A stretch of DNA of 64,000 nt from Bacteroidota bacterium. Lineage in GTDB: Bacteria; Bacteroidota; Bacteroidia; Chitinophagales; Saprospiraceae. How positions within the stretch are numbered: the first letter of the stretch is position 1; every line of letters starts with the position of its first letter. A model generated the notes under the pieces. It made no database searches. It worked only from the letters and a program-made list of their open reading frames with translations, and was not told the DNA's origin. The translations under genes were made by a program, and so were the position numbers. The stretch is from the NCBI GenBank assembly GCA_024642665.1, contig JAHEAR010000004.1:80554-144553 (forward strand), written 5' to 3'. Shown piece after piece: positions 1-64,000 of this stretch.

Positions 1-75
1 CAGGACAGTATTGATTACTGTAATAAAGTGAATATGGCGATGTTGATTACGGGGTTAAGGCATTTTAAGCATTGA
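1..75 (+). CDS. C-terminal tail of a gene entering from the left edge
   Basis: An open frame runs from base 1 to a TGA at 73-75 and gives 24 residues ending LITGLRHFKH. The tail is mildly like the last helix of four-helix-bundle (23S rRNA intervening sequence type) proteins, where a cysteine is followed by leucines and a basic end. So little is present that the family is a guess. It could also be a chance open frame. Confidence 0.35.
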   Translation, partial: QDSIDYCNKVNMAMLITGLRHFKH

Positions 76-83
76 TTGAAGGG

Positions 84-163
84 GGTTAAAAGGTTAAAAG
101 GTTAAGAGGTTAGGAGGTTAGGAGGTTAGGAGGTTATAAGGTTATGAGGTTATAAGGTTATGG
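84..163 (+). repeat. Ten tandem GGTTANNA octamers
   Basis: Ten 8-base units in exact register: GGTTAAAA twice, GGTTAAGA, GGTTAGGA three times, then GGTTATAA, GGTTATGA, GGTTATAA and GGTTATGG. The first five bases never vary while positions 6-8 drift, and identical variants are adjacent, as expected for growth by slippage. The array is non-coding. Confidence 0.9.
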
Positions 164-515
164 GGGATAGTATCATAAGGCCTTATGTATTAATAGGTGA
201 TTCGCCTTCGCTGGGGCTATGGCGAATAAAAACGGTTAAAGGTTAAAGGCAAAATTAAACGCTGCGACTCTGATCCCGCTCAGCGGGATTGCTTGATACC
301 ATTTTCATGTTTGAGGAAAGAATTCAACTTTGCGACTTTACGAGAAAAAAACACAAGAAGAATCTGTTTATAAGCTACTCGTCATTAATAAATTCAAATG
401 AAAAAATAAAAAGACCTGGGACTAATTAACCTGAGACTCGGAGCGCAGCGGAGACCCTGTACACCCGCCCTAGGCGGAAGGTTGTTCAGGGCTTAGACTA
501 GTCTTACTCGATTCA

Positions 516-556
516 TAACCTCTTAACCTTTTAACCTTTTAACCCTCATAACCCCT
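516..556 (-). repeat. Inverted copy of the octamer array
   Basis: Five units of TAACCNNN (TAACCTCT, TAACCTTT twice, TAACCCTC, then one extra base and TAACCCCT). This is the reverse complement of the array at 84-163, so the two could pair across the spacer. A third set lies at 27905-27936. Confidence 0.8.
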
Positions 557-615
557 TCAACTTCTTTCGCCTTTTACTAGAAAAAAAACATCAACTAAGA
601 AAATATAAAATCCTC

Positions 616-1347
616 ATGTACCTCTGCATTGACATCGGCAACTCCAGAACAAAAGCTTCGGTTTACAATCAAACCGGTGAAGTGATGGAGACGATTGTCT
701 TCGAAGGAAATTCTGTTGAGCCTGTTCAGGCACTCAATCAACGGCATCCCTCAGCGCATGTAATCGTTGCTGCTACCGCAGATCGCTTGTGGGAATTATC
801 ATCATTGCAATGTGAAGGAAAAAATATTTCGCTTTCAGCCACCACATCACTTCCTATCGAAATCGTTTATGCAACACCACACACCTTGGGGGAAGACAGA
901 ATCGCCGGAGCTTGTGGAGCAAAAGCCCTTTACCCAAATAAAAATTGTCTGATCGTCAGTGCGGGGACGTGTATGACGATCGATCTATTGACCAGTGCCG
1001 GAATATATCTCGGTGGAAATATTTCTCCCGGTATGGACATGCGGCTTCGGGCTATGCATGATTATACTGCCAAACTTCCCCTGGCCGAACTCGGCTGGCC
1101 ACGACTTCCTTTTGGGGATTCAACCCTCCATGCCTTGCAGAATGGGGCTTGCCTTGGGATGGTCATGGAAATTGAAGGAATGTTAAATAGAGCCAAAAAT
1201 GCGCTGGGAGACGTTTTTGTCGTTATGACCGGAGGAAATGCAGCTTTCTTGGCTGATCGCTTAGAAAGTCAGATATTTGTCGCACCCGAACTGGTCACAC
1301 AAGGCCTTTTCCAAATATTAGAATTTAATGTCAAGAATTATAAGTAA
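616..1347 (+). CDS. coaX: Type III pantothenate kinase
   Basis: Phosphorylates pantothenate, the first step of coenzyme A synthesis, in the cytosol. The 243-residue length is normal for CoaX. The N-terminal phosphate loop reads CIDIGNSRTK with Asp6. GEDR at residues 92-95 matches the family GxDR motif, whose Asp (here 94) is taken as the catalytic base. SAGTCMTID around 115-123 and GGNISPGM around 133-140 are the other ASKHA-fold signatures. ATG start; no clear promoter box was found. The next gene starts 20 bp before its stop, so the two are probably co-transcribed and translationally coupled. Confidence 0.95.
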   Translation: MYLCIDIGNSRTKASVYNQTGEVMETIVFEGNSVEPVQALNQRHPSAHVIVAATADRLWELSSLQCEGKNISLSATTSLPIEIVYATPHTLGEDRIAGACGAKALYPNKNCLIVSAGTCMTIDLLTSAGIYLGGNISPGMDMRLRAMHDYTAKLPLAELGWPRLPFGDSTLHALQNGACLGMVMEIEGMLNRAKNALGDVFVVMTGGNAAFLADRLESQIFVAPELVTQGLFQILEFNVKNYK

Positions 1348-2662
1348 GTCCCTGTTAATCAGTTTATTGGTTACGATCACTACCACTTTGGCCCTAGGTC
1401 AGGCTAAAGACAATTCCCCTTTTGCCCAATTTGGTTTGGGTGAATTTATCAACAGTGATATGTCCAGTTCACACTCCATGGGCGGTCTGAGCGCTGTTTA
1501 TCATGATTTTTTTGAAGCCAATCTGGAGAATCCGGCCTCTTTAGGCTTTCTACAATACACAAGCCTGCAATTCGGCATCACCGCCAAACGATCTTCGTAT
1601 AACCTCAATGACGCCAAACAGACGATCTGGAATGGAAATGCCAATCATGTTAGCCTGAATATACCCATTATCAATCCGCTCAACCAGGCGCTTGAGCGCA
1701 AAGAGACCGATTTCGCCTGGGGGATGAGTTTTGGTGTCAGACCTTATGCACAAGCCGGTTACAATATCATCGTCAATGAAACATTGGATTCGCTTGGTGA
1801 TGTACAAAGAAACTTTACCGGCTCCGGTGGCTTGTACAATTTAAACTGGGGAAATGGATTTAAATATAAAAATCTCGCAGCGGGAATCAATTTAGGATAC
1901 TTGCGTGGTCAGCAATCCTATGGCGAACAAACCTACTTTCTTGATCTGAGCAATGCATATGATGATTTTTTTAATTCCAATTCAGCCTATAAAGGTTTTC
2001 AATATAGGTTTGGTTTGATGTATGAGCAACCACTTGACCTGAAAGCTTCGAGAGAAACAGATGATAAGCCCTCCAGGCTACTCTCTGTCGGTGCTTATTT
2101 AAGTGGTCAAACCAATTTTACGACCTCCTCCGATTTATCCTTGTTGGCCGTCAACGCGTTGACAGGAGATATTGATACTGCTTTTACGGCGGAAGGGATT
2201 AAGGCAGATGGAGTTATACCTAAAGCATTTGGGATAGGATTTTTATATCATCATGCCGGTGACTTTAGAGCAGGGGTCAGTTTTGATGCTTCGCCATGGA
2301 GTCAGTATAAAAATCCGGCGAATCCGGCCACGATGATGAATGCCTGGAAACTTAGTTTCGGAGGTGCCTGGATACCGGATGCGGAGTCCATCACTTCGTA
2401 TTTCAAGCGTGTTGAGTACCGTGCAGGTTTTTATACGTTAAAAGATCCTCGTGTGATTGAGGGTCACCAGGTGGCTGAAAGGGCATTTACATTTGGTGCT
2501 TCGTTTCCTTTTATTCTTCAGCGTGCGATCACGTGGGTGCAGGTTGGGTTTGATGTAGGAAAACGTACCGGTGGTCCAAACTTAACCGATAATTTTGTCA
2601 GAGGAAATGTTAGCTTTATCTTTAACGATAACGCCTGGTTTATCAAAGGAAAATACGATTAA
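1328..2662 (+). CDS. Putative outer-membrane beta-barrel protein
   Basis: A 444-residue protein with a signal peptide (residues 1 to about 24, ending LALGQ) followed by alternating aromatic/polar strands. GGLSAVYHDFFEANLENPASLGF resembles the N-terminus of FadL/PorV-like barrels, where asparagine-proline turns are common. The C-terminus (FNDNAWFIKGKYD) looks like a closing strand. The specific function is not recognised. The start overlaps coaX by 20 bp and a terminator follows at 2695-2729, so this is the last gene of a two-gene unit. Homologues of this kind often sit next to coaX in the phylum, but the link is unexplained. Confidence 0.75.
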   Translation: MSRIISKSLLISLLVTITTTLALGQAKDNSPFAQFGLGEFINSDMSSSHSMGGLSAVYHDFFEANLENPASLGFLQYTSLQFGITAKRSSYNLNDAKQTIWNGNANHVSLNIPIINPLNQALERKETDFAWGMSFGVRPYAQAGYNIIVNETLDSLGDVQRNFTGSGGLYNLNWGNGFKYKNLAAGINLGYLRGQQSYGEQTYFLDLSNAYDDFFNSNSAYKGFQYRFGLMYEQPLDLKASRETDDKPSRLLSVGAYLSGQTNFTTSSDLSLLAVNALTGDIDTAFTAEGIKADGVIPKAFGIGFLYHHAGDFRAGVSFDASPWSQYKNPANPATMMNAWKLSFGGAWIPDAESITSYFKRVEYRAGFYTLKDPRVIEGHQVAERAFTFGASFPFILQRAITWVQVGFDVGKRTGGPNLTDNFVRGNVSFIFNDNAWFIKGKYD

Positions 2663-2694
2663 GAAAATTTCCATATTATTTTAGTATGAAAGTG

Positions 2695-2729
2695 AGGTGT
2701 CTTTTTTGAAAGGGAAGGCACCTTTTTTT
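2695..2729 (+). terminator. Intrinsic terminator after the coaX unit
   Basis: Arms AGGTGTC (2695-2701) and GGCACCT (2717-2723) pair over 7 bp with one G-T pair and are followed by a run of seven T. The hairpin lies 33 bases past the stop codon of the outer-membrane protein gene. Confidence 0.75.
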
Positions 2730-2733
2730 ATGC

Positions 2734-3046
2734 CCCCAGGCTAAAGCCCGGGGCAATTGAGAGCCTTGAGAAGACAAACCGAAACTCAGGGAAGAAAAAA
2801 ACTGCGACACAGAATAGCTATTCTGTAACCCCGGACTTCAGTCCGGGTAAGAAAGAAACTAAGCTCAGTGAAGGAAAAAAATCTATAACCAGGAACACCC
2901 ACTCAATTACCCCGCGCTTCAGCTCGGGGATGAAAACCAAAACCTCTTAAAGATATCTCAAAACTACCTCTGGCTTTAGCCCAAAGAACACAAAAAACCA
3001 ATGTTCTTGGATGAGCCTCTTAATTACCCCGTGCTTTAGCTCGGGG
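2734..3046. repeat. Cluster of five REP-like palindromes
   Basis: Five related hairpins lie at 2734-2753, 2830-2847, 2910-2929, 2972-2981 (core only) and 3027-3046. Each has outer C3-5/G3-5 arms and a core such as GGCT-tt-AGCC or GGACT-tc-AGTCC. The copy at 2830 is a perfect 8-bp stem; those at 2734, 2910 and 3027 carry one mismatch at the same place. They are separated by A-rich linkers with a repeated CTCAG/GGAAGAA flavour. The form is like repetitive extragenic palindromes mobilised by RAYT/IS200-type enzymes, but no such enzyme is in the window. Confidence 0.75.
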
Positions 3047-3078
3047 AAGAAGAAGCTTAGTCCTGGGGAAGAAGGAAC

Positions 3079-5430
3079 TCAGTCCGAGGCCAACACCTCA
3101 AAACTAGTAGTCACCATCGACCCATATTCATCCTGCAACACCAACTGATGCTTACCGGGAGAAGGATCGATTTCCATGCGATGAAATTCTTTGGTCTTTC
3201 CAAGATATTGCTTGTCCATATGCCAGTACACTTGCGCCGTATCCGATCGATGCACCGCAGAGAATACGGCTCTTGATTTTTTCTTGTCCCACTCATACGG
3301 CACATAAATCTTTGACCCATTCCGCGGATAGATAATCGCAATGTCATCAGAAGGTTTGAAGTTGTCCGCACAATCCGGATGCAAGGGTGGCACCACTTCG
3401 TAAGATGGATTGTAACGCTTGTAATAGTTTTCCGCCAGTGTCGGAACAACAAAATAATTTTTTAAAACGGTCTGTTCATTTTTGCAAACAGGATCATACC
3501 TGAACGCTCTCAAGTCATCTGTATACACAGCCGTATGATAACTACACAAAGCGGTGGATTGATTTCCGGCTACACAATATGCCGTGTCAATAATAGTACA
3601 TGAAGTTGATGCAAGCCAACCACTTTCCGCACACACACGCTTCTGCACAAGTGCATCATACGGCGGCGACCACCAGGGACTGTCATCCTCCAGCATCCGC
3701 AAGACATCAAACATCACAGGCGCAGCCGCCTGCAATCCAATCACGCCCGGCCTACCCTCTCCATCCGCATTTCCAATCCAAACACCAATCGTATATTTTG
3801 GCGTCACACCCACTGCCCATGCATCACGATAACCAAAACTTGTCCCGGTCTTCCACGCCACCGGATGACTACTGTTGTAGGTCTCCCAATTTCCTTCCTG
3901 ATCCGGTCGACGCAAAGTCTTCATCGCTTCAAAGGTCAACCAGATAGCGCCGGCATTCCAAACAGGCGCTTCTTCCGTGAACACTATATTTTCTTTCTTG
4001 CTTTTTTCACTTTTAAAAAGTACAGGCGCATGGATATCTGCAACATCATACCGATGATCATAACGATACACATGATGCAATATGCGACCCATACTCGCAT
4101 ACGCACCACAGATATCCCAAAGCGTAACTTCTGCCCCACCAAGCACCAATGGTAATCCATAGTAATCCGGACTATAATGTAGTGTCGTCAATCCCGCTTC
4201 CACTAATTTTTCCTTAAACGGAAGTATGCCATACTGCTGCAACAATCGAACGGCAGGTACATTGAGACTCATCGCAAGTGCTTCATCCGCAGGGACCATG
4301 CCCATATATTCCAGCGTGAAATTCAAAGGCTGATAGCCTCGGATATTTGTAGGAATATCTTCCAGGATTCCTTTAGGCGTGATCAATCCATCCTGCAAAG
4401 CAGCACAGTATAAAAACGGTTTGAGGATGCTTCCCGAACTACGCTCAGACTGAATGATGTCGACATCATTCTGATGATCTTTTTGTTCCTGTCCCACATT
4501 ACCAATATACGCGCGCACCTCCCCACTTTCTGTTTCCATCACCAGTAGCGCAGCATTATACACGCCATTTAAATGCATGATATCCGCATGTCGCTTAAGC
4601 AGTTCCGAAAGTCGATTTTGCAAATCAAAATCAATTGTGCTTTTTAAAATCTTTCCGGAATTCGTATAGTGCCCAAGCACATGTGGTGCAATATTGGGTA
4701 ATGGCTGAGGCGCAAAAGGAAGAGGCTCCTGCTTAGCCAGCGAAGCTTCCATTTCATCAAGGTGACCTTCTTCAAATAATTTATCGATCAGTCGGTTTCG
4801 CTTAAATAATAATGCTGCCTGATTTCTTCCGGGATGGATAAGTGCGGGAGCATTGGGCAATACCGCCAGCGTCGCTGATTCACCCCACGACAACTGATCC
4901 GGCGTCTTGTGATAATACCGCCAGCTGGCCGCCGCCAGACCTACAACGTTACCACCAAAAGGAGCATGGGCTGCATACATTCTAAGTATCTCTTTTTTAG
5001 AATAGCGAACTTCCGCACGCACCGCCCACAACATTTCAATAGCTTTCTGCCATAGATTTCGACTTTCATTTCCACGAGCCATACGCATGGTCTGCATCGT
5101 CAGCGTGCTGCCCCCACTGACTACTGATTTCGATTTAAGATTGTCTCTCATCGCTCTGCCAAAAGCAAGCAGATCAACACCTGGGTGATGATAAAATCGC
5201 TTATCCTCAAAAGCAATAATCGCTTTCTCAAAAGTCTCCGGCACGTTCAAATCATCTCCGGGAAATCGCCACTGTTCATCACCCGCAAGACGCGCACCCA
5301 TCAACTGACCATGCTGATCCAGAAGGACTGTACTATAGGAAGCATCAAATAAAGGATCAGGCAAACAAAACCACCAGGCTGCCAATGGCAACAATAAGAG
5401 TAGTAAATATTTTCGGCGATCCTTTAGCAT
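3079..5430 (-). CDS. pbpC: Penicillin-binding protein 1C
   Basis: A bifunctional class A peptidoglycan synthase anchored in the inner membrane by residues about 7-22. The transglycosylase domain has the motif EDKRFYHHPG, with the catalytic Glu at 75. The transpeptidase domain shows SxxK in GSILKPF, SLN, and KTG in WKTGTSFGYRDAW. The last 90 or so residues form the C-terminal domain typical of PBP1C. The 783-residue length is normal. The gene starts 21 bp after the alpha-2-macroglobulin stop, the arrangement seen in many Gram-negative genomes where the two are thought to repair walls breached by attackers. The last codons lie in sequence resembling the adjacent repeat linkers. Confidence 0.95.
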   Translation of the reverse strand: MLKDRRKYLLLLLLPLAAWWFCLPDPLFDASYSTVLLDQHGQLMGARLAGDEQWRFPGDDLNVPETFEKAIIAFEDKRFYHHPGVDLLAFGRAMRDNLKSKSVVSGGSTLTMQTMRMARGNESRNLWQKAIEMLWAVRAEVRYSKKEILRMYAAHAPFGGNVVGLAAASWRYYHKTPDQLSWGESATLAVLPNAPALIHPGRNQAALLFKRNRLIDKLFEEGHLDEMEASLAKQEPLPFAPQPLPNIAPHVLGHYTNSGKILKSTIDFDLQNRLSELLKRHADIMHLNGVYNAALLVMETESGEVRAYIGNVGQEQKDHQNDVDIIQSERSSGSILKPFLYCAALQDGLITPKGILEDIPTNIRGYQPLNFTLEYMGMVPADEALAMSLNVPAVRLLQQYGILPFKEKLVEAGLTTLHYSPDYYGLPLVLGGAEVTLWDICGAYASMGRILHHVYRYDHRYDVADIHAPVLFKSEKSKKENIVFTEEAPVWNAGAIWLTFEAMKTLRRPDQEGNWETYNSSHPVAWKTGTSFGYRDAWAVGVTPKYTIGVWIGNADGEGRPGVIGLQAAAPVMFDVLRMLEDDSPWWSPPYDALVQKRVCAESGWLASTSCTIIDTAYCVAGNQSTALCSYHTAVYTDDLRAFRYDPVCKNEQTVLKNYFVVPTLAENYYKRYNPSYEVVPPLHPDCADNFKPSDDIAIIYPRNGSKIYVPYEWDKKKSRAVFSAVHRSDTAQVYWHMDKQYLGKTKEFHRMEIDPSPGKHQLVLQDEYGSMVTTSFEVLASD

Positions 5431-5451
5431 AAATTTATATGCTGTTTCGAA

Positions 5452-8400
5452 TTATTCATTGCTGACAACACCCGATGTCACCGGCACAACTTCCACCCAT
5501 CGTCCAGGCATACGCGCCTGCACTTTATGCGAATACATCGCATCACACATGATGTCGGGTAACCAATACTTACCCGCATAGGTAGCCGTCATTACAAAAT
5601 GATACGTCCAATCCCCACGACCCATATTGAAAAAAGTATTGACTCTGTCATCCCTGATATCCTGATATTGAATGGAACTGTTTTCAAACCTTCCGGCAAA
5701 ATTGTCCATGCGCTGATTCGCAAGTTCCCATCCTGATGGAAACAAATAAGCCAATGCCAATTGATCAAGGCTTGTTGTATAAGTACCTGGATTGGTCACT
5801 GTCACTTTGACAATAAAATCCTGTCCCTGATTCAATTTGCTGACATTGATCTCACGACCTGTTTTATCCATATACTTTACTGACAACTTCAAATTGTTTT
5901 GTACTTCTGAAGAGACTCCTCTGAGCGGTTTTCCGGTGGTCATCAATCGGACATTTAACGGATCGGAAGAATTGTTTTTTACCGTTACCTGTTTCGCATT
6001 GACATCAAGCACACGAGTGACCATTCCTTTTGTACTGGCTATTTCTAAAGGCGTACTTCCGCTCTGTTCGATTCTCGCTTTGATTTCTTTGCCTGAAAAA
6101 TGCGAAGCCATTTTCCCCATCGTCAGTAACGCAAAAGACGTACTCTGCGTGCTGTACCAATACTCACCGGACAGTGATTCAGCAATCGTATTGGATATGG
6201 TGACGGCATCCTGCATCTTATCCATGGAAAGGAAAGCTTCAAGGATGATAGCTTTGTCTCGTAGTTCAGAGCCAAAGGTTACACTCAGTTCCTGATAAGG
6301 CTCTACTTTAGTTGTCAATTGCGCAACGATTTCTGCGGACACATCTTTGCGATTACCTAATGCATATGTGGTTGCTAACAACCAGGCAGCGGCAGGATCA
6401 AGATTTTGTTGGGTCCGTAATTTATTCATCATCCCCCAGGCCGGCTGTCCGTCCAAGGCAAGGGTATACAAACGATACGCCTGAATTAAATCACTTCGAT
6501 AAGATGATCCTGTTCGGTAAGCCTGAGCATCTTTGTTTTGTGCACTGCGCCACGCATTCATCATCGATCGATCTACTGTATAGCCCGCTTTTGATGCCTC
6601 GATTAAAAAATGTCCTGCATAACTATTTGTCCAACTTTCTTTATAACTCTCTCCCGGCCAATACGTGAATCCACCGGATGGAAGATTAAAGTTTCGGATG
6701 CGATCTATCCCTCGCTGAATATTAATTCGAACCTCCCTTTCCTGTTGCGGTGTCAAGTCCGTTAGCGCACTCAAATACAATTGCGGAAAGACCGAAGAAA
6801 CTGTTTGCTCCAAACATCCATATGGATAGCGTATCAAATATTTTAAGCGCTTCTGTAAATTAATCGCAGGCATGATGGACAATTCTATCGTAGCATCATT
6901 CGTCCCATCCATTCCCGGCAGTACCATGGTGTTGTTCCAGGTTTGTCCTGCCGCAATAGAGGCTGAAATCACATTCGTCAAAGGTGGATTTGGTATTCGA
7001 ACATCCAATTCGAGTTGTTGACTTGTCTTTGATTTACCGGACGTTGCGATCACTTCCACTTTTAAAATTCCCGGACGCTCCGGAATCCGCAGATTGAAGT
7101 ATACCGTTTTCTCTCCCTGATTGGCAAACTGGATGCTTTGACTACTGCTCCCTTCAACGGTCGCCATATCATTTGTCGTCACACGGACTTCTGCCGAACG
7201 AATATTTTCTCCCATTGCATGAACATGCACTGGAAGCGTAACGGTTTCCCCCGGAGACACCACTCTTGGCAACGTTGGTTGAATCATCAGATCTGATTTG
7301 ACCGTACTTGTTTTATCAGTTGATCCCCATCGTTTGCGATCCGATGCTACGACCATTGTTCTGACCGCACCAACATAATTAGGCATGGTCAACGTATGCG
7401 TTTTTTCTTTTCCCGGCTCCAGATAAAATGGACCCAGATGGATGACCACCGGTTTGAATCGTTCCGCTTGTGGTGCATCTACAAGATTGCCGGCACCATC
7501 ACCACCAAGACTTAGTAATCGATCAATCAATCCACCATACCCTCCGAGCACCTGATCAAACATATCCCATGTCTGCACACCCAAAGCTTCCTGTTGATGA
7601 AAATGCTGCCACGGATCAGGCGACTTAAACCGTGTGAGACCTAGTAAACCTTCATCTACAATCGCAATCGTATACGCCATCGGTTGATCATCTTTTTCAC
7701 TAACCGTTACTGTAAAACTTTTATCGGGTTCCAAAACATCGGCTATCTTAATTTCAGGATGTAACATGGTAGCCGGATCTGCGACCATGATGGGCAACAC
7801 ACCATACATACGCAATGGCATATCATTGGCACTATGTTCAAACGGTTGGATATGACTGACATAAGTATACACATTCGGCATCATCTCTGCAGTGGCCTTC
7901 AACGTAATTTGTGTATGATCATCTTTCGCATCATACCACTTGGTGGAAATCACTCTATTGTTTTTTTCAATCGTCAGCAACAATCGGCTACCGGGTGCAG
8001 AAGGAATATTTAATTTGATATCATCGCCTACTTCATAACGTTCTTTATCCGCTGTAAACGTCAATCGGCTGGCTGCATCATTATCTTCGGATGGATCACC
8101 CCATGAACCGGCATAATAAAACTGCCCGGAACAATGACCGGATTCTGTATCACAAACCCGAATCATGTAAGATCCATAGGATTGCGGCGTAATGGTATAA
8201 GAAGTTAATCCACCACTTCCGGTCACAAGCGTGTCTGCATAAATCGCCCCCAGATGAAGTGCACTGTTGTATTGTGTGATATCACTATTCGAACGGTCCC
8301 ACCACCATCGCCAATTGGCCCGATAGATCCCAACCGTCAATGTTCTTCCGGCCGTCCCTTTCCCTTCTGTCGTCACACTGGCGAGTTGGATTTTATTGTC

Positions 8401-10938
8401 TTTATTCAAAACCATTTCTTCATACCCCCATCGATTTTTTGGAATCGAAACACCTGCATAGTGATCGTAAGGATTATAGGTGGTCGAATGATTGTCCGTG
8501 CTGAAATCGCCGCCTGTTTCGAAGACGCGTGTTTTGATGGACATCGTTAATTGACCTTCCGGAAGAAAATCTTCAATAGATGGTATTTCCACTTTCGCAT
8601 GGCCATTGGCATCAAGTGTCTTATCAAAAATCGTACTGACGGTATTAGGTGTTTTACGTGCCGGATCTGAAAACCTGAAAGCGCGGAAACCTTCCGGAGA
8701 AAATTCTTTTGGTTTAAATTGTGCTTCAACCACTGCTTTAAGATTTGCCGCTGGTGCTCCATATAACCACTTTGACGATAAGTCAAACGTTTGTCCGGAT
8801 TGGCTTCCCAAAATCGATTCAGGCAATTCCGCGTCTACACTTAATCGATTAGGTTTTATCGTTTCAATTTTAAGCGCTTTGGAAAAAACAGCATCTCCCA
8901 CTTCCACTTTAGCCATCCAATTTCCTGTCGGATCAGTAGTCTCTGTTTTAAAAGCAAGATTATAAATTCCCCCAACTGAAATCGGACTGGTGATCTCTAC
9001 TTTTTTCTGCCCCAATGGATTGGTCACCGTCAGTCTGACCGGATGCCGTGAATCAATATGACCTTCCGGATCCCACAATATAAAATTCAAATAGATGCTA
9101 TCCCCCGGTCGCCAGACACTACGCTCTCCATAAATATATCCGCGTAGTCCTTCCTGATAGCCGGTTCCTCCGGTATTAAATTCACTCATCGATAAGGCTA
9201 AGCCATCCCCTAATCGCAAATATCCTTTTTGACGATCAGCACTTGCAACTACGAAAAAAGCTTGACGAGGCGTTTCAAAAACTACGCTTCCATCTCCGGC
9301 AGTTTTACCGGTACCCATGGATTGTTGTTGGAAATCAAACACTTCAATTTGAACGCCTGTCATTGGGGATGCGGTAGTGATTGAACTGGCAAATACCCAG
9401 GTTTTACCCTTTGCATCTCTTTTGGCTGTCAGGCCAATATCGGATGCCAACAGATTGCGACTTATAAATCGACCTTCGTTATAAAAAGCCGGAAAGCAAG
9501 GATCATCCGTTTGACTCCAGTCGAAACCCGGATAACTATAATCATAGGTCCAGAAAGTTTGCACCTCACCAAAAGGAATAGCTTCGGCAGGCTTAGCAGA
9601 TTCCGTATAGCAATCGAGATATGTATCCGTGCCTCTAAAACCAACCCTTACCTGATAAATACTCCCCGGAGATAACTTCACCAATGGTCCCAGATCTAGC
9701 GCATAACGCGTCCAGGAAAATTGATTGTCTGCATCTGATAATTCTTTCAGATCTACTTCCTTTTGCAAAATAATGCGTCCGACCGGTTCAAGATTCCATG
9801 GATCTTCAAGATCATTGTATTGCAGATACTGAAGAATATTGTTTTCAAAAATCTGAAGCACTTCAACTTGTACACGTTTAAGATTGATGGCTTCAAAAGG
9901 AAAAATAATGTCTCTATTGCCGGGCGTAATCACACCTGATCCAACCAGCTTTAGTGCAGGGTTTGGATCGTCAAGAGAAACATCAACCTGTACCATCGCA
10001 CCAAGCTCCTTATCTAAGGAAGAAGTAATGACTGAATTTAAATGAATGGACAATTCACCGGACAATGCCTTATCCGGATAAATGGACAGCACATGATCTT
10101 TCTTTTTAAGGGTGAACCCATCTGTCCGATCATTGATCGAGACAAGTCCTGCCAGTTCCTGATTGGCCTTTAGCTTTTGCGAAAAGTAAATATTTATTTT
10201 TCTTTCACCATCAGTACCGGGTTCAAAGGAAAGCACACTAAATTCATCAGCTCTCGGTATACGAATGGCTCTCTCTCCGGATTCTTTCGCACCAATAGCG
10301 CGTCCATCCCAAATAAATTTTAACGTTGCTTCCGGTGCTATGTTGGCAATGACAAATTCGTGAGAGGTTCCGGAAGGATTATGCTTCCATTGCATTTCAT
10401 CCATTTTTCCGGTAGATTTTTTACTCAGTATTTGTTCAATTTTTTGCGCATCCACACCGGACGAAGTAGAAAGCATACCACGAAGCGCATAGACCGGATT
10501 GTCTCCATCAAACTCTGGCACAAGTGGCTCAAAGTAAACTGTCATCCGAACCGGCTTTACGGTAAATTCAAAAACGACGCTCTTCATGCCGGGTTCCAGA
10601 TCGGAAATAACTTTATCCAGATTAACCTTGAGTTGATAAGCTGTTCCTGGAGTCCATTCTTTCGTAGGGCGAAAAGCCAGCGTCCTTGCATCTTCCCATT
10701 GAAAATTTCCATCAATCGCAGGATTAAAAGAGAAAATCTCTTTTGTCAGGCTGGTATCCACCGGCACGGCAAATCGTATTCTGACCGGGTCATTAGATTC
10801 AATGGCTGAAGGCACCCGAGCCGCGATATATCTTCCGATTTCTTCGGAGGTAAGGATGTTTGGGGCAAAATCCTTTTTACATGCGAAAAAGGTTAAAAAA
10901 ATGGCCAGAAAGATAAAAGGTTGGAATGGGCGCTTCAT
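5452..10938 (-). CDS. Alpha-2-macroglobulin family lipoprotein
   Basis: A large (1828-residue) bacterial macroglobulin. A lipoprotein signal peptide ends LTFFAC with the lipidated Cys at 20, so it should be membrane-anchored in the periplasm or at the surface. Successive beta-sandwich (MG) domains lead to the thioester motif YGCLEQ with Cys1375 and Gln1378, followed by the alpha-helical thioester domain and a C-terminal receptor-like domain. Family members trap proteases through the thioester. It is first in an operon with pbpC. The intact CLEQ indicates the active, thioester-bearing class rather than the class that has lost it. Confidence 0.95.
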   Translation of the reverse strand: MKRPFQPFIFLAIFLTFFACKKDFAPNILTSEEIGRYIAARVPSAIESNDPVRIRFAVPVDTSLTKEIFSFNPAIDGNFQWEDARTLAFRPTKEWTPGTAYQLKVNLDKVISDLEPGMKSVVFEFTVKPVRMTVYFEPLVPEFDGDNPVYALRGMLSTSSGVDAQKIEQILSKKSTGKMDEMQWKHNPSGTSHEFVIANIAPEATLKFIWDGRAIGAKESGERAIRIPRADEFSVLSFEPGTDGERKINIYFSQKLKANQELAGLVSINDRTDGFTLKKKDHVLSIYPDKALSGELSIHLNSVITSSLDKELGAMVQVDVSLDDPNPALKLVGSGVITPGNRDIIFPFEAINLKRVQVEVLQIFENNILQYLQYNDLEDPWNLEPVGRIILQKEVDLKELSDADNQFSWTRYALDLGPLVKLSPGSIYQVRVGFRGTDTYLDCYTESAKPAEAIPFGEVQTFWTYDYSYPGFDWSQTDDPCFPAFYNEGRFISRNLLASDIGLTAKRDAKGKTWVFASSITTASPMTGVQIEVFDFQQQSMGTGKTAGDGSVVFETPRQAFFVVASADRQKGYLRLGDGLALSMSEFNTGGTGYQEGLRGYIYGERSVWRPGDSIYLNFILWDPEGHIDSRHPVRLTVTNPLGQKKVEITSPISVGGIYNLAFKTETTDPTGNWMAKVEVGDAVFSKALKIETIKPNRLSVDAELPESILGSQSGQTFDLSSKWLYGAPAANLKAVVEAQFKPKEFSPEGFRAFRFSDPARKTPNTVSTIFDKTLDANGHAKVEIPSIEDFLPEGQLTMSIKTRVFETGGDFSTDNHSTTYNPYDHYAGVSIPKNRWGYEEMVLNKDNKIQLASVTTEGKGTAGRTLTVGIYRANWRWWWDRSNSDITQYNSALHLGAIYADTLVTGSGGLTSYTITPQSYGSYMIRVCDTESGHCSGQFYYAGSWGDPSEDNDAASRLTFTADKERYEVGDDIKLNIPSAPGSRLLLTIEKNNRVISTKWYDAKDDHTQITLKATAEMMPNVYTYVSHIQPFEHSANDMPLRMYGVLPIMVADPATMLHPEIKIADVLEPDKSFTVTVSEKDDQPMAYTIAIVDEGLLGLTRFKSPDPWQHFHQQEALGVQTWDMFDQVLGGYGGLIDRLLSLGGDGAGNLVDAPQAERFKPVVIHLGPFYLEPGKEKTHTLTMPNYVGAVRTMVVASDRKRWGSTDKTSTVKSDLMIQPTLPRVVSPGETVTLPVHVHAMGENIRSAEVRVTTNDMATVEGSSSQSIQFANQGEKTVYFNLRIPERPGILKVEVIATSGKSKTSQQLELDVRIPNPPLTNVISASIAAGQTWNNTMVLPGMDGTNDATIELSIMPAINLQKRLKYLIRYPYGCLEQTVSSVFPQLYLSALTDLTPQQEREVRINIQRGIDRIRNFNLPSGGFTYWPGESYKESWTNSYAGHFLIEASKAGYTVDRSMMNAWRSAQNKDAQAYRTGSSYRSDLIQAYRLYTLALDGQPAWGMMNKLRTQQNLDPAAAWLLATTYALGNRKDVSAEIVAQLTTKVEPYQELSVTFGSELRDKAIILEAFLSMDKMQDAVTISNTIAESLSGEYWYSTQSTSFALLTMGKMASHFSGKEIKARIEQSGSTPLEIASTKGMVTRVLDVNAKQVTVKNNSSDPLNVRLMTTGKPLRGVSSEVQNNLKLSVKYMDKTGREINVSKLNQGQDFIVKVTVTNPGTYTTSLDQLALAYLFPSGWELANQRMDNFAGRFENSSIQYQDIRDDRVNTFFNMGRGDWTYHFVMTATYAGKYWLPDIMCDAMYSHKVQARMPGRWVEVVPVTSGVVSNE

Positions 10939-11080
10939 TCTTTGGTGGTTTTAATGAATAATGGCTATAAATCTAAGCAGGCTTACCATAGAGAGTATGA
11001 ATTTGAGCCAATATTTTGATATAACTTTTTGAGTCTCAGAGAAAATGGCAAGAATTAAAAACCCTAACCTCCTCTTTGCT

Positions 11081-11088
11081 TATCTTTG
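11081..11088 (+). promoter_or_regulatory. -7 promoter box before the E2 gene
   Basis: TATCTTTG matches the Bacteroidota -7 consensus TAnnTTTG. It ends 5 bases before the ATG at 11094, so the predicted transcription start is at or next to the start codon. No clear -33 element was found. Confidence 0.65.
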
Positions 11089-11093
11089 CAGCT

Positions 11094-12491
11094 ATGGCAG
11101 ACTTTAACCTGATCATGCCCAAGATGGGCGAGAGTATAATGGAAGCGACTATTCTTAGATGGCTCAAACAGCCGGGTGATATGGTTGCATTGGATGAGAC
11201 CATTCTGGAAATAGCGACAGATAAGGTGGATAGTGAAATACCTTCCCCGGTAGCCGGTAAACTTGTTACTATTTTGTTTGACGTGGATGCTGTGGTACCG
11301 GTAGGGCAAACGATTGCGGTCATCGCTACCGATGCAAAAGTAGCATCCCCTTCCGGCAATGGAAAAGCAACACCACCGCCTCCGCAGGCAGAAAAGGTGG
11401 CTTCGGTCCCTGCACCTCCTCCAATTGAGAAAACACCTGCACCTGTGGCAGCAAAAACTGAAAGTGTACCGTACGTACCATCTTCAGGTTCAGCCCACAC
11501 AACCATCGTCGCATCAAATTCAGGCGGCCGATTTTATTCACCATTAGTAAGAAAAATTGCCTCTTCTGAAGGTATTAATCAGGCTGAACTCGATCATATT
11601 CCCGGAACAGGTCAGGGCGATCGCGTCACCAAAAGTGATATTCTCTCTTACCTTAGTACGAGAGGTATTCAGCAACAAGCCGCTGTCGCTCCGGCACCAC
11701 AAGTACAAGCTGCCGCTCCCACATCTGCCGCGACTGTTGAACAAAAACCTGCACCTGCAGCTGTATCCACAAGTTATGACGGCAATGTAGAAATCATTGA
11801 GATGGACCGGATGCGCAAAATGATCGCAGAGCATATGGTGCGGTCCAAGCATACCTCTCCGCATGTGACTTCGATGGTGGAAGCCGATGTGACAGAAATG
11901 GTCTTATGGCGTGATCGGGTGAAAGGCGATTTTCTCAAAAAATATGGAGAGAAAATTACGTTTACACCCATCTTTATCGAAGCGATTGTCAAAGCGATCA
12001 GAGACTTCCCTATGATAAATGTTTCTGTCGAAGGAGATACTATTTTACTCAAAAAGAATATCAACATCGGGATGGCAGCAGCCCTCCCTTCAGGAAATCT
12101 TATTGTGCCGGTCATTCATAATGCGGATGGTTATAACCTGATGGGCCTGACAAAAAAAGTTAATGATCTGGCCAATCGTGCACGATCCAATAAATTAAAA
12201 CCTGAAGAAATACAAGACGGCACCTTTACACTGACCAATGTGGGTACATTTGGAAATGTGATGGGAACGCCTATTATATTCCAACCTCAGGCAGCCATTA
12301 TGGCCGCAGGTGCTATTCGAAAAAAACCGGGGGTCGTGGAAACCGAATTTGGTGACCTGATTGCCATTCGCCACTATATGTTTTTATCCTTGTCGTATGA
12401 TCACCGGGTGGTAGATGGTTCGCTGGGTGGTTCATTCCTTAAAAAAGTATCGGATTATCTTGAAGCTTTTGATCCGGACAGAGAGATCTAA
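11094..12491 (+). CDS. 2-oxoacid dehydrogenase E2 acyltransferase
   Basis: Dihydrolipoamide acyltransferase core of a 2-oxoacid dehydrogenase complex, which moves the acyl group from lipoyl-lysine to CoA. Residues 1-76 form a lipoyl domain with Lys44 in ATDKVDSE. An Ala/Pro-rich linker follows, then a peripheral-subunit-binding domain (about 145-185, YSPLVRKIASSEG), a second Ala/Pro linker, and the catalytic domain ending in HRVVDG (His437, Asp441). The ATG at 11094 is chosen because the in-frame TTG at 11076 lies upstream of the -7 box. Branched-chain or pyruvate specificity cannot be told; E1 and E3 are not adjacent. The next gene starts 15 bp downstream. Confidence 0.93.
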   Translation: MADFNLIMPKMGESIMEATILRWLKQPGDMVALDETILEIATDKVDSEIPSPVAGKLVTILFDVDAVVPVGQTIAVIATDAKVASPSGNGKATPPPPQAEKVASVPAPPPIEKTPAPVAAKTESVPYVPSSGSAHTTIVASNSGGRFYSPLVRKIASSEGINQAELDHIPGTGQGDRVTKSDILSYLSTRGIQQQAAVAPAPQVQAAAPTSAATVEQKPAPAAVSTSYDGNVEIIEMDRMRKMIAEHMVRSKHTSPHVTSMVEADVTEMVLWRDRVKGDFLKKYGEKITFTPIFIEAIVKAIRDFPMINVSVEGDTILLKKNINIGMAAALPSGNLIVPVIHNADGYNLMGLTKKVNDLANRARSNKLKPEEIQDGTFTLTNVGTFGNVMGTPIIFQPQAAIMAAGAIRKKPGVVETEFGDLIAIRHYMFLSLSYDHRVVDGSLGGSFLKKVSDYLEAFDPDREI

Positions 12492-12506
12492 ACCCCAGCC
12501 AAACTT

Positions 12507-14648
12507 GTGTCCAGGAACATAAACCAAAATACCCGACTTCCATTTGTACTATTGTTGTGCATGCTTGTGGTATTGCCCTTTACGCTCACCGGTCAATCCG
12601 CTAAAGCATTTGAAAGGGAAGGCGATAACTATTTTTCAGTTGAAAATTATCGTTCTGCGTTAATCGCTTACAAACAAGGAGGCTTTGATAATTCTTCGAA
12701 TAAAAGTGTGCAGACCAGGATCGGCATTTGTCTTTATGAGATCAATGATGTCGATGGTGCCATGCATATATTTTATACCTTGATCAACCAGGGAAAAACA
12801 CCCCCTGAAATTTTCTTTCATCAGGCGAAATGTCTTCAGGCCAAAAGTAAGTTTTCGGACGCCATAGCGATGTACAAGAAGTTTTTGCAAAAGGCGAAAT
12901 CCAATGATCCTAAGAATCCCTGGGTAAAAGATGAGATCATTCGATGTGCTAATGGCGCCCGACTGAAATATGGAGAAGAAATCGCTTATCTGGAAAATGC
13001 AGGTACATCCATCAATACCCAATCTGCAGAATTTGGCGTAAAGACAAGTCCTACCACCATTGACAAAATTTATTTCAACTCAGATCGGGAAGATATCACC
13101 AGAGCAAAACGACCAAATGCCGATGTAGATATTTACAGTACATCTCTGAATAATGGACGATGGACGACGCCAACACCTCTTCCTTCTCATATCAACACTG
13201 TGGGCTATAATGAAGTACGAGGCTTTAGTAGTGATGGCCAGATCCTGTATTATATAGGTGCTTCCGGAAATAATTTTATCGTCCGCACGGATACCTTCTC
13301 CGTTGACAAGACCTTCCACCCCGGTAGCTTTACAGGACCGCCTTTACCAAATGGAATGATCACCGATCTGGTATTTTTTAATGATAGTATTTGTCTTTTT
13401 TCCTCAGACAAATCCGGTGGATATGGCGGTTATGACTTATACTTATCGATACGCAAAAAAGGTGCCTGGTCCATCCCCGTAAATTTAGGGCCTACTATAA
13501 ATTCTTTTTATGATGAACGCCATCCTTTCCTGACACAGGACGGCTTGACCTTATTTTTTTCTTCCAATAACCTGGGAAGTATGGGTGGGCTGGATGTTTT
13601 CAACACCACCTTCGATCCTGTCAAGTTGGTATGGTCTCCTCCTCAGAATATGGGAATACCTGTTAACTCACCACTGGATGATGCCGGGTTTGTCTTGTCA
13701 CCTGACGGAATGACGGCTTACCTTCACTCTGATAGAAAAGAGGGCTATGGTGATCAGGATATATACAGAGTCTTTTTCAAACAACCAATCACTGCGCATC
13801 AGCATATTTCCCTGCTACCAACTTTTTATCATTCGATCCGCTTGGCAGGTGTTTCAACTAAAAAACCACTAACGCCAAAAGAAACCCCTGTTGAAGTAAA
13901 AGAGTATTATGTCTCGCACCTCTTTTTTAATAGCACCACTGAAATTCTTTCTCCACAAAACACTAAGAAACTCGATCTGTTGGCCAATATGCTGACGATC
14001 TATCCAAAGATTAAAGCAGAGCTAAGTTGTTTCGAACTCCCTTCCGGTCAAAGAACGTACAATCTTTATTTTTCAATAAAAAAAGTCGAGAAAGCTGCTG
14101 AATATCTTTCTCGAAAAGGAATAAAACAAGACCGGTTAATTCTCAAAGGATATGGTGCTTCTTTTCCATTGATCAGCGAACCATCACCCTCTACACAAAG
14201 CCCGCTGTATGAAAAATTAAATCAACGGTTGGAAATCACACCCCATGATTTTGAAACTGAGCCTGTCCAAATTCATATGGAAAATATTAAGACACCAGAA
14301 AATCTACGTGATCCGCATGGGGTTAAGTTTTCCGAACTCCGCCATGGATTATATTATAGTGTACAAATTGCTTCTGTGACACAAATCCTCCAAAACCAGG
14401 AGATAGATGGTATTGAAGAGATGTTTATTGAAGTGGACAATACACAAGGAAATTATCTGTACATGGCCGGCATGTTTCCCACGTTTAAGAAAAGTGAAGA
14501 GATGCTTTCCAATATGCGATCAATCGGATTTTATGATGCGCTGATCATTCCTTATCTGGATGGCATACGCCTTTCTGAAAAAGACATTCCTGAACTTGCC
14601 AGGCAGTATCCTGATCTTCTTTTTTTCCTTGCCGGCAAGGGGAAATAA
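12507..14648 (+). CDS. TPR/PD40/OmpA/SPOR envelope protein
   Basis: A 713-residue exported protein with a GTG start, 15 bp after the E2 gene. After a signal peptide (about 1-30) come TPR-like repeats (GDNYFSVENYRSALIAYKQG), then a PD40-type beta-propeller (about 180-430, with several SPDG/SSDG and FFSSN/YLHSD strands). An OmpA-like domain follows (about 460-570, GYGAS present) and a C-terminal SPOR-like domain (YYSVQIAS to DALIIPYLDG, about 615-685). The order resembles T9SS PorE and related OmpA/PD40 proteins, but no carboxypeptidase-regulatory domain is visible between propeller and OmpA part. The peptidoglycan-contact residues of the OmpA motif appear substituted. Confidence 0.75.
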   Translation: MSRNINQNTRLPFVLLLCMLVVLPFTLTGQSAKAFEREGDNYFSVENYRSALIAYKQGGFDNSSNKSVQTRIGICLYEINDVDGAMHIFYTLINQGKTPPEIFFHQAKCLQAKSKFSDAIAMYKKFLQKAKSNDPKNPWVKDEIIRCANGARLKYGEEIAYLENAGTSINTQSAEFGVKTSPTTIDKIYFNSDREDITRAKRPNADVDIYSTSLNNGRWTTPTPLPSHINTVGYNEVRGFSSDGQILYYIGASGNNFIVRTDTFSVDKTFHPGSFTGPPLPNGMITDLVFFNDSICLFSSDKSGGYGGYDLYLSIRKKGAWSIPVNLGPTINSFYDERHPFLTQDGLTLFFSSNNLGSMGGLDVFNTTFDPVKLVWSPPQNMGIPVNSPLDDAGFVLSPDGMTAYLHSDRKEGYGDQDIYRVFFKQPITAHQHISLLPTFYHSIRLAGVSTKKPLTPKETPVEVKEYYVSHLFFNSTTEILSPQNTKKLDLLANMLTIYPKIKAELSCFELPSGQRTYNLYFSIKKVEKAAEYLSRKGIKQDRLILKGYGASFPLISEPSPSTQSPLYEKLNQRLEITPHDFETEPVQIHMENIKTPENLRDPHGVKFSELRHGLYYSVQIASVTQILQNQEIDGIEEMFIEVDNTQGNYLYMAGMFPTFKKSEEMLSNMRSIGFYDALIIPYLDGIRLSEKDIPELARQYPDLLFFLAGKGK

Positions 14649-14979
14649 AGAAAAAGTTAATTCATTTGGAATATGCGTTGAGGGAGTTGAGCACTTTGCA
14701 TCGTTGATGTTTGTTGTTTAGGATAGTTTAGGTAAATAATTTCGTGTCTCCCGTCTCAGGTCTGAAGTAGCCTTTTCCTAATTGATACATCCGAAATATT
14801 GCTTTCTGCCTTTCTTTATTCGACGCTGCTTTTCGCAGCTAATTGCACTTTTGCCCTTTCTCGATGCGATCCTGGAAGATTTAAACGAGGGAAATTCTTT
14901 AAACCTCATTGCTAAACCTTCCAACAACAAACATCAACGATGCAAAGTGCTAAACCCGCTAAACTCAACAACCTTTCAG
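14649..14979. other. Intergenic spacer with long inverted repeat
   Basis: Non-coding gap between two convergent genes. It holds the 29-bp inverted repeat (14690-14718 and 14923-14951) and word-like stretches (GTTGAG, GTTTAG, CTCCCGTCTCAGGTCT) that recur at 27711-27830. No terminator with a T-run was found for either neighbour. Confidence 0.65.
14690..14951. repeat. 29-bp perfect inverted repeat around 204 bp
   Basis: Bases 14690-14718 (beginning AGCACTTTGCATCGTTGATG) and 14923-14951 are exact reverse complements. The 204 bp between them hold no gene. A related half-copy with several mismatches, in inverse orientation to 14660-14735, lies at 27711-27780. This could be a small non-autonomous element or two opposed copies of a dispersed repeat. 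Confidence 0.85.
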
Positions 14980-15603
14980 TTAATAATAGCCTTCAACCTT
15001 CAAATACTCCGCCACTTCTTCTCCGGGCTTGACATGATACGTGTGAAAACCAAGTTTGGCAGCGGCCTCAATATTCTCTTCCAAATCATCCAAAAACAAC
15101 GTATGCTCCGGTGTCATATAGACTTCCTCACTGACGTATTTATAAATGGATGCATTCGGTTTGCGATCACCGATGATATGTGAATAGAACGCCTGATCAA
15201 AAAAGGATTCTTCAAAATTGGAAACCTTGTGCGCCCTTAGGACGTATCGATGCACCCATTCCAAATGCAACGTATTGGTATTACTGAGCAGGTATACATT
15301 GTACTTTGGTCGCAGCATTTCCAACATGGTCAGGCGGTAGCGAGGGATACCGATCAACATCCCATTCCAAACTTCAATGACATCGATTGCCTGATATTTA
15401 CGGTCACTTTGTCGCAGCATATGGTTGATAAAAATCTCCGTTGAAATTCGGCCACACTCATAATCAATCAGCGCTTTCTGAACCATCTCGATGTTGGCAT
15501 CATCTCTCAACATCGATCGCATCCGTTGATGAGCCCCTTCGATATCAATATCAATGATCACATTACCAAGATCGAAAAGAAGGTTTTTAATTTTATTTTT
15601 CAC
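14980..15603 (-). CDS. HAD-family hydrolase (YihX-like)
   Basis: A 207-residue cytosolic phosphatase-type HAD protein. Motif I is LLFDLGNV with nucleophile Asp11; the second motif Asp is Gly, as in YihX (alpha-glucose-1-phosphate phosphatase), which starts the same way. Motif II is YLLSNTN, motif III the Lys in GDRKPNASIY, and motif IV LFLDDLEEN. GTG start. It begins 27 bp after the LysE gene and probably ends the yjbQ-lysE-HAD unit. The substrate cannot be told from sequence. Confidence 0.88.
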   Translation of the reverse strand: MKNKIKNLLFDLGNVIIDIDIEGAHQRMRSMLRDDANIEMVQKALIDYECGRISTEIFINHMLRQSDRKYQAIDVIEVWNGMLIGIPRYRLTMLEMLRPKYNVYLLSNTNTLHLEWVHRYVLRAHKVSNFEESFFDQAFYSHIIGDRKPNASIYKYVSEEVYMTPEHTLFLDDLEENIEAAAKLGFHTYHVKPGEEVAEYLKVEGYY

Positions 15604-15630
15604 GGCGAAAATGAGTTAAGGAAAAAGACT

Positions 15631-16263
15631 TTAGCTTTCAAGATAACCAAGAAGAATGATATATAAGCCGGTGGCTGCAATCCCTAAACCCGCTCCTAAT
15701 TGTATCCAGTACACATATTTCTCCCTCAACCAAACGGTTAGCTTTGGCGCAAGCCAGGCTTTCGAAAAATCCCCAATCGCCAAAGCCAGCATAAGTCCTG
15801 CATAGTACCAAAAGGGATTATCATTTTGTACATGAAGAAATACGGCTACTCCCAGCCAGAAGAATAGTGAAAAGGGACTTAAAGAGTTTACTAAAAAACC
15901 ACTCAAAAATGATTTGTAATAACTGTCCTGGCTGACATCCGCCTGTTCATTAAGAACCTTTTTCTTTTGTCGAAGCATCAGCAAACCCATCACCAGCAAT
16001 CCAAAACCACCAGCCAGATACAAGCTCAACCGTACATCCGGTTTTTGCGTCCAGGCTTCTACGTAGGCAGTCAGCCAGAAGGTAACACCAATGAAAACAA
16101 AATCACTCACCCAAGTACCTGACGCAGCATATACACCGGCCAATCGGTTGACCTGCATGCCATGACGCAAAATGATCATGGTCACCGGTCCCATCATCAA
16201 CGTCAGCGTGAGTCCGGTCAGCATGCCTTCACCAAATAAAATAAGAGATAGAATATTTGTCAT
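15631..16263 (-). CDS. LysE-family exporter
   Basis: A 210-residue inner-membrane protein with about six hydrophobic segments and the N-terminal pattern GMLTGLTLTLMMGPVTMIIL, typical of LysE/RhtB amino-acid exporters. A central charged loop (LRQKKKVLNEQADVS) separates the two halves. It starts 9 bp after yjbQ stops, so the two are in one transcript. The exported compound is not predictable here. Confidence 0.85.
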   Translation of the reverse strand: MTNILSLILFGEGMLTGLTLTLMMGPVTMIILRHGMQVNRLAGVYAASGTWVSDFVFIGVTFWLTAYVEAWTQKPDVRLSLYLAGGFGLLVMGLLMLRQKKKVLNEQADVSQDSYYKSFLSGFLVNSLSPFSLFFWLGVAVFLHVQNDNPFWYYAGLMLALAIGDFSKAWLAPKLTVWLREKYVYWIQLGAGLGIAATGLYIILLGYLES

Positions 16264-16272
16264 GCTATGCGC

Positions 16273-16683
16273 CTATTCTATGATAGAAATAATTAATTTT
16301 CTCGGGGTAGCCCGATCTCTGAACTCGCACAAAAAGATTCCCTGCCAGGTCCCTAAAGCAGGCTGACCATCCACCACCGGAATATTAATCGCAGTGCCTG
16401 ACAAAACACTTTTAATATGCGCCGGCATATCATCAGGACCTTCGATAGCATGAAGTATGCCCGGAAAATCCTCAGGTGCCAAACGATTAAAAAACAACTC
16501 GAAGTCATGGCGGACATCTGCATCTGCATTTTCATTGATACAAAGTCCGGCAGAGGTGTGCTTCATAAATACAGAAAGCATACCCTGTTCGGGCCATTGC
16601 CGGACAGCATCAAAAACTTCATTCGTAATTAAATGAAACCCACGAGGGTATGGTCCTAAGGTTAGTGTGGAATGACTCACCAT
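16273..16683 (-). CDS. yjbQ: YjbQ family protein
   Basis: A 136-residue member of the YjbQ/UPF0047 family. Some members have weak thiamine-phosphate synthase activity; the true role is unsettled. The motif KHTSAGLCINEN with His42, His59 in DADVRHDFE and His89 in PAHIKS give the conserved metal-site-like histidines. The C-terminal GTWQGIFLCEFRD is the usual family ending. It is the first gene of a yjbQ-lysE-HAD unit driven from the -7 box at 16688-16695. Confidence 0.92.
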   Translation of the reverse strand: MVSHSTLTLGPYPRGFHLITNEVFDAVRQWPEQGMLSVFMKHTSAGLCINENADADVRHDFELFFNRLAPEDFPGILHAIEGPDDMPAHIKSVLSGTAINIPVVDGQPALGTWQGIFLCEFRDRATPRKLIISIIE

Positions 16684-16687
16684 GAGC

Positions 16688-16695
16688 CAAAGATA
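16688..16695 (-). promoter_or_regulatory. -7 box before yjbQ
   Basis: On the minus strand TATCTTTG ends four bases before the ATG at 16683, which predicts a leaderless or nearly leaderless transcript. No -33 TTTG is evident. Confidence 0.65.
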
Positions 16696-16723
16696 GGCAT
16701 CCGTTAAGGGACTGTAACTGAAT

Positions 16724-17548
16724 TTAAGGTCTGGGTCTGCTTAAAGCAGGACACTGAAGCAGACCGATATAATACACCGCTCCTATTCTGAGTGAATAAT
16801 ATCCGTCTTTATTATTGTCCACGCCGCGCTGGCGACCAGGCTCACCGATTTGCGGATCAATACCTAATTCGCCGGAACGATCGGACAACCGGACGGCTAT
16901 ATCGCCCCGACGATTGACCAGTTCTGACATATTTGGGTATACCGTACTGACATCATCTAAATAGTCAGATCCCATCTGCCTTACGGATAGTTCGACATTG
17001 AGACTCCATTCGTAATTGAAATCGAGTTTTATCCCGATGCCATAAGTCAATCCTCCGGTTATACGGGCATACTCATTTCCTTTAGCTTGTCCTTCTGTGC
17101 CCAAAGGCCTCAGCGCATACCAGGTGCCATCAAGTTCAGCTCTGGGGTTATAATAGGCAAAAGCTAATCCACCAAATACATAGGGAGTAAAATACTGATC
17201 CCGGCTTCCATGGATCAGATTGAAGAAATTAAATTCAAAATCAAGAGAGGCATCAAGGAAATCGGTTCGAAAACTTAAGTTCCTGCTTTTTTGAAAGTTG
17301 TTTTCGGATAAATTGTCCTTTCCAAGAATTCGTCCTGCGCCGACATCCATTCGGATGGATGTCCGTGTATTGAAGTTATATCTCCCGATAGCACATATGG
17401 AGTACCCGGGGGCTTTAAAAGAAAAATTCGGGTTGATATCACCATAATAATTGCTGAGACCAACCATGCCACCAATCTCATAGCCTTTCTGACTGTACCC
17501 CGTACAGCTAAAAGCCACTAAAAAAAACAGTAAAATATATCCCTTCAT
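16724..17548 (-). CDS. DUF6089-type outer-membrane protein
   Basis: A 274-residue protein with a signal peptide (about 1-19, ending GYSQ) and a beta-barrel-like body. It starts with EIGGMVGLSNYYGDI, characteristic of the DUF6089 family of Bacteroidota outer-membrane proteins. Strand-like segments rich in Tyr, Phe and Asn run to YYSLRIGAVYYIG, followed by a short CPALSRPRP tail. Function unknown. A TATCTTTG box lies about 18 bases before the start (near 17566-17573), so it has its own promoter and is not in the yjbQ unit. Confidence 0.75.
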   Translation of the reverse strand: MKGYILLFFLVAFSCTGYSQKGYEIGGMVGLSNYYGDINPNFSFKAPGYSICAIGRYNFNTRTSIRMDVGAGRILGKDNLSENNFQKSRNLSFRTDFLDASLDFEFNFFNLIHGSRDQYFTPYVFGGLAFAYYNPRAELDGTWYALRPLGTEGQAKGNEYARITGGLTYGIGIKLDFNYEWSLNVELSVRQMGSDYLDDVSTVYPNMSELVNRRGDIAVRLSDRSGELGIDPQIGEPGRQRGVDNNKDGYYSLRIGAVYYIGLLQCPALSRPRP

Positions 17549-17722
17549 ATTGATTTCTGGCCGGCAAAGATAGTCTGAAACGAATTCTTCGCAGTAATTC
17601 GTATTCAGCAGGTGGTATTTCAGGCAGATTATTGCCCTATTCTATCCTAATCTGCTGTAAAATACAAATATAGACATAATAAATATTTATAATGTAAATA
17701 AATATGGCTGCAGCGGCCCTGA

Positions 17723-18736
17723 TTACAATCCGGCTGTCCGGGAGATATCCAGCATCCGATCAATACTAGCCCTCCCGTCCCGGATAACTTCTTCCGGCAA
17801 AACTATTTCCGGTTGCTCATGCTTCATACACAGATAAAGCTTCTCCATGGTATTCAGCTTCATATGTGGACACTCATTGCAGGCGCAGGTATTATTTGGA
17901 GGAGCAGGAATAAATAACTTATTCGGGCTGGCCAATTCCATCTGGTGAATAATACCGGGTTCGGTGGCAACGATAAATTGCTTAGAAGCATTCGTCTGCG
18001 TATACTTCAGAAGTCCGCTGGTAGACCCAATATAGTCTGCAGCATCAAGAATATGCGTTTCACATTCCGGATGCGCTATCAATTTTGCTTCAGGATATTG
18101 TACTTGCAGTCTCGCAATTTTCTCCTGAGAAAATAACTCATGCACCATGCACGTGCCATTCCATAAGATAAGATCTCTACCGGTAGTCTTTTCAAGATAA
18201 GCCCCAAGATTACGATCAGGGGCAAAAATGATTTCTTTGTCTTTTGGAATGCTATTGATGACGTGAACAGCATTCGTTGAGGTGCAGCAAATGTCTGTCA
18301 AGGTTTTTAATTCAGCAGTACAATTGATATAGGAGACCACTACCGCATTGGGGTGCAAGGCTTTAAACTTTTTAAAAAGTGGCGCCGGACATGAGTCAGC
18401 TAATGAACACCCCGCCTTCAAATCCGGTAAAAGGACTTTTTTATGTGGAGATAAAATCTTGGCTGTCTCTGCCATAAAATGCACGCCTGCAAAAACAATG
18501 ATATCAGCTTCCGTACTGGCAGCCTGTTGCGACAATCCTAAACTATCGCCAATGTAATCAGCCACATCCTGTATCTCCGAATGTTGATAATAATGAGCCA
18601 GAATAACTGCATTCTTCTCTTTCTTGAGCCGATGTATTTCATCCACCAAATTCAACGATGGATCTATTTTTAAATCAAGAAATCCTTTTTCTTCGAGATC
18701 CTTTAGTTGACTATCGGGCATTGTAGGTGTACTCAT
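17723..18736 (-). CDS. nadA: Quinolinate synthase
   Basis: Condenses iminoaspartate with dihydroxyacetone phosphate to quinolinate in NAD synthesis, using a [4Fe-4S] cluster. The 337-residue protein has [18 protein letters not shown], the AGCSLADSC segment (Cys110), WNGTCMVHE (Cys196) and [11 protein letters not shown] (Cys284/286/289), the three places where family members carry the cluster cysteines. nadB and nadC are not in the window. Length and motifs are complete. Confidence 0.95.
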
Positions 18737-18806
18737 TTTTTAATCGATTACGGAATTACAAACAAGGATGCCTGCTCATTGTTTCTTTTAATAAAATTAT
18801 CCATGC

Positions 18807-19520
18807 TTACCTCAATAAAAAAACCGTGGGGACTTTATGAATTTCAGGCCACCCACTCCGTTGCCAGGAGGCAATATTTCTGGTAAGCACAAAACCATCC
18901 TTTCCCCCTAACCCGGAGGCAATGCAAAAGCTTGTTTTGCGGTCAAGGCATTTTCCGGCTGCTTCCATAATTTGTCGGTTTCGATAAGGCGCCTCGATCC
19001 AGATTTGTGTGGCATTATCTTTTTCTGCACGTCGCTCCAACTGACGCAATTCATTTTCGACTTCCTCCCGTTTCGCACTCAGGTAGCCATGAAACGTAAA
19101 TCGCTGCCCTTCGAGTCCGGAAGCTATTAGTGCCATCATAATACTTGACGGACCTGATACTGGAACTACCCTGATCCCCAGTTCGTGTGCCACAGCAACA
19201 TATTTATTTCCGGGATCCGCAACCGCTGGCAATCCAGCCTCAGAAAGTATACCCATATCATGCCCTTCCAGTAAGGGCGCTAATTGCGCTCGGATCAATT
19301 GTTGATTATTCATATCCTCCACCATCTCAACGATAGACAGGCTCGCAATTGGCTTTTCCGGTTTAGTAGAACCAATAAATCGCCTGGACGTTCTGGCCCT
19401 TTCCACAATAAAATGATCCAATCCATGCATGATCTGAATCGCTTCAACAGGGATACTGTTCAACGCATGATCCGCAATAGGGCTGGGTAAAAGAAAAAGG
19501 CTGCCCTTGTTATTACTCAT
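18807..19520 (-). CDS. RsmI-like tetrapyrrole-methylase family protein
   Basis: A 237-residue SAM-dependent methyltransferase of the tetrapyrrole methylase superfamily. GHDMGILSEAGLPAVADPG is the characteristic RsmI-type glycine-rich/DPG segment, followed by VVPVSGPSSIMMALIASGL. RsmI 2'-O-methylates C1402 of 16S rRNA; this protein looks like the shorter paralogue found beside or instead of it in the phylum, so the substrate is uncertain. It is divergent from scpA with 31 bp between starts, and its 5' end overlaps the scpA promoter. Confidence 0.88.
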   Translation of the reverse strand: MSNNKGSLFLLPSPIADHALNSIPVEAIQIMHGLDHFIVERARTSRRFIGSTKPEKPIASLSIVEMVEDMNNQQLIRAQLAPLLEGHDMGILSEAGLPAVADPGNKYVAVAHELGIRVVPVSGPSSIMMALIASGLEGQRFTFHGYLSAKREEVENELRQLERRAEKDNATQIWIEAPYRNRQIMEAAGKCLDRKTSFCIASGLGGKDGFVLTRNIASWQRSGWPEIHKVPTVFLLR

Positions 19521-19533
19521 AATGATATCTTTG
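19507..19533 (+). promoter_or_regulatory. scpA promoter
   Basis: TTG at 19507-19509 and TATCTTTG at 19526-19533 are separated by 16 bases and fit the -33/-7 pattern. The -33 part lies inside the first codons of the divergent methyltransferase gene. Confidence 0.6.
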
Positions 19534-19551
19534 TCGGTCTAAAAGTACTAG

Positions 19552-20322
19552 GTGGAATTGACATATACGATCCGGATTGATGCCTTTGAAGGCCCTTTTG
19601 ACTTACTTCTGTTCTTCATTGAACGAGATGAGTTGGATATATATGATATCCCAATTGCTAAAATCACGGATGATTTCCTGGCCTATGTCCATACGCTGGA
19701 AAGCCTGAATATCGATATGGCCTCCGAATTTATTCTGGTGGCGGCCTCATTGATGCGTATCAAAGCCAAAATGCTCATCCCACGAAAAGAAGTGGATGAG
19801 GAAGGCAATGAAATAGATCCAAGGGAAGAACTTATTCAAAGACTCATTGAGTATAAAGCCTACAAAGAAGCAACCAATGAACTCCGCGAAAAAGAAGAGG
19901 CCAGATCTTTGTCCTTCCCGCGTGGCAATGTTGCCGTAGAGCTCCAATCACTGGCGGAAGAAGCCCTGGCGGATGCCGAACTCGAAAATCTTTCGCTGTA
20001 TAAACTTTTGCAGGCTTTTAAACGGGTCATGATGCGCTTTGAAGAAGCAAAAGCTCATCCGGTACATACGATCATTCAGTATGGCTATACCGTTCAAGAG
20101 GAGCAAACCCGGGTGATCGATAAAATGGTATTTAAACAAAGACTGGATTTCAACGATATTTTTGATGATTGTGAAGGGAAAATTCATGCCATTGTAACCT
20201 TCCTGGCCCTGCTGGAAATGATCAATAGTCAGATCGTCAGGATACTGGCCGGCGAAGGAGTAAACAACTTTTGGCTGGAACCTGTAGTCCATGATGAATC
20301 AATTTCATCAGAGGAAGAATAA
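19552..20322 (+). CDS. scpA: Segregation and condensation protein A
   Basis: Kleisin subunit that joins SMC and ScpB for chromosome compaction and segregation. The 256 residues start IRIDAFEGPFDLLLFFIERDELDIYDIPIA, the hallmark ScpA N-terminus, and continue with MASEFILVAASLMRIKAKMLIPR. The C-terminal winged-helix part (about 175-240) binds the SMC head. A GTG start at 19552 is used; no ATG is suitably placed. smc and scpB are not in the window. Confidence 0.95.
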   Translation: MELTYTIRIDAFEGPFDLLLFFIERDELDIYDIPIAKITDDFLAYVHTLESLNIDMASEFILVAASLMRIKAKMLIPRKEVDEEGNEIDPREELIQRLIEYKAYKEATNELREKEEARSLSFPRGNVAVELQSLAEEALADAELENLSLYKLLQAFKRVMMRFEEAKAHPVHTIIQYGYTVQEEQTRVIDKMVFKQRLDFNDIFDDCEGKIHAIVTFLALLEMINSQIVRILAGEGVNNFWLEPVVHDESISSEEE

Positions 20323-20369
20323 TCTGGAAAATCTTCGTGCGACACATACCTTTCTTGGGTATATATTTC

Positions 20370-20377
20370 TATCTTTG
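20370..20377 (+). promoter_or_regulatory. -7 box of the atpDC unit
   Basis: TATCTTTG matches TAnnTTTG and sits 52 bases before the atpD ATG, giving a leader of about 45 bases. It separates atpDC from scpA as a transcription unit. Confidence 0.6.
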
Positions 20378-20414
20378 CGCCACAATTTAAAGCACTTTTT
20401 GAAGATAACTATAA

Positions 20415-21944
<1,530 letters not shown>

Positions 21945-21952
21945 TACACCAG

Positions 21953-22204
21953 ATGAATCTCGTCATACTTACACCGGATAAAGAATTGTTTCATGGAAAA
22001 GTAACTTCTGTGAATGTTCCGGCTATTGGTGGTCGTTTTGAAGTCCTCAATGGACACGCACCGATCGTTGCCGCTATTGGTCACGGAGAAATTAGATTCC
22101 AATTGGCTAAAGGTGAAAAACGGTCTATTACAGTTGACCAGGGTTTTATAGAAGTGATACGCAATGAAGTATCCCTTCTGGTATCCGGGGTTGAGGAAAA
22201 ATAA
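21953..22204 (+). CDS. atpC: ATP synthase F1 subunit epsilon (short form)
   Basis: An 83-residue epsilon subunit starting 8 bp after atpD. Only the N-terminal beta-sandwich is present (VILTPDKELFHGKV, GRFEVLNGHAPIVA, VDQGFIEV). The C-terminal helical hairpin that inhibits ATP hydrolysis in many bacteria is missing. The short form is common in Bacteroidota, so this is likely natural rather than truncation. Regulation by epsilon extension should therefore be absent. Confidence 0.95.
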   Translation: MNLVILTPDKELFHGKVTSVNVPAIGGRFEVLNGHAPIVAAIGHGEIRFQLAKGEKRSITVDQGFIEVIRNEVSLLVSGVEEK

Positions 22205-22270
22205 ATCAGATTAAAACAATCAACAGTCACTTTTCACTTTTTTTAAGTTAAAAGCAGGACGAAAAATAGC

Positions 22271-22306
22271 ATAAAGCCTTTGGAATCCACCAGAGGCTTT
22301 ATTTTT
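22271..22306 (+). terminator. Terminator of the atpDC unit
   Basis: Arms ATAAAGCCTTTGG (22271-22283) and CCAGAGGCTTTAT (22290-22302) pair over 13 bp with one G-T pair and a six-base loop, followed by TTTT. It lies 67 bases past atpC and its 3' half is also promoter sequence for mtaB. Confidence 0.8.
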
Positions 22307-22307
22307 G
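22279..22307 (+). promoter_or_regulatory. mtaB promoter inside the terminator
   Basis: TTTG at 22279-22282 and TATTTTTG at 22300-22307 are 17 bases apart, matching the -33 and -7 elements. The -7 box ends four bases before the mtaB ATG. Confidence 0.65.
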
Positions 22308-22311
22308 CAAT

Positions 22312-23685
22312 ATGGCCACACCTCGTACAGTTGCTTTTCACACACTGGGTTGTAAGCTGAATTATGCTGAGACCTCTTCTGTCAAACGATTGTTTGAGCA
22401 GGATGGCTATGCGGTGGTGCCCTACAATGCCGAAGCTGATATTTATGTGCTTAACACATGTTCGGTCACAGAAAATGCAGATCGCGATTGTAGAAAATCC
22501 GTTCGACAGGTTCATCGCCAGAATCCGCAGGCACGCGTCGTCGTCATGGGTTGTTACGCCCAACTGAAACCGAAAGAAATTGCAGAAATACAAGGCGTAG
22601 ATTTGGTGCTGGGTGCAGCAGAGAAATTTAATATCCTTGACTACATTCATACGCTGGATGGTGTTCATGAGCATAGTACCATCCATGCCGGTGAAATTCA
22701 GGAAGCCAATATCTTCAAACCGGCTTATTCCTTTGGGGACAGAACGAGATCATTTTTGAAAGTGCAGGATGGCTGTGACTACAAATGTACATTTTGTACG
22801 ATACCACAAGCCAGAGGAAAAAGTCGAAGTGCCGAGGTAAATCAGATAGTTGCCCAGGCAAAAGAAATTGGACAGTCAGGTATAAAAGAAATTGTTCTTA
22901 CAGGTGTCAATATTGGTGACTTCGGAAACGGCACCTCTGTCATTGAAGGTGTAAGACCAAAAAAGGAAGCCATGTTTATTGACCTGATTCGCGAACTGGA
23001 CAAAGTGGAAGAGGTAGAGCGATTTAGAATATCCTCTATCGAACCCAATTTATGTACTGATGAAATTATTGAGTTCGTAAGTTCCTCCTCGCGATTTATG
23101 CCGCACTTTCACATGCCGCTGCAATCAGGCAACAATGAAATGTTAAGAAGGATGAAGCGCCGGTATGTACGCGAGCTCTATAGCGCACGTGTATCCAAAA
23201 TAAAAGAAAGTATGCCACATGCTTGTATTGGGGTCGATGTGATCACCGGTTTCCCCGGAGAGACTGAAGACCATTTTATGGATACCTATCAGTTTCTGAT
23301 GGAGATGGACATCGATTACATTCACGCCTTCACCTATTCAGAGCGTGAGAATACACCTGCCGCTTCAATGGAGGGTGCGGTGCCAGTTGAGATCAGAAGG
23401 GAAAGAAGTGCACGGCTTCGACAACTATCCCTGAAGAAAAAACAAGCTTTCTATTCAAAGCATCTCGGACAATCAAGAGAAGTTTTATTTGAAAAGGGAC
23501 CTGACGGGAAATTTATTTCCGGTTTTACGGACAACTATGTGCGTATCCTTTTACCGTTTGAAGAAGCATTAATAAACACGATGTCGCCCGTTGTGTTGAA
23601 TGAGATTACCGCGGTAAAAGAGGATATTTTTGTTTCATCATCACTCATGAAAAATAAGGAATTTACAAATATTCTAACTGATTAG
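22312..23685 (+). CDS. mtaB: tRNA t6A37 methylthiotransferase MtaB
   Basis: A radical-SAM methylthiotransferase that converts t6A37 to ms2t6A37 in tRNAs reading ANN codons. The N-terminal UPF0004 domain has three cluster cysteines (HTLGCKLNYAETSS, LNTCSVTE, VVMGCYAQ). The radical-SAM motif is GCDYKCTFCTIPQARG, and a C-terminal TRAM-like domain lies at about 385-445. The GCKLNYAETS form and an interval typical of MtaB argue for MtaB over MiaB. The 457-residue length is normal. It is monocistronic, with its own promoter. Confidence 0.93.
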   Translation: MATPRTVAFHTLGCKLNYAETSSVKRLFEQDGYAVVPYNAEADIYVLNTCSVTENADRDCRKSVRQVHRQNPQARVVVMGCYAQLKPKEIAEIQGVDLVLGAAEKFNILDYIHTLDGVHEHSTIHAGEIQEANIFKPAYSFGDRTRSFLKVQDGCDYKCTFCTIPQARGKSRSAEVNQIVAQAKEIGQSGIKEIVLTGVNIGDFGNGTSVIEGVRPKKEAMFIDLIRELDKVEEVERFRISSIEPNLCTDEIIEFVSSSSRFMPHFHMPLQSGNNEMLRRMKRRYVRELYSARVSKIKESMPHACIGVDVITGFPGETEDHFMDTYQFLMEMDIDYIHAFTYSERENTPAASMEGAVPVEIRRERSARLRQLSLKKKQAFYSKHLGQSREVLFEKGPDGKFISGFTDNYVRILLPFEEALINTMSPVVLNEITAVKEDIFVSSSLMKNKEFTNILTD

Positions 23686-24247
23686 TATGTCAAATCATAA
23701 GTAATTAATTGCATGCTATTGGCAAGTAATAAAGATGATTGTAAAGTAAACCTTTCAGAATACGCCTTGCAATACAATCAGTGACGAATTACTTTCCTTA
23801 ACTGAATTTAAAAAAAGTCACGGCGAACTAAATAGAATCACGCCATGCCATCCCGCTGTTGCGGGAGTTCGAACAACTGAACTTGCGTGTATTTTCGATT
23901 GCTCATTAACTGATAAGACTACGGGATTCGGAATGACAAAAACACACAATAAGAAGTGAATAACGATTTTAGATTTCGTCAATACATTTCGACCTGTAGA
24001 ATCCTGTCGCTCTAAACTGTTCGACCAACCGGATGCCTTCTTTTTTCGCTCGCCCTTTAGCTAAAAATGCTATAGGGTTCGCAAGTGAAAAAGGAAGAAA
24101 AGGCGAAGAAAGAATCACAATAAATACAGACTCCCAAATATGAGACAAAACGTAAAAGGGAGTTTTTAGAGCGACGAGGTTTTTGGTTCTTTTTTCCGGA
24201 AAAAAAGAACACTAAGAAGAATCTTTGCTGAAATTAAACAAAGCAAG
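23686..24247. other. Intergenic spacer with several inverted repeats
   Basis: No gene is seen in 562 bases. The spacer holds TCCCGC-TGTT-GCGGGA (23851-23866), a hairpin of 9-bp arms with one mismatch (24053-24061/24069-24077), GTCGCTCTA (24006-24014) with its inverse TAGAGCGAC (24167-24175), and a T6/A7 palindrome around CCGG (24187-24210). None is followed by a convincing T-run, so they look like dispersed repeats rather than terminators. Confidence 0.6.
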
Positions 24248-24943
24248 CTACCCTACTTTCTCTTCAAAATTCAACTTAAACCCTACACTATGGACATTCT
24301 CAATGGTGATGGAATCATCATCATTGAGATACTTCCTCAACCGGCTGATAAAAACATCTAAACTTCGGCCGTAGAAGTAATCATCTTTTCCCCATATGTC
24401 TTCCAGGATGTCTGATCGTCTGATCACTTGATTTGGGCGTGTTGCGAGATAGTACAATATATCCGCTTCACGTTGTGTAAGTCCTTTAGACTCGCCATTG
24501 CAAGCAAGATCAAGGTTGGCGTAATCAAACAAGTATTTGCCAATCCTAAGTGCTTCTCTGGGGGCTTCTTCAATAATCTTTCGGCGACGCAAAAAAACCT
24601 CTATTCGCATTTTTAATTCTTCAAAACTATAAGGTTTGGTGACGTAATCATCTCCTCCCAACAGAAAACCTTCCATTTTATCTTCGACCATCGTTTTAGC
24701 GGTCAGAAAAATAATCGGTACATGCCTGCTTACCCCTCTGATCTTCTTTGCCAACTCAAAACCATCCATATGCGGTAACATTACATCCAGCAGACACAGA
24801 TCGAATTCTCCCTTTTTAAAAACAGCCCAGGCATCTTTTCCATTACTACAATGCGTCACATCATAGTTTTCCATGTCCAGTTGATCTTTGGTGATGAAGC
24901 TTAACGACTCATCATCTTCTACATAGAGGATTTTTGCTTTCAT
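24248..24943 (-). CDS. OmpR-family response regulator
   Basis: A 231-residue DNA-binding regulator. The receiver domain (1-120) has the acidic pair YVEDDE, the phospho-acceptor Asp53 in LCLLDVMLP, the Thr in FLTAKT and the Lys in DDYVTKPYS. The winged-helix domain (about 135-228) has LTQREADILYYL and GRSLDVFISRLRKYL. It overlaps the histidine kinase stop by 4 bp, so the two are a cognate pair. It resembles RprY of Bacteroides. Targets are unknown. Confidence 0.93.
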   Translation of the reverse strand: MKAKILYVEDDESLSFITKDQLDMENYDVTHCSNGKDAWAVFKKGEFDLCLLDVMLPHMDGFELAKKIRGVSRHVPIIFLTAKTMVEDKMEGFLLGGDDYVTKPYSFEELKMRIEVFLRRRKIIEEAPREALRIGKYLFDYANLDLACNGESKGLTQREADILYYLATRPNQVIRRSDILEDIWGKDDYFYGRSLDVFISRLRKYLNDDDSITIENVHSVGFKLNFEEKVG

Positions 24944-26214
24944 TTTGTTTTGATTGGTAATTTAATCGTAAAGGTACTTCCCTTTCCCAATTCGCTCACT
25001 ACGCCGATATCTCCACCATGCATTTCCAATATGGTCTTGACATAATGGAGCCCCAACCCGAAGCCCTTAATATCGTGGATATTTCCGGAAGGGACACGAT
25101 AGAATTTCCTAAACAAATGTTTTTGGTGTGCCGGCGAAATGCCCATTCCTTCATCTGAAATACTGACTTCGATCGTATACTGATCACTTTTTGTGCTGAT
25201 GGTGATCGGCGTACTTGGCGTAGAATATTTCACCGCATTGTCTATTAAATTACTAATGACACTGGCGATATGTGTTCGGTCGCAGGAGGTTATAGAATGC
25301 ATCGCTTTGTACTCTGTGATAAATGTATGGCCTTCAATACCTGATTCCGCGCCTTTGGTTTCCAAAACTTCCTCTAGCAATTCGTGCATATCCACGGTCT
25401 CCCGCTTTAATCCGAATTCACCGGATTCTAATCGAGCGACGTTAAGTAATTTTTCTACCTGGATATTTAAGCGTTGATATTGTGTTCTAATCAATTCGGT
25501 ATACCGATTAAGACGTACGTCTGATTGAATGGCCGGTTGCTTGGATAGGAAATCACTCGACAATTGAATGGACGTCAGGGGTGTTTTAAATTCATGGGTC
25601 ATATTGTTAATGAAATCTCGCTGCATCTCTGAATACCGGCGCTGATTGAAAATGACCCAAATGGCATAAGAAAAGAAAGTAATGGTGATGGCGGCCAATA
25701 GCGATAAAAACCAGGTGAGCCCGGCATTGGTTCTTAGGTCAATATGCCTGGACGGAAACTTCACCCCGAAATAGTAGGTAAATTCATCATACTTTGGAAG
25801 CTTCCCTTCACTCCTGGTGGGCTTATCCGCTTCGATCAGGTTACAATGATTACCATACACCATGTCCTCACTGGCACAATCGTATATGGCATATTCAAAA
25901 TCCGTGTAATTAGCGAGTGAGCCGAACTCTTTCAGCAGAAGGTATTCCAGTACGTTGGCATCGATTACATCATTGAAGTTGACGATATAGTAATTAGGTG
26001 TAATCCGTTTAATGACTTCTCCGGCAGGTAGTGTCGACTTATTCAGAACGGCCATCTCGGTGGCAACCTTTAATAATGCGATGGAGGTTGTCTGGTCAAA
26101 AGATTTTGACTCCTGATCCCATTTGTGAATCAGCCAATAGGATTGCATCGCAATGATACTGAGGATAGATAATGCCCCTAATAGAATGACCCATCTGATG
26201 TTAGAATTCCTCAT
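24940..26214 (-). CDS. Sensor histidine kinase
   Basis: A 424-residue inner-membrane kinase. TM1 (about 7-28), a periplasmic sensor of about 130 residues with two cysteines (YDCASED and GNHC), TM2 (about 160-185), a HisKA domain with the phospho-acceptor in MTHEFKTPLTSI, and a HATPase domain (ISNLIDNAVKYS, SDEGMGI, GFGLGLHYVK). It resembles RprX. The start is placed at ATG 26214 because the longer TTG start at 26223 overlaps the -7 box and would not be transcribed. The regulator gene overlaps its stop by 4 bp. Confidence 0.93.
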   Translation of the reverse strand: MRNSNIRWVILLGALSILSIIAMQSYWLIHKWDQESKSFDQTTSIALLKVATEMAVLNKSTLPAGEVIKRITPNYYIVNFNDVIDANVLEYLLLKEFGSLANYTDFEYAIYDCASEDMVYGNHCNLIEADKPTRSEGKLPKYDEFTYYFGVKFPSRHIDLRTNAGLTWFLSLLAAITITFFSYAIWVIFNQRRYSEMQRDFINNMTHEFKTPLTSIQLSSDFLSKQPAIQSDVRLNRYTELIRTQYQRLNIQVEKLLNVARLESGEFGLKRETVDMHELLEEVLETKGAESGIEGHTFITEYKAMHSITSCDRTHIASVISNLIDNAVKYSTPSTPITISTKSDQYTIEVSISDEGMGISPAHQKHLFRKFYRVPSGNIHDIKGFGLGLHYVKTILEMHGGDIGVVSELGKGSTFTIKLPIKTK

Positions 26215-26220
26215 AGTGCA

Positions 26221-26228
26221 CAAAGGTA
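26221..26228 (-). promoter_or_regulatory. -7 box of the two-component operon
   Basis: Minus-strand TACCTTTG ends six bases before the ATG at 26214, predicting transcription from about the start codon. Confidence 0.6.
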
Positions 26229-26426
26229 GTCTGTGGAAAACAGCTTTTAGTCAACATAGTTTCTAATGAATTCCTAAATTCCTTCGGGCAAATAACTTAC
26301 GCTCTACCTGTGATTTATTCATTTGAGCAAAATATAGGACTTCCTCTGTGTCTATTCGATAGTTAATCTACCCATTCCATGGATTGAAAATCTTCCATTT
26401 GTCGACAATCTACCTCATTTAGTCAG

Positions 26427-26473
26427 GTACTATGTAATATTAGTGTACTTTGTATAACATAGTACTGTACTAT
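26427..26473. promoter_or_regulatory. Candidate PadR operator
   Basis: ATAGTAC-T-GTACTAT (26459-26473) is a palindrome with 7-bp arms. GTACTATGT (26427-26435) and ACATAGTAC (26457-26465) form a second, 9-bp inverted repeat. GTAC occurs four times in 44 bases. The site lies just upstream of the padR -7 box, where binding would block initiation. Confidence 0.6.
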
Positions 26474-26478
26474 TTCCC

Positions 26479-26486
26479 TATATTTG
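26479..26486 (+). promoter_or_regulatory. -7 box of padR
   Basis: TATATTTG ends four bases before the padR ATG, predicting a leaderless mRNA. Confidence 0.6.
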
Positions 26487-26490
26487 GGGT

Positions 26491-26820
26491 ATGAAAATCG
26501 ACAACATGAAGGCTCAGATGAGAAAGGGCGTGCTCGATATGTGCATACTTTCCTTGTTATCCACAGAAGCCATGTATACTTCGGATATCATCGAAAGATT
26601 GAAAAAGTCAAATCTGGTGGTGGTAGAAGGAACCTTGTATCCGCTGCTGACCAGATTAAAAAACGCCGAACTACTGGAATATTACTGGATGGAATCCAAT
26701 TCAGGTCCACCTCGAAAATATTTTAAAATCACCGACAAAGGGCGGACTTTTTTAACCGGACTCAAAGATTCCTGGACAGAAATCAATGAAGCCGTTTCTC
26801 TAACCACACAAAAACAATAA
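26491..26820 (+). CDS. PadR-family transcriptional regulator
   Basis: A 109-residue winged-helix regulator. It has KGVLDMCILSLLS, the PadR recognition region VVEGTLYPLLTRLKNAELL, and the wing SGPPRKYFKITDKGR. It starts at ATG 26491, directly behind a candidate operator, so autoregulation is likely. The PspC-domain gene starts 6 bp after its stop. In Bacteroidota this pair is common and is thought to respond to envelope or membrane stress. Confidence 0.93.
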   Translation: MKIDNMKAQMRKGVLDMCILSLLSTEAMYTSDIIERLKKSNLVVVEGTLYPLLTRLKNAELLEYYWMESNSGPPRKYFKITDKGRTFLTGLKDSWTEINEAVSLTTQKQ

Positions 26821-26826
26821 CAAACC

Positions 26827-27597
26827 ATGAATAAAACGATTAACATAAATCTCGGAGGCTACCCATTTACCATTGATGAAGATGCTTACGCCACCGCAAG
26901 TCATTACCTGGATACACTGGCCGGACATTTCAAAGGCAGTGAAGGCGCAACAGAAATTATGCAGGATATCGAATCCCGCATGGGTGAGCTCATCAATCGC
27001 AACAAAGGCTCCAGAGTCATTGTCAACAAAGTAGATGTACTTGAAGCTATATCGGTCCTTGGAACCCCTGAAGAATTACATGATATTGATTTTTCTGATG
27101 CCGAAATAAAAGAAAAGAAGAAAAAGAAATCCAATTCTTTTCAACTAAAAACCGGCAAAAGACTCTACAGAGATCCGGATGACAAAATCATCAGCGGAGT
27201 ATGTTCCGGTCTGGCCTCCTATCTGGGCATTCAGGATGCCGTTTGGGTAAGAATTGGTTTTGTCTTATTGTCTACCCTTGGTGGCGGAGGCGCATTAGTC
27301 TATGCCGTTTTGTGGGCCATCGTCCCCGAAGCCAAAACTGTTTCCGATCGGCTGGAAATGATGGGCGAACCCACCAATGTCAACAACATTGCCAAAATGG
27401 TAAAAGATGAACTGGAAGAACTCAGCGACAAAATCCAGGAAAAATTCGCCAAGAAAAACAAGAAGCATAGATTTCATTCTGCTCCTCCGCAAGAACATGA
27501 TGATGATCAGCCATTGACCTCCGGGTTAAGTTGGGGACCGAGCCTGGCGTCAAAGAAAAAAGTAGAAGCCACTTATGATCATAAAGACTTTGTTTAA
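26827..27597 (+). CDS. PspC-domain membrane protein
   Basis: A 256-residue protein. Residues 1-95 form a soluble region (INLGGYPFTIDEDAY, ESRMGELI, VLGTPEEL) common to proteins paired with PadR regulators. Residues about 113-172 are a PspC domain (LYRDPDDKIISGVCSGLASYLG, then a hydrophobic helix ending LWAIVPEA). A basic, disordered C-terminus follows. It is probably an inner-membrane partner whose level is set by the upstream PadR. Exact function unknown. Confidence 0.9.
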   Translation: MNKTININLGGYPFTIDEDAYATASHYLDTLAGHFKGSEGATEIMQDIESRMGELINRNKGSRVIVNKVDVLEAISVLGTPEELHDIDFSDAEIKEKKKKKSNSFQLKTGKRLYRDPDDKIISGVCSGLASYLGIQDAVWVRIGFVLLSTLGGGGALVYAVLWAIVPEAKTVSDRLEMMGEPTNVNNIAKMVKDELEELSDKIQEKFAKKNKKHRFHSAPPQEHDDDQPLTSGLSWGPSLASKKKVEATYDHKDFV

Positions 27598-27630
27598 GCA
27601 CAGGGCATGGGGCGAAGGGCTGAGAGAGAA

Positions 27631-27665
27631 GGGCGTAGGGCGTAGGGCGTAGGGCGTAGGGTGAA
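27631..27665 (+). repeat. GGGCGTA tandem heptamers
   Basis: Four perfect copies of GGGCGTA (27631-27658) are followed by a degenerate GGGTGAA. Upstream bases (GGGCATG, GGGCGAA, GGGCTGA) look like older decayed units, so the array once ran from about 27603. Confidence 0.85.
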
Positions 27666-27904
27666 ATAAAAATTATGAATGTGTGCATTTCGAAAATATT
27701 AATTTCAACTAAACTCTCCTAAACAATAAGTGCCAAAGGTGCTTAGTGCTCAACTTTCTCAACGCATACACCAAATGACATAACCAAAAGATCTGAGACT
27801 TTTAGACCTGAGACTAATAGACGGGAGAAACGTTCGCCGCCGCCAATTCCAAACCATCGGAAAAGGCGACCAAGGAACACCAGATTTAAATCTTTATAAC
27901 TTTT

Positions 27905-27936
27905 TAATCTCCTAACCCTTTAACCTCTTAACCCTA
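27905..27936 (-). repeat. Third octamer array
   Basis: Four 8-base units TAATCTCC, TAACCCTT, TAACCTCT and TAACCCTA, the reverse complement of the GGTTANNA family at 84-163 and the same sense as 516-556. Confidence 0.7.
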
Positions 27937-28091
27937 CACAAAGACGCGAGATAAGAGACGCCAGACTTTGAATCCTTTTCCTCCTCCTAGCCCTGTAAAG
28001 CGCCAAAACATTTAATCCCTTCACCTTTAACCGTTTACCCTTTACCCTTTCTAAATCAAGACTTCTCACTCTTCTCTTTTCACTTAATTCT

Positions 28092-28099
28092 TACCTTTG
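28092..28099 (+). promoter_or_regulatory. -7 box of prfC
   Basis: TACCTTTG matches TAnnTTTG and lies 22 bases before the ATG. It overlaps the perfect inverted repeat CTTTGC-CCCCCT-GCAAAG (28095-28112), which would fold at the 5' end of the transcript or mark a binding site. Confidence 0.6.
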
Positions 28100-28121
28100 C
28101 CCCCCTGCAAAGCAATACCTT

Positions 28122-29702
28122 ATGAGTGCAAAAGAAGAGATACAAAAGCGAAAGACGTTTGGTATCGTGTCCCACCCGGATGCCGGTAAAACGACCCTGA
28201 CGGAGAAGCTTCTTCTTTTTGGTGGTGCCATTCAGGAGGCAGGTGCTGTAAAGTCTAATAAAATCAAAAAGCACGCGACTTCAGATTTTATGGAGATTGA
28301 AAAGCAAAGAGGAATCTCCGTTGCAACTTCCGTCATGGCGTTCCCCTATCGGGATCATCTGGTTAATATCCTGGATACACCGGGCCACAAAGATTTTGCT
28401 GAAGATACTTTCCGAACTCTAACGGCAGTAGACAGTGTCATCGTCGTCATTGACGTTGCAAAAGGAGTTGAAACCCAGACCGAAAAACTAGTGGAAGTTT
28501 GCCGGATGCGAAAGACCCCTATTATCGTATTTATCAACAAGCTGGATCGGGAAGGAAAAGATGCCGTAGAACTGCTCGACGAAATTGAAGAAAAACTTGG
28601 CTTACATGTGACCCCACTGAGCTGGCCGGTCGGCATGGGTGGTCTTTTCAAAGGGGTCTATAACATTTATGAAAAAAAACTCTTACTGTACAGACCACAC
28701 AGCAAGCAATCGAAAGAAGAAGTTTTCGAAATCAAAGATGTGCACGACGCCGTTCTTGTCGAGAAAGTGGGCGAACGAGCTGCTGAAGAACTAAGATCTG
28801 AACTTGATATCGTCACACATGTGTACCCGGATTTTGACCGTAAAAAATATTTGACCGGCGATCTATCTCCGGTATTTTTTGGGAGTGCAGTCAATAATTT
28901 TGGTGTCAAAGAATTACTGGATTGTTTTATTGACATTGCTCCTACCCCACTTGCTCGGGAAACCGAAGAGCGAAAAATTGACCCCTTTGAAGATAACTTC
29001 AGTGGATTTGTTTTTAAGATTCATGCCAATATAGATCCAAGGCACCGCGATCGAATTGCCTTCCTCAGAGTGTGTTCCGGAAAGTTTGAAAGAAACAAAA
29101 ATTACTACCACGTTCGCCAGGATCGTCAGATGAAATTTTCCAACCCCACTTCTTTTATGGCCTCACGGAAAGATGTCATTGATGAAGCCTGGCCGGGAGA
29201 TATTGTGGGACTTTATGACTCAGGTAATTTTAATATTGGTGATACACTTTCCGAAGGAGAAAAATTGCATTTCAAAGGTATCCCACGTTTCTCTCCGGAA
29301 ATGTTTCGAAGAGTCATCAACAAAGATCCGATGAAAACAAAACAACTCAATAAGGGTCTTGATCAACTCATGGATGAAGGGGTCGCACAAATGTTTATCA
29401 AGGAACTCAATGGCGATAAAATTATAGGTACCGTTGGCGCACTGCAGTTTGATGTCATCCAGTACCGCCTCGAACACGAATATGGCGCAAAGTGCGATTA
29501 TGAACCACTTAGTATACACAAAGCATGTTGGATCGATTCAGATGATGACCAGGCCTTGCAGACCTTTGTCAGCCGGAAGAAAAAAGATATCGCTTTAGAC
29601 AAAGATCAGCGACTCGTATTTCTGGCAGAATCTGCCTGGGTTTTAAAAATGACTCAGGAGACTTTTCCTGCGATCCGGTTCCATTTTACTTCGGAGTTTT
29701 GA
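28122..29702 (+). CDS. prfC: Peptide chain release factor 3
   Basis: A translational GTPase that recycles RF1/RF2 from the ribosome after termination. The 526-residue protein has the P-loop SHPDAGKTT (residues 17-25), the switch region [18 protein letters not shown] and NKLDRE, followed by the domain II/III region and the C-terminal RF3 domain. Length and motifs are complete. It is monocistronic, with a spacer full of repeats in front. Confidence 0.97.
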
Positions 29703-29891
29703 ATAGAGGTGAGTAGTAAGGAGTGAGTGGTGAGTTAAATAGAAATTCTATTGCTTTTCCACCCCTTTCCAAAAAATCAAGCCGAAACTTGTAGAGATTA
29801 GCCATATCTTACTATCTAAATCACTCCATAACCAAATCACCAAATCACTAACTCACTGCATCACCTATCACTGATCACAAATCATCTGCTC

Positions 29892-30731
29892 ATGGCTATT
29901 TTTAGAAACACTCCAACGACAAATCAACAAGGTACGGCTGGGCGTTATAGAATGCCTCAGAAAAAAAATGTGCGTGGTGGAATTCTCGTTGCCATTTTAC
30001 TGGCCACTTTTGCCATCTGTAAATATTATTCCAACTCTCAGTTTAATGATATTACAGGAGAAACACAACATGTCAGTATTAGTCCTGACCAGGAAATCGC
30101 ACTGGGTCTCCATAGTCTTCCTTCGATGATCGAGCAGTATGGTGGTCTGCATCCGGATCCGGAAGCGCAAAAATTTGTCAAAAGCATCGGAAATCGCATT
30201 GTGCAAAATAGTGATGCCTTGCAGACACCTTATCAATATGATTTTCATCTGCTCAATGATCCAAATGTGATCAATGCATTTGCGCTCCCCGGCGGACAGG
30301 TCTTTATCACGCTGGCTTTATTTAATAAACTGGAGACAGAGGATCAACTGGCAGGCATTTTTGGACACGAGGTCGGCCATGTCGTCGCCCGTCATGGGGC
30401 AGAGCGAATTGCGAAACAGGAACTCACGGAAGGACTGACAGGGGCTGCGGTGGTAGCATCAGGAGATTACAATACGGCGCAGGCAGCTCAAATGATTGCC
30501 AATGTTGTCAATATGTCCTATGGCAGGGATCAGGAGCTCCAGTCTGATGATCTGGGCGTACGTTTTATGATGCAGGCCGGATATGATCCCGAAGCTTTAA
30601 TTGGGGTGATGAAGATTCTGGAAGAAGCCAGTGGCGGACAACGTCAGCCGGAATTTATGAGCACACACCCTAGTCCCGAAAACCGAGTGGAACGCATTCG
30701 GGAAGCCATTGAAAAATACAGCACGCAATAA
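29892..30731 (+). CDS. M48-family metalloprotease
   Basis: A 279-residue zinc protease. One membrane anchor (about residues 28-44) is followed by the M48 catalytic domain with HEVGH at 159-163 and the downstream Glu ligand in RDQELQSDDLG. NAFALPGGQVFIT is the usual strand before the active site. It resembles periplasmic YcaL/BepA-like quality-control proteases without the TPR domain. A second possible start is Met21. The preceding 190-bp spacer is low complexity, with repeated GTGAG and ATCAC words. Confidence 0.92.
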   Translation: MAIFRNTPTTNQQGTAGRYRMPQKKNVRGGILVAILLATFAICKYYSNSQFNDITGETQHVSISPDQEIALGLHSLPSMIEQYGGLHPDPEAQKFVKSIGNRIVQNSDALQTPYQYDFHLLNDPNVINAFALPGGQVFITLALFNKLETEDQLAGIFGHEVGHVVARHGAERIAKQELTEGLTGAAVVASGDYNTAQAAQMIANVVNMSYGRDQELQSDDLGVRFMMQAGYDPEALIGVMKILEEASGGQRQPEFMSTHPSPENRVERIREAIEKYSTQ

Positions 30732-30830
30732 CCATAAGTTTATTTACAAAAGGCGGCGATTAGACGTCTTCCTTTTTAAAACTTTTATTTGATTTTACCA
30801 TTTATATAATACGAACTAATTTAAAAATAC

Positions 30831-31568
30831 ATGAATAAGCGATTTTCAAATATGGGCAATCCGATGCTAAAAAAGAGTTTTGCTTCTAATGCATCTGCAA
30901 CTGATACTTTCACGCAGGAAGGTACCATGACCAGTCAGGGTGCGATCAATAAAACGCTGATACTTTTCGGTATTTTATTACTGACCGGAATTTATAATTT
31001 TCAACTCCAGAGCAATGTCCTGATGATCGGCGGTGCTATTGTCGGTTTCGTACTGGTTTTGGTCAATGTTTTCAAAAAAGAATACTCCCCATATATCGCA
31101 CCAGGCTATGCCGCTATGGAAGGATTATTTGTTGGAGGAATTTCCGGAATCTACGCAGGCTTTGGCGGAGGAATTGTCATTCAGGCTATTTCATTAACGC
31201 TGCTCGTGCTTTTTATCATGCTTTTTATCCATAAGACAGGCATCATCCCGGTGACAAATAAGTTTAGAACGGGGGTCATCATGGCTACCGGAGCTATTGC
31301 CCTTTTGTACGTGATAAGTTTTGCATTAAGTTTTTTCGGCATCCATATGCCTTTCATACACGAAGGAGGAACTTTTGGGATCCTTTTTTCTCTCGGTGTC
31401 ATTGGAATTGCTTCTCTAAATCTCTTGTTGGATTTTGATATGATTATTAAGGGAGAAGAATATGGCGCACCAAAATATATGGAATGGTTTTCTGCGATGG
31501 GCCTGATGATTACATTGATATGGCTCTACATAGAGATCCTTCGCCTTTTGGCAAAGTTGCGTGACTAA
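30831..31568 (+). CDS. Bax inhibitor-1/YccA family membrane protein
   Basis: A 245-residue inner-membrane protein with about seven transmembrane helices after a polar N-terminus of about 45 residues. It carries the YccA-type pattern YAAMEGLFVGGISGIYA and the C-terminal DFDMIIKG and LYIEILRLL. Members modulate the FtsH protease or ion leak; which applies here is unknown. It is convergent with the pterin synthase gene (29 bp apart) with no clear terminator. Confidence 0.93.
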   Translation: MNKRFSNMGNPMLKKSFASNASATDTFTQEGTMTSQGAINKTLILFGILLLTGIYNFQLQSNVLMIGGAIVGFVLVLVNVFKKEYSPYIAPGYAAMEGLFVGGISGIYAGFGGGIVIQAISLTLLVLFIMLFIHKTGIIPVTNKFRTGVIMATGAIALLYVISFALSFFGIHMPFIHEGGTFGILFSLGVIGIASLNLLLDFDMIIKGEEYGAPKYMEWFSAMGLMITLIWLYIEILRLLAKLRD

Positions 31569-31597
31569 TAGAAAAAGTGCAAGAATTCGATGTCAGC

Positions 31598-32014
31598 CTA
31601 TCGACCTGGATATTCAGCGTAATTTCTAGGTGTTTCATAGAGCTTGATGCCCAACTCCAGGTGCTCCGGGATATGGGCTCTTAAAATCTCATAAATCACA
31701 TAGCAGATATTCTCTACAGTGGGTACTCTGTCATTAAACTCGGGACAATCCAGGTTTAGGTTTTTGTGGTCAAATCGATCCTCTACTTCTTGCTGGATGA
31801 CCTCTTTTAGGTCTTTGAGATTGATGAGAATGCCTGTGTCTGCCGGGACATGTCCAGTCACCCGAACTTCTACTTCATAATTATGGCCATGGAAATTTGG
31901 ATTAGCACATTTCCCAAAAATTTCAAGGTTTTTCTCATCCGACCAGGAAGGAATAGCCAACCGGTGCGCAGCGTTAAAGTGACCTAGTCTGAATAAAGAA
32001 AGCGGATGTTTCAT
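31598..32014 (-). CDS. 6-pyruvoyl/6-carboxytetrahydropterin synthase family protein
   Basis: A 138-residue T-fold enzyme of the QueD/PTPS family (queuosine or pterin synthesis). FNAAHRL and HGHNYEVEV supply the zinc-binding histidines, FGKCANPNFHGHNY the catalytic Cys, and KLYETPRNYAEY the substrate-anchoring Glu. The start is set at ATG 32014 because the longer frame (to 32059) spans a -7 box at 32039-32046. QueD and eukaryote-like PTPS activities cannot be separated from sequence alone. Confidence 0.92.
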   Translation of the reverse strand: MKHPLSLFRLGHFNAAHRLAIPSWSDEKNLEIFGKCANPNFHGHNYEVEVRVTGHVPADTGILINLKDLKEVIQQEVEDRFDHKNLNLDCPEFNDRVPTVENICYVIYEILRAHIPEHLELGIKLYETPRNYAEYPGR

Positions 32015-32038
32015 ATAAATGCTTTTCTGATAGCGGGT

Positions 32039-32046
32039 CAAAGGTA
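32039..32046 (-). promoter_or_regulatory. -7 box of the pterin synthase gene
   Basis: Minus-strand TACCTTTG lies 24 bases before ATG 32014 and inside the longer open frame, which therefore should not be translated from 32059. Confidence 0.6.
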
Positions 32047-32181
32047 CAAACGTATCCATTGATTTCTCATAATGGCTGAAAATTGCAAATGGAGGTATGG
32101 AGGGCCTATATCTGAAATATTAATGATGAAATTCCCCCATATTAAAATAAAACAGGAAAACGGAATTGTCGTGCTTTCCAG

Positions 32182-32208
32182 AAAAAAAATGCCCTCAGGA
32201 GAGGGCAT
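32182..32208 (-). terminator. Terminator of the small T9SS cargo gene
   Basis: A perfect stem ATGCCCTC-AGGA-GAGGGCAT (32189-32208) is followed on the minus strand by a run of at least eight T (32182-32189). It lies 33 bases past the stop codon. Confidence 0.85.
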
Positions 32209-32240
32209 CTAAATATTTCTAAAGTCCGTATAGGGGTATA

Positions 32241-32924
32241 TTACCTGATACTTAGTCTTACTGTCTTAATTATTTTGCCGGTTGAAGAAACCAGCCTTAC
32301 CAGGTACATCCCATCCATCAAATCAGCAACAGGGTACTGCTTGTTGGGCGAAGCATTATAGGTCTTAACTTTATTTCCAACAATATTGAACAACTCAACG
32401 TATTTCAGGTTTGGCACTTCGCTCACCTGGAAATAATTGTAGGTCGGGTTTGGATAGATAGACAAATTAACATCTGCCAAATTTTTGCTGGCCGACGTCT
32501 TACCAATCTCGAATACGCCGGTAATCGGGGCAAGTACATTTCCCTGTGCATCAAGCACATTTATCTCATAATCAGCCATTCCCATCGTATCTCTTGGATT
32601 CAAATGTATTTGTAAATCAAAGGATTCGTTAGGAGCCAAGATATTTGGCTTACTCTGAGGACAGGTTGTAAACGTAAAATCGTAGCATAGATTTTTGTCA
32701 CAAACCCATGTTAACCAATTAGTTGGGGCATTACTCATCCGGAAATTCCAATAGAAGTTTTCCGTTTCTGTGCCAATATTGGTCACCATAATATGGTAAG
32801 AAATATCTGTTTCATTCGGCTCCCCTGTTAAAACAAAGGTAGACGGATCAACTGATACCGATTGGGCCGTAAGGATCATCGGAATTAAATACAGTGTAAA
32901 TAAAAAAGGTATATATCTTTTCAT
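32241..32924 (-). CDS. T9SS type A sorting-domain protein
   Basis: A 227-residue secreted protein. The signal peptide (about 1-20, ending LTAQ) precedes an Ig-like beta domain of about 130 residues (ETDISYHIMVTNIGTETENFYW) and a C-terminal T9SS type A domain beginning SIYPNPTYNYFQV and ending IIKTVRLSIR. The C-terminus is removed on export and the protein is released or anchored to A-LPS. The start is placed at ATG 32924 rather than four codons upstream because it fits the signal peptide. The role of the Ig-like part is unknown. Confidence 0.85.
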   Translation of the reverse strand: MKRYIPFLFTLYLIPMILTAQSVSVDPSTFVLTGEPNETDISYHIMVTNIGTETENFYWNFRMSNAPTNWLTWVCDKNLCYDFTFTTCPQSKPNILAPNESFDLQIHLNPRDTMGMADYEINVLDAQGNVLAPITGVFEIGKTSASKNLADVNLSIYPNPTYNYFQVSEVPNLKYVELFNIVGNKVKTYNASPNKQYPVADLMDGMYLVRLVSSTGKIIKTVRLSIR

Positions 32925-33174
32925 AATTGCATGCAATATATTACTTAATTTCCTATTGTCAGATGGTTTAGTAAAACATTAACTTTTCCAATTCGATACA
33001 AAAATCCGACTTTTACCGGATTCGACAAATTTTTAACTATATAATACCTGACAATTCCATCAAATAATTGCCTTATTTATTACATTTCGGGCTTATTTAA
33101 TTTCAATTTTACCTATTTTTGACCTTCCTAATTTATTTAATTATCTAACCATTACTTTCTAACTAAACTTATAC

Positions 33175-35070
33175 ATGAAAAAAATCCTTACCCTCATGCT
33201 TTTGAGCTGCCTTTTTGCCCAGTCTCAGGCACAAGTAATCTTCTCGGAAAATTTCGATGACGGTACTTTAGGCTCTATGTCAGCTGTTGACGTTGACGGT
33301 TTGACCGTTGCATCACAAGTTTCTACAGTAGCCGGACCAACATGGAAAACCCGTCAGGCCACTCAGACTAACTGGCTTGTTGTGAGTACCTCATGGTTTT
33401 CACCTCCTGGGATTGCAGATGACTGGTTGATTTCTCCTGCCATTGAAATTACTGAGGAAAACACATTTGTTGTATGGGAAGCATATTCCCCTGATGCCAG
33501 CTACCGTGATGGTTACGAATTACGTGTTTCCACCACAGACGATGCCATTGCGAGTTTTACGGATGTTGTATATACCAATCCAGCAGAACAAACAACCCCG
33601 ATTCTTAGGGCACAGCGCCTTGATGCTTACATCGGTCAGACCATTCATTTTGCTTTCAGAAATAACTCTAACGATAAATTTCTGCTCTATATGGATAATA
33701 TCCGCGTAGAAGTCTTTAAGGCAAATAACGTCGTTGCTCAACGGATGAGTTTTGAGAAATACAACCAGATTGGTGGTATGGTTCCAATTAAAACTTCCAT
33801 TCAAAACTATGGTGGTGCTCCAATCACTTCTCTTCTTTACACTTGGGAACAAGGTGGCGTTGAATACACAGATACCCTCACTGGATTAAATATTACAACA
33901 TTGGGGACTAAGGAACTGACACACTCAGTAAAGTTTGACTTATCTGAAGTTGGTGAATATCCTATCAATGTAAGTGTCTCTATGCCAAATGGTGTTGATG
34001 ATGAGGATCCGGGTGATAACTATGCATCAAGAAACCTTTATGGTATGAATGTGCAGCAACCTAAAAAAGTAGTTGTTGAAGAAGCTACCGGAACATGGTG
34101 TGGCTGGTGCCCAAGAGGAACTGTAAACATGGATATCGTAGCAGCAGATTTTGCTGATGTAGCTATTCCTATTGCAGTGCACAACGGAGATCCAATGACC
34201 ATTGCTGAATATGATGGTCCTTTCAGTCAAACCGTTGGCGGATACCCATCAGGACATGTGGATAGAAAAATCATTGATATCGATCCAGGAACTTTTGTAG
34301 CTCAATTACAAACGCTCACAGGCAGAATGGTACCTGCTCAAATCAAGACAGAATCCATTTACGAGCCTAACTCAAGAAATGTGGTTGTGCGTGCTACAGG
34401 TAGCCTTTCAATCGCTACGGCAGCAAATGATTTCAGATTGTCTTGCGTGATTACAGAAGATGGTGTTACTGGAACCGGTTCAGCTTATGACCAGCGTAAC
34501 TACTACGCAGGTGGCGCAAATGGCCCAATGGGTGGTTTCGAATCTTTGGCTGACCCTGTACCGGCTGCTGACATGGTGTACCATTTTGTTCCTCGTGCTT
34601 TATTTGGTGGATTCAATGGAATGGAAAACAGTGTACCGGATGTTCTTGAAGCCGGAGAAGAGTTCTCTGTAGAATGGACCTTTACCGTTCCTGAAGACTT
34701 TGATGTAGATCAAATGCATGCCATCACTTTCATTCTTGATGAAGAAACTGGTGAAATCTTAAACGGAGCTAATGTTCCTTTAACTGAGCAATTGAGTGCT
34801 GTGCCTTTGATTCCAATGGGACAAACTTCTTTGTATCCTAATCCTACACAGGATTTCATGAACCTTTCAGTTGATTTCTTATCAGAGACCCCTGTTAGCA
34901 TGAATATCTATAATACCAGCGGTGTACTGATCAGTAATCTGGGTACGCTAAACCTTTCTAATGGTACAGGTTTTGAAAAGATTAATGTGAGTGACTTTAC
35001 CCCAGGAATGTATATCCTTGAGTTGAGACAAAACAACGCTGTAACAGCACTTCCTTTTAGTAAACTCTAA
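33175..35070 (+). CDS. T9SS cargo with choice-of-anchor J and Omp28-like domains
   Basis: A 631-residue secreted protein. After a signal peptide (1-19) comes a choice-of-anchor J (MAM-like) domain at about 22-185 (FSENFDDGTLG, DDWLISPAIEI). A CARDB-like beta domain follows at about 185-290. Next is an Omp28-type thioredoxin-fold region with TGTWCGWCPRG (Cys309, Cys312). A T9SS type A domain (SLYPNPTQDFMNL to the C-terminus) ends it. A redox-active pair on a surface-exported protein is the notable point. It is monocistronic, with a strong terminator at 35101-35133. Confidence 0.88.
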   Translation: MKKILTLMLLSCLFAQSQAQVIFSENFDDGTLGSMSAVDVDGLTVASQVSTVAGPTWKTRQATQTNWLVVSTSWFSPPGIADDWLISPAIEITEENTFVVWEAYSPDASYRDGYELRVSTTDDAIASFTDVVYTNPAEQTTPILRAQRLDAYIGQTIHFAFRNNSNDKFLLYMDNIRVEVFKANNVVAQRMSFEKYNQIGGMVPIKTSIQNYGGAPITSLLYTWEQGGVEYTDTLTGLNITTLGTKELTHSVKFDLSEVGEYPINVSVSMPNGVDDEDPGDNYASRNLYGMNVQQPKKVVVEEATGTWCGWCPRGTVNMDIVAADFADVAIPIAVHNGDPMTIAEYDGPFSQTVGGYPSGHVDRKIIDIDPGTFVAQLQTLTGRMVPAQIKTESIYEPNSRNVVVRATGSLSIATAANDFRLSCVITEDGVTGTGSAYDQRNYYAGGANGPMGGFESLADPVPAADMVYHFVPRALFGGFNGMENSVPDVLEAGEEFSVEWTFTVPEDFDVDQMHAITFILDEETGEILNGANVPLTEQLSAVPLIPMGQTSLYPNPTQDFMNLSVDFLSETPVSMNIYNTSGVLISNLGTLNLSNGTGFEKINVSDFTPGMYILELRQNNAVTALPFSKL

Positions 35071-35100
35071 TATTTTAGAATACTAAATAACCAATAGAAA

Positions 35101-35133
35101 AGCCCTGGTGATTATTTCATCAGGGCTTTTTTT
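35101..35133 (+). terminator. Terminator after the T9SS/Omp28 cargo gene
   Basis: Arms AGCCCTGGTGA (35101-35111) and TCATCAGGGCT (35117-35127) pair over 11 bp with one G-T pair and a TTATT loop, followed by six T. Confidence 0.9.
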
Positions 35134-35244
35134 ATACCCTTAGGTACAAATCCAACACCCCACCTAAACAAGCTTAGCGATATAAAATTTGGGTTTGTAA
35201 AGGATAAGACTTAGCTTCATTTCAAGCAATTAGATAAAGCAGCC

Positions 35245-36609
35245 ATCGCTAAGCCGCATAAACATATTATCATCATCGGAAATGGCATTGCAGGAATCAC
35301 TGCAGCCAGATATATACGAAAATTGAGTGGTCACTCCATTACGGTGATCTCCTATGAATCAGACTATTTCTTTGCCCGTACGGCATTGATGTATGTTTAT
35401 ATGGGGCATATGCGCTGGCAGGATATCATACCCTATGAAGCCTGGTTCTGGGAAAAAAACAAAATCAATCTTGTAAAAGACCTTGTCACCAAAATTGAGC
35501 CGCAACACAAAACAATCAGCACAGCTTCAGGCGCACATTACCAATATGATCAATTGATTATCGCCACCGGGTCGTCTCCTAAGACACTGAATATAGAAGG
35601 TATTAATCTCGATGGTGTCACCGGATTGCATGCCATACAAGACCTAGCGTACTTAGAATCAAGAAGTAAGCAACTGAAAAAAGCAGTGATTGTTGGCGGC
35701 GGATTGATTGGTGTAGAACTGGCAGAAATGCTCCACAGCAGAAAGATCGCCGTGACCCATCTGGTCAGAGAAAATGGTTTTGCCTCTTCAGTCCTGTCAA
35801 AGGAAGAGTCTGGAATAGTCAACCAACATATCGAACATCATGGAATAGATCTCCGTTTGGACACCGAAATCATTAAAATCCAGGACAATGGACAAGGGTC
35901 AGTGGCCTCTGTAACCACCACCACCGGAGAAGATATTGAGTGTCAGCTTGTAGGTATGGCCATTGGTGTAAAACCAAAACTAACTTGGCTGGGCGGCAGT
36001 GGCATTGAAGTCAATATTGGTGTGCTCACCGATGTCTTTTTAAAAACAAATGTCCCCGATATTTTCGCCATTGGAGACTGCGCAGAGCTCAGAAATCCTG
36101 ATGCGGGAAGAAAAGCCGTTGAACCTATATGGTATACAGGACGTATGATGGGGGAAACCGTCGCCAAAACTATCTGTGGGATCGAAACGAAATATCAACC
36201 GGGGATCTGGTTTAACTCGGCTAAGTTTTTTGATATAGAATATCAATCTTATGGCGACATCAACCCGATCCTCTCAGGCAATCAAAGCATCTTTTTTTGG
36301 AAGCATAAAATAGCGTCAAAAAGCATTAGAATAAATTATACCCTAAACGGTGTCATTGGATTTAGTGCACTGGGCATCAGACTTCGACAAAATGTTTGTC
36401 ATCAATGGATTCACGATAAAATTATGATTGAAGAGGTACTGGCTCAATTTGAATTGGCCGTGTTTGATGCTGAATTTTCAAAAAAATATGCTGACAAAAT
36501 AAGGAATGCATATTTCGAACAAACCGGTAAGCTCATTTTAAAGAAAGCAAATGGAAGGTATGATCAGGTTTATCGTTTTTTAAAGAAAGCAAAAAGCACT
36601 TACACATGA
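35245..36609 (+). CDS. FAD-dependent NAD(P)-type oxidoreductase, start uncertain
   Basis: A pyridine-nucleotide disulfide-reductase-like flavoprotein with FAD motif HIIIIGNGIAG, NAD motif VIVGGGLIGVE and AIGDCAEL. The first ATG/GTG/TTG in frame is TTG 35323, which would cut off the FAD-binding loop coded at 35263-35295. The frame is open back to a TAG at 35212 with no ATG, GTG or TTG; only codons such as ATC (35245, used here provisionally) or ATT are available. A substitution error in the assembly is the alternative. The gene overlaps the polyferredoxin gene by 4 bp, so the flavoprotein probably feeds electrons to it. It resembles NirB- or rubredoxin-reductase-type proteins. Confidence 0.82.
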   Translation: MAKPHKHIIIIGNGIAGITAARYIRKLSGHSITVISYESDYFFARTALMYVYMGHMRWQDIIPYEAWFWEKNKINLVKDLVTKIEPQHKTISTASGAHYQYDQLIIATGSSPKTLNIEGINLDGVTGLHAIQDLAYLESRSKQLKKAVIVGGGLIGVELAEMLHSRKIAVTHLVRENGFASSVLSKEESGIVNQHIEHHGIDLRLDTEIIKIQDNGQGSVASVTTTTGEDIECQLVGMAIGVKPKLTWLGGSGIEVNIGVLTDVFLKTNVPDIFAIGDCAELRNPDAGRKAVEPIWYTGRMMGETVAKTICGIETKYQPGIWFNSAKFFDIEYQSYGDINPILSGNQSIFFWKHKIASKSIRINYTLNGVIGFSALGIRLRQNVCHQWIHDKIMIEEVLAQFELAVFDAEFSKKYADKIRNAYFEQTGKLILKKANGRYDQVYRFLKKAKSTYT

Positions 36610-37958
36610 TCAGGTTTCCGGATTATTCCCTGTCTCTAACACCTACCTATACGCCGGGTATTAGTTTAACCCAAAAACTTTGGGTGACCATTGGTTTCAT
36701 CGGCTTCTTCGCTGGTGTGATAGCTATATCCGGATATGATCATGCAGGGGTATTCTTATTGACAGCATCACTCATCCTGATAAGCATAAGCATAGCAGGC
36801 TTTAGTTTTAGTCTATATCATCATCAAAAATCAGGCATTAAAAATAATTATACCTGGTCTCGAAGTCTGAGTAACAGAGGTATAGTTTCCTGGGTATTGG
36901 CCTTATGGATCACAGGGCTTTATATACTACTCTATTTCTTTCCAAATGCGCTTGGCTTAAGTGAATCGGGAAATACAGGATTAATCAGACTATTTGATCC
37001 GCTTAGCGAATGGATCAAACATAAGCCTGCAAATCAATGGTTCGTCTATGGCGTTTTTTACACGCTCGCTATCCTATTATTCGGTGTTAAATTTTTAAGG
37101 AAGTATAAAGGCAATCGATACCAGCAAATACGCACGGTCTCGGTTATGTTTTTTCAATTATGCTTTGCCTTCCTCATTCCTGAAATACTGGAAAGATTGA
37201 ATCAGCCTTCCATGGATTTAAAAAACATGTGGCCACTGAATTACTATTTCTTTTTCGATTGGCACCTGGATAAACTTCGCTCCGGAGGAACGCTTGGCCT
37301 CTTCATGCTCGGCTGGGGAATCGCAATGATCCTGATCATCTCACCTATCCTCACTTACTTCTTCGGCAAGCGATGGTACTGTAGTTGGGTGTGTGGTTGC
37401 GGTGGCCTTGCAGAAACTGCCGGTGATCCATTCAGACATCTTTCGGATAATTCGCTTAAAGCGTGGAAGATTGAACGATGGTTGATTCATGGCGTATTGG
37501 TTTTTGCTTTACTAATGACAGGCTTAGTGGTGTACACCTATATCACAGCACACAGCAACATCCTGTTTCTTAACAGCTATGCCATACGGGAATGGTACGG
37601 CTTTTTTATTGGTGCAATATTTAGCGGGGTCATTGGGGTTGGATTTTATCCCCTGATGGGTTCCAGAGTATGGTGTCGTTTTGGTTGTCCTATGGCGGCA
37701 ATCCTGGGTCTTCAGCAACGATTTTTTTCCCGTTTCAGAATCACAACAAATGGTGGTCAATGCATTTCTTGTGGAAATTGTTCCACGTATTGTGAGATGG
37801 GGATTGATGTGCGGCATTATGCACAACGGGGGCAGAACATTGTAAGAGCATCGTGTGTAGGCTGCGGCATCTGCGCTTCAGTATGTCCAAGGGGTGTTCT
37901 GAAACTAGAAAATGGCCAGGTAGATTTATTTGAAAGAACGGAGGTCAATATCAAATAA
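36606..37958 (+). CDS. Membrane polyferredoxin (NapH/NosR/CcoG-like)
   Basis: A 450-residue inner-membrane protein with about six hydrophobic helices. Cysteine motifs follow: YCSWVCGCGG, VWCRFGCP, and two cytosolic 4Fe-4S sets CISCGNCSTYC and CVGCGICASVCP. This matches the core of NapH/NosR/CcoG-type electron carriers without their FMN or N-terminal domains. It overlaps the upstream FAD oxidoreductase by 4 bp, suggesting an NAD(P)H-flavin-iron-sulfur relay into or across the membrane. The terminal acceptor is not in the window. Confidence 0.88.
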   Translation: MIRFPDYSLSLTPTYTPGISLTQKLWVTIGFIGFFAGVIAISGYDHAGVFLLTASLILISISIAGFSFSLYHHQKSGIKNNYTWSRSLSNRGIVSWVLALWITGLYILLYFFPNALGLSESGNTGLIRLFDPLSEWIKHKPANQWFVYGVFYTLAILLFGVKFLRKYKGNRYQQIRTVSVMFFQLCFAFLIPEILERLNQPSMDLKNMWPLNYYFFFDWHLDKLRSGGTLGLFMLGWGIAMILIISPILTYFFGKRWYCSWVCGCGGLAETAGDPFRHLSDNSLKAWKIERWLIHGVLVFALLMTGLVVYTYITAHSNILFLNSYAIREWYGFFIGAIFSGVIGVGFYPLMGSRVWCRFGCPMAAILGLQQRFFSRFRITTNGGQCISCGNCSTYCEMGIDVRHYAQRGQNIVRASCVGCGICASVCPRGVLKLENGQVDLFERTEVNIK

Positions 37959-37995
37959 ATTCAACCCGTTAAAACTCTTCATTTTCTCCTATTCG

Positions 37996-38817
37996 CTACA
38001 AGTCTTTTCGCTTCAACAACCAGTAAGAAAGTCCGATAAAAATAACTGCCCATCCCATCGTAACAAAAACATCACGCATGATAATCTGATCATCTCCATA
38101 GGATAAGACATACTTTGCAAATGGAAATTGAATGAGCAGATTGATGGACTCCACAGGAAAATACCAAATCTCCCATTTATAATGATACTTAAGGATGGAG
38201 GTAAAGATTGGTTCTATTGCGGCTGTATACAATAAGAAGAGAATGATAGTGATACCACTCCTTCGAATCAGAAATGCGGCAAATAAAGCCATGCACAAAA
38301 ACCCAAAAACCTCTAAGCCGTATGCTCCGACGAATTTAATATTCTCAAGGATGTATGGCAATCCGGTAACCGGTGAGTACAAGAATCCCAAAAACAAGCC
38401 AAGTAGTAAAAACAATATAGCTGACCCAAGACTAATCGCTACTACGAGTGCGAGTTTAGAGGCAAGGAATTCCCGCTTAGAGAGCCCATCAATTATATTC
38501 TGCTTGATAGTCTTTTGAGAATATTCCAGGGTCACAGAATTGATAATAATAAAAGCAGGAATCCATTTGAATATAGTTGCTAACCAACCCAGATTCTGCC
38601 AAATATCCACAAAGTCAAAAATAGGAATCCCCGTCTTGACAAAATATTTAATAACATCATCATTGGCCTGCTCAGTCATAAACCAATCCAAAACATTCTT
38701 AATCGCAAAACCCGCAAGCACAAAACATAGTATGTAAAGTCCAAGGATAATAACGAACGGCTTGTAAAGCCTGAATTTATAATATTCGAGTTCTATGACT
38801 TTTCGCAGGTTCATCAT
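37996..38817 (-). CDS. ABC-2 type transporter permease
   Basis: A 273-residue inner-membrane protein with about six helices and the ABC-2 pattern VTLEYSQKTIKQNIIDGLSKREFLASKL, the conserved cytosolic elbow. It overlaps the ATPase gene by 4 bp and closes a three-gene unit of lipoprotein, ATPase and permease. The substrate is unknown; related pairs act in gliding, lantibiotic immunity or general export. Confidence 0.9.
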   Translation of the reverse strand: MMNLRKVIELEYYKFRLYKPFVIILGLYILCFVLAGFAIKNVLDWFMTEQANDDVIKYFVKTGIPIFDFVDIWQNLGWLATIFKWIPAFIIINSVTLEYSQKTIKQNIIDGLSKREFLASKLALVVAISLGSAILFLLLGLFLGFLYSPVTGLPYILENIKFVGAYGLEVFGFLCMALFAAFLIRRSGITIILFLLYTAAIEPIFTSILKYHYKWEIWYFPVESINLLIQFPFAKYVLSYGDDQIIMRDVFVTMGWAVIFIGLSYWLLKRKDL

Positions 38818-39755
38818 AATGTAGTCGGGCTTTGATCGACAGTTCGGGTAGTATGATCTTCATTAAGTATTTCAAGGAACTTCTCTTCCAGGCTGGATTT
38901 CTTTTGCTGGATATAATTTACTTCAATATTTCGTTCCACCAAATACTTGTTAAACCCTGCCACGGTCCATTCTCCGGATAAATGGAGTCTTAACGAATCT
39001 GCAAATTCTTCCATAGCATTTACACCGGAACAAGCACTCACTTCTCTTTTAAGCGCAGGCATATTGTCAGCTCCGACAGAAATGCTATTGGTACCACTCA
39101 AGGCTTCATCAACACTACCTGAATAAATTTTCTTTCCTCTGCGCAACACAGCAAAATGAGAACAAACTTTTTGGACTTCATCCAGTAAGTGACTGGCCAG
39201 CACAATGGATTTGTTCATATCCCGAATGTTGAGAATAATTTTTCTGATCTCTGCAATTCCTTGCGGATCGAGCCCATTGGTGGGTTCATCAAAAATTAAA
39301 ACTTCAGGATCCGCTAACATGGCGGAAGCTATTGCCAGTCGTTGTTTCATCCCCAATGAGTATGTTTTGAATGGATCATTAGAGCGATCATAAAGTCTAA
39401 CCATCTTCAACAATCCATCGAGATCCGGATTCCGGATATCCTTAATCCTACTGTGCACCACAAGATTTTGACGCGCACTCAGAAATGGGTAAAAATTAGG
39501 TTGTTCTAATATGGCACCAACATTTTTGCGAAGTTTATAATCTTCTCCCTGACCAAACCAACTAAAAGTGCCACCGGTCTTGGAGATCACACCCAGGATC
39601 ATTCCCAGCGTAGTTGTTTTGCCACTACCATTAGGTCCCAGCAAACCAAACACCTGCCCTTTTGGTATCTGGAGATCTAATCCGTCCACCGCCAGAATCC
39701 TCCTCGAATATCGCTTAGTCAACTGATTCGTTTCAAGTATAAAATCGCTCATCAC
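38814..39755 (-). CDS. ABC transporter ATP-binding protein
   Basis: A 313-residue ATPase. Walker A GPNGSGKTT, signature YSLGMKQRLAIA, Walker B VLIFDEPTNGLDP, switch His in VLASHLLDE. A C-terminal extension of about 90 residues follows the nucleotide-binding domain, as in ABC-2 exporters of the CcmA/BcrA kind. It overlaps both neighbours by 4 bp, which implies tight translational coupling with the permease and the DUF4252 lipoprotein. Confidence 0.95.
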   Translation of the reverse strand: MMSDFILETNQLTKRYSRRILAVDGLDLQIPKGQVFGLLGPNGSGKTTTLGMILGVISKTGGTFSWFGQGEDYKLRKNVGAILEQPNFYPFLSARQNLVVHSRIKDIRNPDLDGLLKMVRLYDRSNDPFKTYSLGMKQRLAIASAMLADPEVLIFDEPTNGLDPQGIAEIRKIILNIRDMNKSIVLASHLLDEVQKVCSHFAVLRRGKKIYSGSVDEALSGTNSISVGADNMPALKREVSACSGVNAMEEFADSLRLHLSGEWTVAGFNKYLVERNIEVNYIQQKKSSLEEKFLEILNEDHTTRTVDQSPTTL

Positions 39756-40258
39756 AATCCCTGTTGTATTAATCCCCTTAATGCTTCCTGATCGGCCACT
39801 TCCAGTGCCATTAAATATTCCATATTGATCTGACCATCGATCTCTATAATAATGTCCTGATCAGCGGTGGCTGCCAGTGCCAAATAATGTGACCTTGCAC
39901 CCTGCTCTTTAACCCACAAGCTCATCCGCATGTTATCTGCCGTACGACCTTCCATCAACAAATCATAACCTTCTTCCTGAATTCCTGTTCGCACTGATTG
40001 AATTTGATAGGTACTATCCTCGGCAGGAGGTAAGTAGACGATAATCTTTCTGACATCTTTAATGAGTTTCTCAAAGTTTGGATCTTTATTTATGTTCGCA
40101 AGGCGAATCACACTTTGATAAGCATACTTCTTCTTAATTTTTGGGTATTTCGCTTCATGCTGTTCCAGTGCAGTAGAATGGAAGGTCTCCTCACAACCAA
40201 CCAGAAGTAAAGTAAAGGAGAATAAAAGCAGTAAAGCCAGTGAGCTTGCGTTTTTCAT
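39752..40258 (-). CDS. DUF4252-type lipoprotein
   Basis: A 168-residue protein with a lipoprotein signal (LLLVGCEE, lipidated Cys22). The mature part matches the DUF4252 pattern of Bacteroidota lipoproteins: KKIIVYLPPA-like strand, EEGYDLLMEGR, SLWVKEQG and a final DIIIEIDGQINMEYLMAL. Function unknown. It is first in an operon with an ABC-2 exporter, so it may be a periplasmic or outer-membrane partner of that transporter. Confidence 0.8.
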   Translation of the reverse strand: MKNASSLALLLLFSFTLLLVGCEETFHSTALEQHEAKYPKIKKKYAYQSVIRLANINKDPNFEKLIKDVRKIIVYLPPAEDSTYQIQSVRTGIQEEGYDLLMEGRTADNMRMSLWVKEQGARSHYLALAATADQDIIIEIDGQINMEYLMALEVADQEALRGLIQQGL

Positions 40259-40420
40259 TTAGTTAAAAATGCAACTTTTTTAACTATCAGGGTATACGAA
40301 TCGATGAAAGGTACCTAAAAATCGGCTGTTGGCAAGAATACTTACAATGAACTAAGCCCGCCAGCCTTAAGCAAGGCTTGCGGATTTAAAATAATCATCC
40401 ATTAAGATATATACCGGTAA

Positions 40421-41305
40421 TTAGCCTTCCAGCGCAGCGGCACCACCTACGATTTCACTTAACTCTTTTGTAATGGCTTCCTGACGGGCATTGTTATAGC
40501 TGATTTTCAACGATGACAACATCTCATCAGCATTCGTAGTCGCTTTATCCATGGAAGTCATCCTTGCGCCGTGCTCAGAAGCATGAGTGTCCAGCAAATA
40601 TTTCTGAAACTGAATTTCTAAAATACTTGGCACAAGGGTATTGAGTAATATTTCTTTCTCCGGTTCAAAAATGTAATCTACACGACGGGTAGAGGCAGAT
40701 TCAATCTTTGGGACAGGGAGAAACTGAACCGTTTCTGCGAACTGTGTAGCCGCATTTTTAAAACGACTGTAAAAAACCATAATGGAATCTGTCTCACCAT
40801 TGCTAAACTGATCCATCAGCAAACGAGGCACAGTCACGGTATGATCAAATTCCAGATTCTCAAAAAGCATGATATAATCCTTATTGATCTTACAGTTTTT
40901 ATAGTTCTTTCTGAAAAAATCATACCCTCGCTTTCCTATCGGAACGATGGTCAGATTGCCGGAAGCGCGTTGTTCAGCAAATTGCTCCTCAATCTGCTTC
41001 ACGGCAGCTTTAATAATATTGGTATTAAAGGCACCGCATAATCCACGATTAGAGGTGACCACCACGATCGTTGCATGTTTCACCGGACGTTCTTTGCCAA
41101 AACTGATGCTTACATCCCCTTCTACTGCAGAAAGAACGTTGCGCAACATATGATTGAGCTTATCTGCATAGGGACGTACACGAACGATGGCATCCTGTGC
41201 TTTCCTCAACTTAGCCGCCGAAACCATTTTCATGGCTTTGGTGATCTGCTGTGTTGAGCTGACCGATTTCATTCGTTCCCTTACCTCTTTAAGCTTACCA
41301 CTCAT
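40421..41305 (-). CDS. atpG: ATP synthase F1 subunit gamma
   Basis: Central rotor shaft of F1. The 294-residue protein starts LKEVRERMKSVSSTQQITKAMKMVSAAKL, the conserved N-terminal helix, has VVTSNRGLCGAFN, and ends ITKELSEIVGGAAALEG, the conserved C-terminal helix. It is the last gene of atpBEFHAG. A weak hairpin (about 40356-40383) follows without a T-run. Confidence 0.98.
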   Translation of the reverse strand: MSGKLKEVRERMKSVSSTQQITKAMKMVSAAKLRKAQDAIVRVRPYADKLNHMLRNVLSAVEGDVSISFGKERPVKHATIVVVTSNRGLCGAFNTNIIKAAVKQIEEQFAEQRASGNLTIVPIGKRGYDFFRKNYKNCKINKDYIMLFENLEFDHTVTVPRLLMDQFSNGETDSIMVFYSRFKNAATQFAETVQFLPVPKIESASTRRVDYIFEPEKEILLNTLVPSILEIQFQKYLLDTHASEHGARMTSMDKATTNADEMLSSLKISYNNARQEAITKELSEIVGGAAALEG

Positions 41306-41348
41306 CTGCTTTTACGTTTATAGTTATGGATCCCGGTGGATTGAAAAA

Positions 41349-42953
41349 TCAGGCTTTGTATTGTGTTTGCAGTTCAGCTGCTAAAGTCTTCAACGTCTCT
41401 GTGTCCGCATCAAGTAATTTTCCGGCGCGAAGATTATTCAGCAATTCCGGATATCTTGATTCCAAACTGGTTAAGAAGATATCTTCAAACTCGTTTATTT
41501 TGTTTATCGGAACACCACTCAAAAGTCCATTGGTTCCAAGGTAGATGATTGCAATTTGCTTCTCTACGGATACCGGGCTGTATTGTGGTTGCTTAAGAAT
41601 CTCCACGTTTCGCTTTCCTTTCTCTAATACTGCTGTGGTAGCCGCATCAAGATCAGAACCGAATTTGGCAAAAGCTTCAAGGTCACGATACTGCGCCTGG
41701 TCCAGCTTCAATGTACCGGCTACTTTCTTCATGGACTTGATCTGTGCATTTCCTCCTACTCTTGATACTGAAATACCTACGTTGATCGCCGGGCGAATAC
41801 CTGAGTTGAACAGTCCGGATTCAAGGAATATCTGTCCATCCGTAATCGAAATCACGTTGGTTGGGATATAAGCGGATACGTCACCTGCCTGGGTCTCAAT
41901 AATCGGTAGAGCGGTCAATGATCCACCGCCTTTAATCATCGGTTGACCATTGGCATCTTTTCCATTTTTCAAACTGTCGGGAAGATCATTCATCTGACGA
42001 GCGATATCGTCATTGTTAATGACTTTCGCTGCTCTTTCCAATAATCTTGAGTGCAGATAGAAAACGTCTCCGGGATAAGCCTCACGACCCGGTGGACGAC
42101 GAAGCAAAAGAGAAACTTCACGGTAGGCAACTGCTTGCTTTGACAAATCATCATAGATGATCAACGCAGGTCGACCCGTGTCTCTGAAAAATTCGCCGAT
42201 AGCAGCACCGGCAAATGGTGAGTAAAACTGAAGTGGCGCAGGATCAGAAGCACTGGCGGAAACGATCACCGTGTAAGCCATTGCGCCTGCTTCTTCTAAA
42301 GTCTTTTCTACGTTAGCTACCGTAGATGCTTTTTGTCCTGATGCTACATAAATACAATATACCGGCTCGCCTTTATCGTAAAATTCTTTTTGGTTGATGA
42401 TCGTATCAATAGCAATCGCTGACTTTCCGGTCTGGCGATCACCAATGATCAATTCACGCTGTCCACGACCAATTGGAATCATTGCATCAATCGCTTTGAT
42501 ACCTGTCTGTAGTGGCTCGTTTACCGGTTGACGGTAGATTACTCCCGGTGCTTTACGCTCCAACGGCATTTCATATTTATCACCGGTGATTGGTCCTTTA
42601 CCATCAATTGGCTGGCCCAGTGGATTCACGACACGACCTAAGTAACCTTCCCCAACGTTGATACTTGCAATTCGTCCGGTACGGGTCACACGTGAACCTT
42701 CCTTGATATTATCACTGGCACCCATCAACACTACCCCAACGTTATCTTCTTCAAGGTTTAGTACGATGGCTTCAACGCCTGTTTCAAATTTAACAAGCTC
42801 ACCGGCTTGTGCGCGGTTCAAACCATATACACGCGCAATACCGTCACCCACCTGCAATACAGAACCTACTTCTTCAAGTTCTGCTGCACTTTGAAATCCG
42901 GATAATTGCTGCTTTAAAATGGCTGAAATTTCACCTGGTTTTACATCCACCAT
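41349..42953 (-). CDS. atpA: ATP synthase F1 subunit alpha
   Basis: Non-catalytic nucleotide-binding subunit of F1. The P-loop is [21 protein letters not shown] carries the arginine finger that reaches the beta site. The N-terminus ([17 protein letters not shown]) binds delta. The 534-residue length is slightly longer than in E. coli and normal for the phylum. It lies 43 bp before atpG and 40 bp after atpH. Confidence 0.98.
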
Positions 42954-42993
42954 GATTCTTTATATTTTGATGTTGATCGTTTACGATGATTAA

Positions 42994-43554
42994 TTATACT
43001 GCGGCCTGATAATCTTTCGTGGAAAACTCCTTTCTCAATAAATTCAACTGATGCTTTACACTGGCATCATATAATTTATCTTCGAATGAAATCACAAATC
43101 CTCCAATAAGATCTTTATCTACCGTTGTTTTAAATTCAATATTTGTTTTTGTGAGCTTGCTGGCAATCAGTTTTTGCTTTATCGCGCTGATCGCTTCACC
43201 GGATAAGGTTTCGGCTGATACAATGTGCACGATTGATATGCCCTTAATGGATCTGTACTGACTCACTACTTCTGAAGCAATATCTCCCAGATAAGCCTCT
43301 CTTCCCTTTCTCAAAATAATATCAAGGAATGCATAGGTAAGCGTATCCACTTTTGTACCAAATACCGCATCCAGCACTTTAGCTTTCTTATCTGAATTGA
43401 TAATCGGGCTCTTCAACAATACCTCAACATCTCTCAGTTTGGATACTTCGGCAAAGTAAGTCATGTCCTCCACGACTCTATCCAGCTTGCCTTGTTCGGT
43501 GGCAAGATCAATAAGTGATTTGGCGTATCTGGAAGCTATCCTGTATGATGACAT
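42994..43554 (-). CDS. atpH: ATP synthase F1 subunit delta
   Basis: Peripheral-stalk subunit linking the b dimer to the top of F1. The 186-residue protein has the N-terminal helical domain (SYRIASRYAKSLIDLATEQGKLD) and the C-terminal GGFVISFEDKLYDASVKHQL typical of delta/OSCP. It is co-transcribed between atpF and atpA. Confidence 0.95.
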   Translation of the reverse strand: MSSYRIASRYAKSLIDLATEQGKLDRVVEDMTYFAEVSKLRDVEVLLKSPIINSDKKAKVLDAVFGTKVDTLTYAFLDIILRKGREAYLGDIASEVVSQYRSIKGISIVHIVSAETLSGEAISAIKQKLIASKLTKTNIEFKTTVDKDLIGGFVISFEDKLYDASVKHQLNLLRKEFSTKDYQAAV

Positions 43555-43587
43555 GTTGTACTAGTATTAGAATTTATCGATTGCTGA

Positions 43588-44106
43588 TTAGCTGAGTTTA
43601 ATATCATTCACCAGCTTATCCACCAGGTTCTTCTGTTCATCTGTTTTGCCCATTTGCTGAAGAATTAATTTTTCAGCAATATCGATAGACATTTGACCTA
43701 CCTGATTTTTTACTTCTACAATGGCTTTATTCTTCTGGTTTTCGATTTCGTTTCGCGCCTCTTCCACAATTTTCTGTGCTTCGACTTTCGCTTTATCGCG
43801 TGCTTCTGAAATCATTTTATCACCGGAAGTTTTTGCTTCACGAAGCAGTTTAGCTCTTTCTTCGCGGGCTTCATTCAATAGCTTCTGATTATCACTACTC
43901 AGCTGAGCCATTTCATCCTTTGCCTTTTTCGCTTCATCAAGGGCTGATTGAATATCGTTTTCACGTTTTTTCAAGGCATCCTTGATCGGACCGAAGGCAA
44001 ACTTTCCCACTAAAATCCAGAACAGACAAAAGATGAGAAATGTCCAAAACAACATCCCTATCCCGGGACGTGCTACCGTAAACTCTGAAAGAAAAATAAG
44101 ATCCAT
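43588..44106 (-). CDS. atpF: ATP synthase Fo subunit b
   Basis: Peripheral stalk of the ATP synthase. One N-terminal transmembrane helix (about 14-38, FWTFLIFCLFWILVGKFAF) is followed by a long charged coiled coil to residue 172. A single b gene is present, implying a homodimer. It is preceded by a 154-bp spacer with hairpins and followed 33 bp later by atpH. Confidence 0.96.
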   Translation of the reverse strand: MDLIFLSEFTVARPGIGMLFWTFLIFCLFWILVGKFAFGPIKDALKKRENDIQSALDEAKKAKDEMAQLSSDNQKLLNEAREERAKLLREAKTSGDKMISEARDKAKVEAQKIVEEARNEIENQKNKAIVEVKNQVGQMSIDIAEKLILQQMGKTDEQKNLVDKLVNDIKLS

Positions 44107-44260
44107 AAGCTTTTAGTTTTGACTTCCCTCCTTTGCGGAGTTCCGTCCATCATCCCCTTCTGAAGGGGCTATTTTTTAAAACGGTATAAATACAAACTAT
44201 TCAAAAAGACTCCGGAAGCCCGGCCAATCGCAAGGCATCCGAAATCTATTGTTCCTGCAA
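44107..44260. repeat. Hairpin-bearing spacer between atpE and atpF
   Basis: Holds CCCCTT-CTG-AAGGGG (44154-44168) and CTCC-TTTGC-GGAG (44128-44140). At 154 bp it is far longer than the 33-43 bp gaps in the rest of the operon. No gene is present. Confidence 0.6.
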
Positions 44261-44467
44261 TTACTTTACAAGGAAAGCCATGATGATCGCAATCAAAGCA
44301 GCTCCTTCCACAAGGGCTGCAGTAAGGATCATGTTTGCACGGATATCACCAAGTGCTTCCGGTTGGCGGGCAATGGCATCCATTGCTCTTCCTCCGATTG
44401 CTCCTACTCCGATACCTGCACCGATCGCGGCTAATCCCATACCTATTGCTGCAATTGAACCTGTCAT
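44261..44467 (-). CDS. atpE: ATP synthase Fo subunit c
   Basis: A 68-residue proteolipid of the c ring: two transmembrane helices joined by the polar loop ARQPEA. The ion-carrying Glu is in ALVEGAALIAI. Where sodium-type c subunits have Gln in helix 1 and Ser or Thr after the Glu, this has Val and Gly, so proton coupling is inferred. It is flanked on both sides by hairpin-bearing spacers. Confidence 0.97.
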   Translation of the reverse strand: MTGSIAAIGMGLAAIGAGIGVGAIGGRAMDAIARQPEALGDIRANMILTAALVEGAALIAIIMAFLVK

Positions 44468-44608
44468 AATAATGAGTATTTATTGAGTTAGTAAATTCTT
44501 TATTTGTTCGTTATTGGTTTATTTCACTTTTCACCCCTGTATAACTTCCTTCGTCCGTATACAGGGTCTCCGCTGCGCTCCGATTTTCACTTATCACTTT
44601 TCACTTAA
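44468..44608. repeat. Repeat-bearing spacer between atpB and atpE
   Basis: Contains a 9-bp perfect stem (CCCTGTATA at 44535-44543 with TATACAGGG at 44558-44566), 23 bases (44560-44582) identical in reverse complement to 439-461, and repeated TTTTCACTT words also seen near 22230 and 28076. No gene is present. Confidence 0.8.
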
Positions 44609-45919
44609 TTAGTGATGTGCTTCCTCTGTCGCGGCCCCGATATAAGATGCTGTGAGCAGAATGAACACATAAGCCTGAATAAAAGCCACCAGCAATTCTA
44701 TCGCCAGGATAAACATGGTCAATGGCACCGCAACGACAGCTCCGGTTACGGCACCTGCAGTACTTTCTCCTAACCGGCCAAACATGAAGATCAAACCCAC
44801 AAAAGACAGCACCACAATATGTCCTGCGGTAATGTTGGCAAAAAGACGCAACATGAGCGTAAAAGGTTTGATAAACATCCCTAATATCTCAACAGGTGTC
44901 AGAATCAATACTTTGATAATCGGTGGCACCCCGGGCATCCATAAAATATGGCTCCAGTAATTCTTATTTCCATTGATCGTCACAACGACAAACGTAATGA
45001 TCGCCAATACAGCCGTTACGGCAAGATTTCCGGTCACATTACTTCCCCCCAAAAATGGAATCTGTCCAAAAAGGTTCAATCCAAGAATGAAGAAAAACAA
45101 GGCTAATAACAAGGGTAGGAATTTTTCCCACTTAGGTCCAAGAAAAGGCTTGGCTACTTCATCCTGAACAAACACGAAGATTGGCTCAATAAATGACTGT
45201 AGTCCTTTGGGCGCCATATTGTCCCGTGTTTTGTAGGCTTTGGCAATGCTGAAAAATCCCCATGCTAACAGCAAGGTAATCAGCAGCATGGAAACTACAT
45301 TTTTAGATAAGGAAAAATCATAAAAGGATGTGATGCCTCCTCCAAACAGACCTGCATCAGCAGTACTCTGTGGCAGTAGTTTATAATGCTTACCATCATA
45401 ACAGGCATAAGCCACTTCTTTGGTTTCGCCATCAGTAGTTTCTTCCTGATGGATAAATCCTTCAAGCGCTACTTCATCTGTTGGGAACGTTGGATCTTCA
45501 ATGCGTTTCACGGCTCCATTATCCAGAACATACTGATTGTATGCCTTTCGTCCTTCGCCATGGCCAAAAAAGTCGAATTCAAATTTGGAAGAAGAAAAGA
45601 AGTCCCAGCCATGTCCTTTTGTATAAAGAATGCAGGGTAGCGGAAAGTTAAACGAACCTATGCTATATACATTAGCATCTGAGATGTGGTGATAGGCCGT
45701 GGAGGTCGCATCGTAGATGGTCTCATGCACATCTGCATGAAAATGACATGCATGGTGCTCGGCATCTTCATGATCACCCTCCTGATAAGCCTCTACAGTC
45801 GTTCCATGCGTATTCTGCTCATGCGTATCTTGATGATCCTGCGCATTCAGTAATACAGGAAATCCTACCGCCAGGAGGAGGGTAGGAATAAGGGCCACTA
45901 AACTTCGTAATTCCTTCAT
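44609..45919 (-). CDS. atpB: ATP synthase Fo subunit a with long N-terminal extension
   Basis: Stator channel subunit of Fo. The membrane domain starts near residue 200 and carries the essential Arg (about 356) in MLRLFANITAGH. Before it lies a signal peptide (ending VLLNAQ at about 26) and a region of about 170 residues facing the periplasm. Its first part is rich in His, Asp and Glu (DHQDTHEQNTHG, HEDAEHHACHFHADVHE). Extended a subunits are known in the phylum. It is the first gene of atpBEFHAG; no atpI precedes it. Confidence 0.96.
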   Translation of the reverse strand: MKELRSLVALIPTLLLAVGFPVLLNAQDHQDTHEQNTHGTTVEAYQEGDHEDAEHHACHFHADVHETIYDATSTAYHHISDANVYSIGSFNFPLPCILYTKGHGWDFFSSSKFEFDFFGHGEGRKAYNQYVLDNGAVKRIEDPTFPTDEVALEGFIHQEETTDGETKEVAYACYDGKHYKLLPQSTADAGLFGGGITSFYDFSLSKNVVSMLLITLLLAWGFFSIAKAYKTRDNMAPKGLQSFIEPIFVFVQDEVAKPFLGPKWEKFLPLLLALFFFILGLNLFGQIPFLGGSNVTGNLAVTAVLAIITFVVVTINGNKNYWSHILWMPGVPPIIKVLILTPVEILGMFIKPFTLMLRLFANITAGHIVVLSFVGLIFMFGRLGESTAGAVTGAVVAVPLTMFILAIELLVAFIQAYVFILLTASYIGAATEEAHH

Positions 45920-45947
45920 TTACAGAGGGTATTCTTCAAATCAGGCG

Positions 45948-45978
45948 CAAAGGTAAGCATAATGCCGTGAGCAGCAAA
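45948..45978 (-). promoter_or_regulatory. Promoter of atpBEFHAG
   Basis: On the minus strand TTTG (45975-45978) and TACCTTTG (45948-45955) are 19 bases apart, a full -33/-7 pair. The -7 box ends 28 bases before the atpB ATG. Confidence 0.75.
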
Positions 45979-46126
45979 GAGACCTATCAAATCTTTTTTT
46001 GAGGGGAAGTATGATACGCTAAATACAAAGAAATCGGGTTAATTAATGGGCCATAACTGAGATGTGATATTTGCAAACCACTCATATGAATGGCAGGGTA
46101 ATTATGTACTTTAGATATAAAAAAGG

Positions 46127-48850
46127 ATGCAAAAATGGCTATTAATAACCGGGTTCTCCCTTGTTTGGCTTTCGTCGTCTTCCCAGCAGGTATTATTCAA
46201 GAACAGCACCGGTAAGCTTAATCCTGTTTCCGGCTTTACCAATTATGTGGACTGTGCTGTGGATATGAATGGGGACCATCTGGATGACGTGGTACGGATT
46301 GGCAATAAAGGCATGTACATTGACTATCAACTTCCGGACGGCCATTTTTCCCAGCATTTTTTTTTCATGCCGATCCAAGCACCTCCAGATTGGAGCCTTT
46401 CCGCTGGTGATATTGATAATAACGGCTATAATGACCTTCTTTTTGGCAACTCCCATAAAGTTTCTTTCGTCCAGGCAAATGAGAATGGAACTTTTTATCA
46501 GGAAACAGTCATGCCATCCTTTATTTTCAGTCAGCGATCTACTTTCGCAGATATTGACAATGACGGATGGCTCGATGCTTTTGTATGCAATGATACAGCA
46601 CAGAGCATCCCATATAAGAACTATGGGGCCGGTGAAATGACAGAGGACACTAACCTCATTCATACGGCCAACCTGCCCGGTAATTATGCCGCCATATGGA
46701 CCGATTATGACAATGACGGATACACTGATCTTTATATTACTAAATGCCAGCAACAGGCTCCTCCAGGACATATCAATCGTACTAATCTCCTGTACCGGAA
46801 TAACGGTGATGGCAGTTATTCGGAAGCAGGTGCCGAGGCAGGCCTTGACGATAATGCGCAATCCTGGAGCACGTCATTCGAAGATTTTGATAACGATGGC
46901 GATTTTGATGCGTTTATCGTAAATCATGATTTTCAAAATCGGTTGTTTCGAAACAACGGGGATGGAACATTCACGGATGTCATCAGCACCTCAGGTATTA
47001 ATGGCAGTGATCTTGGCGCTTATGAAAATGCGTCTGGTGATTTCAACAATGATGGATTCATGGATATTTTTGCCGAGCTGACCAACGAACTCTACCTTGG
47101 AAACGGGGACCTTACATTTTCCGCTCAGGATCTACCTATGATTCCCGGCGCCATCGCAGATTTAAACAATGACGGCTTCCTGGATGTCCTTCGAAACGGT
47201 GTCTTTTGGGAAAATGAAGGCAACACAAATCACTGGCTTAAAGTTTTTCCTGTCGGAACCCAAAGCAACAAAAACGGCATTGGGGCAAGAGTGGAAGCAT
47301 ATGGTACATGGGGCCGTAAGATCAGGGAAGTTCGTTCAGGTCAAAGTTATAGTCCGATGAGTTCGCTGACCACTCATTTTGGTTTAGGCCCTTATGAATG
47401 GGTAGATTCCCTGATAATACATTGGCCGTCCGGGATAGTGACACACCTTCAAAACCTGAAGACGGATACCACCTATGTCATAGCCGAAGCACCTTGTATT
47501 CTGCCTGTTTCTGAAGTATCCGTTTTAGGCAATCTGATCAATTGCCCCGGAGACACCGCGATCCTCATCGCTCCACCGGGCTTTTCGAATTATACGTGGT
47601 CGAACTTCCATAATGGCCAATCACTTGAAGTAGGAGGTGAAGGAACATTCTATGCCTTTTGTACGGATAGCGCAGGTTGTATTTCGATTACCACACCGGT
47701 CCGGATTCAAAAACTGATTGAAAAAATACCTGAAATATTCAATGCTGAAGGGAACCTAATTTGTGAAGGTGACACGCTTATATTAATGTCAACACCCGGC
47801 GAAAATTATACCTGGTCTTCCGGAGCAACAGGCACCCCCAATATCGAAGTTGCAGATCCGGGAATGTATACAGTTTCTGTCGATGCTGTTTGTTTTTCCG
47901 GCCAATTAACTTCTAATCCATTCGAAGTTATTGTATTACCTGCATCCGCGCCTTTGGCAAATGGTGCAGTAATTTCGCAGGGCGATTCCATCCTGATCAC
48001 TGCAGAAGGTGAAAATTGTCAATGGTATGATCAGCCAATAGGTGGAAATTTACTGGCTATCGGTTCCGCTTTTCAAACTTCGCCATTAAGTTCTTCGGTT
48101 ACTTATTATGTTGAAAGCCATCATTTTTACCCCGGACCAATCCAGTCGGGTGGAAAAATGGATACGACAGGGTCTGGTGGAGTGGCTAGTCAGGCGGGAT
48201 ACCTTTTATTTGAAGTCTGGGAGCCATTTACTTTGCTTTCTGTCTCAGTTTATGTGCCTCCGGGCTCCCCTTTGAGCACACGATTTGTCCTGCTCTGGTC
48301 CGAGGATGCCCAACTGGCTTTAAAACAATTTACCATGCAGCCGGGATGGAATTTGCTGGAGTTAAATTTCGCAGTTCCGGTGGGAAAATTTTCATTACGT
48401 TGTCCTCAGGGTAATTTGTGGCGGAATACTACACCTCTTGATTATCCTTATCCCATTGGTGATGTAGGAAGAATCACATCTTCTAATTTCGGCGATTCGT
48501 ACTATTACTTTTTCTATGATTGGAAAATAAAAAAAGAAGACTTCGAATGCATTTCTGACCGGATTCCGGTCGAAGTAATCTTGTCTGGCTCTTCAGAAAT
48601 TCACGATCAGAAAACGCTACTGATTTTTCCAAATCCTGTATCCGAGAATTTATTTATTCAGCTTAAAGGTGACCGGACAACGGCCGGACTTTTAAGCATG
48701 TCAGACCTTCAAGGAAAGTTGATACTCAACCAACAATTTTACGGGGAACATGCCTTTCAATTAAATCTGGTAGATCTTTCATCAGGTATATATTTCCTGA
48801 AGGTTGCAGGCCATGATTATTTTGAAACCAGAATGGTAATAAAATTGTAG
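46127..48850 (+). CDS. T9SS cargo with FG-GAP/VCBS, ASPIC-UnbV and Ig-like domains
   Basis: A 907-residue secreted protein. After a signal peptide (1-19), a beta-propeller of VCBS/FG-GAP repeats carries six calcium-type loops (DIDNNGYND, DIDNDGWLD, DYDNDGYTD, DFDNDGDFD, DFNNDGFMD, DLNNDGFLD; about 40-360). An ASPIC/UnbV domain follows (about 385-450, GARVEAYGTWGRKIREV, FGLGPYEWVDSLIIHWPSG). Two Ig-like beta domains with Cys pairs come next, then a jelly-roll-like region, and a T9SS type A domain starting LIFPNPVSENLFI. Ligand unknown; adhesion or polymer binding is plausible. Confidence 0.88.
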   Translation: MQKWLLITGFSLVWLSSSSQQVLFKNSTGKLNPVSGFTNYVDCAVDMNGDHLDDVVRIGNKGMYIDYQLPDGHFSQHFFFMPIQAPPDWSLSAGDIDNNGYNDLLFGNSHKVSFVQANENGTFYQETVMPSFIFSQRSTFADIDNDGWLDAFVCNDTAQSIPYKNYGAGEMTEDTNLIHTANLPGNYAAIWTDYDNDGYTDLYITKCQQQAPPGHINRTNLLYRNNGDGSYSEAGAEAGLDDNAQSWSTSFEDFDNDGDFDAFIVNHDFQNRLFRNNGDGTFTDVISTSGINGSDLGAYENASGDFNNDGFMDIFAELTNELYLGNGDLTFSAQDLPMIPGAIADLNNDGFLDVLRNGVFWENEGNTNHWLKVFPVGTQSNKNGIGARVEAYGTWGRKIREVRSGQSYSPMSSLTTHFGLGPYEWVDSLIIHWPSGIVTHLQNLKTDTTYVIAEAPCILPVSEVSVLGNLINCPGDTAILIAPPGFSNYTWSNFHNGQSLEVGGEGTFYAFCTDSAGCISITTPVRIQKLIEKIPEIFNAEGNLICEGDTLILMSTPGENYTWSSGATGTPNIEVADPGMYTVSVDAVCFSGQLTSNPFEVIVLPASAPLANGAVISQGDSILITAEGENCQWYDQPIGGNLLAIGSAFQTSPLSSSVTYYVESHHFYPGPIQSGGKMDTTGSGGVASQAGYLLFEVWEPFTLLSVSVYVPPGSPLSTRFVLLWSEDAQLALKQFTMQPGWNLLELNFAVPVGKFSLRCPQGNLWRNTTPLDYPYPIGDVGRITSSNFGDSYYYFFYDWKIKKEDFECISDRIPVEVILSGSSEIHDQKTLLIFPNPVSENLFIQLKGDRTTAGLLSMSDLQGKLILNQQFYGEHAFQLNLVDLSSGIYFLKVAGHDYFETRMVIKL

Positions 48851-49138
48851 TCAAAAGTTAGAAAAAAAGGCACTTTCTGGCCATTTCAAATGTTAAACTG
48901 ATTCAGTTGGGAGGTTGGATATGTTGGTTCAATATTGTATCTTTTTGTAATTTTGAGAGCTAAATATTTCTAAGAGACGGAATACAATAGCCCTGTTCGT
49001 TTGCTTTTTCTGCCCGCTCAGATATCTCTTGGAGGGAAGAAGTGATTTTTAACACCACTTTTGAATTACATTGCAAACAAGATGGGATGCATCTTATTTG
49101 CTGTAATACGCTAATTTATAAATGAGGTGTTTTTGACA

Positions 49139-52100
49139 ATGAGAATCTCATACTTGGCATTAATCATTTTTATTGGGGGAATTTTCCCATGTACTTCATT
49201 ATATGGCCAATGTGAGGATTTTATGATCAGCATAACTTCTGACCCTCCTCCACCCTTTAACTTATGTCCCGGAGAAACCATATTGTTAACCGCCATTGTT
49301 AGTGGCGGTACAGGCCCATATACTTATTTATGGGGCGATGGAGCCACTACCCCAACCACTATTGTCACTCCCCCTTATAATGGCGGTTTCTCTTTAATGG
49401 TATCGGATGCTGCTGGTTGTGTGGCCTTTGAGTCGATCCATATCAAAGCTGATTTTTGGACAGTGGATATTTTCTTTGTAAATACAACCTATTGTTTGGG
49501 CGATTCAATGCCTTTGTATGCCTATCCGGATTTTCCGCCGGGCACGACTTTTCTTTGGTCGACCGGGGATACAACCACTTCCATTTTTATAACCACCTCA
49601 GGTACCTATTCTCTTACTGCAACCGATCCGGAAGGGGACTGCACCGGATCGATTACAGAATTTATCGAAATGTTTTTCTTCCCTCAGCCAGACCCGGATA
49701 TTTTGGGTCCCACTGCATTGTGCCCTGGCCAAAATGCCACCCTTACTGCGCAGGGTGCCCCGGATGACATTTATATCTGGAGTACAGGAGAAGAAACGTC
49801 TTCAATTACTATATCCGCACCAGGCACATTTTGGGTTACCGTAACAAATTCCTTCGGGTGTTTCGGTATAGATTCCTTAGAGGTGCTCCCAGGCACGGAA
49901 CCTCCCATTATTTCGGCACCCTCCATTTTATGCAATGGCCAAAACGGCACTATTGAAATCACCAATGCATCCTCCTATTCTGATTTCCTATGGAGCACCG
50001 GGGAAACCACATCCAGCATTGATATCTCTTCTCCCGGAACCTATTCCGTCACTGTCACCGCCAGCGGCGGGTGTACGGCTACCGCCTCTGTGACGGTAGA
50101 TTCCGGCACTTCAGCCATTGACATTACAGGTATCACCATGCCATTAACTTCCTGTTCCAACCCTGATGGCAGCGTCAATATAACCGTGACCCCGCCCGGG
50201 TCGTATTCTTTTATATGGTCAAACGGCTCAAATACTGAAGACATCAACAACCTGCCTTCCGGCAGCTTCACCGTTACGGTTACAGATGCAGGTGGCTGTT
50301 CTTCAAGTTCAACTTATATTGTGGATTCCAATGTGGTGATTCCCGGTACTTCAGCCACCATCACGGCCACGTCCTGCGATTTAAATAATGGTGCCATTGA
50401 TCTCAGTGTTGTTCCATCCGGTATGTACACTTTCCTTTGGTCCGGCGGAGAAACTACGGAAGACCTTTTGAACATACTGGCAGGCAGCTATTCAATCACC
50501 GTCACCTCCTCATCCAATGGTTGCACCGCATCAAGCAGCTTTACCGTTCCAAATAGTAATCCTCCCATCACTATCACTGGAAATACCACCCCCCTTACCT
50601 CCTGCACTGCCCCTAACGGAACTATTGACATTATGCCTGCTCCAGCCGGCACGTATACCTTTTTGTGGTCCAATGGAGCCACTACCGAAGACCTCACAAA
50701 CCTTTCCGCCGGAAGCTATACCGTCACTGTATCGGCTGGCGGCAGTTGTACCCAAACCGGTACTTATATCGTTGCCAACAATACTTCCCCGCCCGTTCCT
50801 GCCGCCACGCCAACGCCCGACACTTGCAGTCTGAGTCATGGTGTCATTGATCTCAATGTCATTCCCGCAGGTACCTATACTTTCATCTGGTCCAATGGCA
50901 GTACTACCGAAGATTTGACCGGTATTCCAGGCGGAACCTATTCCGTAACCGTTACTTCTTCAGATGGATGCACCGCCATCACAAGCACTATTGTTGAAGA
51001 CACACTAATCCCTTTAGCTATAACCGGTACCGCATTACCAAATACTTCCTGCACAGGCCAAAATGGTTCTATTGACATCACCGTTAATCCTCCGGCCAAT
51101 TATTCTTATGCCTGGTCCAATGGTGCCACCACAGAAGACCTGGCAAACCTTCCCGCCGGCAGTTACACTGTCACCGTATCGGCAGGTGGAAGTTGTACGG
51201 CAAGCGCCACCTATAGCGTCGACAATACCCTTTCTCTTCCCATTCCTGTCGCTGCACCTACACCGGACACCTGTGGCCAGAGCCTTGGAGCCATTGATCT
51301 CAATGTCACACCGGTTGGTTCCTATACCTACCTCTGGTCAAATGGCAGTACTTCTGAAGATCTGAGCGCAATCCCTACCGGAAACTATTCCGTAACCGTT
51401 ACTTCTCAGGATGGATGTACCGCCATCACAAGTACTTCTATCGAAGACCATTCAATTCCTCTGGCTATCACCGGAACCTCTTCGCCAAATACCTCATGCA
51501 CTGCGCCTAACGGATTCATTGATATTTCGCTCTCTCCAGCAGGTACATATAGCTACATCTGGTCAAATGGAGCAACTACAGAAGACCTAAGCAATCTCCC
51601 TGCAGGTTCTTATTCCATAACAGCCATTTTAGGTTTCACCTGCATGGCCGCTGATACTTTTTTTGTAGATAATGATTTTACCGTCATTCCCCTATCCGGA
51701 ATTACCACACCTAATACCTCATGCAGCCAACCCAACGGAACCATTGACCTCACCGTCGGTATTCCAGGTTCTTTTACCTTTCTCTGGTCCAATGATCAGA
51801 CCACTGAAGATATTCAACTATTAACCGGCGGTTTTTATACCGTGACCGTGACCGGAGGTGACGGCTGTACCGCTACGTCTACTTTTGAAATCATCAATTC
51901 CAATTCTACTTTTTCCTTCTCCGGATTGGTTATTCCTAATACATCATGCATCATCCCCAATGGCAGCATAGATTTAACACTTACCCCTCCCGGGGCGTAT
52001 ACCTTTGCCTGGTCAACCGGTGCATCCTCCGAGGATTTGCAAAATCTATCTTTTGGCAATTATGAAGTTACCGTCACGGATAGTAATGATTGTGCTGTAG

Positions 52101-54691
52101 TGGCTTCCTTTGCCGTTGATGACCTTTTCTCCTTCCCCCAAATTGCGGCCCAGACCACTCCTTCTGTCTGCGAAAATAATAATGGCTCCATTGATATCAC
52201 GGTTATTCCGGTCAACGGAAATACGTTCTCCTGGTCCAACGGGAGCACAGAGGAGGATCAGTTTAATCTTACCATTGGTGATTACATTGTAACAGTAACA
52301 TCATCCTTTGGCTGTAGTAGCACTGATACCTTTAGTATTGTAAACCAAAATTCAAATATTACTATTTCAGCAGTTACATTACCGAATACCTCCTGCTCCT
52401 CCCCGAATGGCTTGATTGATATCACAATAACCCCAGCCGGAACATATACTTTTCTTTGGTCAAACGGTGAATCAACCGAAGATCTTCAATTTCTTTCTTC
52501 AGGAACATATGAAGTGACCGTTACTGATCTATTGAATTGTAGTATGACATCGATTTTTACAATTGAAAGCACAAATACTTTGCCTGAGATCAACGCTGTG
52601 ATTACACCACCCAATTGTGAGGCAATGGATGGTTCCATAGATATCAATATTTCACCTATTGGCCTATATAGTATCTTATGGGGGGATGGAAGTACAAATG
52701 AAGATTTAATTAATATTGGGGCAGGGGTTTATACTGTCATGGTGACCGACACTAACAATTGCAAGGCCAGCGATACATTTTTGGTATTTAGCCAGAACAA
52801 TAGCTTTTCTGTTATGAGCACTACCATGCCCAATACTTCCTGTGTTTTTCCTAACGGGTCAGTAGACCTGACTATCATCCCATTCGGATTATATACTTTC
52901 TCATGGTCCAACGGAATTTTATCTGAAGACTTGACAATGGTCAGTAGTGGGAGTTATTCTGTTACTGTGACAGACGCTTCACTATGCTCATCAATTCTAT
53001 TGATTATTGTTAGTGATAGTCTTCCTATAATTACAAGCAACGCAATAATTTCTCCTTCTACATGCGAAGGCAGTAACGGTAGTATCGATCTATCTGTTTC
53101 ACCATCTTTGGGAAACAGTTATCTTTGGTCTGATAGTGCGACTACAGAGGACAGGGCAAATCTTGATCAAGGCGACTATATTATTACCATCACCACGGAA
53201 AGCGGATGCACCTTGGTTGATACTTTTACAGTACCGAATTTAGGGTCACCTCCTGTTTTAACTGCCAATATCAATGACAATACTAATTGTCTCTCACCAA
53301 ATGGTGCTATTGATCTCTTCATTTCTCCGGCAGGTTTATATACTTTTTTTTGGTCAAATGGCATGTCCTCTGAAGACCTTCCTGATCTTTCGCAAGGTAA
53401 TTATATGGTAACTGTAACAGATATTAATGGTTGCTCCTCAACTGGAAATTTTATCATTAATAACATGGCGATCATTCCCAGCATCAGCTCAGTGATTTCG
53501 CCTTCAGTATGTGGCGATTCAAATGGTGCTATTGACATTACAGTAAACCCTAATGGATCATACCAATTCGCCTGGTCGGGTGGAGAAATAACCGAAGATA
53601 TTTATAATTTAAAAGCGGGAACCTATTTGATTACCGTAACGGGAAGTAACGGTTGTAGTGCCAATACATCTTTTACGGTTCCGAATACGGCCACGAATTT
53701 TTCAATAAATGCAGCGCTGACAAATAATACCTCCTGTGACTTTTTTAATGGCGCTATCAATCTTACCGTATCACCTTCGGGCATTTATACTTTTCAATGG
53801 TCTAATGGCGCTGGAACAGAGGATCTATTTAATCTTGAACCAGGGACTTATACCGTTACTGTCTCTGATTCCTTTAATTGCTCTACATCCGATACATTTA
53901 CCATCGCAGATGACGCCCAAAATTTGACGGTCGAATCGACTCTTTATCCAGCCAAATGCGGTGAACCCAACGGGAGTATTGATCTGATGATCACGCCTTC
54001 CAACAGTAATAATTACATTTGGTCTGACGGATCCACTTCTGAGGATTTGTTGAATATTTTTCCGGGCAATTACAGTATTACAATTACTAGCCAAACGGGC
54101 TGTATACAAATTTTAAGTTACCTCCTAACAGGAAGTGAAAACTTAAATATCACACTTGAAGCAGTTGCCTCTCAGGCAGGAAATGAATTTGTCAATATTC
54201 AGACAAAGGTCAATGTACCATTAAACGCTCTGGACACAATTATTTGGCTCCCTGAAATATTGTTTGATTGCATAGGACAAATCTGTTTGGAGCAAACCAT
54301 CAAAAGACCTAATCAACAAACCGAAATAAACGTCATTGCTATAGATACAAATGGATGTCTGGCGGAGGCAAGGCTAATACTGAAAGATATTATTAATCCG
54401 GCAGTGTTTATTCCCAATATTTTTACACCAAATGGTGATGGCATTAATGACATTTTCACGTTGTATGGAAACAAAGACGTAGAACTAATACTAGAACTGC
54501 AGATATTTGATCGTTGGGGAAATCAAGTATTTATCGCTACTGAGTTTCCTCCTAATCAAGAAAATTATGGTTGGGATGGAACTTTCCGATATGACGAATT
54601 AAATCCGGCGGTATTTGTCTACTGGGCCCGAGTCAGGTTTAGGGATGGCTCTGAAGATTATTTCAAAGGCGATATCACTCTTGTAAAATAA
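49139..54691 (+). CDS. Giant SprB-repeat T9SS type B surface protein
   Basis: An 1850-residue secreted protein. Signal peptide 1-24 (LYGQ end); four PKD/Ig-like repeats to about residue 330; then 18 SprB-like repeats of about 75 residues (consensus TSC..PNG.IDI, YTFLWSNG.TTEDL, G.Y.VTVTD..GC). The C-terminus is a gliding-motility/CHU_C type B sorting domain (FIPNIFTPNGDGINDIF to DITLVK). SprB itself is the mobile gliding adhesin of Flavobacterium. The start is ATG 49139, since the upstream GTG adds MFLT before the signal peptide. Each repeat has two cysteines. It may serve adhesion or gliding; no gliding genes are nearby. Confidence 0.9.
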   Translation: MRISYLALIIFIGGIFPCTSLYGQCEDFMISITSDPPPPFNLCPGETILLTAIVSGGTGPYTYLWGDGATTPTTIVTPPYNGGFSLMVSDAAGCVAFESIHIKADFWTVDIFFVNTTYCLGDSMPLYAYPDFPPGTTFLWSTGDTTTSIFITTSGTYSLTATDPEGDCTGSITEFIEMFFFPQPDPDILGPTALCPGQNATLTAQGAPDDIYIWSTGEETSSITISAPGTFWVTVTNSFGCFGIDSLEVLPGTEPPIISAPSILCNGQNGTIEITNASSYSDFLWSTGETTSSIDISSPGTYSVTVTASGGCTATASVTVDSGTSAIDITGITMPLTSCSNPDGSVNITVTPPGSYSFIWSNGSNTEDINNLPSGSFTVTVTDAGGCSSSSTYIVDSNVVIPGTSATITATSCDLNNGAIDLSVVPSGMYTFLWSGGETTEDLLNILAGSYSITVTSSSNGCTASSSFTVPNSNPPITITGNTTPLTSCTAPNGTIDIMPAPAGTYTFLWSNGATTEDLTNLSAGSYTVTVSAGGSCTQTGTYIVANNTSPPVPAATPTPDTCSLSHGVIDLNVIPAGTYTFIWSNGSTTEDLTGIPGGTYSVTVTSSDGCTAITSTIVEDTLIPLAITGTALPNTSCTGQNGSIDITVNPPANYSYAWSNGATTEDLANLPAGSYTVTVSAGGSCTASATYSVDNTLSLPIPVAAPTPDTCGQSLGAIDLNVTPVGSYTYLWSNGSTSEDLSAIPTGNYSVTVTSQDGCTAITSTSIEDHSIPLAITGTSSPNTSCTAPNGFIDISLSPAGTYSYIWSNGATTEDLSNLPAGSYSITAILGFTCMAADTFFVDNDFTVIPLSGITTPNTSCSQPNGTIDLTVGIPGSFTFLWSNDQTTEDIQLLTGGFYTVTVTGGDGCTATSTFEIINSNSTFSFSGLVIPNTSCIIPNGSIDLTLTPPGAYTFAWSTGASSEDLQNLSFGNYEVTVTDSNDCAVVASFAVDDLFSFPQIAAQTTPSVCENNNGSIDITVIPVNGNTFSWSNGSTEEDQFNLTIGDYIVTVTSSFGCSSTDTFSIVNQNSNITISAVTLPNTSCSSPNGLIDITITPAGTYTFLWSNGESTEDLQFLSSGTYEVTVTDLLNCSMTSIFTIESTNTLPEINAVITPPNCEAMDGSIDINISPIGLYSILWGDGSTNEDLINIGAGVYTVMVTDTNNCKASDTFLVFSQNNSFSVMSTTMPNTSCVFPNGSVDLTIIPFGLYTFSWSNGILSEDLTMVSSGSYSVTVTDASLCSSILLIIVSDSLPIITSNAIISPSTCEGSNGSIDLSVSPSLGNSYLWSDSATTEDRANLDQGDYIITITTESGCTLVDTFTVPNLGSPPVLTANINDNTNCLSPNGAIDLFISPAGLYTFFWSNGMSSEDLPDLSQGNYMVTVTDINGCSSTGNFIINNMAIIPSISSVISPSVCGDSNGAIDITVNPNGSYQFAWSGGEITEDIYNLKAGTYLITVTGSNGCSANTSFTVPNTATNFSINAALTNNTSCDFFNGAINLTVSPSGIYTFQWSNGAGTEDLFNLEPGTYTVTVSDSFNCSTSDTFTIADDAQNLTVESTLYPAKCGEPNGSIDLMITPSNSNNYIWSDGSTSEDLLNIFPGNYSITITSQTGCIQILSYLLTGSENLNITLEAVASQAGNEFVNIQTKVNVPLNALDTIIWLPEILFDCIGQICLEQTIKRPNQQTEINVIAIDTNGCLAEARLILKDIINPAVFIPNIFTPNGDGINDIFTLYGNKDVELILELQIFDRWGNQVFIATEFPPNQENYGWDGTFRYDELNPAVFVYWARVRFRDGSEDYFKGDITLVK
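50110..54115 (+). repeat. SprB-type coding repeats, about 225 bp each
   Basis: Eighteen protein repeats alternate between type A (opening NTSC..PNG) and type B (opening P..C...NG or TPDTC). The B units often close with TSSDGC-like ends. The pair of units at about 50560-51000 is most like the next pair at about 51010-51450, with matching bases 450 apart (for example 50961 and 51411). Confidence 0.85.
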
Positions 54692-54787
54692 AATACTACT
54701 ACTTATTGGCAAGAGCACTGGGAATATTAAATCATGTTTTGTCTACTCCCGAATAGAGATGGAGGAAACTGAGGCCAACAAATAGAA

Positions 54788-56449
54788 TTATCTGGCAAAA
54801 GCGATGGCTCGCTTTTCCCTGATCACCGTCACCTTCACCTGTCCCGGATATTGCATTTCATCCTGGATTTTCTGTGAGATCATAAATGACAGATCATCGA
54901 CAAAAGCATCCGATACTTTCTCACTTTCAACAATCACGCGTAGTTCGCGGCCAGCTTGCAGGGCATATGCTTTCTGGACCCCTTCAAATCCCATCGCAAG
55001 ATCTTCCAGATCCCCAATACGCTTGAGGTAGCTTTCCAAAATCTCGCGACGAGCGCCGGGTCGAGCACCACTGATGGCATCACACGCCTGAACAATTGGG
55101 GAGATAATATTGTCCATTTCAATCTCATCGTGGTGAGCTCCAACCGCATTGCAAACAAATGGGATCTCTCCGTGCTTCTGGCATATCTCCATCCCCAAGA
55201 TAGCATGGGATAGTTCTGACTCTTCTTCCGTAACCTTTCCAATATCATGGAGAAGTCCGGCGCGCTTGGCGAGTTTGACTTGCTTTGGATTAAGACCAAG
55301 TTCTGCTGCCATCACGGCGCATAATTGGGCTGTTTCCAAACTGTGCTTCAGAAGATTCTGTCCATAGGATGATCGAAAGCGCATACGGCCCACCATCTTA
55401 ACCAAATAAGGATTGAGTCCATGAATATCGAGGTCTATCACTGCGCGCTCACCGATCTCTATAATCTGCTCATCCATTTGCTTTTTCACCTTCGCTACGA
55501 CTTCTTCAATTCGTGCCGGGTGAATTCGTCCATCGGCGACCAATCGCTTCAATGAAATACGGCAGATCTCGCGGCGGATCGGATCAAAGCTTGAAATGAC
55601 AATCGCCTCCGGAGTATCGTCCACGACGATCTCTGCACCGGTAGCAGCTTCCAAAGCGCGAATATTACGCCCTTCCCTACCGATAATCTGTCCTTTGATA
55701 TCATCCGATTCCAGGTTGAATACGGAAACGGTATTTTCGATCGTGTACTCTGCGCACATCCGTTGAATAGACTGGATCACGATCTTTTTGGCTTCGCGGG
55801 CTGCATTTGCCTTTGCGTTGGCAATAGCTTCTTTCTCAACGGCCATGGCTTCAGCTTCAGCTTTATTTCGAATGGTTTCGATCAACTGATCTTTGGCTTC
55901 AGTTTCGGTGAGCTTGCCAATGATCTCGAGTTCCTTGATGATCTTCTCTGTGGATTGATCCAGTTCTTCCTTGCGTTTCGTAATCACCTTGATTTGTTTT
56001 TCAAGGTTTTCTTTGATGGCTTTAATCTCGGATTCTTTTACTTCGAGATTTTCTGTCTGGGTGATGAGTGACTCTTGTTTTGATTTCAGGGCATTCTCTT
56101 TATTCAATACTTCCACTTCACGGTCCTTTAACTCCAGTTTATGCTGAGCTTTTTCCGTATCAAACTGACTTCTGAGTTTATTGAATTTCTCTTTGGCCTC
56201 CTGAATTTTTCGATTTTTGATGGACTCGTGTTTTGCTTCTGCCTGAGCAAGCAGTTTTTCGGATTTCATTTCAGCTTCATCCGTTATGCGCTGTGCCGTG
56301 AGTCGGGCTTCTTTGACAGCAAGATCAGCTTTTTGGTTGCTCTCTTCGAGCAGTCGCTTCTTTCCTCCTTTGATGGCCATGGTAGCCAGCAGGTAACCAA
56401 GTACTAATCCTAACACACCCAGCCCTCCGGCTAATATGAATTCGTTCAT
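54788..56449 (-). CDS. rny: Ribonuclease Y
   Basis: Membrane-anchored endoribonuclease that starts mRNA decay. An N-terminal transmembrane helix (about 4-26), a long coiled coil to about residue 220, a KH domain ([17 protein letters not shown]), and an HD domain with [11 protein letters not shown]. The 553-residue length is standard. It is last in the pheT-coiled coil-zapA-rny block and lies 77 bp after zapA. Confidence 0.97.
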
Positions 56450-56526
56450 TATTAAAAATTTAGGTCAACAAATATGGTTTGCCGGCCTCCTGCTGGAAAA
56501 ATGGAAATTTAAGGAAAGACTGACCT

Positions 56527-56808
56527 TTAGGGTTGTGCTTCCAAAACCTGTAATTGGTTTTGGATATCAATCAATGTATTAAAGGTATCCTCGTCAACCA
56601 AACGGTCCTGTGCTTTATGAAAATCTACAGCGTAAGTGAGTAAAGCCATTAAAACACAGTCCTGCATATCTTTCTGAGGATAATCCGACTGGTATTTTTT
56701 GATTCGACTGTTAATTTCTTCTACTGCTTTATTCACATGCACCACTTCTTCTTCTGATACTTTCAGTGGGATTATTTTACCGGCAATATTCGCTTCAATC
56801 CGATTCAT
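56527..56808 (-). CDS. zapA: Cell division protein ZapA
   Basis: A 93-residue ZapA-type protein that crosslinks FtsZ filaments. An N-terminal beta-rich head (IAGKIIPLKVSEEEVVHVNKAVEEIN) is followed by a helix (DCVLMALLTYAVDF) and a C-terminal coiled coil. It starts 3 bp after the coiled-coil gene and lies upstream of rny. Confidence 0.85.
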   Translation of the reverse strand: MNRIEANIAGKIIPLKVSEEEVVHVNKAVEEINSRIKKYQSDYPQKDMQDCVLMALLTYAVDFHKAQDRLVDEDTFNTLIDIQNQLQVLEAQP

Positions 56809-56811
56809 ATC

Positions 56812-57123
56812 TTATTTGTTTGCCAATAAGGACTCTGCTTGTGGAATAATCTTCTCCACCTCTTTCATAATGCTTCTAATCTCCTTACGGGTTTCGGTTT
56901 TCCAGTGTGTAATTCCCTTGGTATCTTTTAAAGTTTCCTGACGTATGGTGTCGAGTCTTTTACTTAAAATTTCCTGTTTATTTAATGCCTCTTCCAGGCT
57001 ATTGGCCAATAATTTATTTTCAGTTTCTAATTGTTTCTTTTCTTCTAATAAAGCTTTGAAATCCAGAACCATTCGATCCAGTCTTTCCCGTATATCTTCT
57101 ATGACTTCATTAGGGTGATACAT
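56812..57123 (-). CDS. Small coiled-coil protein upstream of zapA
   Basis: A 103-residue, strongly charged protein predicted as almost wholly helical coiled coil (MVLDFKALLEEKKQLETENKLLANSLEEAL). No recognised domain. It ends 3 bp before zapA, so the two are translated together, and a division partner of ZapB kind is a reasonable guess. It could also merely be an uncharacterised cytosolic scaffold. Confidence 0.8.
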   Translation of the reverse strand: MYHPNEVIEDIRERLDRMVLDFKALLEEKKQLETENKLLANSLEEALNKQEILSKRLDTIRQETLKDTKGITHWKTETRKEIRSIMKEVEKIIPQAESLLANK

Positions 57124-57297
57124 ATTCCGTTAAATATAAGACGAAAGTAGGAAAAAGATAGATATTCTTAAAAATCCATGTGTATCCTATTGACTGTCAA
57201 TAGGTTTTAATTATTGTTATGACAGGAGCAGGAGATTTAGCAGTCAATATGGGCCATCAGGACTCGCGGAACCATATGCATGAAATGTGCGGTTGGG

Positions 57298-59742
57298 TTA
57301 CCGTCGAATATCTGCCTTCACACTGACTTCAAGGGCTTTTTGCATCGAAATAAACCAGGTTTCAATCTCCTTTTCGGAAAGGGTTGCCTCTTTATTTTCT
57401 ATGGTAAAGCGTAGGGCCACACTCATTTTGCCCGGACCCAGATGATCTTCATTTTTGTAGATGTCAAAGACCTCTATTTTAGTCAGAATGTTTCCTCCTG
57501 CAGTGACCGCAGCTCTTTCTATAGCGTCATAGGTGGTCTCCTTATCCACCACAACGGCCAGATCGCGAACGACAGCAGGAAAACGATTGAGCTCATCATA
57601 GACCGTCACGGATCGACTGGCTAAAGCTATCAGGGCCTCCAGATTAAAATCCGCGATATAAACTTCCTGAGGCACATCAAAACGATCTGTAAGTGTTCCG
57701 TCAATTTTCCCAAAACGAAGAAAGGTAAGCGGACCTACATGATAAGATAATCCATAGGCAAAACCCTTCTCATTCAGCATTGATTCGGTTTTCCATTTTT
57801 TCACACCAAGCCGCAATAGCAAAGCATGAACAACAGATTTTAAAGTGAAAAAATCCACCACTCTTCCAACGCCACTCACCCAACTGGAGGAATGCTCCTG
57901 TCCGGTCATCGTGATCACAAGGTGCTCTGATTCTACCGGGATTTCATTCTCCTGCAGATAAGATTTACCAAACTCAAAAAGTCGGAGATTGTCCTGCTGA
58001 CGATTCACATTTCTTCGGACGGTATCCATGGTAGGGACTAGCATTTCCGGTCTCAGCAAGTTCTGCGATTCATTGGAGGTATTATGAATTGTGACCCACT
58101 GTTGACTATCAGCCCAGTCGAGGCCTTCATAATAGGAAGGTTGTGTCAGGGACATATTCATCGCCTCGAGAAAACCATTTGCGGCCAAAAACTGACCCAT
58201 CAGTCTTCTCATTTTATGCGGAGCATTTCTAGGCTCAATGGCTATTGAGGTATACATCCTCGCAGGCAGAGGAACGTTTGCAAAACCATAGACCCTGAGT
58301 ACTTCTTCGATGACATCAATTTCTCTCAGCACATCTGATTTGTTGGTCGGCACATCGACTTCCCATATTTTTTGATCGGTGGTTTTATAGGGCATATTTA
58401 ATGCTTCCAGAACCTTTTCCAACTGATCCGGTGCAAATGAAATACCTGTTTTCTGACTAAGTGTGTCTATCGAAAGATTGATGTGTTTTGGCTCTACCAC
58501 TTCAGGATATAAATCGAAGACCTCTGACACCACGACTCCTTCCGCATGCGCAGCAATCAAATCGACTGCCCGAGCAAGAGCTTTTAGTGTAACGTTTGGA
58601 TCTGATCCTTTTTCAAATCGTTTAGCCGCATCTGTCCGTAAGTTATGGCGCATACTGGAACGCCTGACAGAACCTGCATTAAAATGAGCGGCTTCCAGAA
58701 AGATTGTTGTTGTGGTATCGCTTACCCCGGAGGTCAGTCCTCCATAAACACCACCAATACACATCGGCGCACCCTTCGCATCACAAATCATCAGATCCTC
58801 TTCATGCAGTTTATATTCGAGTCCATCTAATGCAAGAAATGGTGTTTTGGCCGTAAGCGTTTGAACGATGATTTCATCTCCATTAATTTTATCTGCATCA
58901 AAAGCATGCAGGGGTTGACCCATTTCGTGTAGGACAAAATTGGTAATGTCCACCACGTTATTGATCGATTTAACACCAATCGCCTGAAGGCGTGTTTTGA
59001 TCCAGTCCGGCGAAGGACCGATTTTGATATTTGACATCAATACCCCTGAGTATCGGGGACAAGCCTCTTTATTTTTGACAGAAACCTTAAATGATCTGGT
59101 GGATGCAGGTTTATATATTTCCGTAATATTTGGCCATGTAACCGGATGAAATACGTCTTCCTGTACGCTGAGAAAAGCTGCCAGATCGGCAGCAACACCC
59201 AGTACGGAAGTAGCATCTGATCGATTAGGGGTCAAGCCAATTTCATAAATCACATCTGAGGTGATTTGATAATAATCACTGGCAAGGGTTCCAGCTTTAA
59301 TATCATCAGACAGCACCATGATTCCATCGTGGTTTGTGCCGAGCCCAAGTTCGTCTTCCGCGCAGATCATCCCTTCACTTTGTTGGCCGCGGATTTTAGA
59401 TACTTTGATGGTAAAGTCTTTTCCATCTTTATCATAAAGCACTGTATTGGGCGTCGCTACCCAGACCGTTTGTCCAGCAGCTATATTATTTGCACCACAG
59501 ACAATGGTAGAAAAAGATTCATTTCCTATATCTACGGTCGTCACAGAAAGTCTGTCCGCATCCGGATGTTTCTCACAAGTCAACACTTTTCCGGCGACGA
59601 TGCCCTTAAGCCCACCCCTAATGGATTCCCATGTTTCCATAGTCTCCACTTCCAATCCAAGAGAAGTCAGGGCTTCACTGATTTGTTCGGGGGTCATATT
59701 GACCTTGAGGTAATCAAAAAGCCACAGTTGGGAAACGGTCAT
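57298..59742 (-). CDS. pheT: Phenylalanyl-tRNA synthetase subunit beta
   Basis: The 814-residue beta subunit of the alpha2-beta2 PheRS. It has an N-terminal EMAP-like tRNA-binding domain (about 40-150), the B3/B4 editing domain (about 215-390), B5, a catalytic-like core and a C-terminal anticodon-binding ferredoxin-fold domain (about 715-812, RFPAVVRDLAVVVD). pheS is not adjacent. The TATCTTTG box at 59799-59806 supplies its promoter. Confidence 0.97.
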   Translation of the reverse strand: MTVSQLWLFDYLKVNMTPEQISEALTSLGLEVETMETWESIRGGLKGIVAGKVLTCEKHPDADRLSVTTVDIGNESFSTIVCGANNIAAGQTVWVATPNTVLYDKDGKDFTIKVSKIRGQQSEGMICAEDELGLGTNHDGIMVLSDDIKAGTLASDYYQITSDVIYEIGLTPNRSDATSVLGVAADLAAFLSVQEDVFHPVTWPNITEIYKPASTRSFKVSVKNKEACPRYSGVLMSNIKIGPSPDWIKTRLQAIGVKSINNVVDITNFVLHEMGQPLHAFDADKINGDEIIVQTLTAKTPFLALDGLEYKLHEEDLMICDAKGAPMCIGGVYGGLTSGVSDTTTTIFLEAAHFNAGSVRRSSMRHNLRTDAAKRFEKGSDPNVTLKALARAVDLIAAHAEGVVVSEVFDLYPEVVEPKHINLSIDTLSQKTGISFAPDQLEKVLEALNMPYKTTDQKIWEVDVPTNKSDVLREIDVIEEVLRVYGFANVPLPARMYTSIAIEPRNAPHKMRRLMGQFLAANGFLEAMNMSLTQPSYYEGLDWADSQQWVTIHNTSNESQNLLRPEMLVPTMDTVRRNVNRQQDNLRLFEFGKSYLQENEIPVESEHLVITMTGQEHSSSWVSGVGRVVDFFTLKSVVHALLLRLGVKKWKTESMLNEKGFAYGLSYHVGPLTFLRFGKIDGTLTDRFDVPQEVYIADFNLEALIALASRSVTVYDELNRFPAVVRDLAVVVDKETTYDAIERAAVTAGGNILTKIEVFDIYKNEDHLGPGKMSVALRFTIENKEATLSEKEIETWFISMQKALEVSVKADIRR

Positions 59743-59798
59743 TGATATTTCACTTTACGATGAATAGATGCTGTGTACCAAATCGGTATTCAGGCGAG

Positions 59799-59806
59799 CA
59801 AAGATA
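59799..59806 (-). promoter_or_regulatory. -7 box of pheT
   Basis: Minus-strand TATCTTTG lies 56 bases before the pheT ATG, giving a leader of about 50 bases. No attenuator-like T-box or leader peptide was recognised in that leader. Confidence 0.6.
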
Positions 59807-59834
59807 ATTTATATTTAAAGGCTTCCTTTTTGAG

Positions 59835-60692
59835 TTACTCGATCAAATGGGCGGAGGTAGCCTGCAGTACAGGAAAATCGGCACCATTCACTAACGTAAT
59901 GAATGCTACAATTTCCATGGATTCTGCCACCCATTCACTATTGATCGTTGAAGTATACTCTTTGCTAAACGTCTTTCCAACAGAGATATCCTGAAATAAT
60001 GTCTCACCGGCCGCAGGTGTTAGCATATTTCTCAAAACGTGTTTGTGTACATAATCATCCACAATGCCACCGGCTTCAAGATCATCCTGGGCATCCACAA
60101 TACCACTTTCGGTGAGCATGATAGACAGTCGAACATCTCCTGATTCAATTTCTTTGCCAATACCACTGACGGTCATTATCAATTCACGTGTATCTGCATC
60201 ATAGGTGTGCTCTATCTCCACTTCGATCGAAGGGGCATTCTGTATCTCGCTTGAAATCGCAGAAGCCCATTGTTGAAGACCAATTTGCAAATCAGGTCCG
60301 AAATATGCACGATTCACAACACCTGCCGGATACCCAAAATTAGGCCCCAGATAACCATATAGGAAAGCGCTTTGCTCCGCTCTCAGATCATAGATGCCAA
60401 CAGGAAAAAATTCCGGATCTGCAAAAAAACCGGCATGAATGGAAACCGCAATCAGGTTGTCAGGATACTGAAGTAAAAGATTATCGATCTCTCTACTGCC
60501 TTTGGGACAATTGGTGCACCCTTTTCCTGTAAACTCTTCCAATAGTACTACCCTGTCTCCGGAAGGCACGAAGGGCTCGATGACTCTCTTTTGTTCATCG
60601 CATCCAAAGAGCAAAACAATAAAACCAATCAGGCTTAATCGCGTAAAATGAAAAATTGAAGAAGTCATAATGGTACTTTTAATATTGGTCAT
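59835..60692 (-). CDS. Omp28-family lipoprotein
   Basis: A 285-residue outer-membrane lipoprotein. The signal peptide ends VLLFGC with lipidated Cys31 (shorter if Met9 starts). A thioredoxin-like fold has LLEEFTGKGCTNCPKGS with Cys59 and Cys62, then a beta-rich C-terminal domain (about 170-285). It starts 19 bp after the DUF6029 gene, so the two are one transcript. Omp28 was described as a Porphyromonas surface protein; its redox role is inferred from the CxxC. Confidence 0.88.
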   Translation of the reverse strand: MTNIKSTIMTSSIFHFTRLSLIGFIVLLFGCDEQKRVIEPFVPSGDRVVLLEEFTGKGCTNCPKGSREIDNLLLQYPDNLIAVSIHAGFFADPEFFPVGIYDLRAEQSAFLYGYLGPNFGYPAGVVNRAYFGPDLQIGLQQWASAISSEIQNAPSIEVEIEHTYDADTRELIMTVSGIGKEIESGDVRLSIMLTESGIVDAQDDLEAGGIVDDYVHKHVLRNMLTPAAGETLFQDISVGKTFSKEYTSTINSEWVAESMEIVAFITLVNGADFPVLQATSAHLIE

Positions 60693-60711
60693 AATGATTA
60701 ATTCGAAATAC

Positions 60712-62361
60712 TTAAAAACTTGAACTCACATTAAATCTGAATCCACTAAATGCAGGTTCGAGACGGCATATACCCCCTGAGCAGACAATCCCCTCTACTT
60801 GCTTAACATATCGCAGTGCATATCTTGTTCTGCCTGCTGAATACACAACGCCGGCGGTTGGGTAATGAATCTTTTTCTCTTCGACTCCCCCTTTGTTATT
60901 TGGAGCTACATTATACATATCGGAAAGTTCAAAAACCCAATGTGGGGAAATGGAGTACTCTAACAATCCATAAAGCCAGCTTCCGTAATCCTCTTTTGTA
61001 TTCATATACTGAAATTCAACACGAAGTGATTTCTTGCGATCAAATTTGTAAAGAAAATCCAGGTAAGGGGTAATTGTTTTAACCGGCGGAACACCCGGTT
61101 TTCCTTCATAAAGCTCCTGATTATAGTTTTGAAACTGTACCCCTCCAATCAAGGTCCATTCCTTGGGTTTTTTCCAGGTCACCTGGGTGTATAATTCATC
61201 ATAGATATTCATATTTACAGTTGCATCCGGTCTTGTGATGTGAGATACATTGACCAAAAAACTCAATCGTTTATTGAGTGCATACCGAACATCCAGCAGG
61301 TAGGCCTGCTCATCCAGAAACTGAGTCGCAGGCGAGTATCGGGCCGTCAGACGGTATGTATTGACACGCGTCATGGGCGGCAGAAAACTTATCATTCCTC
61401 GATTTTGTGCAGCAAACGGATCAGCATCAAAAACGAAGTTTTTAGTTCGCTTGTACTGGCCACTGATCCCTAACCCACCGCCTGCATACGAAAGTGTCGT
61501 ATACAACACATATCCATCCGTCAAAACAAACTTCCCTTCGGATTCAACACCGGTCCAAAGCGTCCTGGTGGCATAATTATCATAAAGCACCTCTTCTGAT
61601 TTATAGGCGCCTTCCACATACCAGGAAAAGCGTCCCAACGAAAGGGTATTATACAGGGAAACAGCAATCGTGTTGTAAGGCGCTTCGGGGATAAAATCTT
61701 CAGGGGTATATGAACTCAATGTACCGGCTAAAGACTCCATTTGGTCATCGGAGAGTGTTTTATGCATAATCCCTAATCCGGGAGCCAGGGAAAGTCCTTT
61801 TTCTCCGATAGCCAGATATCCGTCAATATTAAATCCGGTCAGCACCGAGGAGTATACATCGAAAAGATTCTTCTGCTGCCCACCGATGCCTTTTAAGGTC
61901 CAGTCATCTGATAATTCATAGGTTAATTTAACTCCAACCAGCGCATTATCAATGAGTAATGGCCGCTGCTCATACGCGCGGAAAATCGTCCCGGCGCCAA
62001 ACTGATCATATATATATCCTCCAAGAATGGACAGTTTGCCAATTTTCTTACCGGCATACCATCTGCCTATGCCCTGAGCCGTATAGGAGTCCTGAGGGTT
62101 GAGGAGGGCCGAATTATTGAAAATATCGTATCGCATACCAAATTCGAAGCCGGAATACTGGGCTCTGATATCCAGCCAGGTCTCAAATCCTATTTGCTGG
62201 TGCTCATACTGAGGTGTGTTGATGGCCCCTATTTCAGGATCCCTGAGATAAAAATTAACATTTGTTTCGAGGTTTCCGGAAAGACTGAAATCCTCCTGTG
62301 CAGCGACGAAAAGTGGAATCCCAATAAAAACTGCAAAAAAAACAGATTGCAAAGTCCGCAT
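60712..62361 (-). CDS. DUF6029-type outer-membrane protein
   Basis: A 549-residue protein. A signal peptide (about 1-20, ending FVAAQ) is followed by SLSGNLETNVNFYLRD and a long beta-barrel pattern with aromatic-ended strands, closing FRFNVSSSF. It matches the DUF6029 group of Bacteroidota outer-membrane proteins; function unknown. The start is ATG 62361, since the open frame's extra 41 residues upstream lack a sensible signal peptide. It is divergent from the TlpA gene and co-transcribed with the Omp28 gene. Confidence 0.85.
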   Translation of the reverse strand: MRTLQSVFFAVFIGIPLFVAAQEDFSLSGNLETNVNFYLRDPEIGAINTPQYEHQQIGFETWLDIRAQYSGFEFGMRYDIFNNSALLNPQDSYTAQGIGRWYAGKKIGKLSILGGYIYDQFGAGTIFRAYEQRPLLIDNALVGVKLTYELSDDWTLKGIGGQQKNLFDVYSSVLTGFNIDGYLAIGEKGLSLAPGLGIMHKTLSDDQMESLAGTLSSYTPEDFIPEAPYNTIAVSLYNTLSLGRFSWYVEGAYKSEEVLYDNYATRTLWTGVESEGKFVLTDGYVLYTTLSYAGGGLGISGQYKRTKNFVFDADPFAAQNRGMISFLPPMTRVNTYRLTARYSPATQFLDEQAYLLDVRYALNKRLSFLVNVSHITRPDATVNMNIYDELYTQVTWKKPKEWTLIGGVQFQNYNQELYEGKPGVPPVKTITPYLDFLYKFDRKKSLRVEFQYMNTKEDYGSWLYGLLEYSISPHWVFELSDMYNVAPNNKGGVEEKKIHYPTAGVVYSAGRTRYALRYVKQVEGIVCSGGICRLEPAFSGFRFNVSSSF

Positions 62362-62503
62362 AAGCGCTATTTTGATTAATAATTCGTTAAATGGATACTT
62401 TCTTTGTACCCAATTGGGATCAAAAATAGATATTTGAGTCAGGAGCAAGTGCTCTTTCCAAAGAAACTGGTAAAAATCATCCATTATTTAAACCTTACAG
62501 ACA

Positions 62504-63004
62504 TTGAAAAATACACTATTCCTATTCCTCCTGACAGCTACTATGATGGGATTCACGAGTCCGAATACCAGCAAAAAGTTACCGGACATTACCATCACTG
62601 ATTTGGCCGGAAAACCTGTTAAAATCCAGGAGTATGCAAAAGGCAGTCAGCTTACAGTCTTGAGTTTCTGGGCTACATGGTGTTCTCCCTGTAAGCGAGA
62701 ATTGGATGCCATCCAGGAGCTTTATCCTGAGTGGATCGATACCTATGATGTTCGTTTGGTAGCGATCACCATAGATAATTCAAGAGCCTTAACCCAGGTC
62801 AGACCGATTATTGAGGAAAAAGGCTGGGAATTCGATTTTCTGGTAGATTCCAAACAGGAGCTACAGCAGGCTTTAAACTTTCAGGCTATTCCGCAGACTT
62901 TTCTGGTGGATGCCGAGGGAAATATCTTATTCCAGCACGAAGGGTATACACCCGGCGATGAATATGAACTGGAAGAAATCATCAAAGAACACGCCTCTAA
63001 ATAA
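62504..63004 (+). CDS. TlpA-like periplasmic thioredoxin
   Basis: A 166-residue exported redoxin. A signal peptide (1 to about 18) precedes a thioredoxin fold with WATWCSPCK (Cys60, Cys63) and the cis-Pro in AIPQTFLVD. Start is TTG at 62504; the only in-frame ATGs nearby lie inside the signal peptide. It is divergent from DUF6029/Omp28, and the shared promoter region suggests that the three act in the same periplasmic or surface redox process. A weak hairpin (63028-63047) follows. Confidence 0.9.
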   Translation: MKNTLFLFLLTATMMGFTSPNTSKKLPDITITDLAGKPVKIQEYAKGSQLTVLSFWATWCSPCKRELDAIQELYPEWIDTYDVRLVAITIDNSRALTQVRPIIEEKGWEFDFLVDSKQELQQALNFQAIPQTFLVDAEGNILFQHEGYTPGDEYELEEIIKEHASK

Positions 63005-63264
63005 ACAGACACTTCATCAGGATGATCATGCGCATTCCCCTGCGTATTAAAATAATTCATTGGTTCGGGTAATCTTATTGTATATTTGAAAAGCAGGCAT
63101 TAAATGTCGTCTCCATTTGTTATTTTAGTTCTGCATTGACTCAAAATGTAATTTATCGCACCACTTTTTACTCCATTTTAGACCAAAAAAAAATTCAGAT
63201 TGTATGAAGATTCATTTCTTCATAGCATTTGTTTTTATTATATTTAGGATAAATAGCATCAGTA

Positions 63265-64000
63265 ATGAGTGAGCAAGTCATCGATCTTTCTGAATCCTTA
63301 CGTGAGTATTTTGGATTTACGAAATTTAAGGGAGATCAGGAAGCAATCATTAAGACCGTATTAGAAGGCCAGGATAGCCTGGTCATTATGCCCACCGGTG
63401 GCGGCAAATCATTATGCTATCAATTGCCGGCCTTAATGATGGAGGGCACTGCTATTATTATTTCTCCATTGATTGCCTTGATGAAAAATCAGGTAGATGC
63501 TATTCGTGGATATAGTGAAGGGGATGTGATCGCCCACTTTTTAAATTCATCCCTGGGAAGAAAAGAAATTGCCAAGGTCAAAGAAGACATCGTCAGTGGT
63601 GCAACCAAATTATTATATGTTGCGCCGGAGACTTTGACCAAAGAAGAGAACCTTGAATTTTTCCGCAACACAAATGTTTCCTTTGTGGCGGTCGATGAAG
63701 CGCATTGTATTTCTGAATGGGGACATGACTTCAGACCGGAATACAGGAATATTCGTTCCATGATCCTAAAGATTGGAGAAAACATTCCGGTGATAGCGCT
63801 TACCGCTACCGCTACCCCTAAAGTGCAGACAGATATCGTCAAAAGTCTGGCGATGAAAGACGAGCGAAAATTTATATCAAGTTTCAACAGACCAAATTTA
63901 TATTACGAAGTTCGTCCGAAGCTTGGCAAAGAACAAGCAACGAAGGAGATCATTCAGATACTGAAAGGAAAAGGAGGACCTTCGTCCATCATCTATGTAC
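63265..64000 (+). CDS. recQ: ATP-dependent DNA helicase RecQ (5' part)
   Basis: The first 245 codons of RecQ, cut by the window edge. The N-terminus has FTKFKGDQE (motif 0 region), Walker A MPTGGGKSLCYQLPAL, ISPLIALMKNQV, the Walker B box DEAHCISEWGHDFRP and ALTATATPKVQTDI. It unwinds DNA 3' to 5' in recombination repair. ATG start at 63265. The helicase C, zinc-binding and HRDC parts lie outside. Confidence 0.95.
   Translation, partial: MSEQVIDLSESLREYFGFTKFKGDQEAIIKTVLEGQDSLVIMPTGGGKSLCYQLPALMMEGTAIIISPLIALMKNQVDAIRGYSEGDVIAHFLNSSLGRKEIAKVKEDIVSGATKLLYVAPETLTKEENLEFFRNTNVSFVAVDEAHCISEWGHDFRPEYRNIRSMILKIGENIPVIALTATATPKVQTDIVKSLAMKDERKFISSFNRPNLYYEVRPKLGKEQATKEIIQILKGKGGPSSIIYV

Follow-up and report, generated by a model that had tools for sequence, protein, structure and literature searches.

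A small array of REP-like hairpins beside pbpC in a Saprospiraceae genome and its probable link with subclass 1.2 Y1 transposases

Introduction

What is the cluster of short palindromes that fills the gap between a gene for a 444-aa protein and pbpC in a draft genome of the Saprospiraceae, where do its relatives occur, and has it shaped the end of pbpC? An initial annotation of the window (the whole stretch of 64,000 nucleotides analysed here) read the palindromes as REP-like and suggested that a repeat copy had replaced the original 3' end of pbpC. The array by itself is ordinary. The new part is the pairing of hairpins carrying a TTYA loop with a clade of Y1 transposases described as REP-less, for which we found no report among the open-licence papers listed by searches on REPs or RAYTs combined with Bacteroidetes, Saprospiraceae or subclass 1.2.

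Results and Discussion

Anatomy of the array

The array occupies positions 2734-3046 and comprises four clean palindromes and one decayed copy (Table 1). It is extragenic, lying between two convergent ORFs, with its last linker touching the pbpC stop. The initial annotation had described five related palindromes in 313 bases, all with a mismatch at the same position. Their place and number hold, although one of them, E4, is decayed. The shared mismatch, at the sixth pair from the outside, is found in E3 and E5 only, whereas E1 has a G-T at the fifth pair and the sole mismatch of E2 is in the outermost pair. The linker CTCAGTCCGAGG is present as described there.

Table 1. Features of the array and of its two neighbouring genes (window positions).
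Feature	Position	Strand	Remarks
Gene for a 444-aa protein (left neighbour)	1328..2662	+	ORF; congener orthologue 76% identical
Intrinsic terminator of the 444-aa gene	2694..2731	+	left border of the array
E1	2734..2753	-	hairpin CCCCGGGCTTTAGCCTGGGG; foot ATTG at 2754-2757
E2	2829..2848	+	hairpin CCCCGGACTTCAGTCCGGGT; foot GTAA
E3	2910..2929	+	hairpin CCCCGCGCTTCAGCTCGGGG; foot ATTA
E4	2967..2986	+	decayed copy, loop TTTA, 5/8 pairs; read from the sequence by inspection
E5	3027..3046	+	hairpin CCCCGTGCTTTAGCTCGGGG; foot ATTA
22-bp tandem duplication of half-palindrome and linker	3043..3085	+	overlaps the pbpC stop
pbpC (penicillin-binding protein 1C)	3079..5430	-	stop at 3079-3081

The clean copies share the anatomy of a REP-like hairpin, which consists of a foot NTWR, an 8-bp GC-rich stem and a TTYA loop. 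The feet of E1, E2, E3 and E5 fit NTWR and that of E4 does not; none of the four is the GT[AG]G foot of REP elements. E1 is inverted and E2 to E5 all point one way. As DNA, the four clean copies fold better than their shuffles (z from -2.0 to -3.7), while E4 folds no better than shuffled sequence (z -0.06). The pattern CCCCGNNCTTYAGNNCGGGG, with up to three mismatches allowed, gives eight matches in the 64 kb window, corresponding to four places on both strands, all within the array, as compared to a mean of 0.30 and a maximum of 2 in 100 shuffles.

The array copies differ from each other; over 43 nt, identities with the reference copy are 67% and 81%. A tandem-repeat finder reported nothing in the array beyond the 22-bp duplication, whose halves (3043-3063 and 3065-3085) agree at 86%. 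Spacings near 59 and 58 occur in the series E3-E4-E5, and the alignment of a model built from copies in the congener (see below) runs from E3 into E4. A 59-bp unit common to the congener arrays was nevertheless rejected, the linkers being too diverged to call homology. No Rfam identity could be given to the array either, as the two matches at E ≤ 1, to PyrR at 2615-2731 (26.1 versus 54 bits) and to snoZ242 at 2323-2461, are both far below the gathering score and neither covers the array.

The end of pbpC

The proposed replacement of the pbpC 3' end can be judged against the congener G001, the one other genome of the genus compared. Its pbpC orthologue is 79% identical and aligns to the very end, and no array-type repeat occurs in the sequence read beyond its stop. 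The last nine bases, CGGACTGAG here and CGGAATGAG in the congener, differ by one substitution, with a 3-base gap just before, so that the proteins end in FEVLASD and FEVLAE, respectively. An end without the repeat is thus nearly the same as the end with it, which speaks against the replacement suggested in the initial annotation.

Two observations would fit such a replacement, namely the overlap of the 22-bp duplication with the pbpC stop and the report that GTAG REPs often supply stop codons (PMC3733652). As a general habit of these repeats, however, the supply of stop codons was rejected, because the 40 copies read in the congener all lie clear of the stops of called ORFs, at a minimum distance of 69 nt. 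With the congener end aligned up to the stop, we consider it highly improbable that the present 3' end of pbpC derives from a repeat copy. Its stop codon is in all likelihood native, and the resemblance between the stop region and a half-palindrome would be better explained by native sequence or by its outward copying.

Copies elsewhere in the genome, the genus and the family

The initial annotation took the absence of further copies as grounds to reject its REP-like reading, and this genome comes close to that case. In this genome (a 3.7 Mb draft of 72 contigs, 98% complete), a search with at most one mismatch returned four places, all in the array, and no further TTYA-loop copy was found. 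A looser pattern matched 14 times in the same genome, including seven times in the array, and its reversed control matched 16 times. When the loop was left unconstrained, a single extra palindrome appeared, at C39:46750, having the stem of E2 and the loop CATT. This genome therefore lacks the dispersed, multicopy character of REP elements, which the congener displays with 41 places matching the exact pattern (26+15). There, 43 places are found when the loop is left free, which indicates that the loop belongs to the family and was not made by the search pattern. The REP-like reading thus stands on anatomy and on relatives, namely these 41 places and the hairpins flanking Y1 genes described below, and not on the lone locus in this genome.

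E5 has the same sequence as the commonest congener copy. A model of the 40 distinct congener copies matches E5 (8e-9), E3 (4e-8) and E1 (3e-4) in the window, and E2 is not matched by it there. Across the family, 9 of 120 genomes contain an exact match. Among the matches listed in a scan of named genomes, many phyla are represented; a pattern of 20 bases does not by itself prove kinship there. Separately, the intergenic DNA at four loci of the congener (L065, L070, L071 and L270) is full of 7-base repeats of the CTCTCCG, ATGCTCT and AGGTCTC types, and contains further palindromes, such as GGTCGCGCTTCAGCGCGTGACC with the loop TTCA.

Of the 40 congener copies, 36 are intergenic and four lie inside short ORFs of 85-125 aa. 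By a tally made by hand, the intergenic ones are in gaps between convergent (16), co-directional (10) or divergent genes (9), with one undetermined. The share in convergent gaps raises the question of whether the palindromes could be kept as transcription-end or mRNA-stability elements between convergent genes, multiplied by local duplication only, with no transposase. The convergent setting of our array, the tandem duplication next to it and the strong structure of the pbpC-strand RNA (exceeding all 100 shuffles, z -4.46) would suit such elements, but dozens of copies are dispersed in the congener, Y1 genes are flanked by hairpins related to these, the left gene ends in a terminator of its own, and the sole terminator-like site of the pbpC strand does not exceed chance expectation (2 sites against 0.9 expected). 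We regard this explanation as quite unlikely, although a role of the array in mRNA stability or at the transcript end is possible, to judge from predicted structure. As a remnant of REP-like hairpins copied by a transposase, which is the reading we prefer, the array is probably an inert relic in this genome and, if transcribed at all, would form only a structured tail at the 3' end of pbpC.

Gene order at the joint

The array has a sharp left border at the terminator of the 444-aa gene, which is nearly identical in the congener as far as its T run, where the similarity ends; the right border is the pbpC stop. The 444-aa protein matches no Pfam family at E 0.001. In the congener its gene is on contig C113 and pbpC is on C48. 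We read 30 pbpC loci, most of them from other genera, with up to 1.5 kb alongside, and the 444-aa gene adjoins pbpC in this genome only, so that the joint filled by the array occurs in no other genome of that set. On either side of the gap at 2662-3079, gene pairs are conserved, as coaX and the 444-aa gene are kept together in the congener, and pbpC is kept with a large alpha-2-macroglobulin-like gene. Of the 30 pbpC loci, that of this genome is the only one at which the two pairs meet.

Such a joint, together with the lack of any other TTYA copy in the genome, could mean that the array arrived by a recent rearrangement or from a relative and is not the remnant of a resident family. Yet its copies have diverged from each other to the identities given above and one is decayed, which suggests age; moreover, joints commonly fall between genes, and loci from other genera make up most of the set in which this one is unique. 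A recent arrival appears doubtful to us, and we retain the remnant of a resident hairpin family as the better account.

Y1 transposase genes and their hairpins

The initial annotation proposed to look for a Y1 transposase (RAYT) gene, and one is indeed present in this genome at C18:9273-9629, with the motif YINNQEEHH. The stem of its neighbouring hairpin, however, is not that of the array, and that flank ends with the contig. We did not adopt this gene as the enzyme serving the array because of this other stem and because only one copy of its hairpin was found. The contig ends one base after the hairpin that follows the gene (9719-9745), and looks as if further copies of that hairpin had broken the assembly. 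More generally, neither this genome nor the congener yielded a cognate Y1 gene for the exact hairpin of the array, the Y1 genes of both being next to other stems. At C34:23657-23830, within a 214-aa frame, this genome also contains a second Y1-like match, which is weak and below the family cut-off; a perfect palindrome of 12 bp precedes it by about 430 bp. The congener has a comparable weak match on C64.

Elsewhere in the family, two genomes have a short Y1 gene flanked on either side by the palindrome. The flanking copies share one orientation in G133, whereas those in G018 are inverted and lie within longer inverted repeats, the Y1 gene there being, by eye, seemingly inside an RHS-type gene. 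We examined 64 Y1 loci, of which 58 have a readable motif; 53 of these 58 carry the signature Y---Q--HH of subclass 1.2. TTYA hairpins are found within 700 bp at 8 of the 53 subclass 1.2 loci (19 of 75 hairpins) and at none of the five other Y1 loci (none of three hairpins). At the pbpC control loci, 5 of 42 hairpins have this loop, a count that includes the array itself. In the Y1 tree, six of the eight TTYA-flanked genes fall in one clade of eight (support 100/98), which also includes the Y1 gene of this genome. The TTYA label changes five times on this tree, as compared to 7.7 times when shuffled, with only 3 of 500 shuffles as low.

Prediction on new Y1 loci

A prediction was set beforehand, and it held when the profile of the TTYA clade was then searched against 298 genomes of the order. 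The new high-scoring loci number 27, being the 30 fetched, from part of the high-scoring rows of the list, minus three seen before; TTYA hairpins occur at 24 of them, and 59 of their 67 hairpins have that loop, for which the chance level is 4 in 256 tetraloops (1.6%). At 20 low-scoring comparators, taken as consecutive rows of the list from 120.9 to 111.2 bits and with genes bounded by the profile match, not by an ORF, TTYA hairpins occur at five loci (8 of 14 hairpins). The difference is significant by locus (Fisher p 1e-5) and by hairpin (0.013). The loop is therefore typical of the clade without being private to it.

The three exceptions among the 27 comprise one locus cut by a contig end (L285), one with no hairpin in the span used (L295) and one with only a TTAC hairpin (L273). 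Fixed coordinates served as bounds for six loci (L283, L285, L294, L295, L297 and L300), at which the pattern used showed no motif; the reading is EH-x-H at L294, L297 and L300, where others have DH-x-H. Hairpins close to E5 are found beside two of the new genes, with TTTACCCCGTGCTTTAGCGCGGGGTAAA on both sides of the Y1 gene at L300 (genome G041) and CCCCGTGCTTTAGCACGGGG beside that at L298 (G262).

The foot NTWR, taken as the four bases before the stem on the TTYA strand, is present in 52 of 68 distinct hairpins at the new loci against 11 of 68 at the mirrored position, and in 18 of 40 congener copies against 5 of 40, the motif having been read off data that overlap these counts. In 18 distinct 20-mers, the stem columns left free by the search pattern covary, with 11 cells changed on both sides as compared to 3.8 when shuffled (0 of 500 as high). 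Two covariation measures exceed all 500 shuffles; the other two, pairs in which either partner has changed along with the other (420/500) and pair types (189/500), do not.

Proposed origin of the array

We consider it probable that the array represents a small and decayed group of REP-like non-autonomous hairpins, once copied by an HuH Y1 transposase bearing the signature Y---Q--HH. Such an enzyme would recognize, on one strand, a GC-rich hairpin with loop TTYA and the four-base foot NTWR immediately 5' to it, and would cut and rejoin there, leaving copies in intergenic gaps; local arrays could then arise by slippage or repeated insertion. It is from anatomy and gene association that we infer this recognition, cutting and copying. 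The reading is weakened by the fit of NTWR to fewer than half of the congener copies and by the presence of TTYA hairpins beside low-scoring Y1 genes and among those of the pbpC control loci as well, and also by the lack of a cognate Y1 gene for the exact hairpin in this genome or the congener and by the palindrome with the stem of E2 having the loop CATT.

It also seems reasonably likely that these hairpins form a separate REP class across the bacterial order, in which subclass 1.2 HuH transposases each keep a private hairpin set; stems would vary, while the TTYA loop and NTWR foot would be held in one large clade, and the array of the window would be a fossil set in a genome that lost the rest. 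Intergenic hairpins that were unexplained may thereby be tied to a specific group of single-strand DNA transposases, with a simple candidate recognition rule (foot NTWR, loop TTYA, stem free).

Comparison with known REP systems

The GTAG palindromes and REPtrons with TnpA-REP (RAYT) (PMC3733652, PMC6006769, PMC8266576) resemble our array and its relatives in being short, GC-rich and mostly intergenic hairpins with a four-base foot on one strand, related copies of which flank a single Y1 transposase gene. They differ in the foot, which is GT[AG]G there and NTWR here, and in the transposase, of class 2 there and of subclass 1.2 here; the single locus in this genome is a further difference. From BIMEs, whose units alternate in orientation, our array differs in having four units one way and one inverted; BIMEs are alike in gathering several REP-like units in one intergenic cluster (PMC2817692). 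The closest parallel in the loop is with Marinomonas REPtron Mb (group 3 TnpA-REP), whose TnpA requires T-T-N-A (PMC8266576), and TTYA falls inside this rule. The stem there is 5 bp long, two bases from a GTAG foot, and the enzyme is of another class. By analogy, this suggests that the Marinomonas loop rule may be common to a distant branch of the Y1 family.

Repeated hairpins around subclass 1.2 genes

The linked genes agree with the TnpA-Y1 subclass 1.2 of PMC6006769 in the Y---Q--HH signature, in the short protein and in having Bacteroidetes among the hosts. In that paper, the subclass is listed with REP 'no' and described without REPs, whereas here repeated similar hairpins with any loop accompany 25 of the 53 subclass 1.2 loci, 15 of them on both sides. 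None was found at 29 pbpC control loci, a weak control because pbpC flanks are mostly coding, and one from which the array locus itself was left out. The repeated hairpins beside subclass 1.2 genes contradict the 'no' entry, at least in this family, and the pattern extends beyond the TTYA hairpins. At four family Y1 loci (L214, L240, L250 and L251), each subclass 1.2 gene is surrounded by 6 to 9 copies of a hairpin of its own, whose loop is not TTYA but, for example, CTAC, TAAC, TGTA or CAAG; private hairpin sets thus seem common beyond the TTYA group.

Follow-up and report, generated by a model that had tools for sequence, protein, structure and literature searches.

An ancestral A-B super-repeat of SprB-type Ig-like domains, with cysteines probably linked across domain joints, in a predicted type 9-secreted surface protein of Saprospiraceae

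The window is the whole stretch of DNA that was analyzed, 64,000 nucleotides in length, and the feature under study is a repeat gene on its plus strand (49127..54691). The gene encodes 1,854 amino acids from a GTG start, but translation more likely begins at an ATG at 49139, with which the product has a signal peptide. All parts of the gene lie on the plus strand. The region 49139..49888 encodes the signal peptide and three divergent Ig-like domains, with an N-cap cysteine (C29, 49211-49213) ahead of the first domain. An array of SprB-type repeats follows. Behind the array is a domain (54137..54406) with C1715, C1720, and C1744, of which C1744 (DTNGC) is the proposed Cys2-like partner for Cys1 of the last repeat. 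The protein ends with a type B C-terminal sorting domain of the type 9 secretion system (T9SS) at 54407..54676 (CHU_C / TIGR04131).

Cutting the array at the motif C-x(3-5)-G-x-I-D gives 19 units, R00 and R01-R18. The leading unit, R00 (49889..50110), is divergent and falls outside both A and B in the tree. Based on the motif cut, the tree, and leave-one-out typing, the type A units are R01 (50111..50332), R03 (50561..50782), R05 (51008..51229), R07 (51455..51679), R09 (51905..52126), R11 (52352..52573), R13 (52799..53020), R15 (53246..53467), and R17 (53693..53914). By the same three lines, the type B units are R02 (50333..50560), R04 (50783..51007), R06 (51230..51454), R10 (52127..52351), R12 (52574..52798), R14 (53021..53245), R16 (53468..53692), and R18 (53915..54136), which is the last unit and is divergent. 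The sole exception is R08 (51680..51904), an A-like unit in a B slot, as indicated by typing, the joint tree, and column comparison. Unit lengths are mostly 74 (A) and 75 (B) residues, and an A-B pair is 149 residues long.

The tandem matches to the SprB repeat (PF13573) have an E-value of 7.6e-22 and score 77.1 bits against a Pfam cut-off of 28. The Pfam model, with 37 positions, spans half of the actual 75-residue unit. The TIGR04131 type B sorting signal scores 49.9 bits (cut-off 35), and the source genome encodes SprA, GldK, and eight PorP/SprF-family genes. Judging from the signal peptide, the Ig-like domains, the type B signal, and the T9SS genes, the product is predicted to be a T9SS-exported surface stalk or adhesin. 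A scan for sigma-70 promoters 5' of the repeat gene found none, which is expected because the phylum uses another promoter type. The window protein is matched in all 61 of the related genomes searched.

The upstream gene (46127..48850, plus strand) encodes an FG-GAP / UnbV_ASPIC protein with a T9SS type A signal. Orthologs of the two genes are likewise adjacent in G003, G263, and G280, and the FG-GAP product is probably a partner of the repeat protein. The FG-GAP gene is not an obligatory neighbor, as most FG-GAP orthologs have no repeat gene beside them. The top-ranked named relatives of the neighboring gene come mostly from metagenome assemblies of Saprospiraceae. Elsewhere, the window contains short tandem repeats at 80-162 (AGGTTATG), 27610-27661 (AGGGCGT), and 27903-27935 (a 16-mer). 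Genes for a penicillin-binding protein 1C-like protein and a bacterial alpha-2-macroglobulin lie at 3079-10938 on the minus strand. Two Omp28-domain proteins, one of which has a T9SS type A signal, are encoded at 33175-35070 (plus) and 59835-60692 (minus).

The initial annotation described 18 repeats of two types in an A-B order broken only at repeats 7-9 (A-A-A), and this is borne out by lag identity, shuffling, and typing. R01-R18 read A B A B A B A A A B A B A B A B A B. For 10 units of type A and 8 of type B, the chance of at least 16 runs is 0.0019. Mean identity between units at lags 1-8 is.364,.484,.368,.447,.386,.423,.406, and.409. Units at the same position of the pair are thus more alike than neighbors, in register along the array, as in a super-repeat. 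None of 20,000 shuffled unit orders equaled the even-minus-odd contrast in identity. In a maximum-likelihood tree, the check proposed for the two types, a single branch (94/91) divides A from B and recurs in 96% of bootstrap trees. The mixing of A and B units that would have spoken against two types was not seen. Leave-one-out profile typing was correct for 17 of 17 units of the window array, with R08 set aside. At the DNA level, TRF finds a tandem period of 447 bp, or 149 codons, at 50666..51501. This period marks the latest pair duplication (R03-R04 / R05-R06), and only R03-R06 retains the pair in its DNA, with identities of 0.77 (R04/R06) and 0.68 (R03/R05).

Orthologs were sought in 298 genomes of the family with the N-terminal region of the window protein as the query. 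Clear orthologs, well separated from the remaining matches, are found in G131, G315, G177, G003, G263, G297, and G280. Alternation is unbroken over 15 units in G003, 15 in G297, 11 in G315, 9 in G177, and 7 in G280, while G131 has two short alternating stretches of 3-4 units. Every ortholog with a readable array has the A-B order, which spans at least five genera of a Saprospiraceae-like family, including that of the window. The joint tree, with 82 units, places 35 of 37 B units across genera in one clade (99/93), and a single clade of all A units is not rejected (p-AU 0.54). Leave-one-out typing of window and ortholog units was correct in 81 of 81 cases. On this sequence evidence, the A/B split is older than the genera that carry it, since the same two types alternate in orthologs of several genera. 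The pair of about 150 residues that had been suggested as the building block is likewise supported, at 149 residues, and as an ancestral unit.

The DNA identities of the G003, G297, G315, and G177 arrays have no period of two, though their residue types alternate. These older arrays have lost or lack the DNA pattern and still alternate in type, so recent duplication alone does not account for the A-B order, which is probably kept by selection. Alternation is not a general trait of SprB arrays. When other SprB-type arrays of the order were scanned with the same profiles as an internal control, most did not alternate, the exceptions being L085 (p = 0.02) and, marginally, L070. The period of two in L085 is independent of that in the window family.

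R08 is A-like over columns 5-50. It carries a proline at column 4, which is found in 22 of 24 B units and in 0 of 34 A units, and its columns 51-61 are B-like, scoring lower there than 98% of A units. These B-like edges speak against an ordinary A unit. The initial annotation proposed that one B unit had been lost or converted, and of these two options partial conversion fits better. Loss of a B unit would yield A-A and a shifted register, but R08 occupies an even-numbered (B) slot and all later units stay in phase. The simplest reading, on moderate evidence, is that R08 is probably a B unit partly converted by A sequence. An ancestral exception was also considered, with unit 6 of G003 and G297, which like R08 reads NTSC/NTAC, as the counterpart of R08. 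This idea was dropped because the joint tree groups both unit 6s with B and R08 with A.

The two types differ in particular places. Of the 15 most type-specific columns, 14 lie in joint columns 1-19 or 57-64 (p = 2e-7). Columns 1-19 cover the linker, strand A, and the Cys1 loop, and columns 57-64 are the Cys2 loop. The core is nearly the same in A and B. For R03-R06, AlphaFold2 with 18 aligned segments gave a model with a pLDDT of 93.2 and a pTM of 0.59, at which the orientation of the domains is not fixed. Each modeled unit has six strands, with the Cys1 loop after strand A and the Cys2 loop before strand G. In an Ig-type sandwich, these two loops lie at opposite ends of a domain, and the Cys1 loop of one domain would face the Cys2 loop of the next across the joint. 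The type-specific residues would then touch in the joint between neighboring domains.

Two cysteines per repeat, as initially annotated, are present in 18 of 18 units. A wider survey covered 91 related arrays with 2,040 units, and Cys1 and Cys2 were both present in 1037 of 1100 units. Joint loss of both cysteines from one unit was never seen in these arrays, versus 63 single losses. Across joints, Cys1 of one unit and Cys2 of the next are lost together (two-by-two counts 905, 2; 14, 10; p = 1e-15), though this p-value overstates independence, as the 10 co-loss joints stem from six arrays in four genomes. Where Cys1 is absent and the following Cys2 is kept, the linker nearly always provides a cysteine. 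The combined rule, that Cys2 of a unit is present if and only if the preceding unit has Cys1 or the linker has a cysteine, leaves two exceptions (818, 1; 1, 7).

The ends of the arrays are a separate test from internal co-loss. Cys2 is missing from 8 of 57 first units versus 14 of 891 (p = 1.7e-5), and Cys1 from 12 of 115 last units versus 24 of 891 (p = 3e-4). The opposite excess, first units without Cys1 or last units without Cys2, is never seen. The direction is the same in 19 further arrays, most of which belong to other families of the class (pooled p = 6e-7 and 7e-5), and among these the arrays from outside the order have end effects only, with no internal co-loss seen. An N-cap cysteine soon after the signal peptide and before the first domain is present in the window protein and in all seven orthologs whose N-terminus is available. 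The joint scheme pairs all 48 mature cysteines of the window protein, from C29-C98 and C47-C172 through to C1611-C1744, with C1715 and C1720 left together. The scheme does not explain everything, since 77 joints have a linker cysteine besides Cys1 and Cys2. An association between Cys2 of one unit and Cys1 of the next is also found (p = 1e-5), and the proposed reason is that some arrays staple only every second joint. From the cross-joint co-loss and the directed end effects, we infer a chain of disulfides between neighboring repeats. The regular disulfides suggested by the initial annotation are therefore probable, between consecutive repeats and not within each repeat.

In Ig-like domains, conserved cysteines often pair inside one domain, and an ordinary Cys1-Cys2 disulfide could close each repeat, with A and B differing for ligand-binding reasons. 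The presence of both cysteines in most units agrees with this. The absence of any joint loss within a unit, the strong co-loss across joints, the direction of the end effects, and the N-cap cysteines all disfavor it, making an intradomain bond very improbable. The alternation itself could instead be a mere footprint of growth, left when a two-domain unit was tandemly duplicated by unequal recombination, the order having no function of its own. Recent duplications do lie at even lags, both in the window array and in G280 (identities 0.90 and 0.87), and both the 447-bp period and the clustering of same-type units from one gene in the joint tree fit such growth. However, every unit stays true to type in the four arrays that have no period of two in their DNA, and the residues that define the types cluster at the joint. 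Growth without function is thus an unlikely account of the order, if one to be kept in view.

Alternation may also be kept to make neighbors dissimilar, with less domain-swapped misfolding below ~40% identity and less slippage between adjacent DNA repeats. Consecutive homologous domains are usually less than 40% identical, and this diversity inhibits aggregation (PMC4647330). The window array fits the rule, with 36-37% identity at lag 1 versus 48-49% at lag 2. Yet sister arrays of the order tolerate 50-74% identity between neighbors (L086, L088, and L077), the G280 ortholog reaches 52% at lag 1, and the location of the differences at the joint is left unexplained. This explanation is accordingly improbable.

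The preferred reading, to which we give a probability of about two in three, is a type 9-secreted stalk or adhesin built on an ancestral A-B super-repeat, with alternating joints stapled from Cys1 to Cys2 of the next unit and stiff as a result. The extender would have grown by whole A-B pairs, each made of two Ig-like domains and 149 residues long. The differences between A and B at the N-terminal linker, strand A, the Cys1 loop, and the loop before Cys2 would mark the presumed contact with the neighbor. Most likely, Cys1 of each repeat would bond to Cys2 of the repeat after it, so that the stalk would be stapled from domain to domain along its length. With A and B in alternation, the stapled joints would also be of two alternating kinds, A-to-B and B-to-A, and would bend or twist the stalk regularly, once every two domains. 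Stapling would stiffen the stalk and protect it from proteases, in the way that calcium acts in the extenders of RTX adhesins.

The nearest solved structure is grappling hook protein A (GhpA) of Aureispira sp. (PDB 9flp, 9fls, 9flu-9fly, and 9g8b). Aureispira belongs to the Saprospiraceae, like the window organism. In the PDB, the repeat profile matches no sequence other than GhpA (E = 1.4e-14), and the eight best fold matches are GhpA entries, with E-values down to 2.9e-12, although the matches are short and weak (TM 0.35-0.46). Both proteins have tandem Ig-like domains that are similar by sequence and fold. GhpA is larger (5,898 residues), has other domain content, and forms hooks, whereas the window protein gives no sign of hook formation.

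SprB of Flavobacterium johnsoniae, a protein of ~6,500 residues that moves along the gliding track, shares with the window protein the SprB repeat (PF13573), the type B T9SS signal, and a genome that encodes T9SS and PorP/SprF-family carriers. The window protein is far smaller, at 1,854 residues, and its partner is an FG-GAP protein. No SprF-type carrier gene lies beside the repeat gene, and none of the eight PorP/SprF-family genes is on its contig. For these reasons of size and gene content, the window protein is not assigned as SprB.

The RTX adhesin extender domains of MpIBP/MpAFP, MhLap, and AhLap are beta-sandwich repeats stiffened by calcium in their linkers (PMC7493085). The likeness is in how the stalk would work, through linker-stiffened beta-sandwich repeats, and the AhLap tetra-tandemer (6xi1) is also a fold match to the window repeats. 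RTX extenders use calcium in place of the proposed disulfides and an unrelated secretion system. In organization, the window protein resembles titin, whose A-band super-repeats consist of Ig-type domains that are most alike at equal positions (PMC10665226). Titin differs in being eukaryotic, in the much longer period of its super-repeat, and in its ruler function.

It is also reasonably likely that SprB-type repeats of Bacteroidota are generally linked to their neighbors by disulfides from Cys1 to the next Cys2, with the N-cap cysteine starting the chain, and that the window family has refined this into two alternating, selected joints. Gliding and predatory Bacteroidota commonly have SprB-type arrays in their large surface proteins, and the arrangement bears on how such thin stalks withstand force. 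Stapling between neighbors, if real, would alter how domain boundaries, folding, and T9SS export are understood. The chain would have to remain reduced up to its export or else be secreted with the staples in place, and the extensibility of the stalk would be limited. The A-B super-repeat also offers a ready design, with A-A, A-B, and B-A joints, for relating joint type to stalk shape. A full-text literature search, which covered few subscription papers, found neither an A-B super-repeat nor neighbor stapling described, and a search for literature on disulfides of GhpA or SprB returned nothing usable.

Several other arrays have features of their own. In the source genome, L051 (G000:C30:32000-50000) holds two SprB-repeat frames of 1,552 and 1,550 amino acids, ~5 kb apart and with identical best scores, which are probably a recent gene duplication. 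A second locus of that genome, L054 (G000:C33:74000-86000), encodes a 1,365-residue SprB-type array whose units lack Cys2 and Cys1 alternately; by the joint rule, every second joint alone would be stapled there. L085 (G038) and L078 (G058) each have a separate period of two: Cys1 is missing from every second unit, and a linker cysteine takes its place. At most joints of L082, L086, and L088, the linker holds a third cysteine besides Cys1 and Cys2. The long SprB-type arrays L070 (G006), L090 (G033), and L067 (G005) have an excess of identity at lag 4, which hints at super-repeats of four units.
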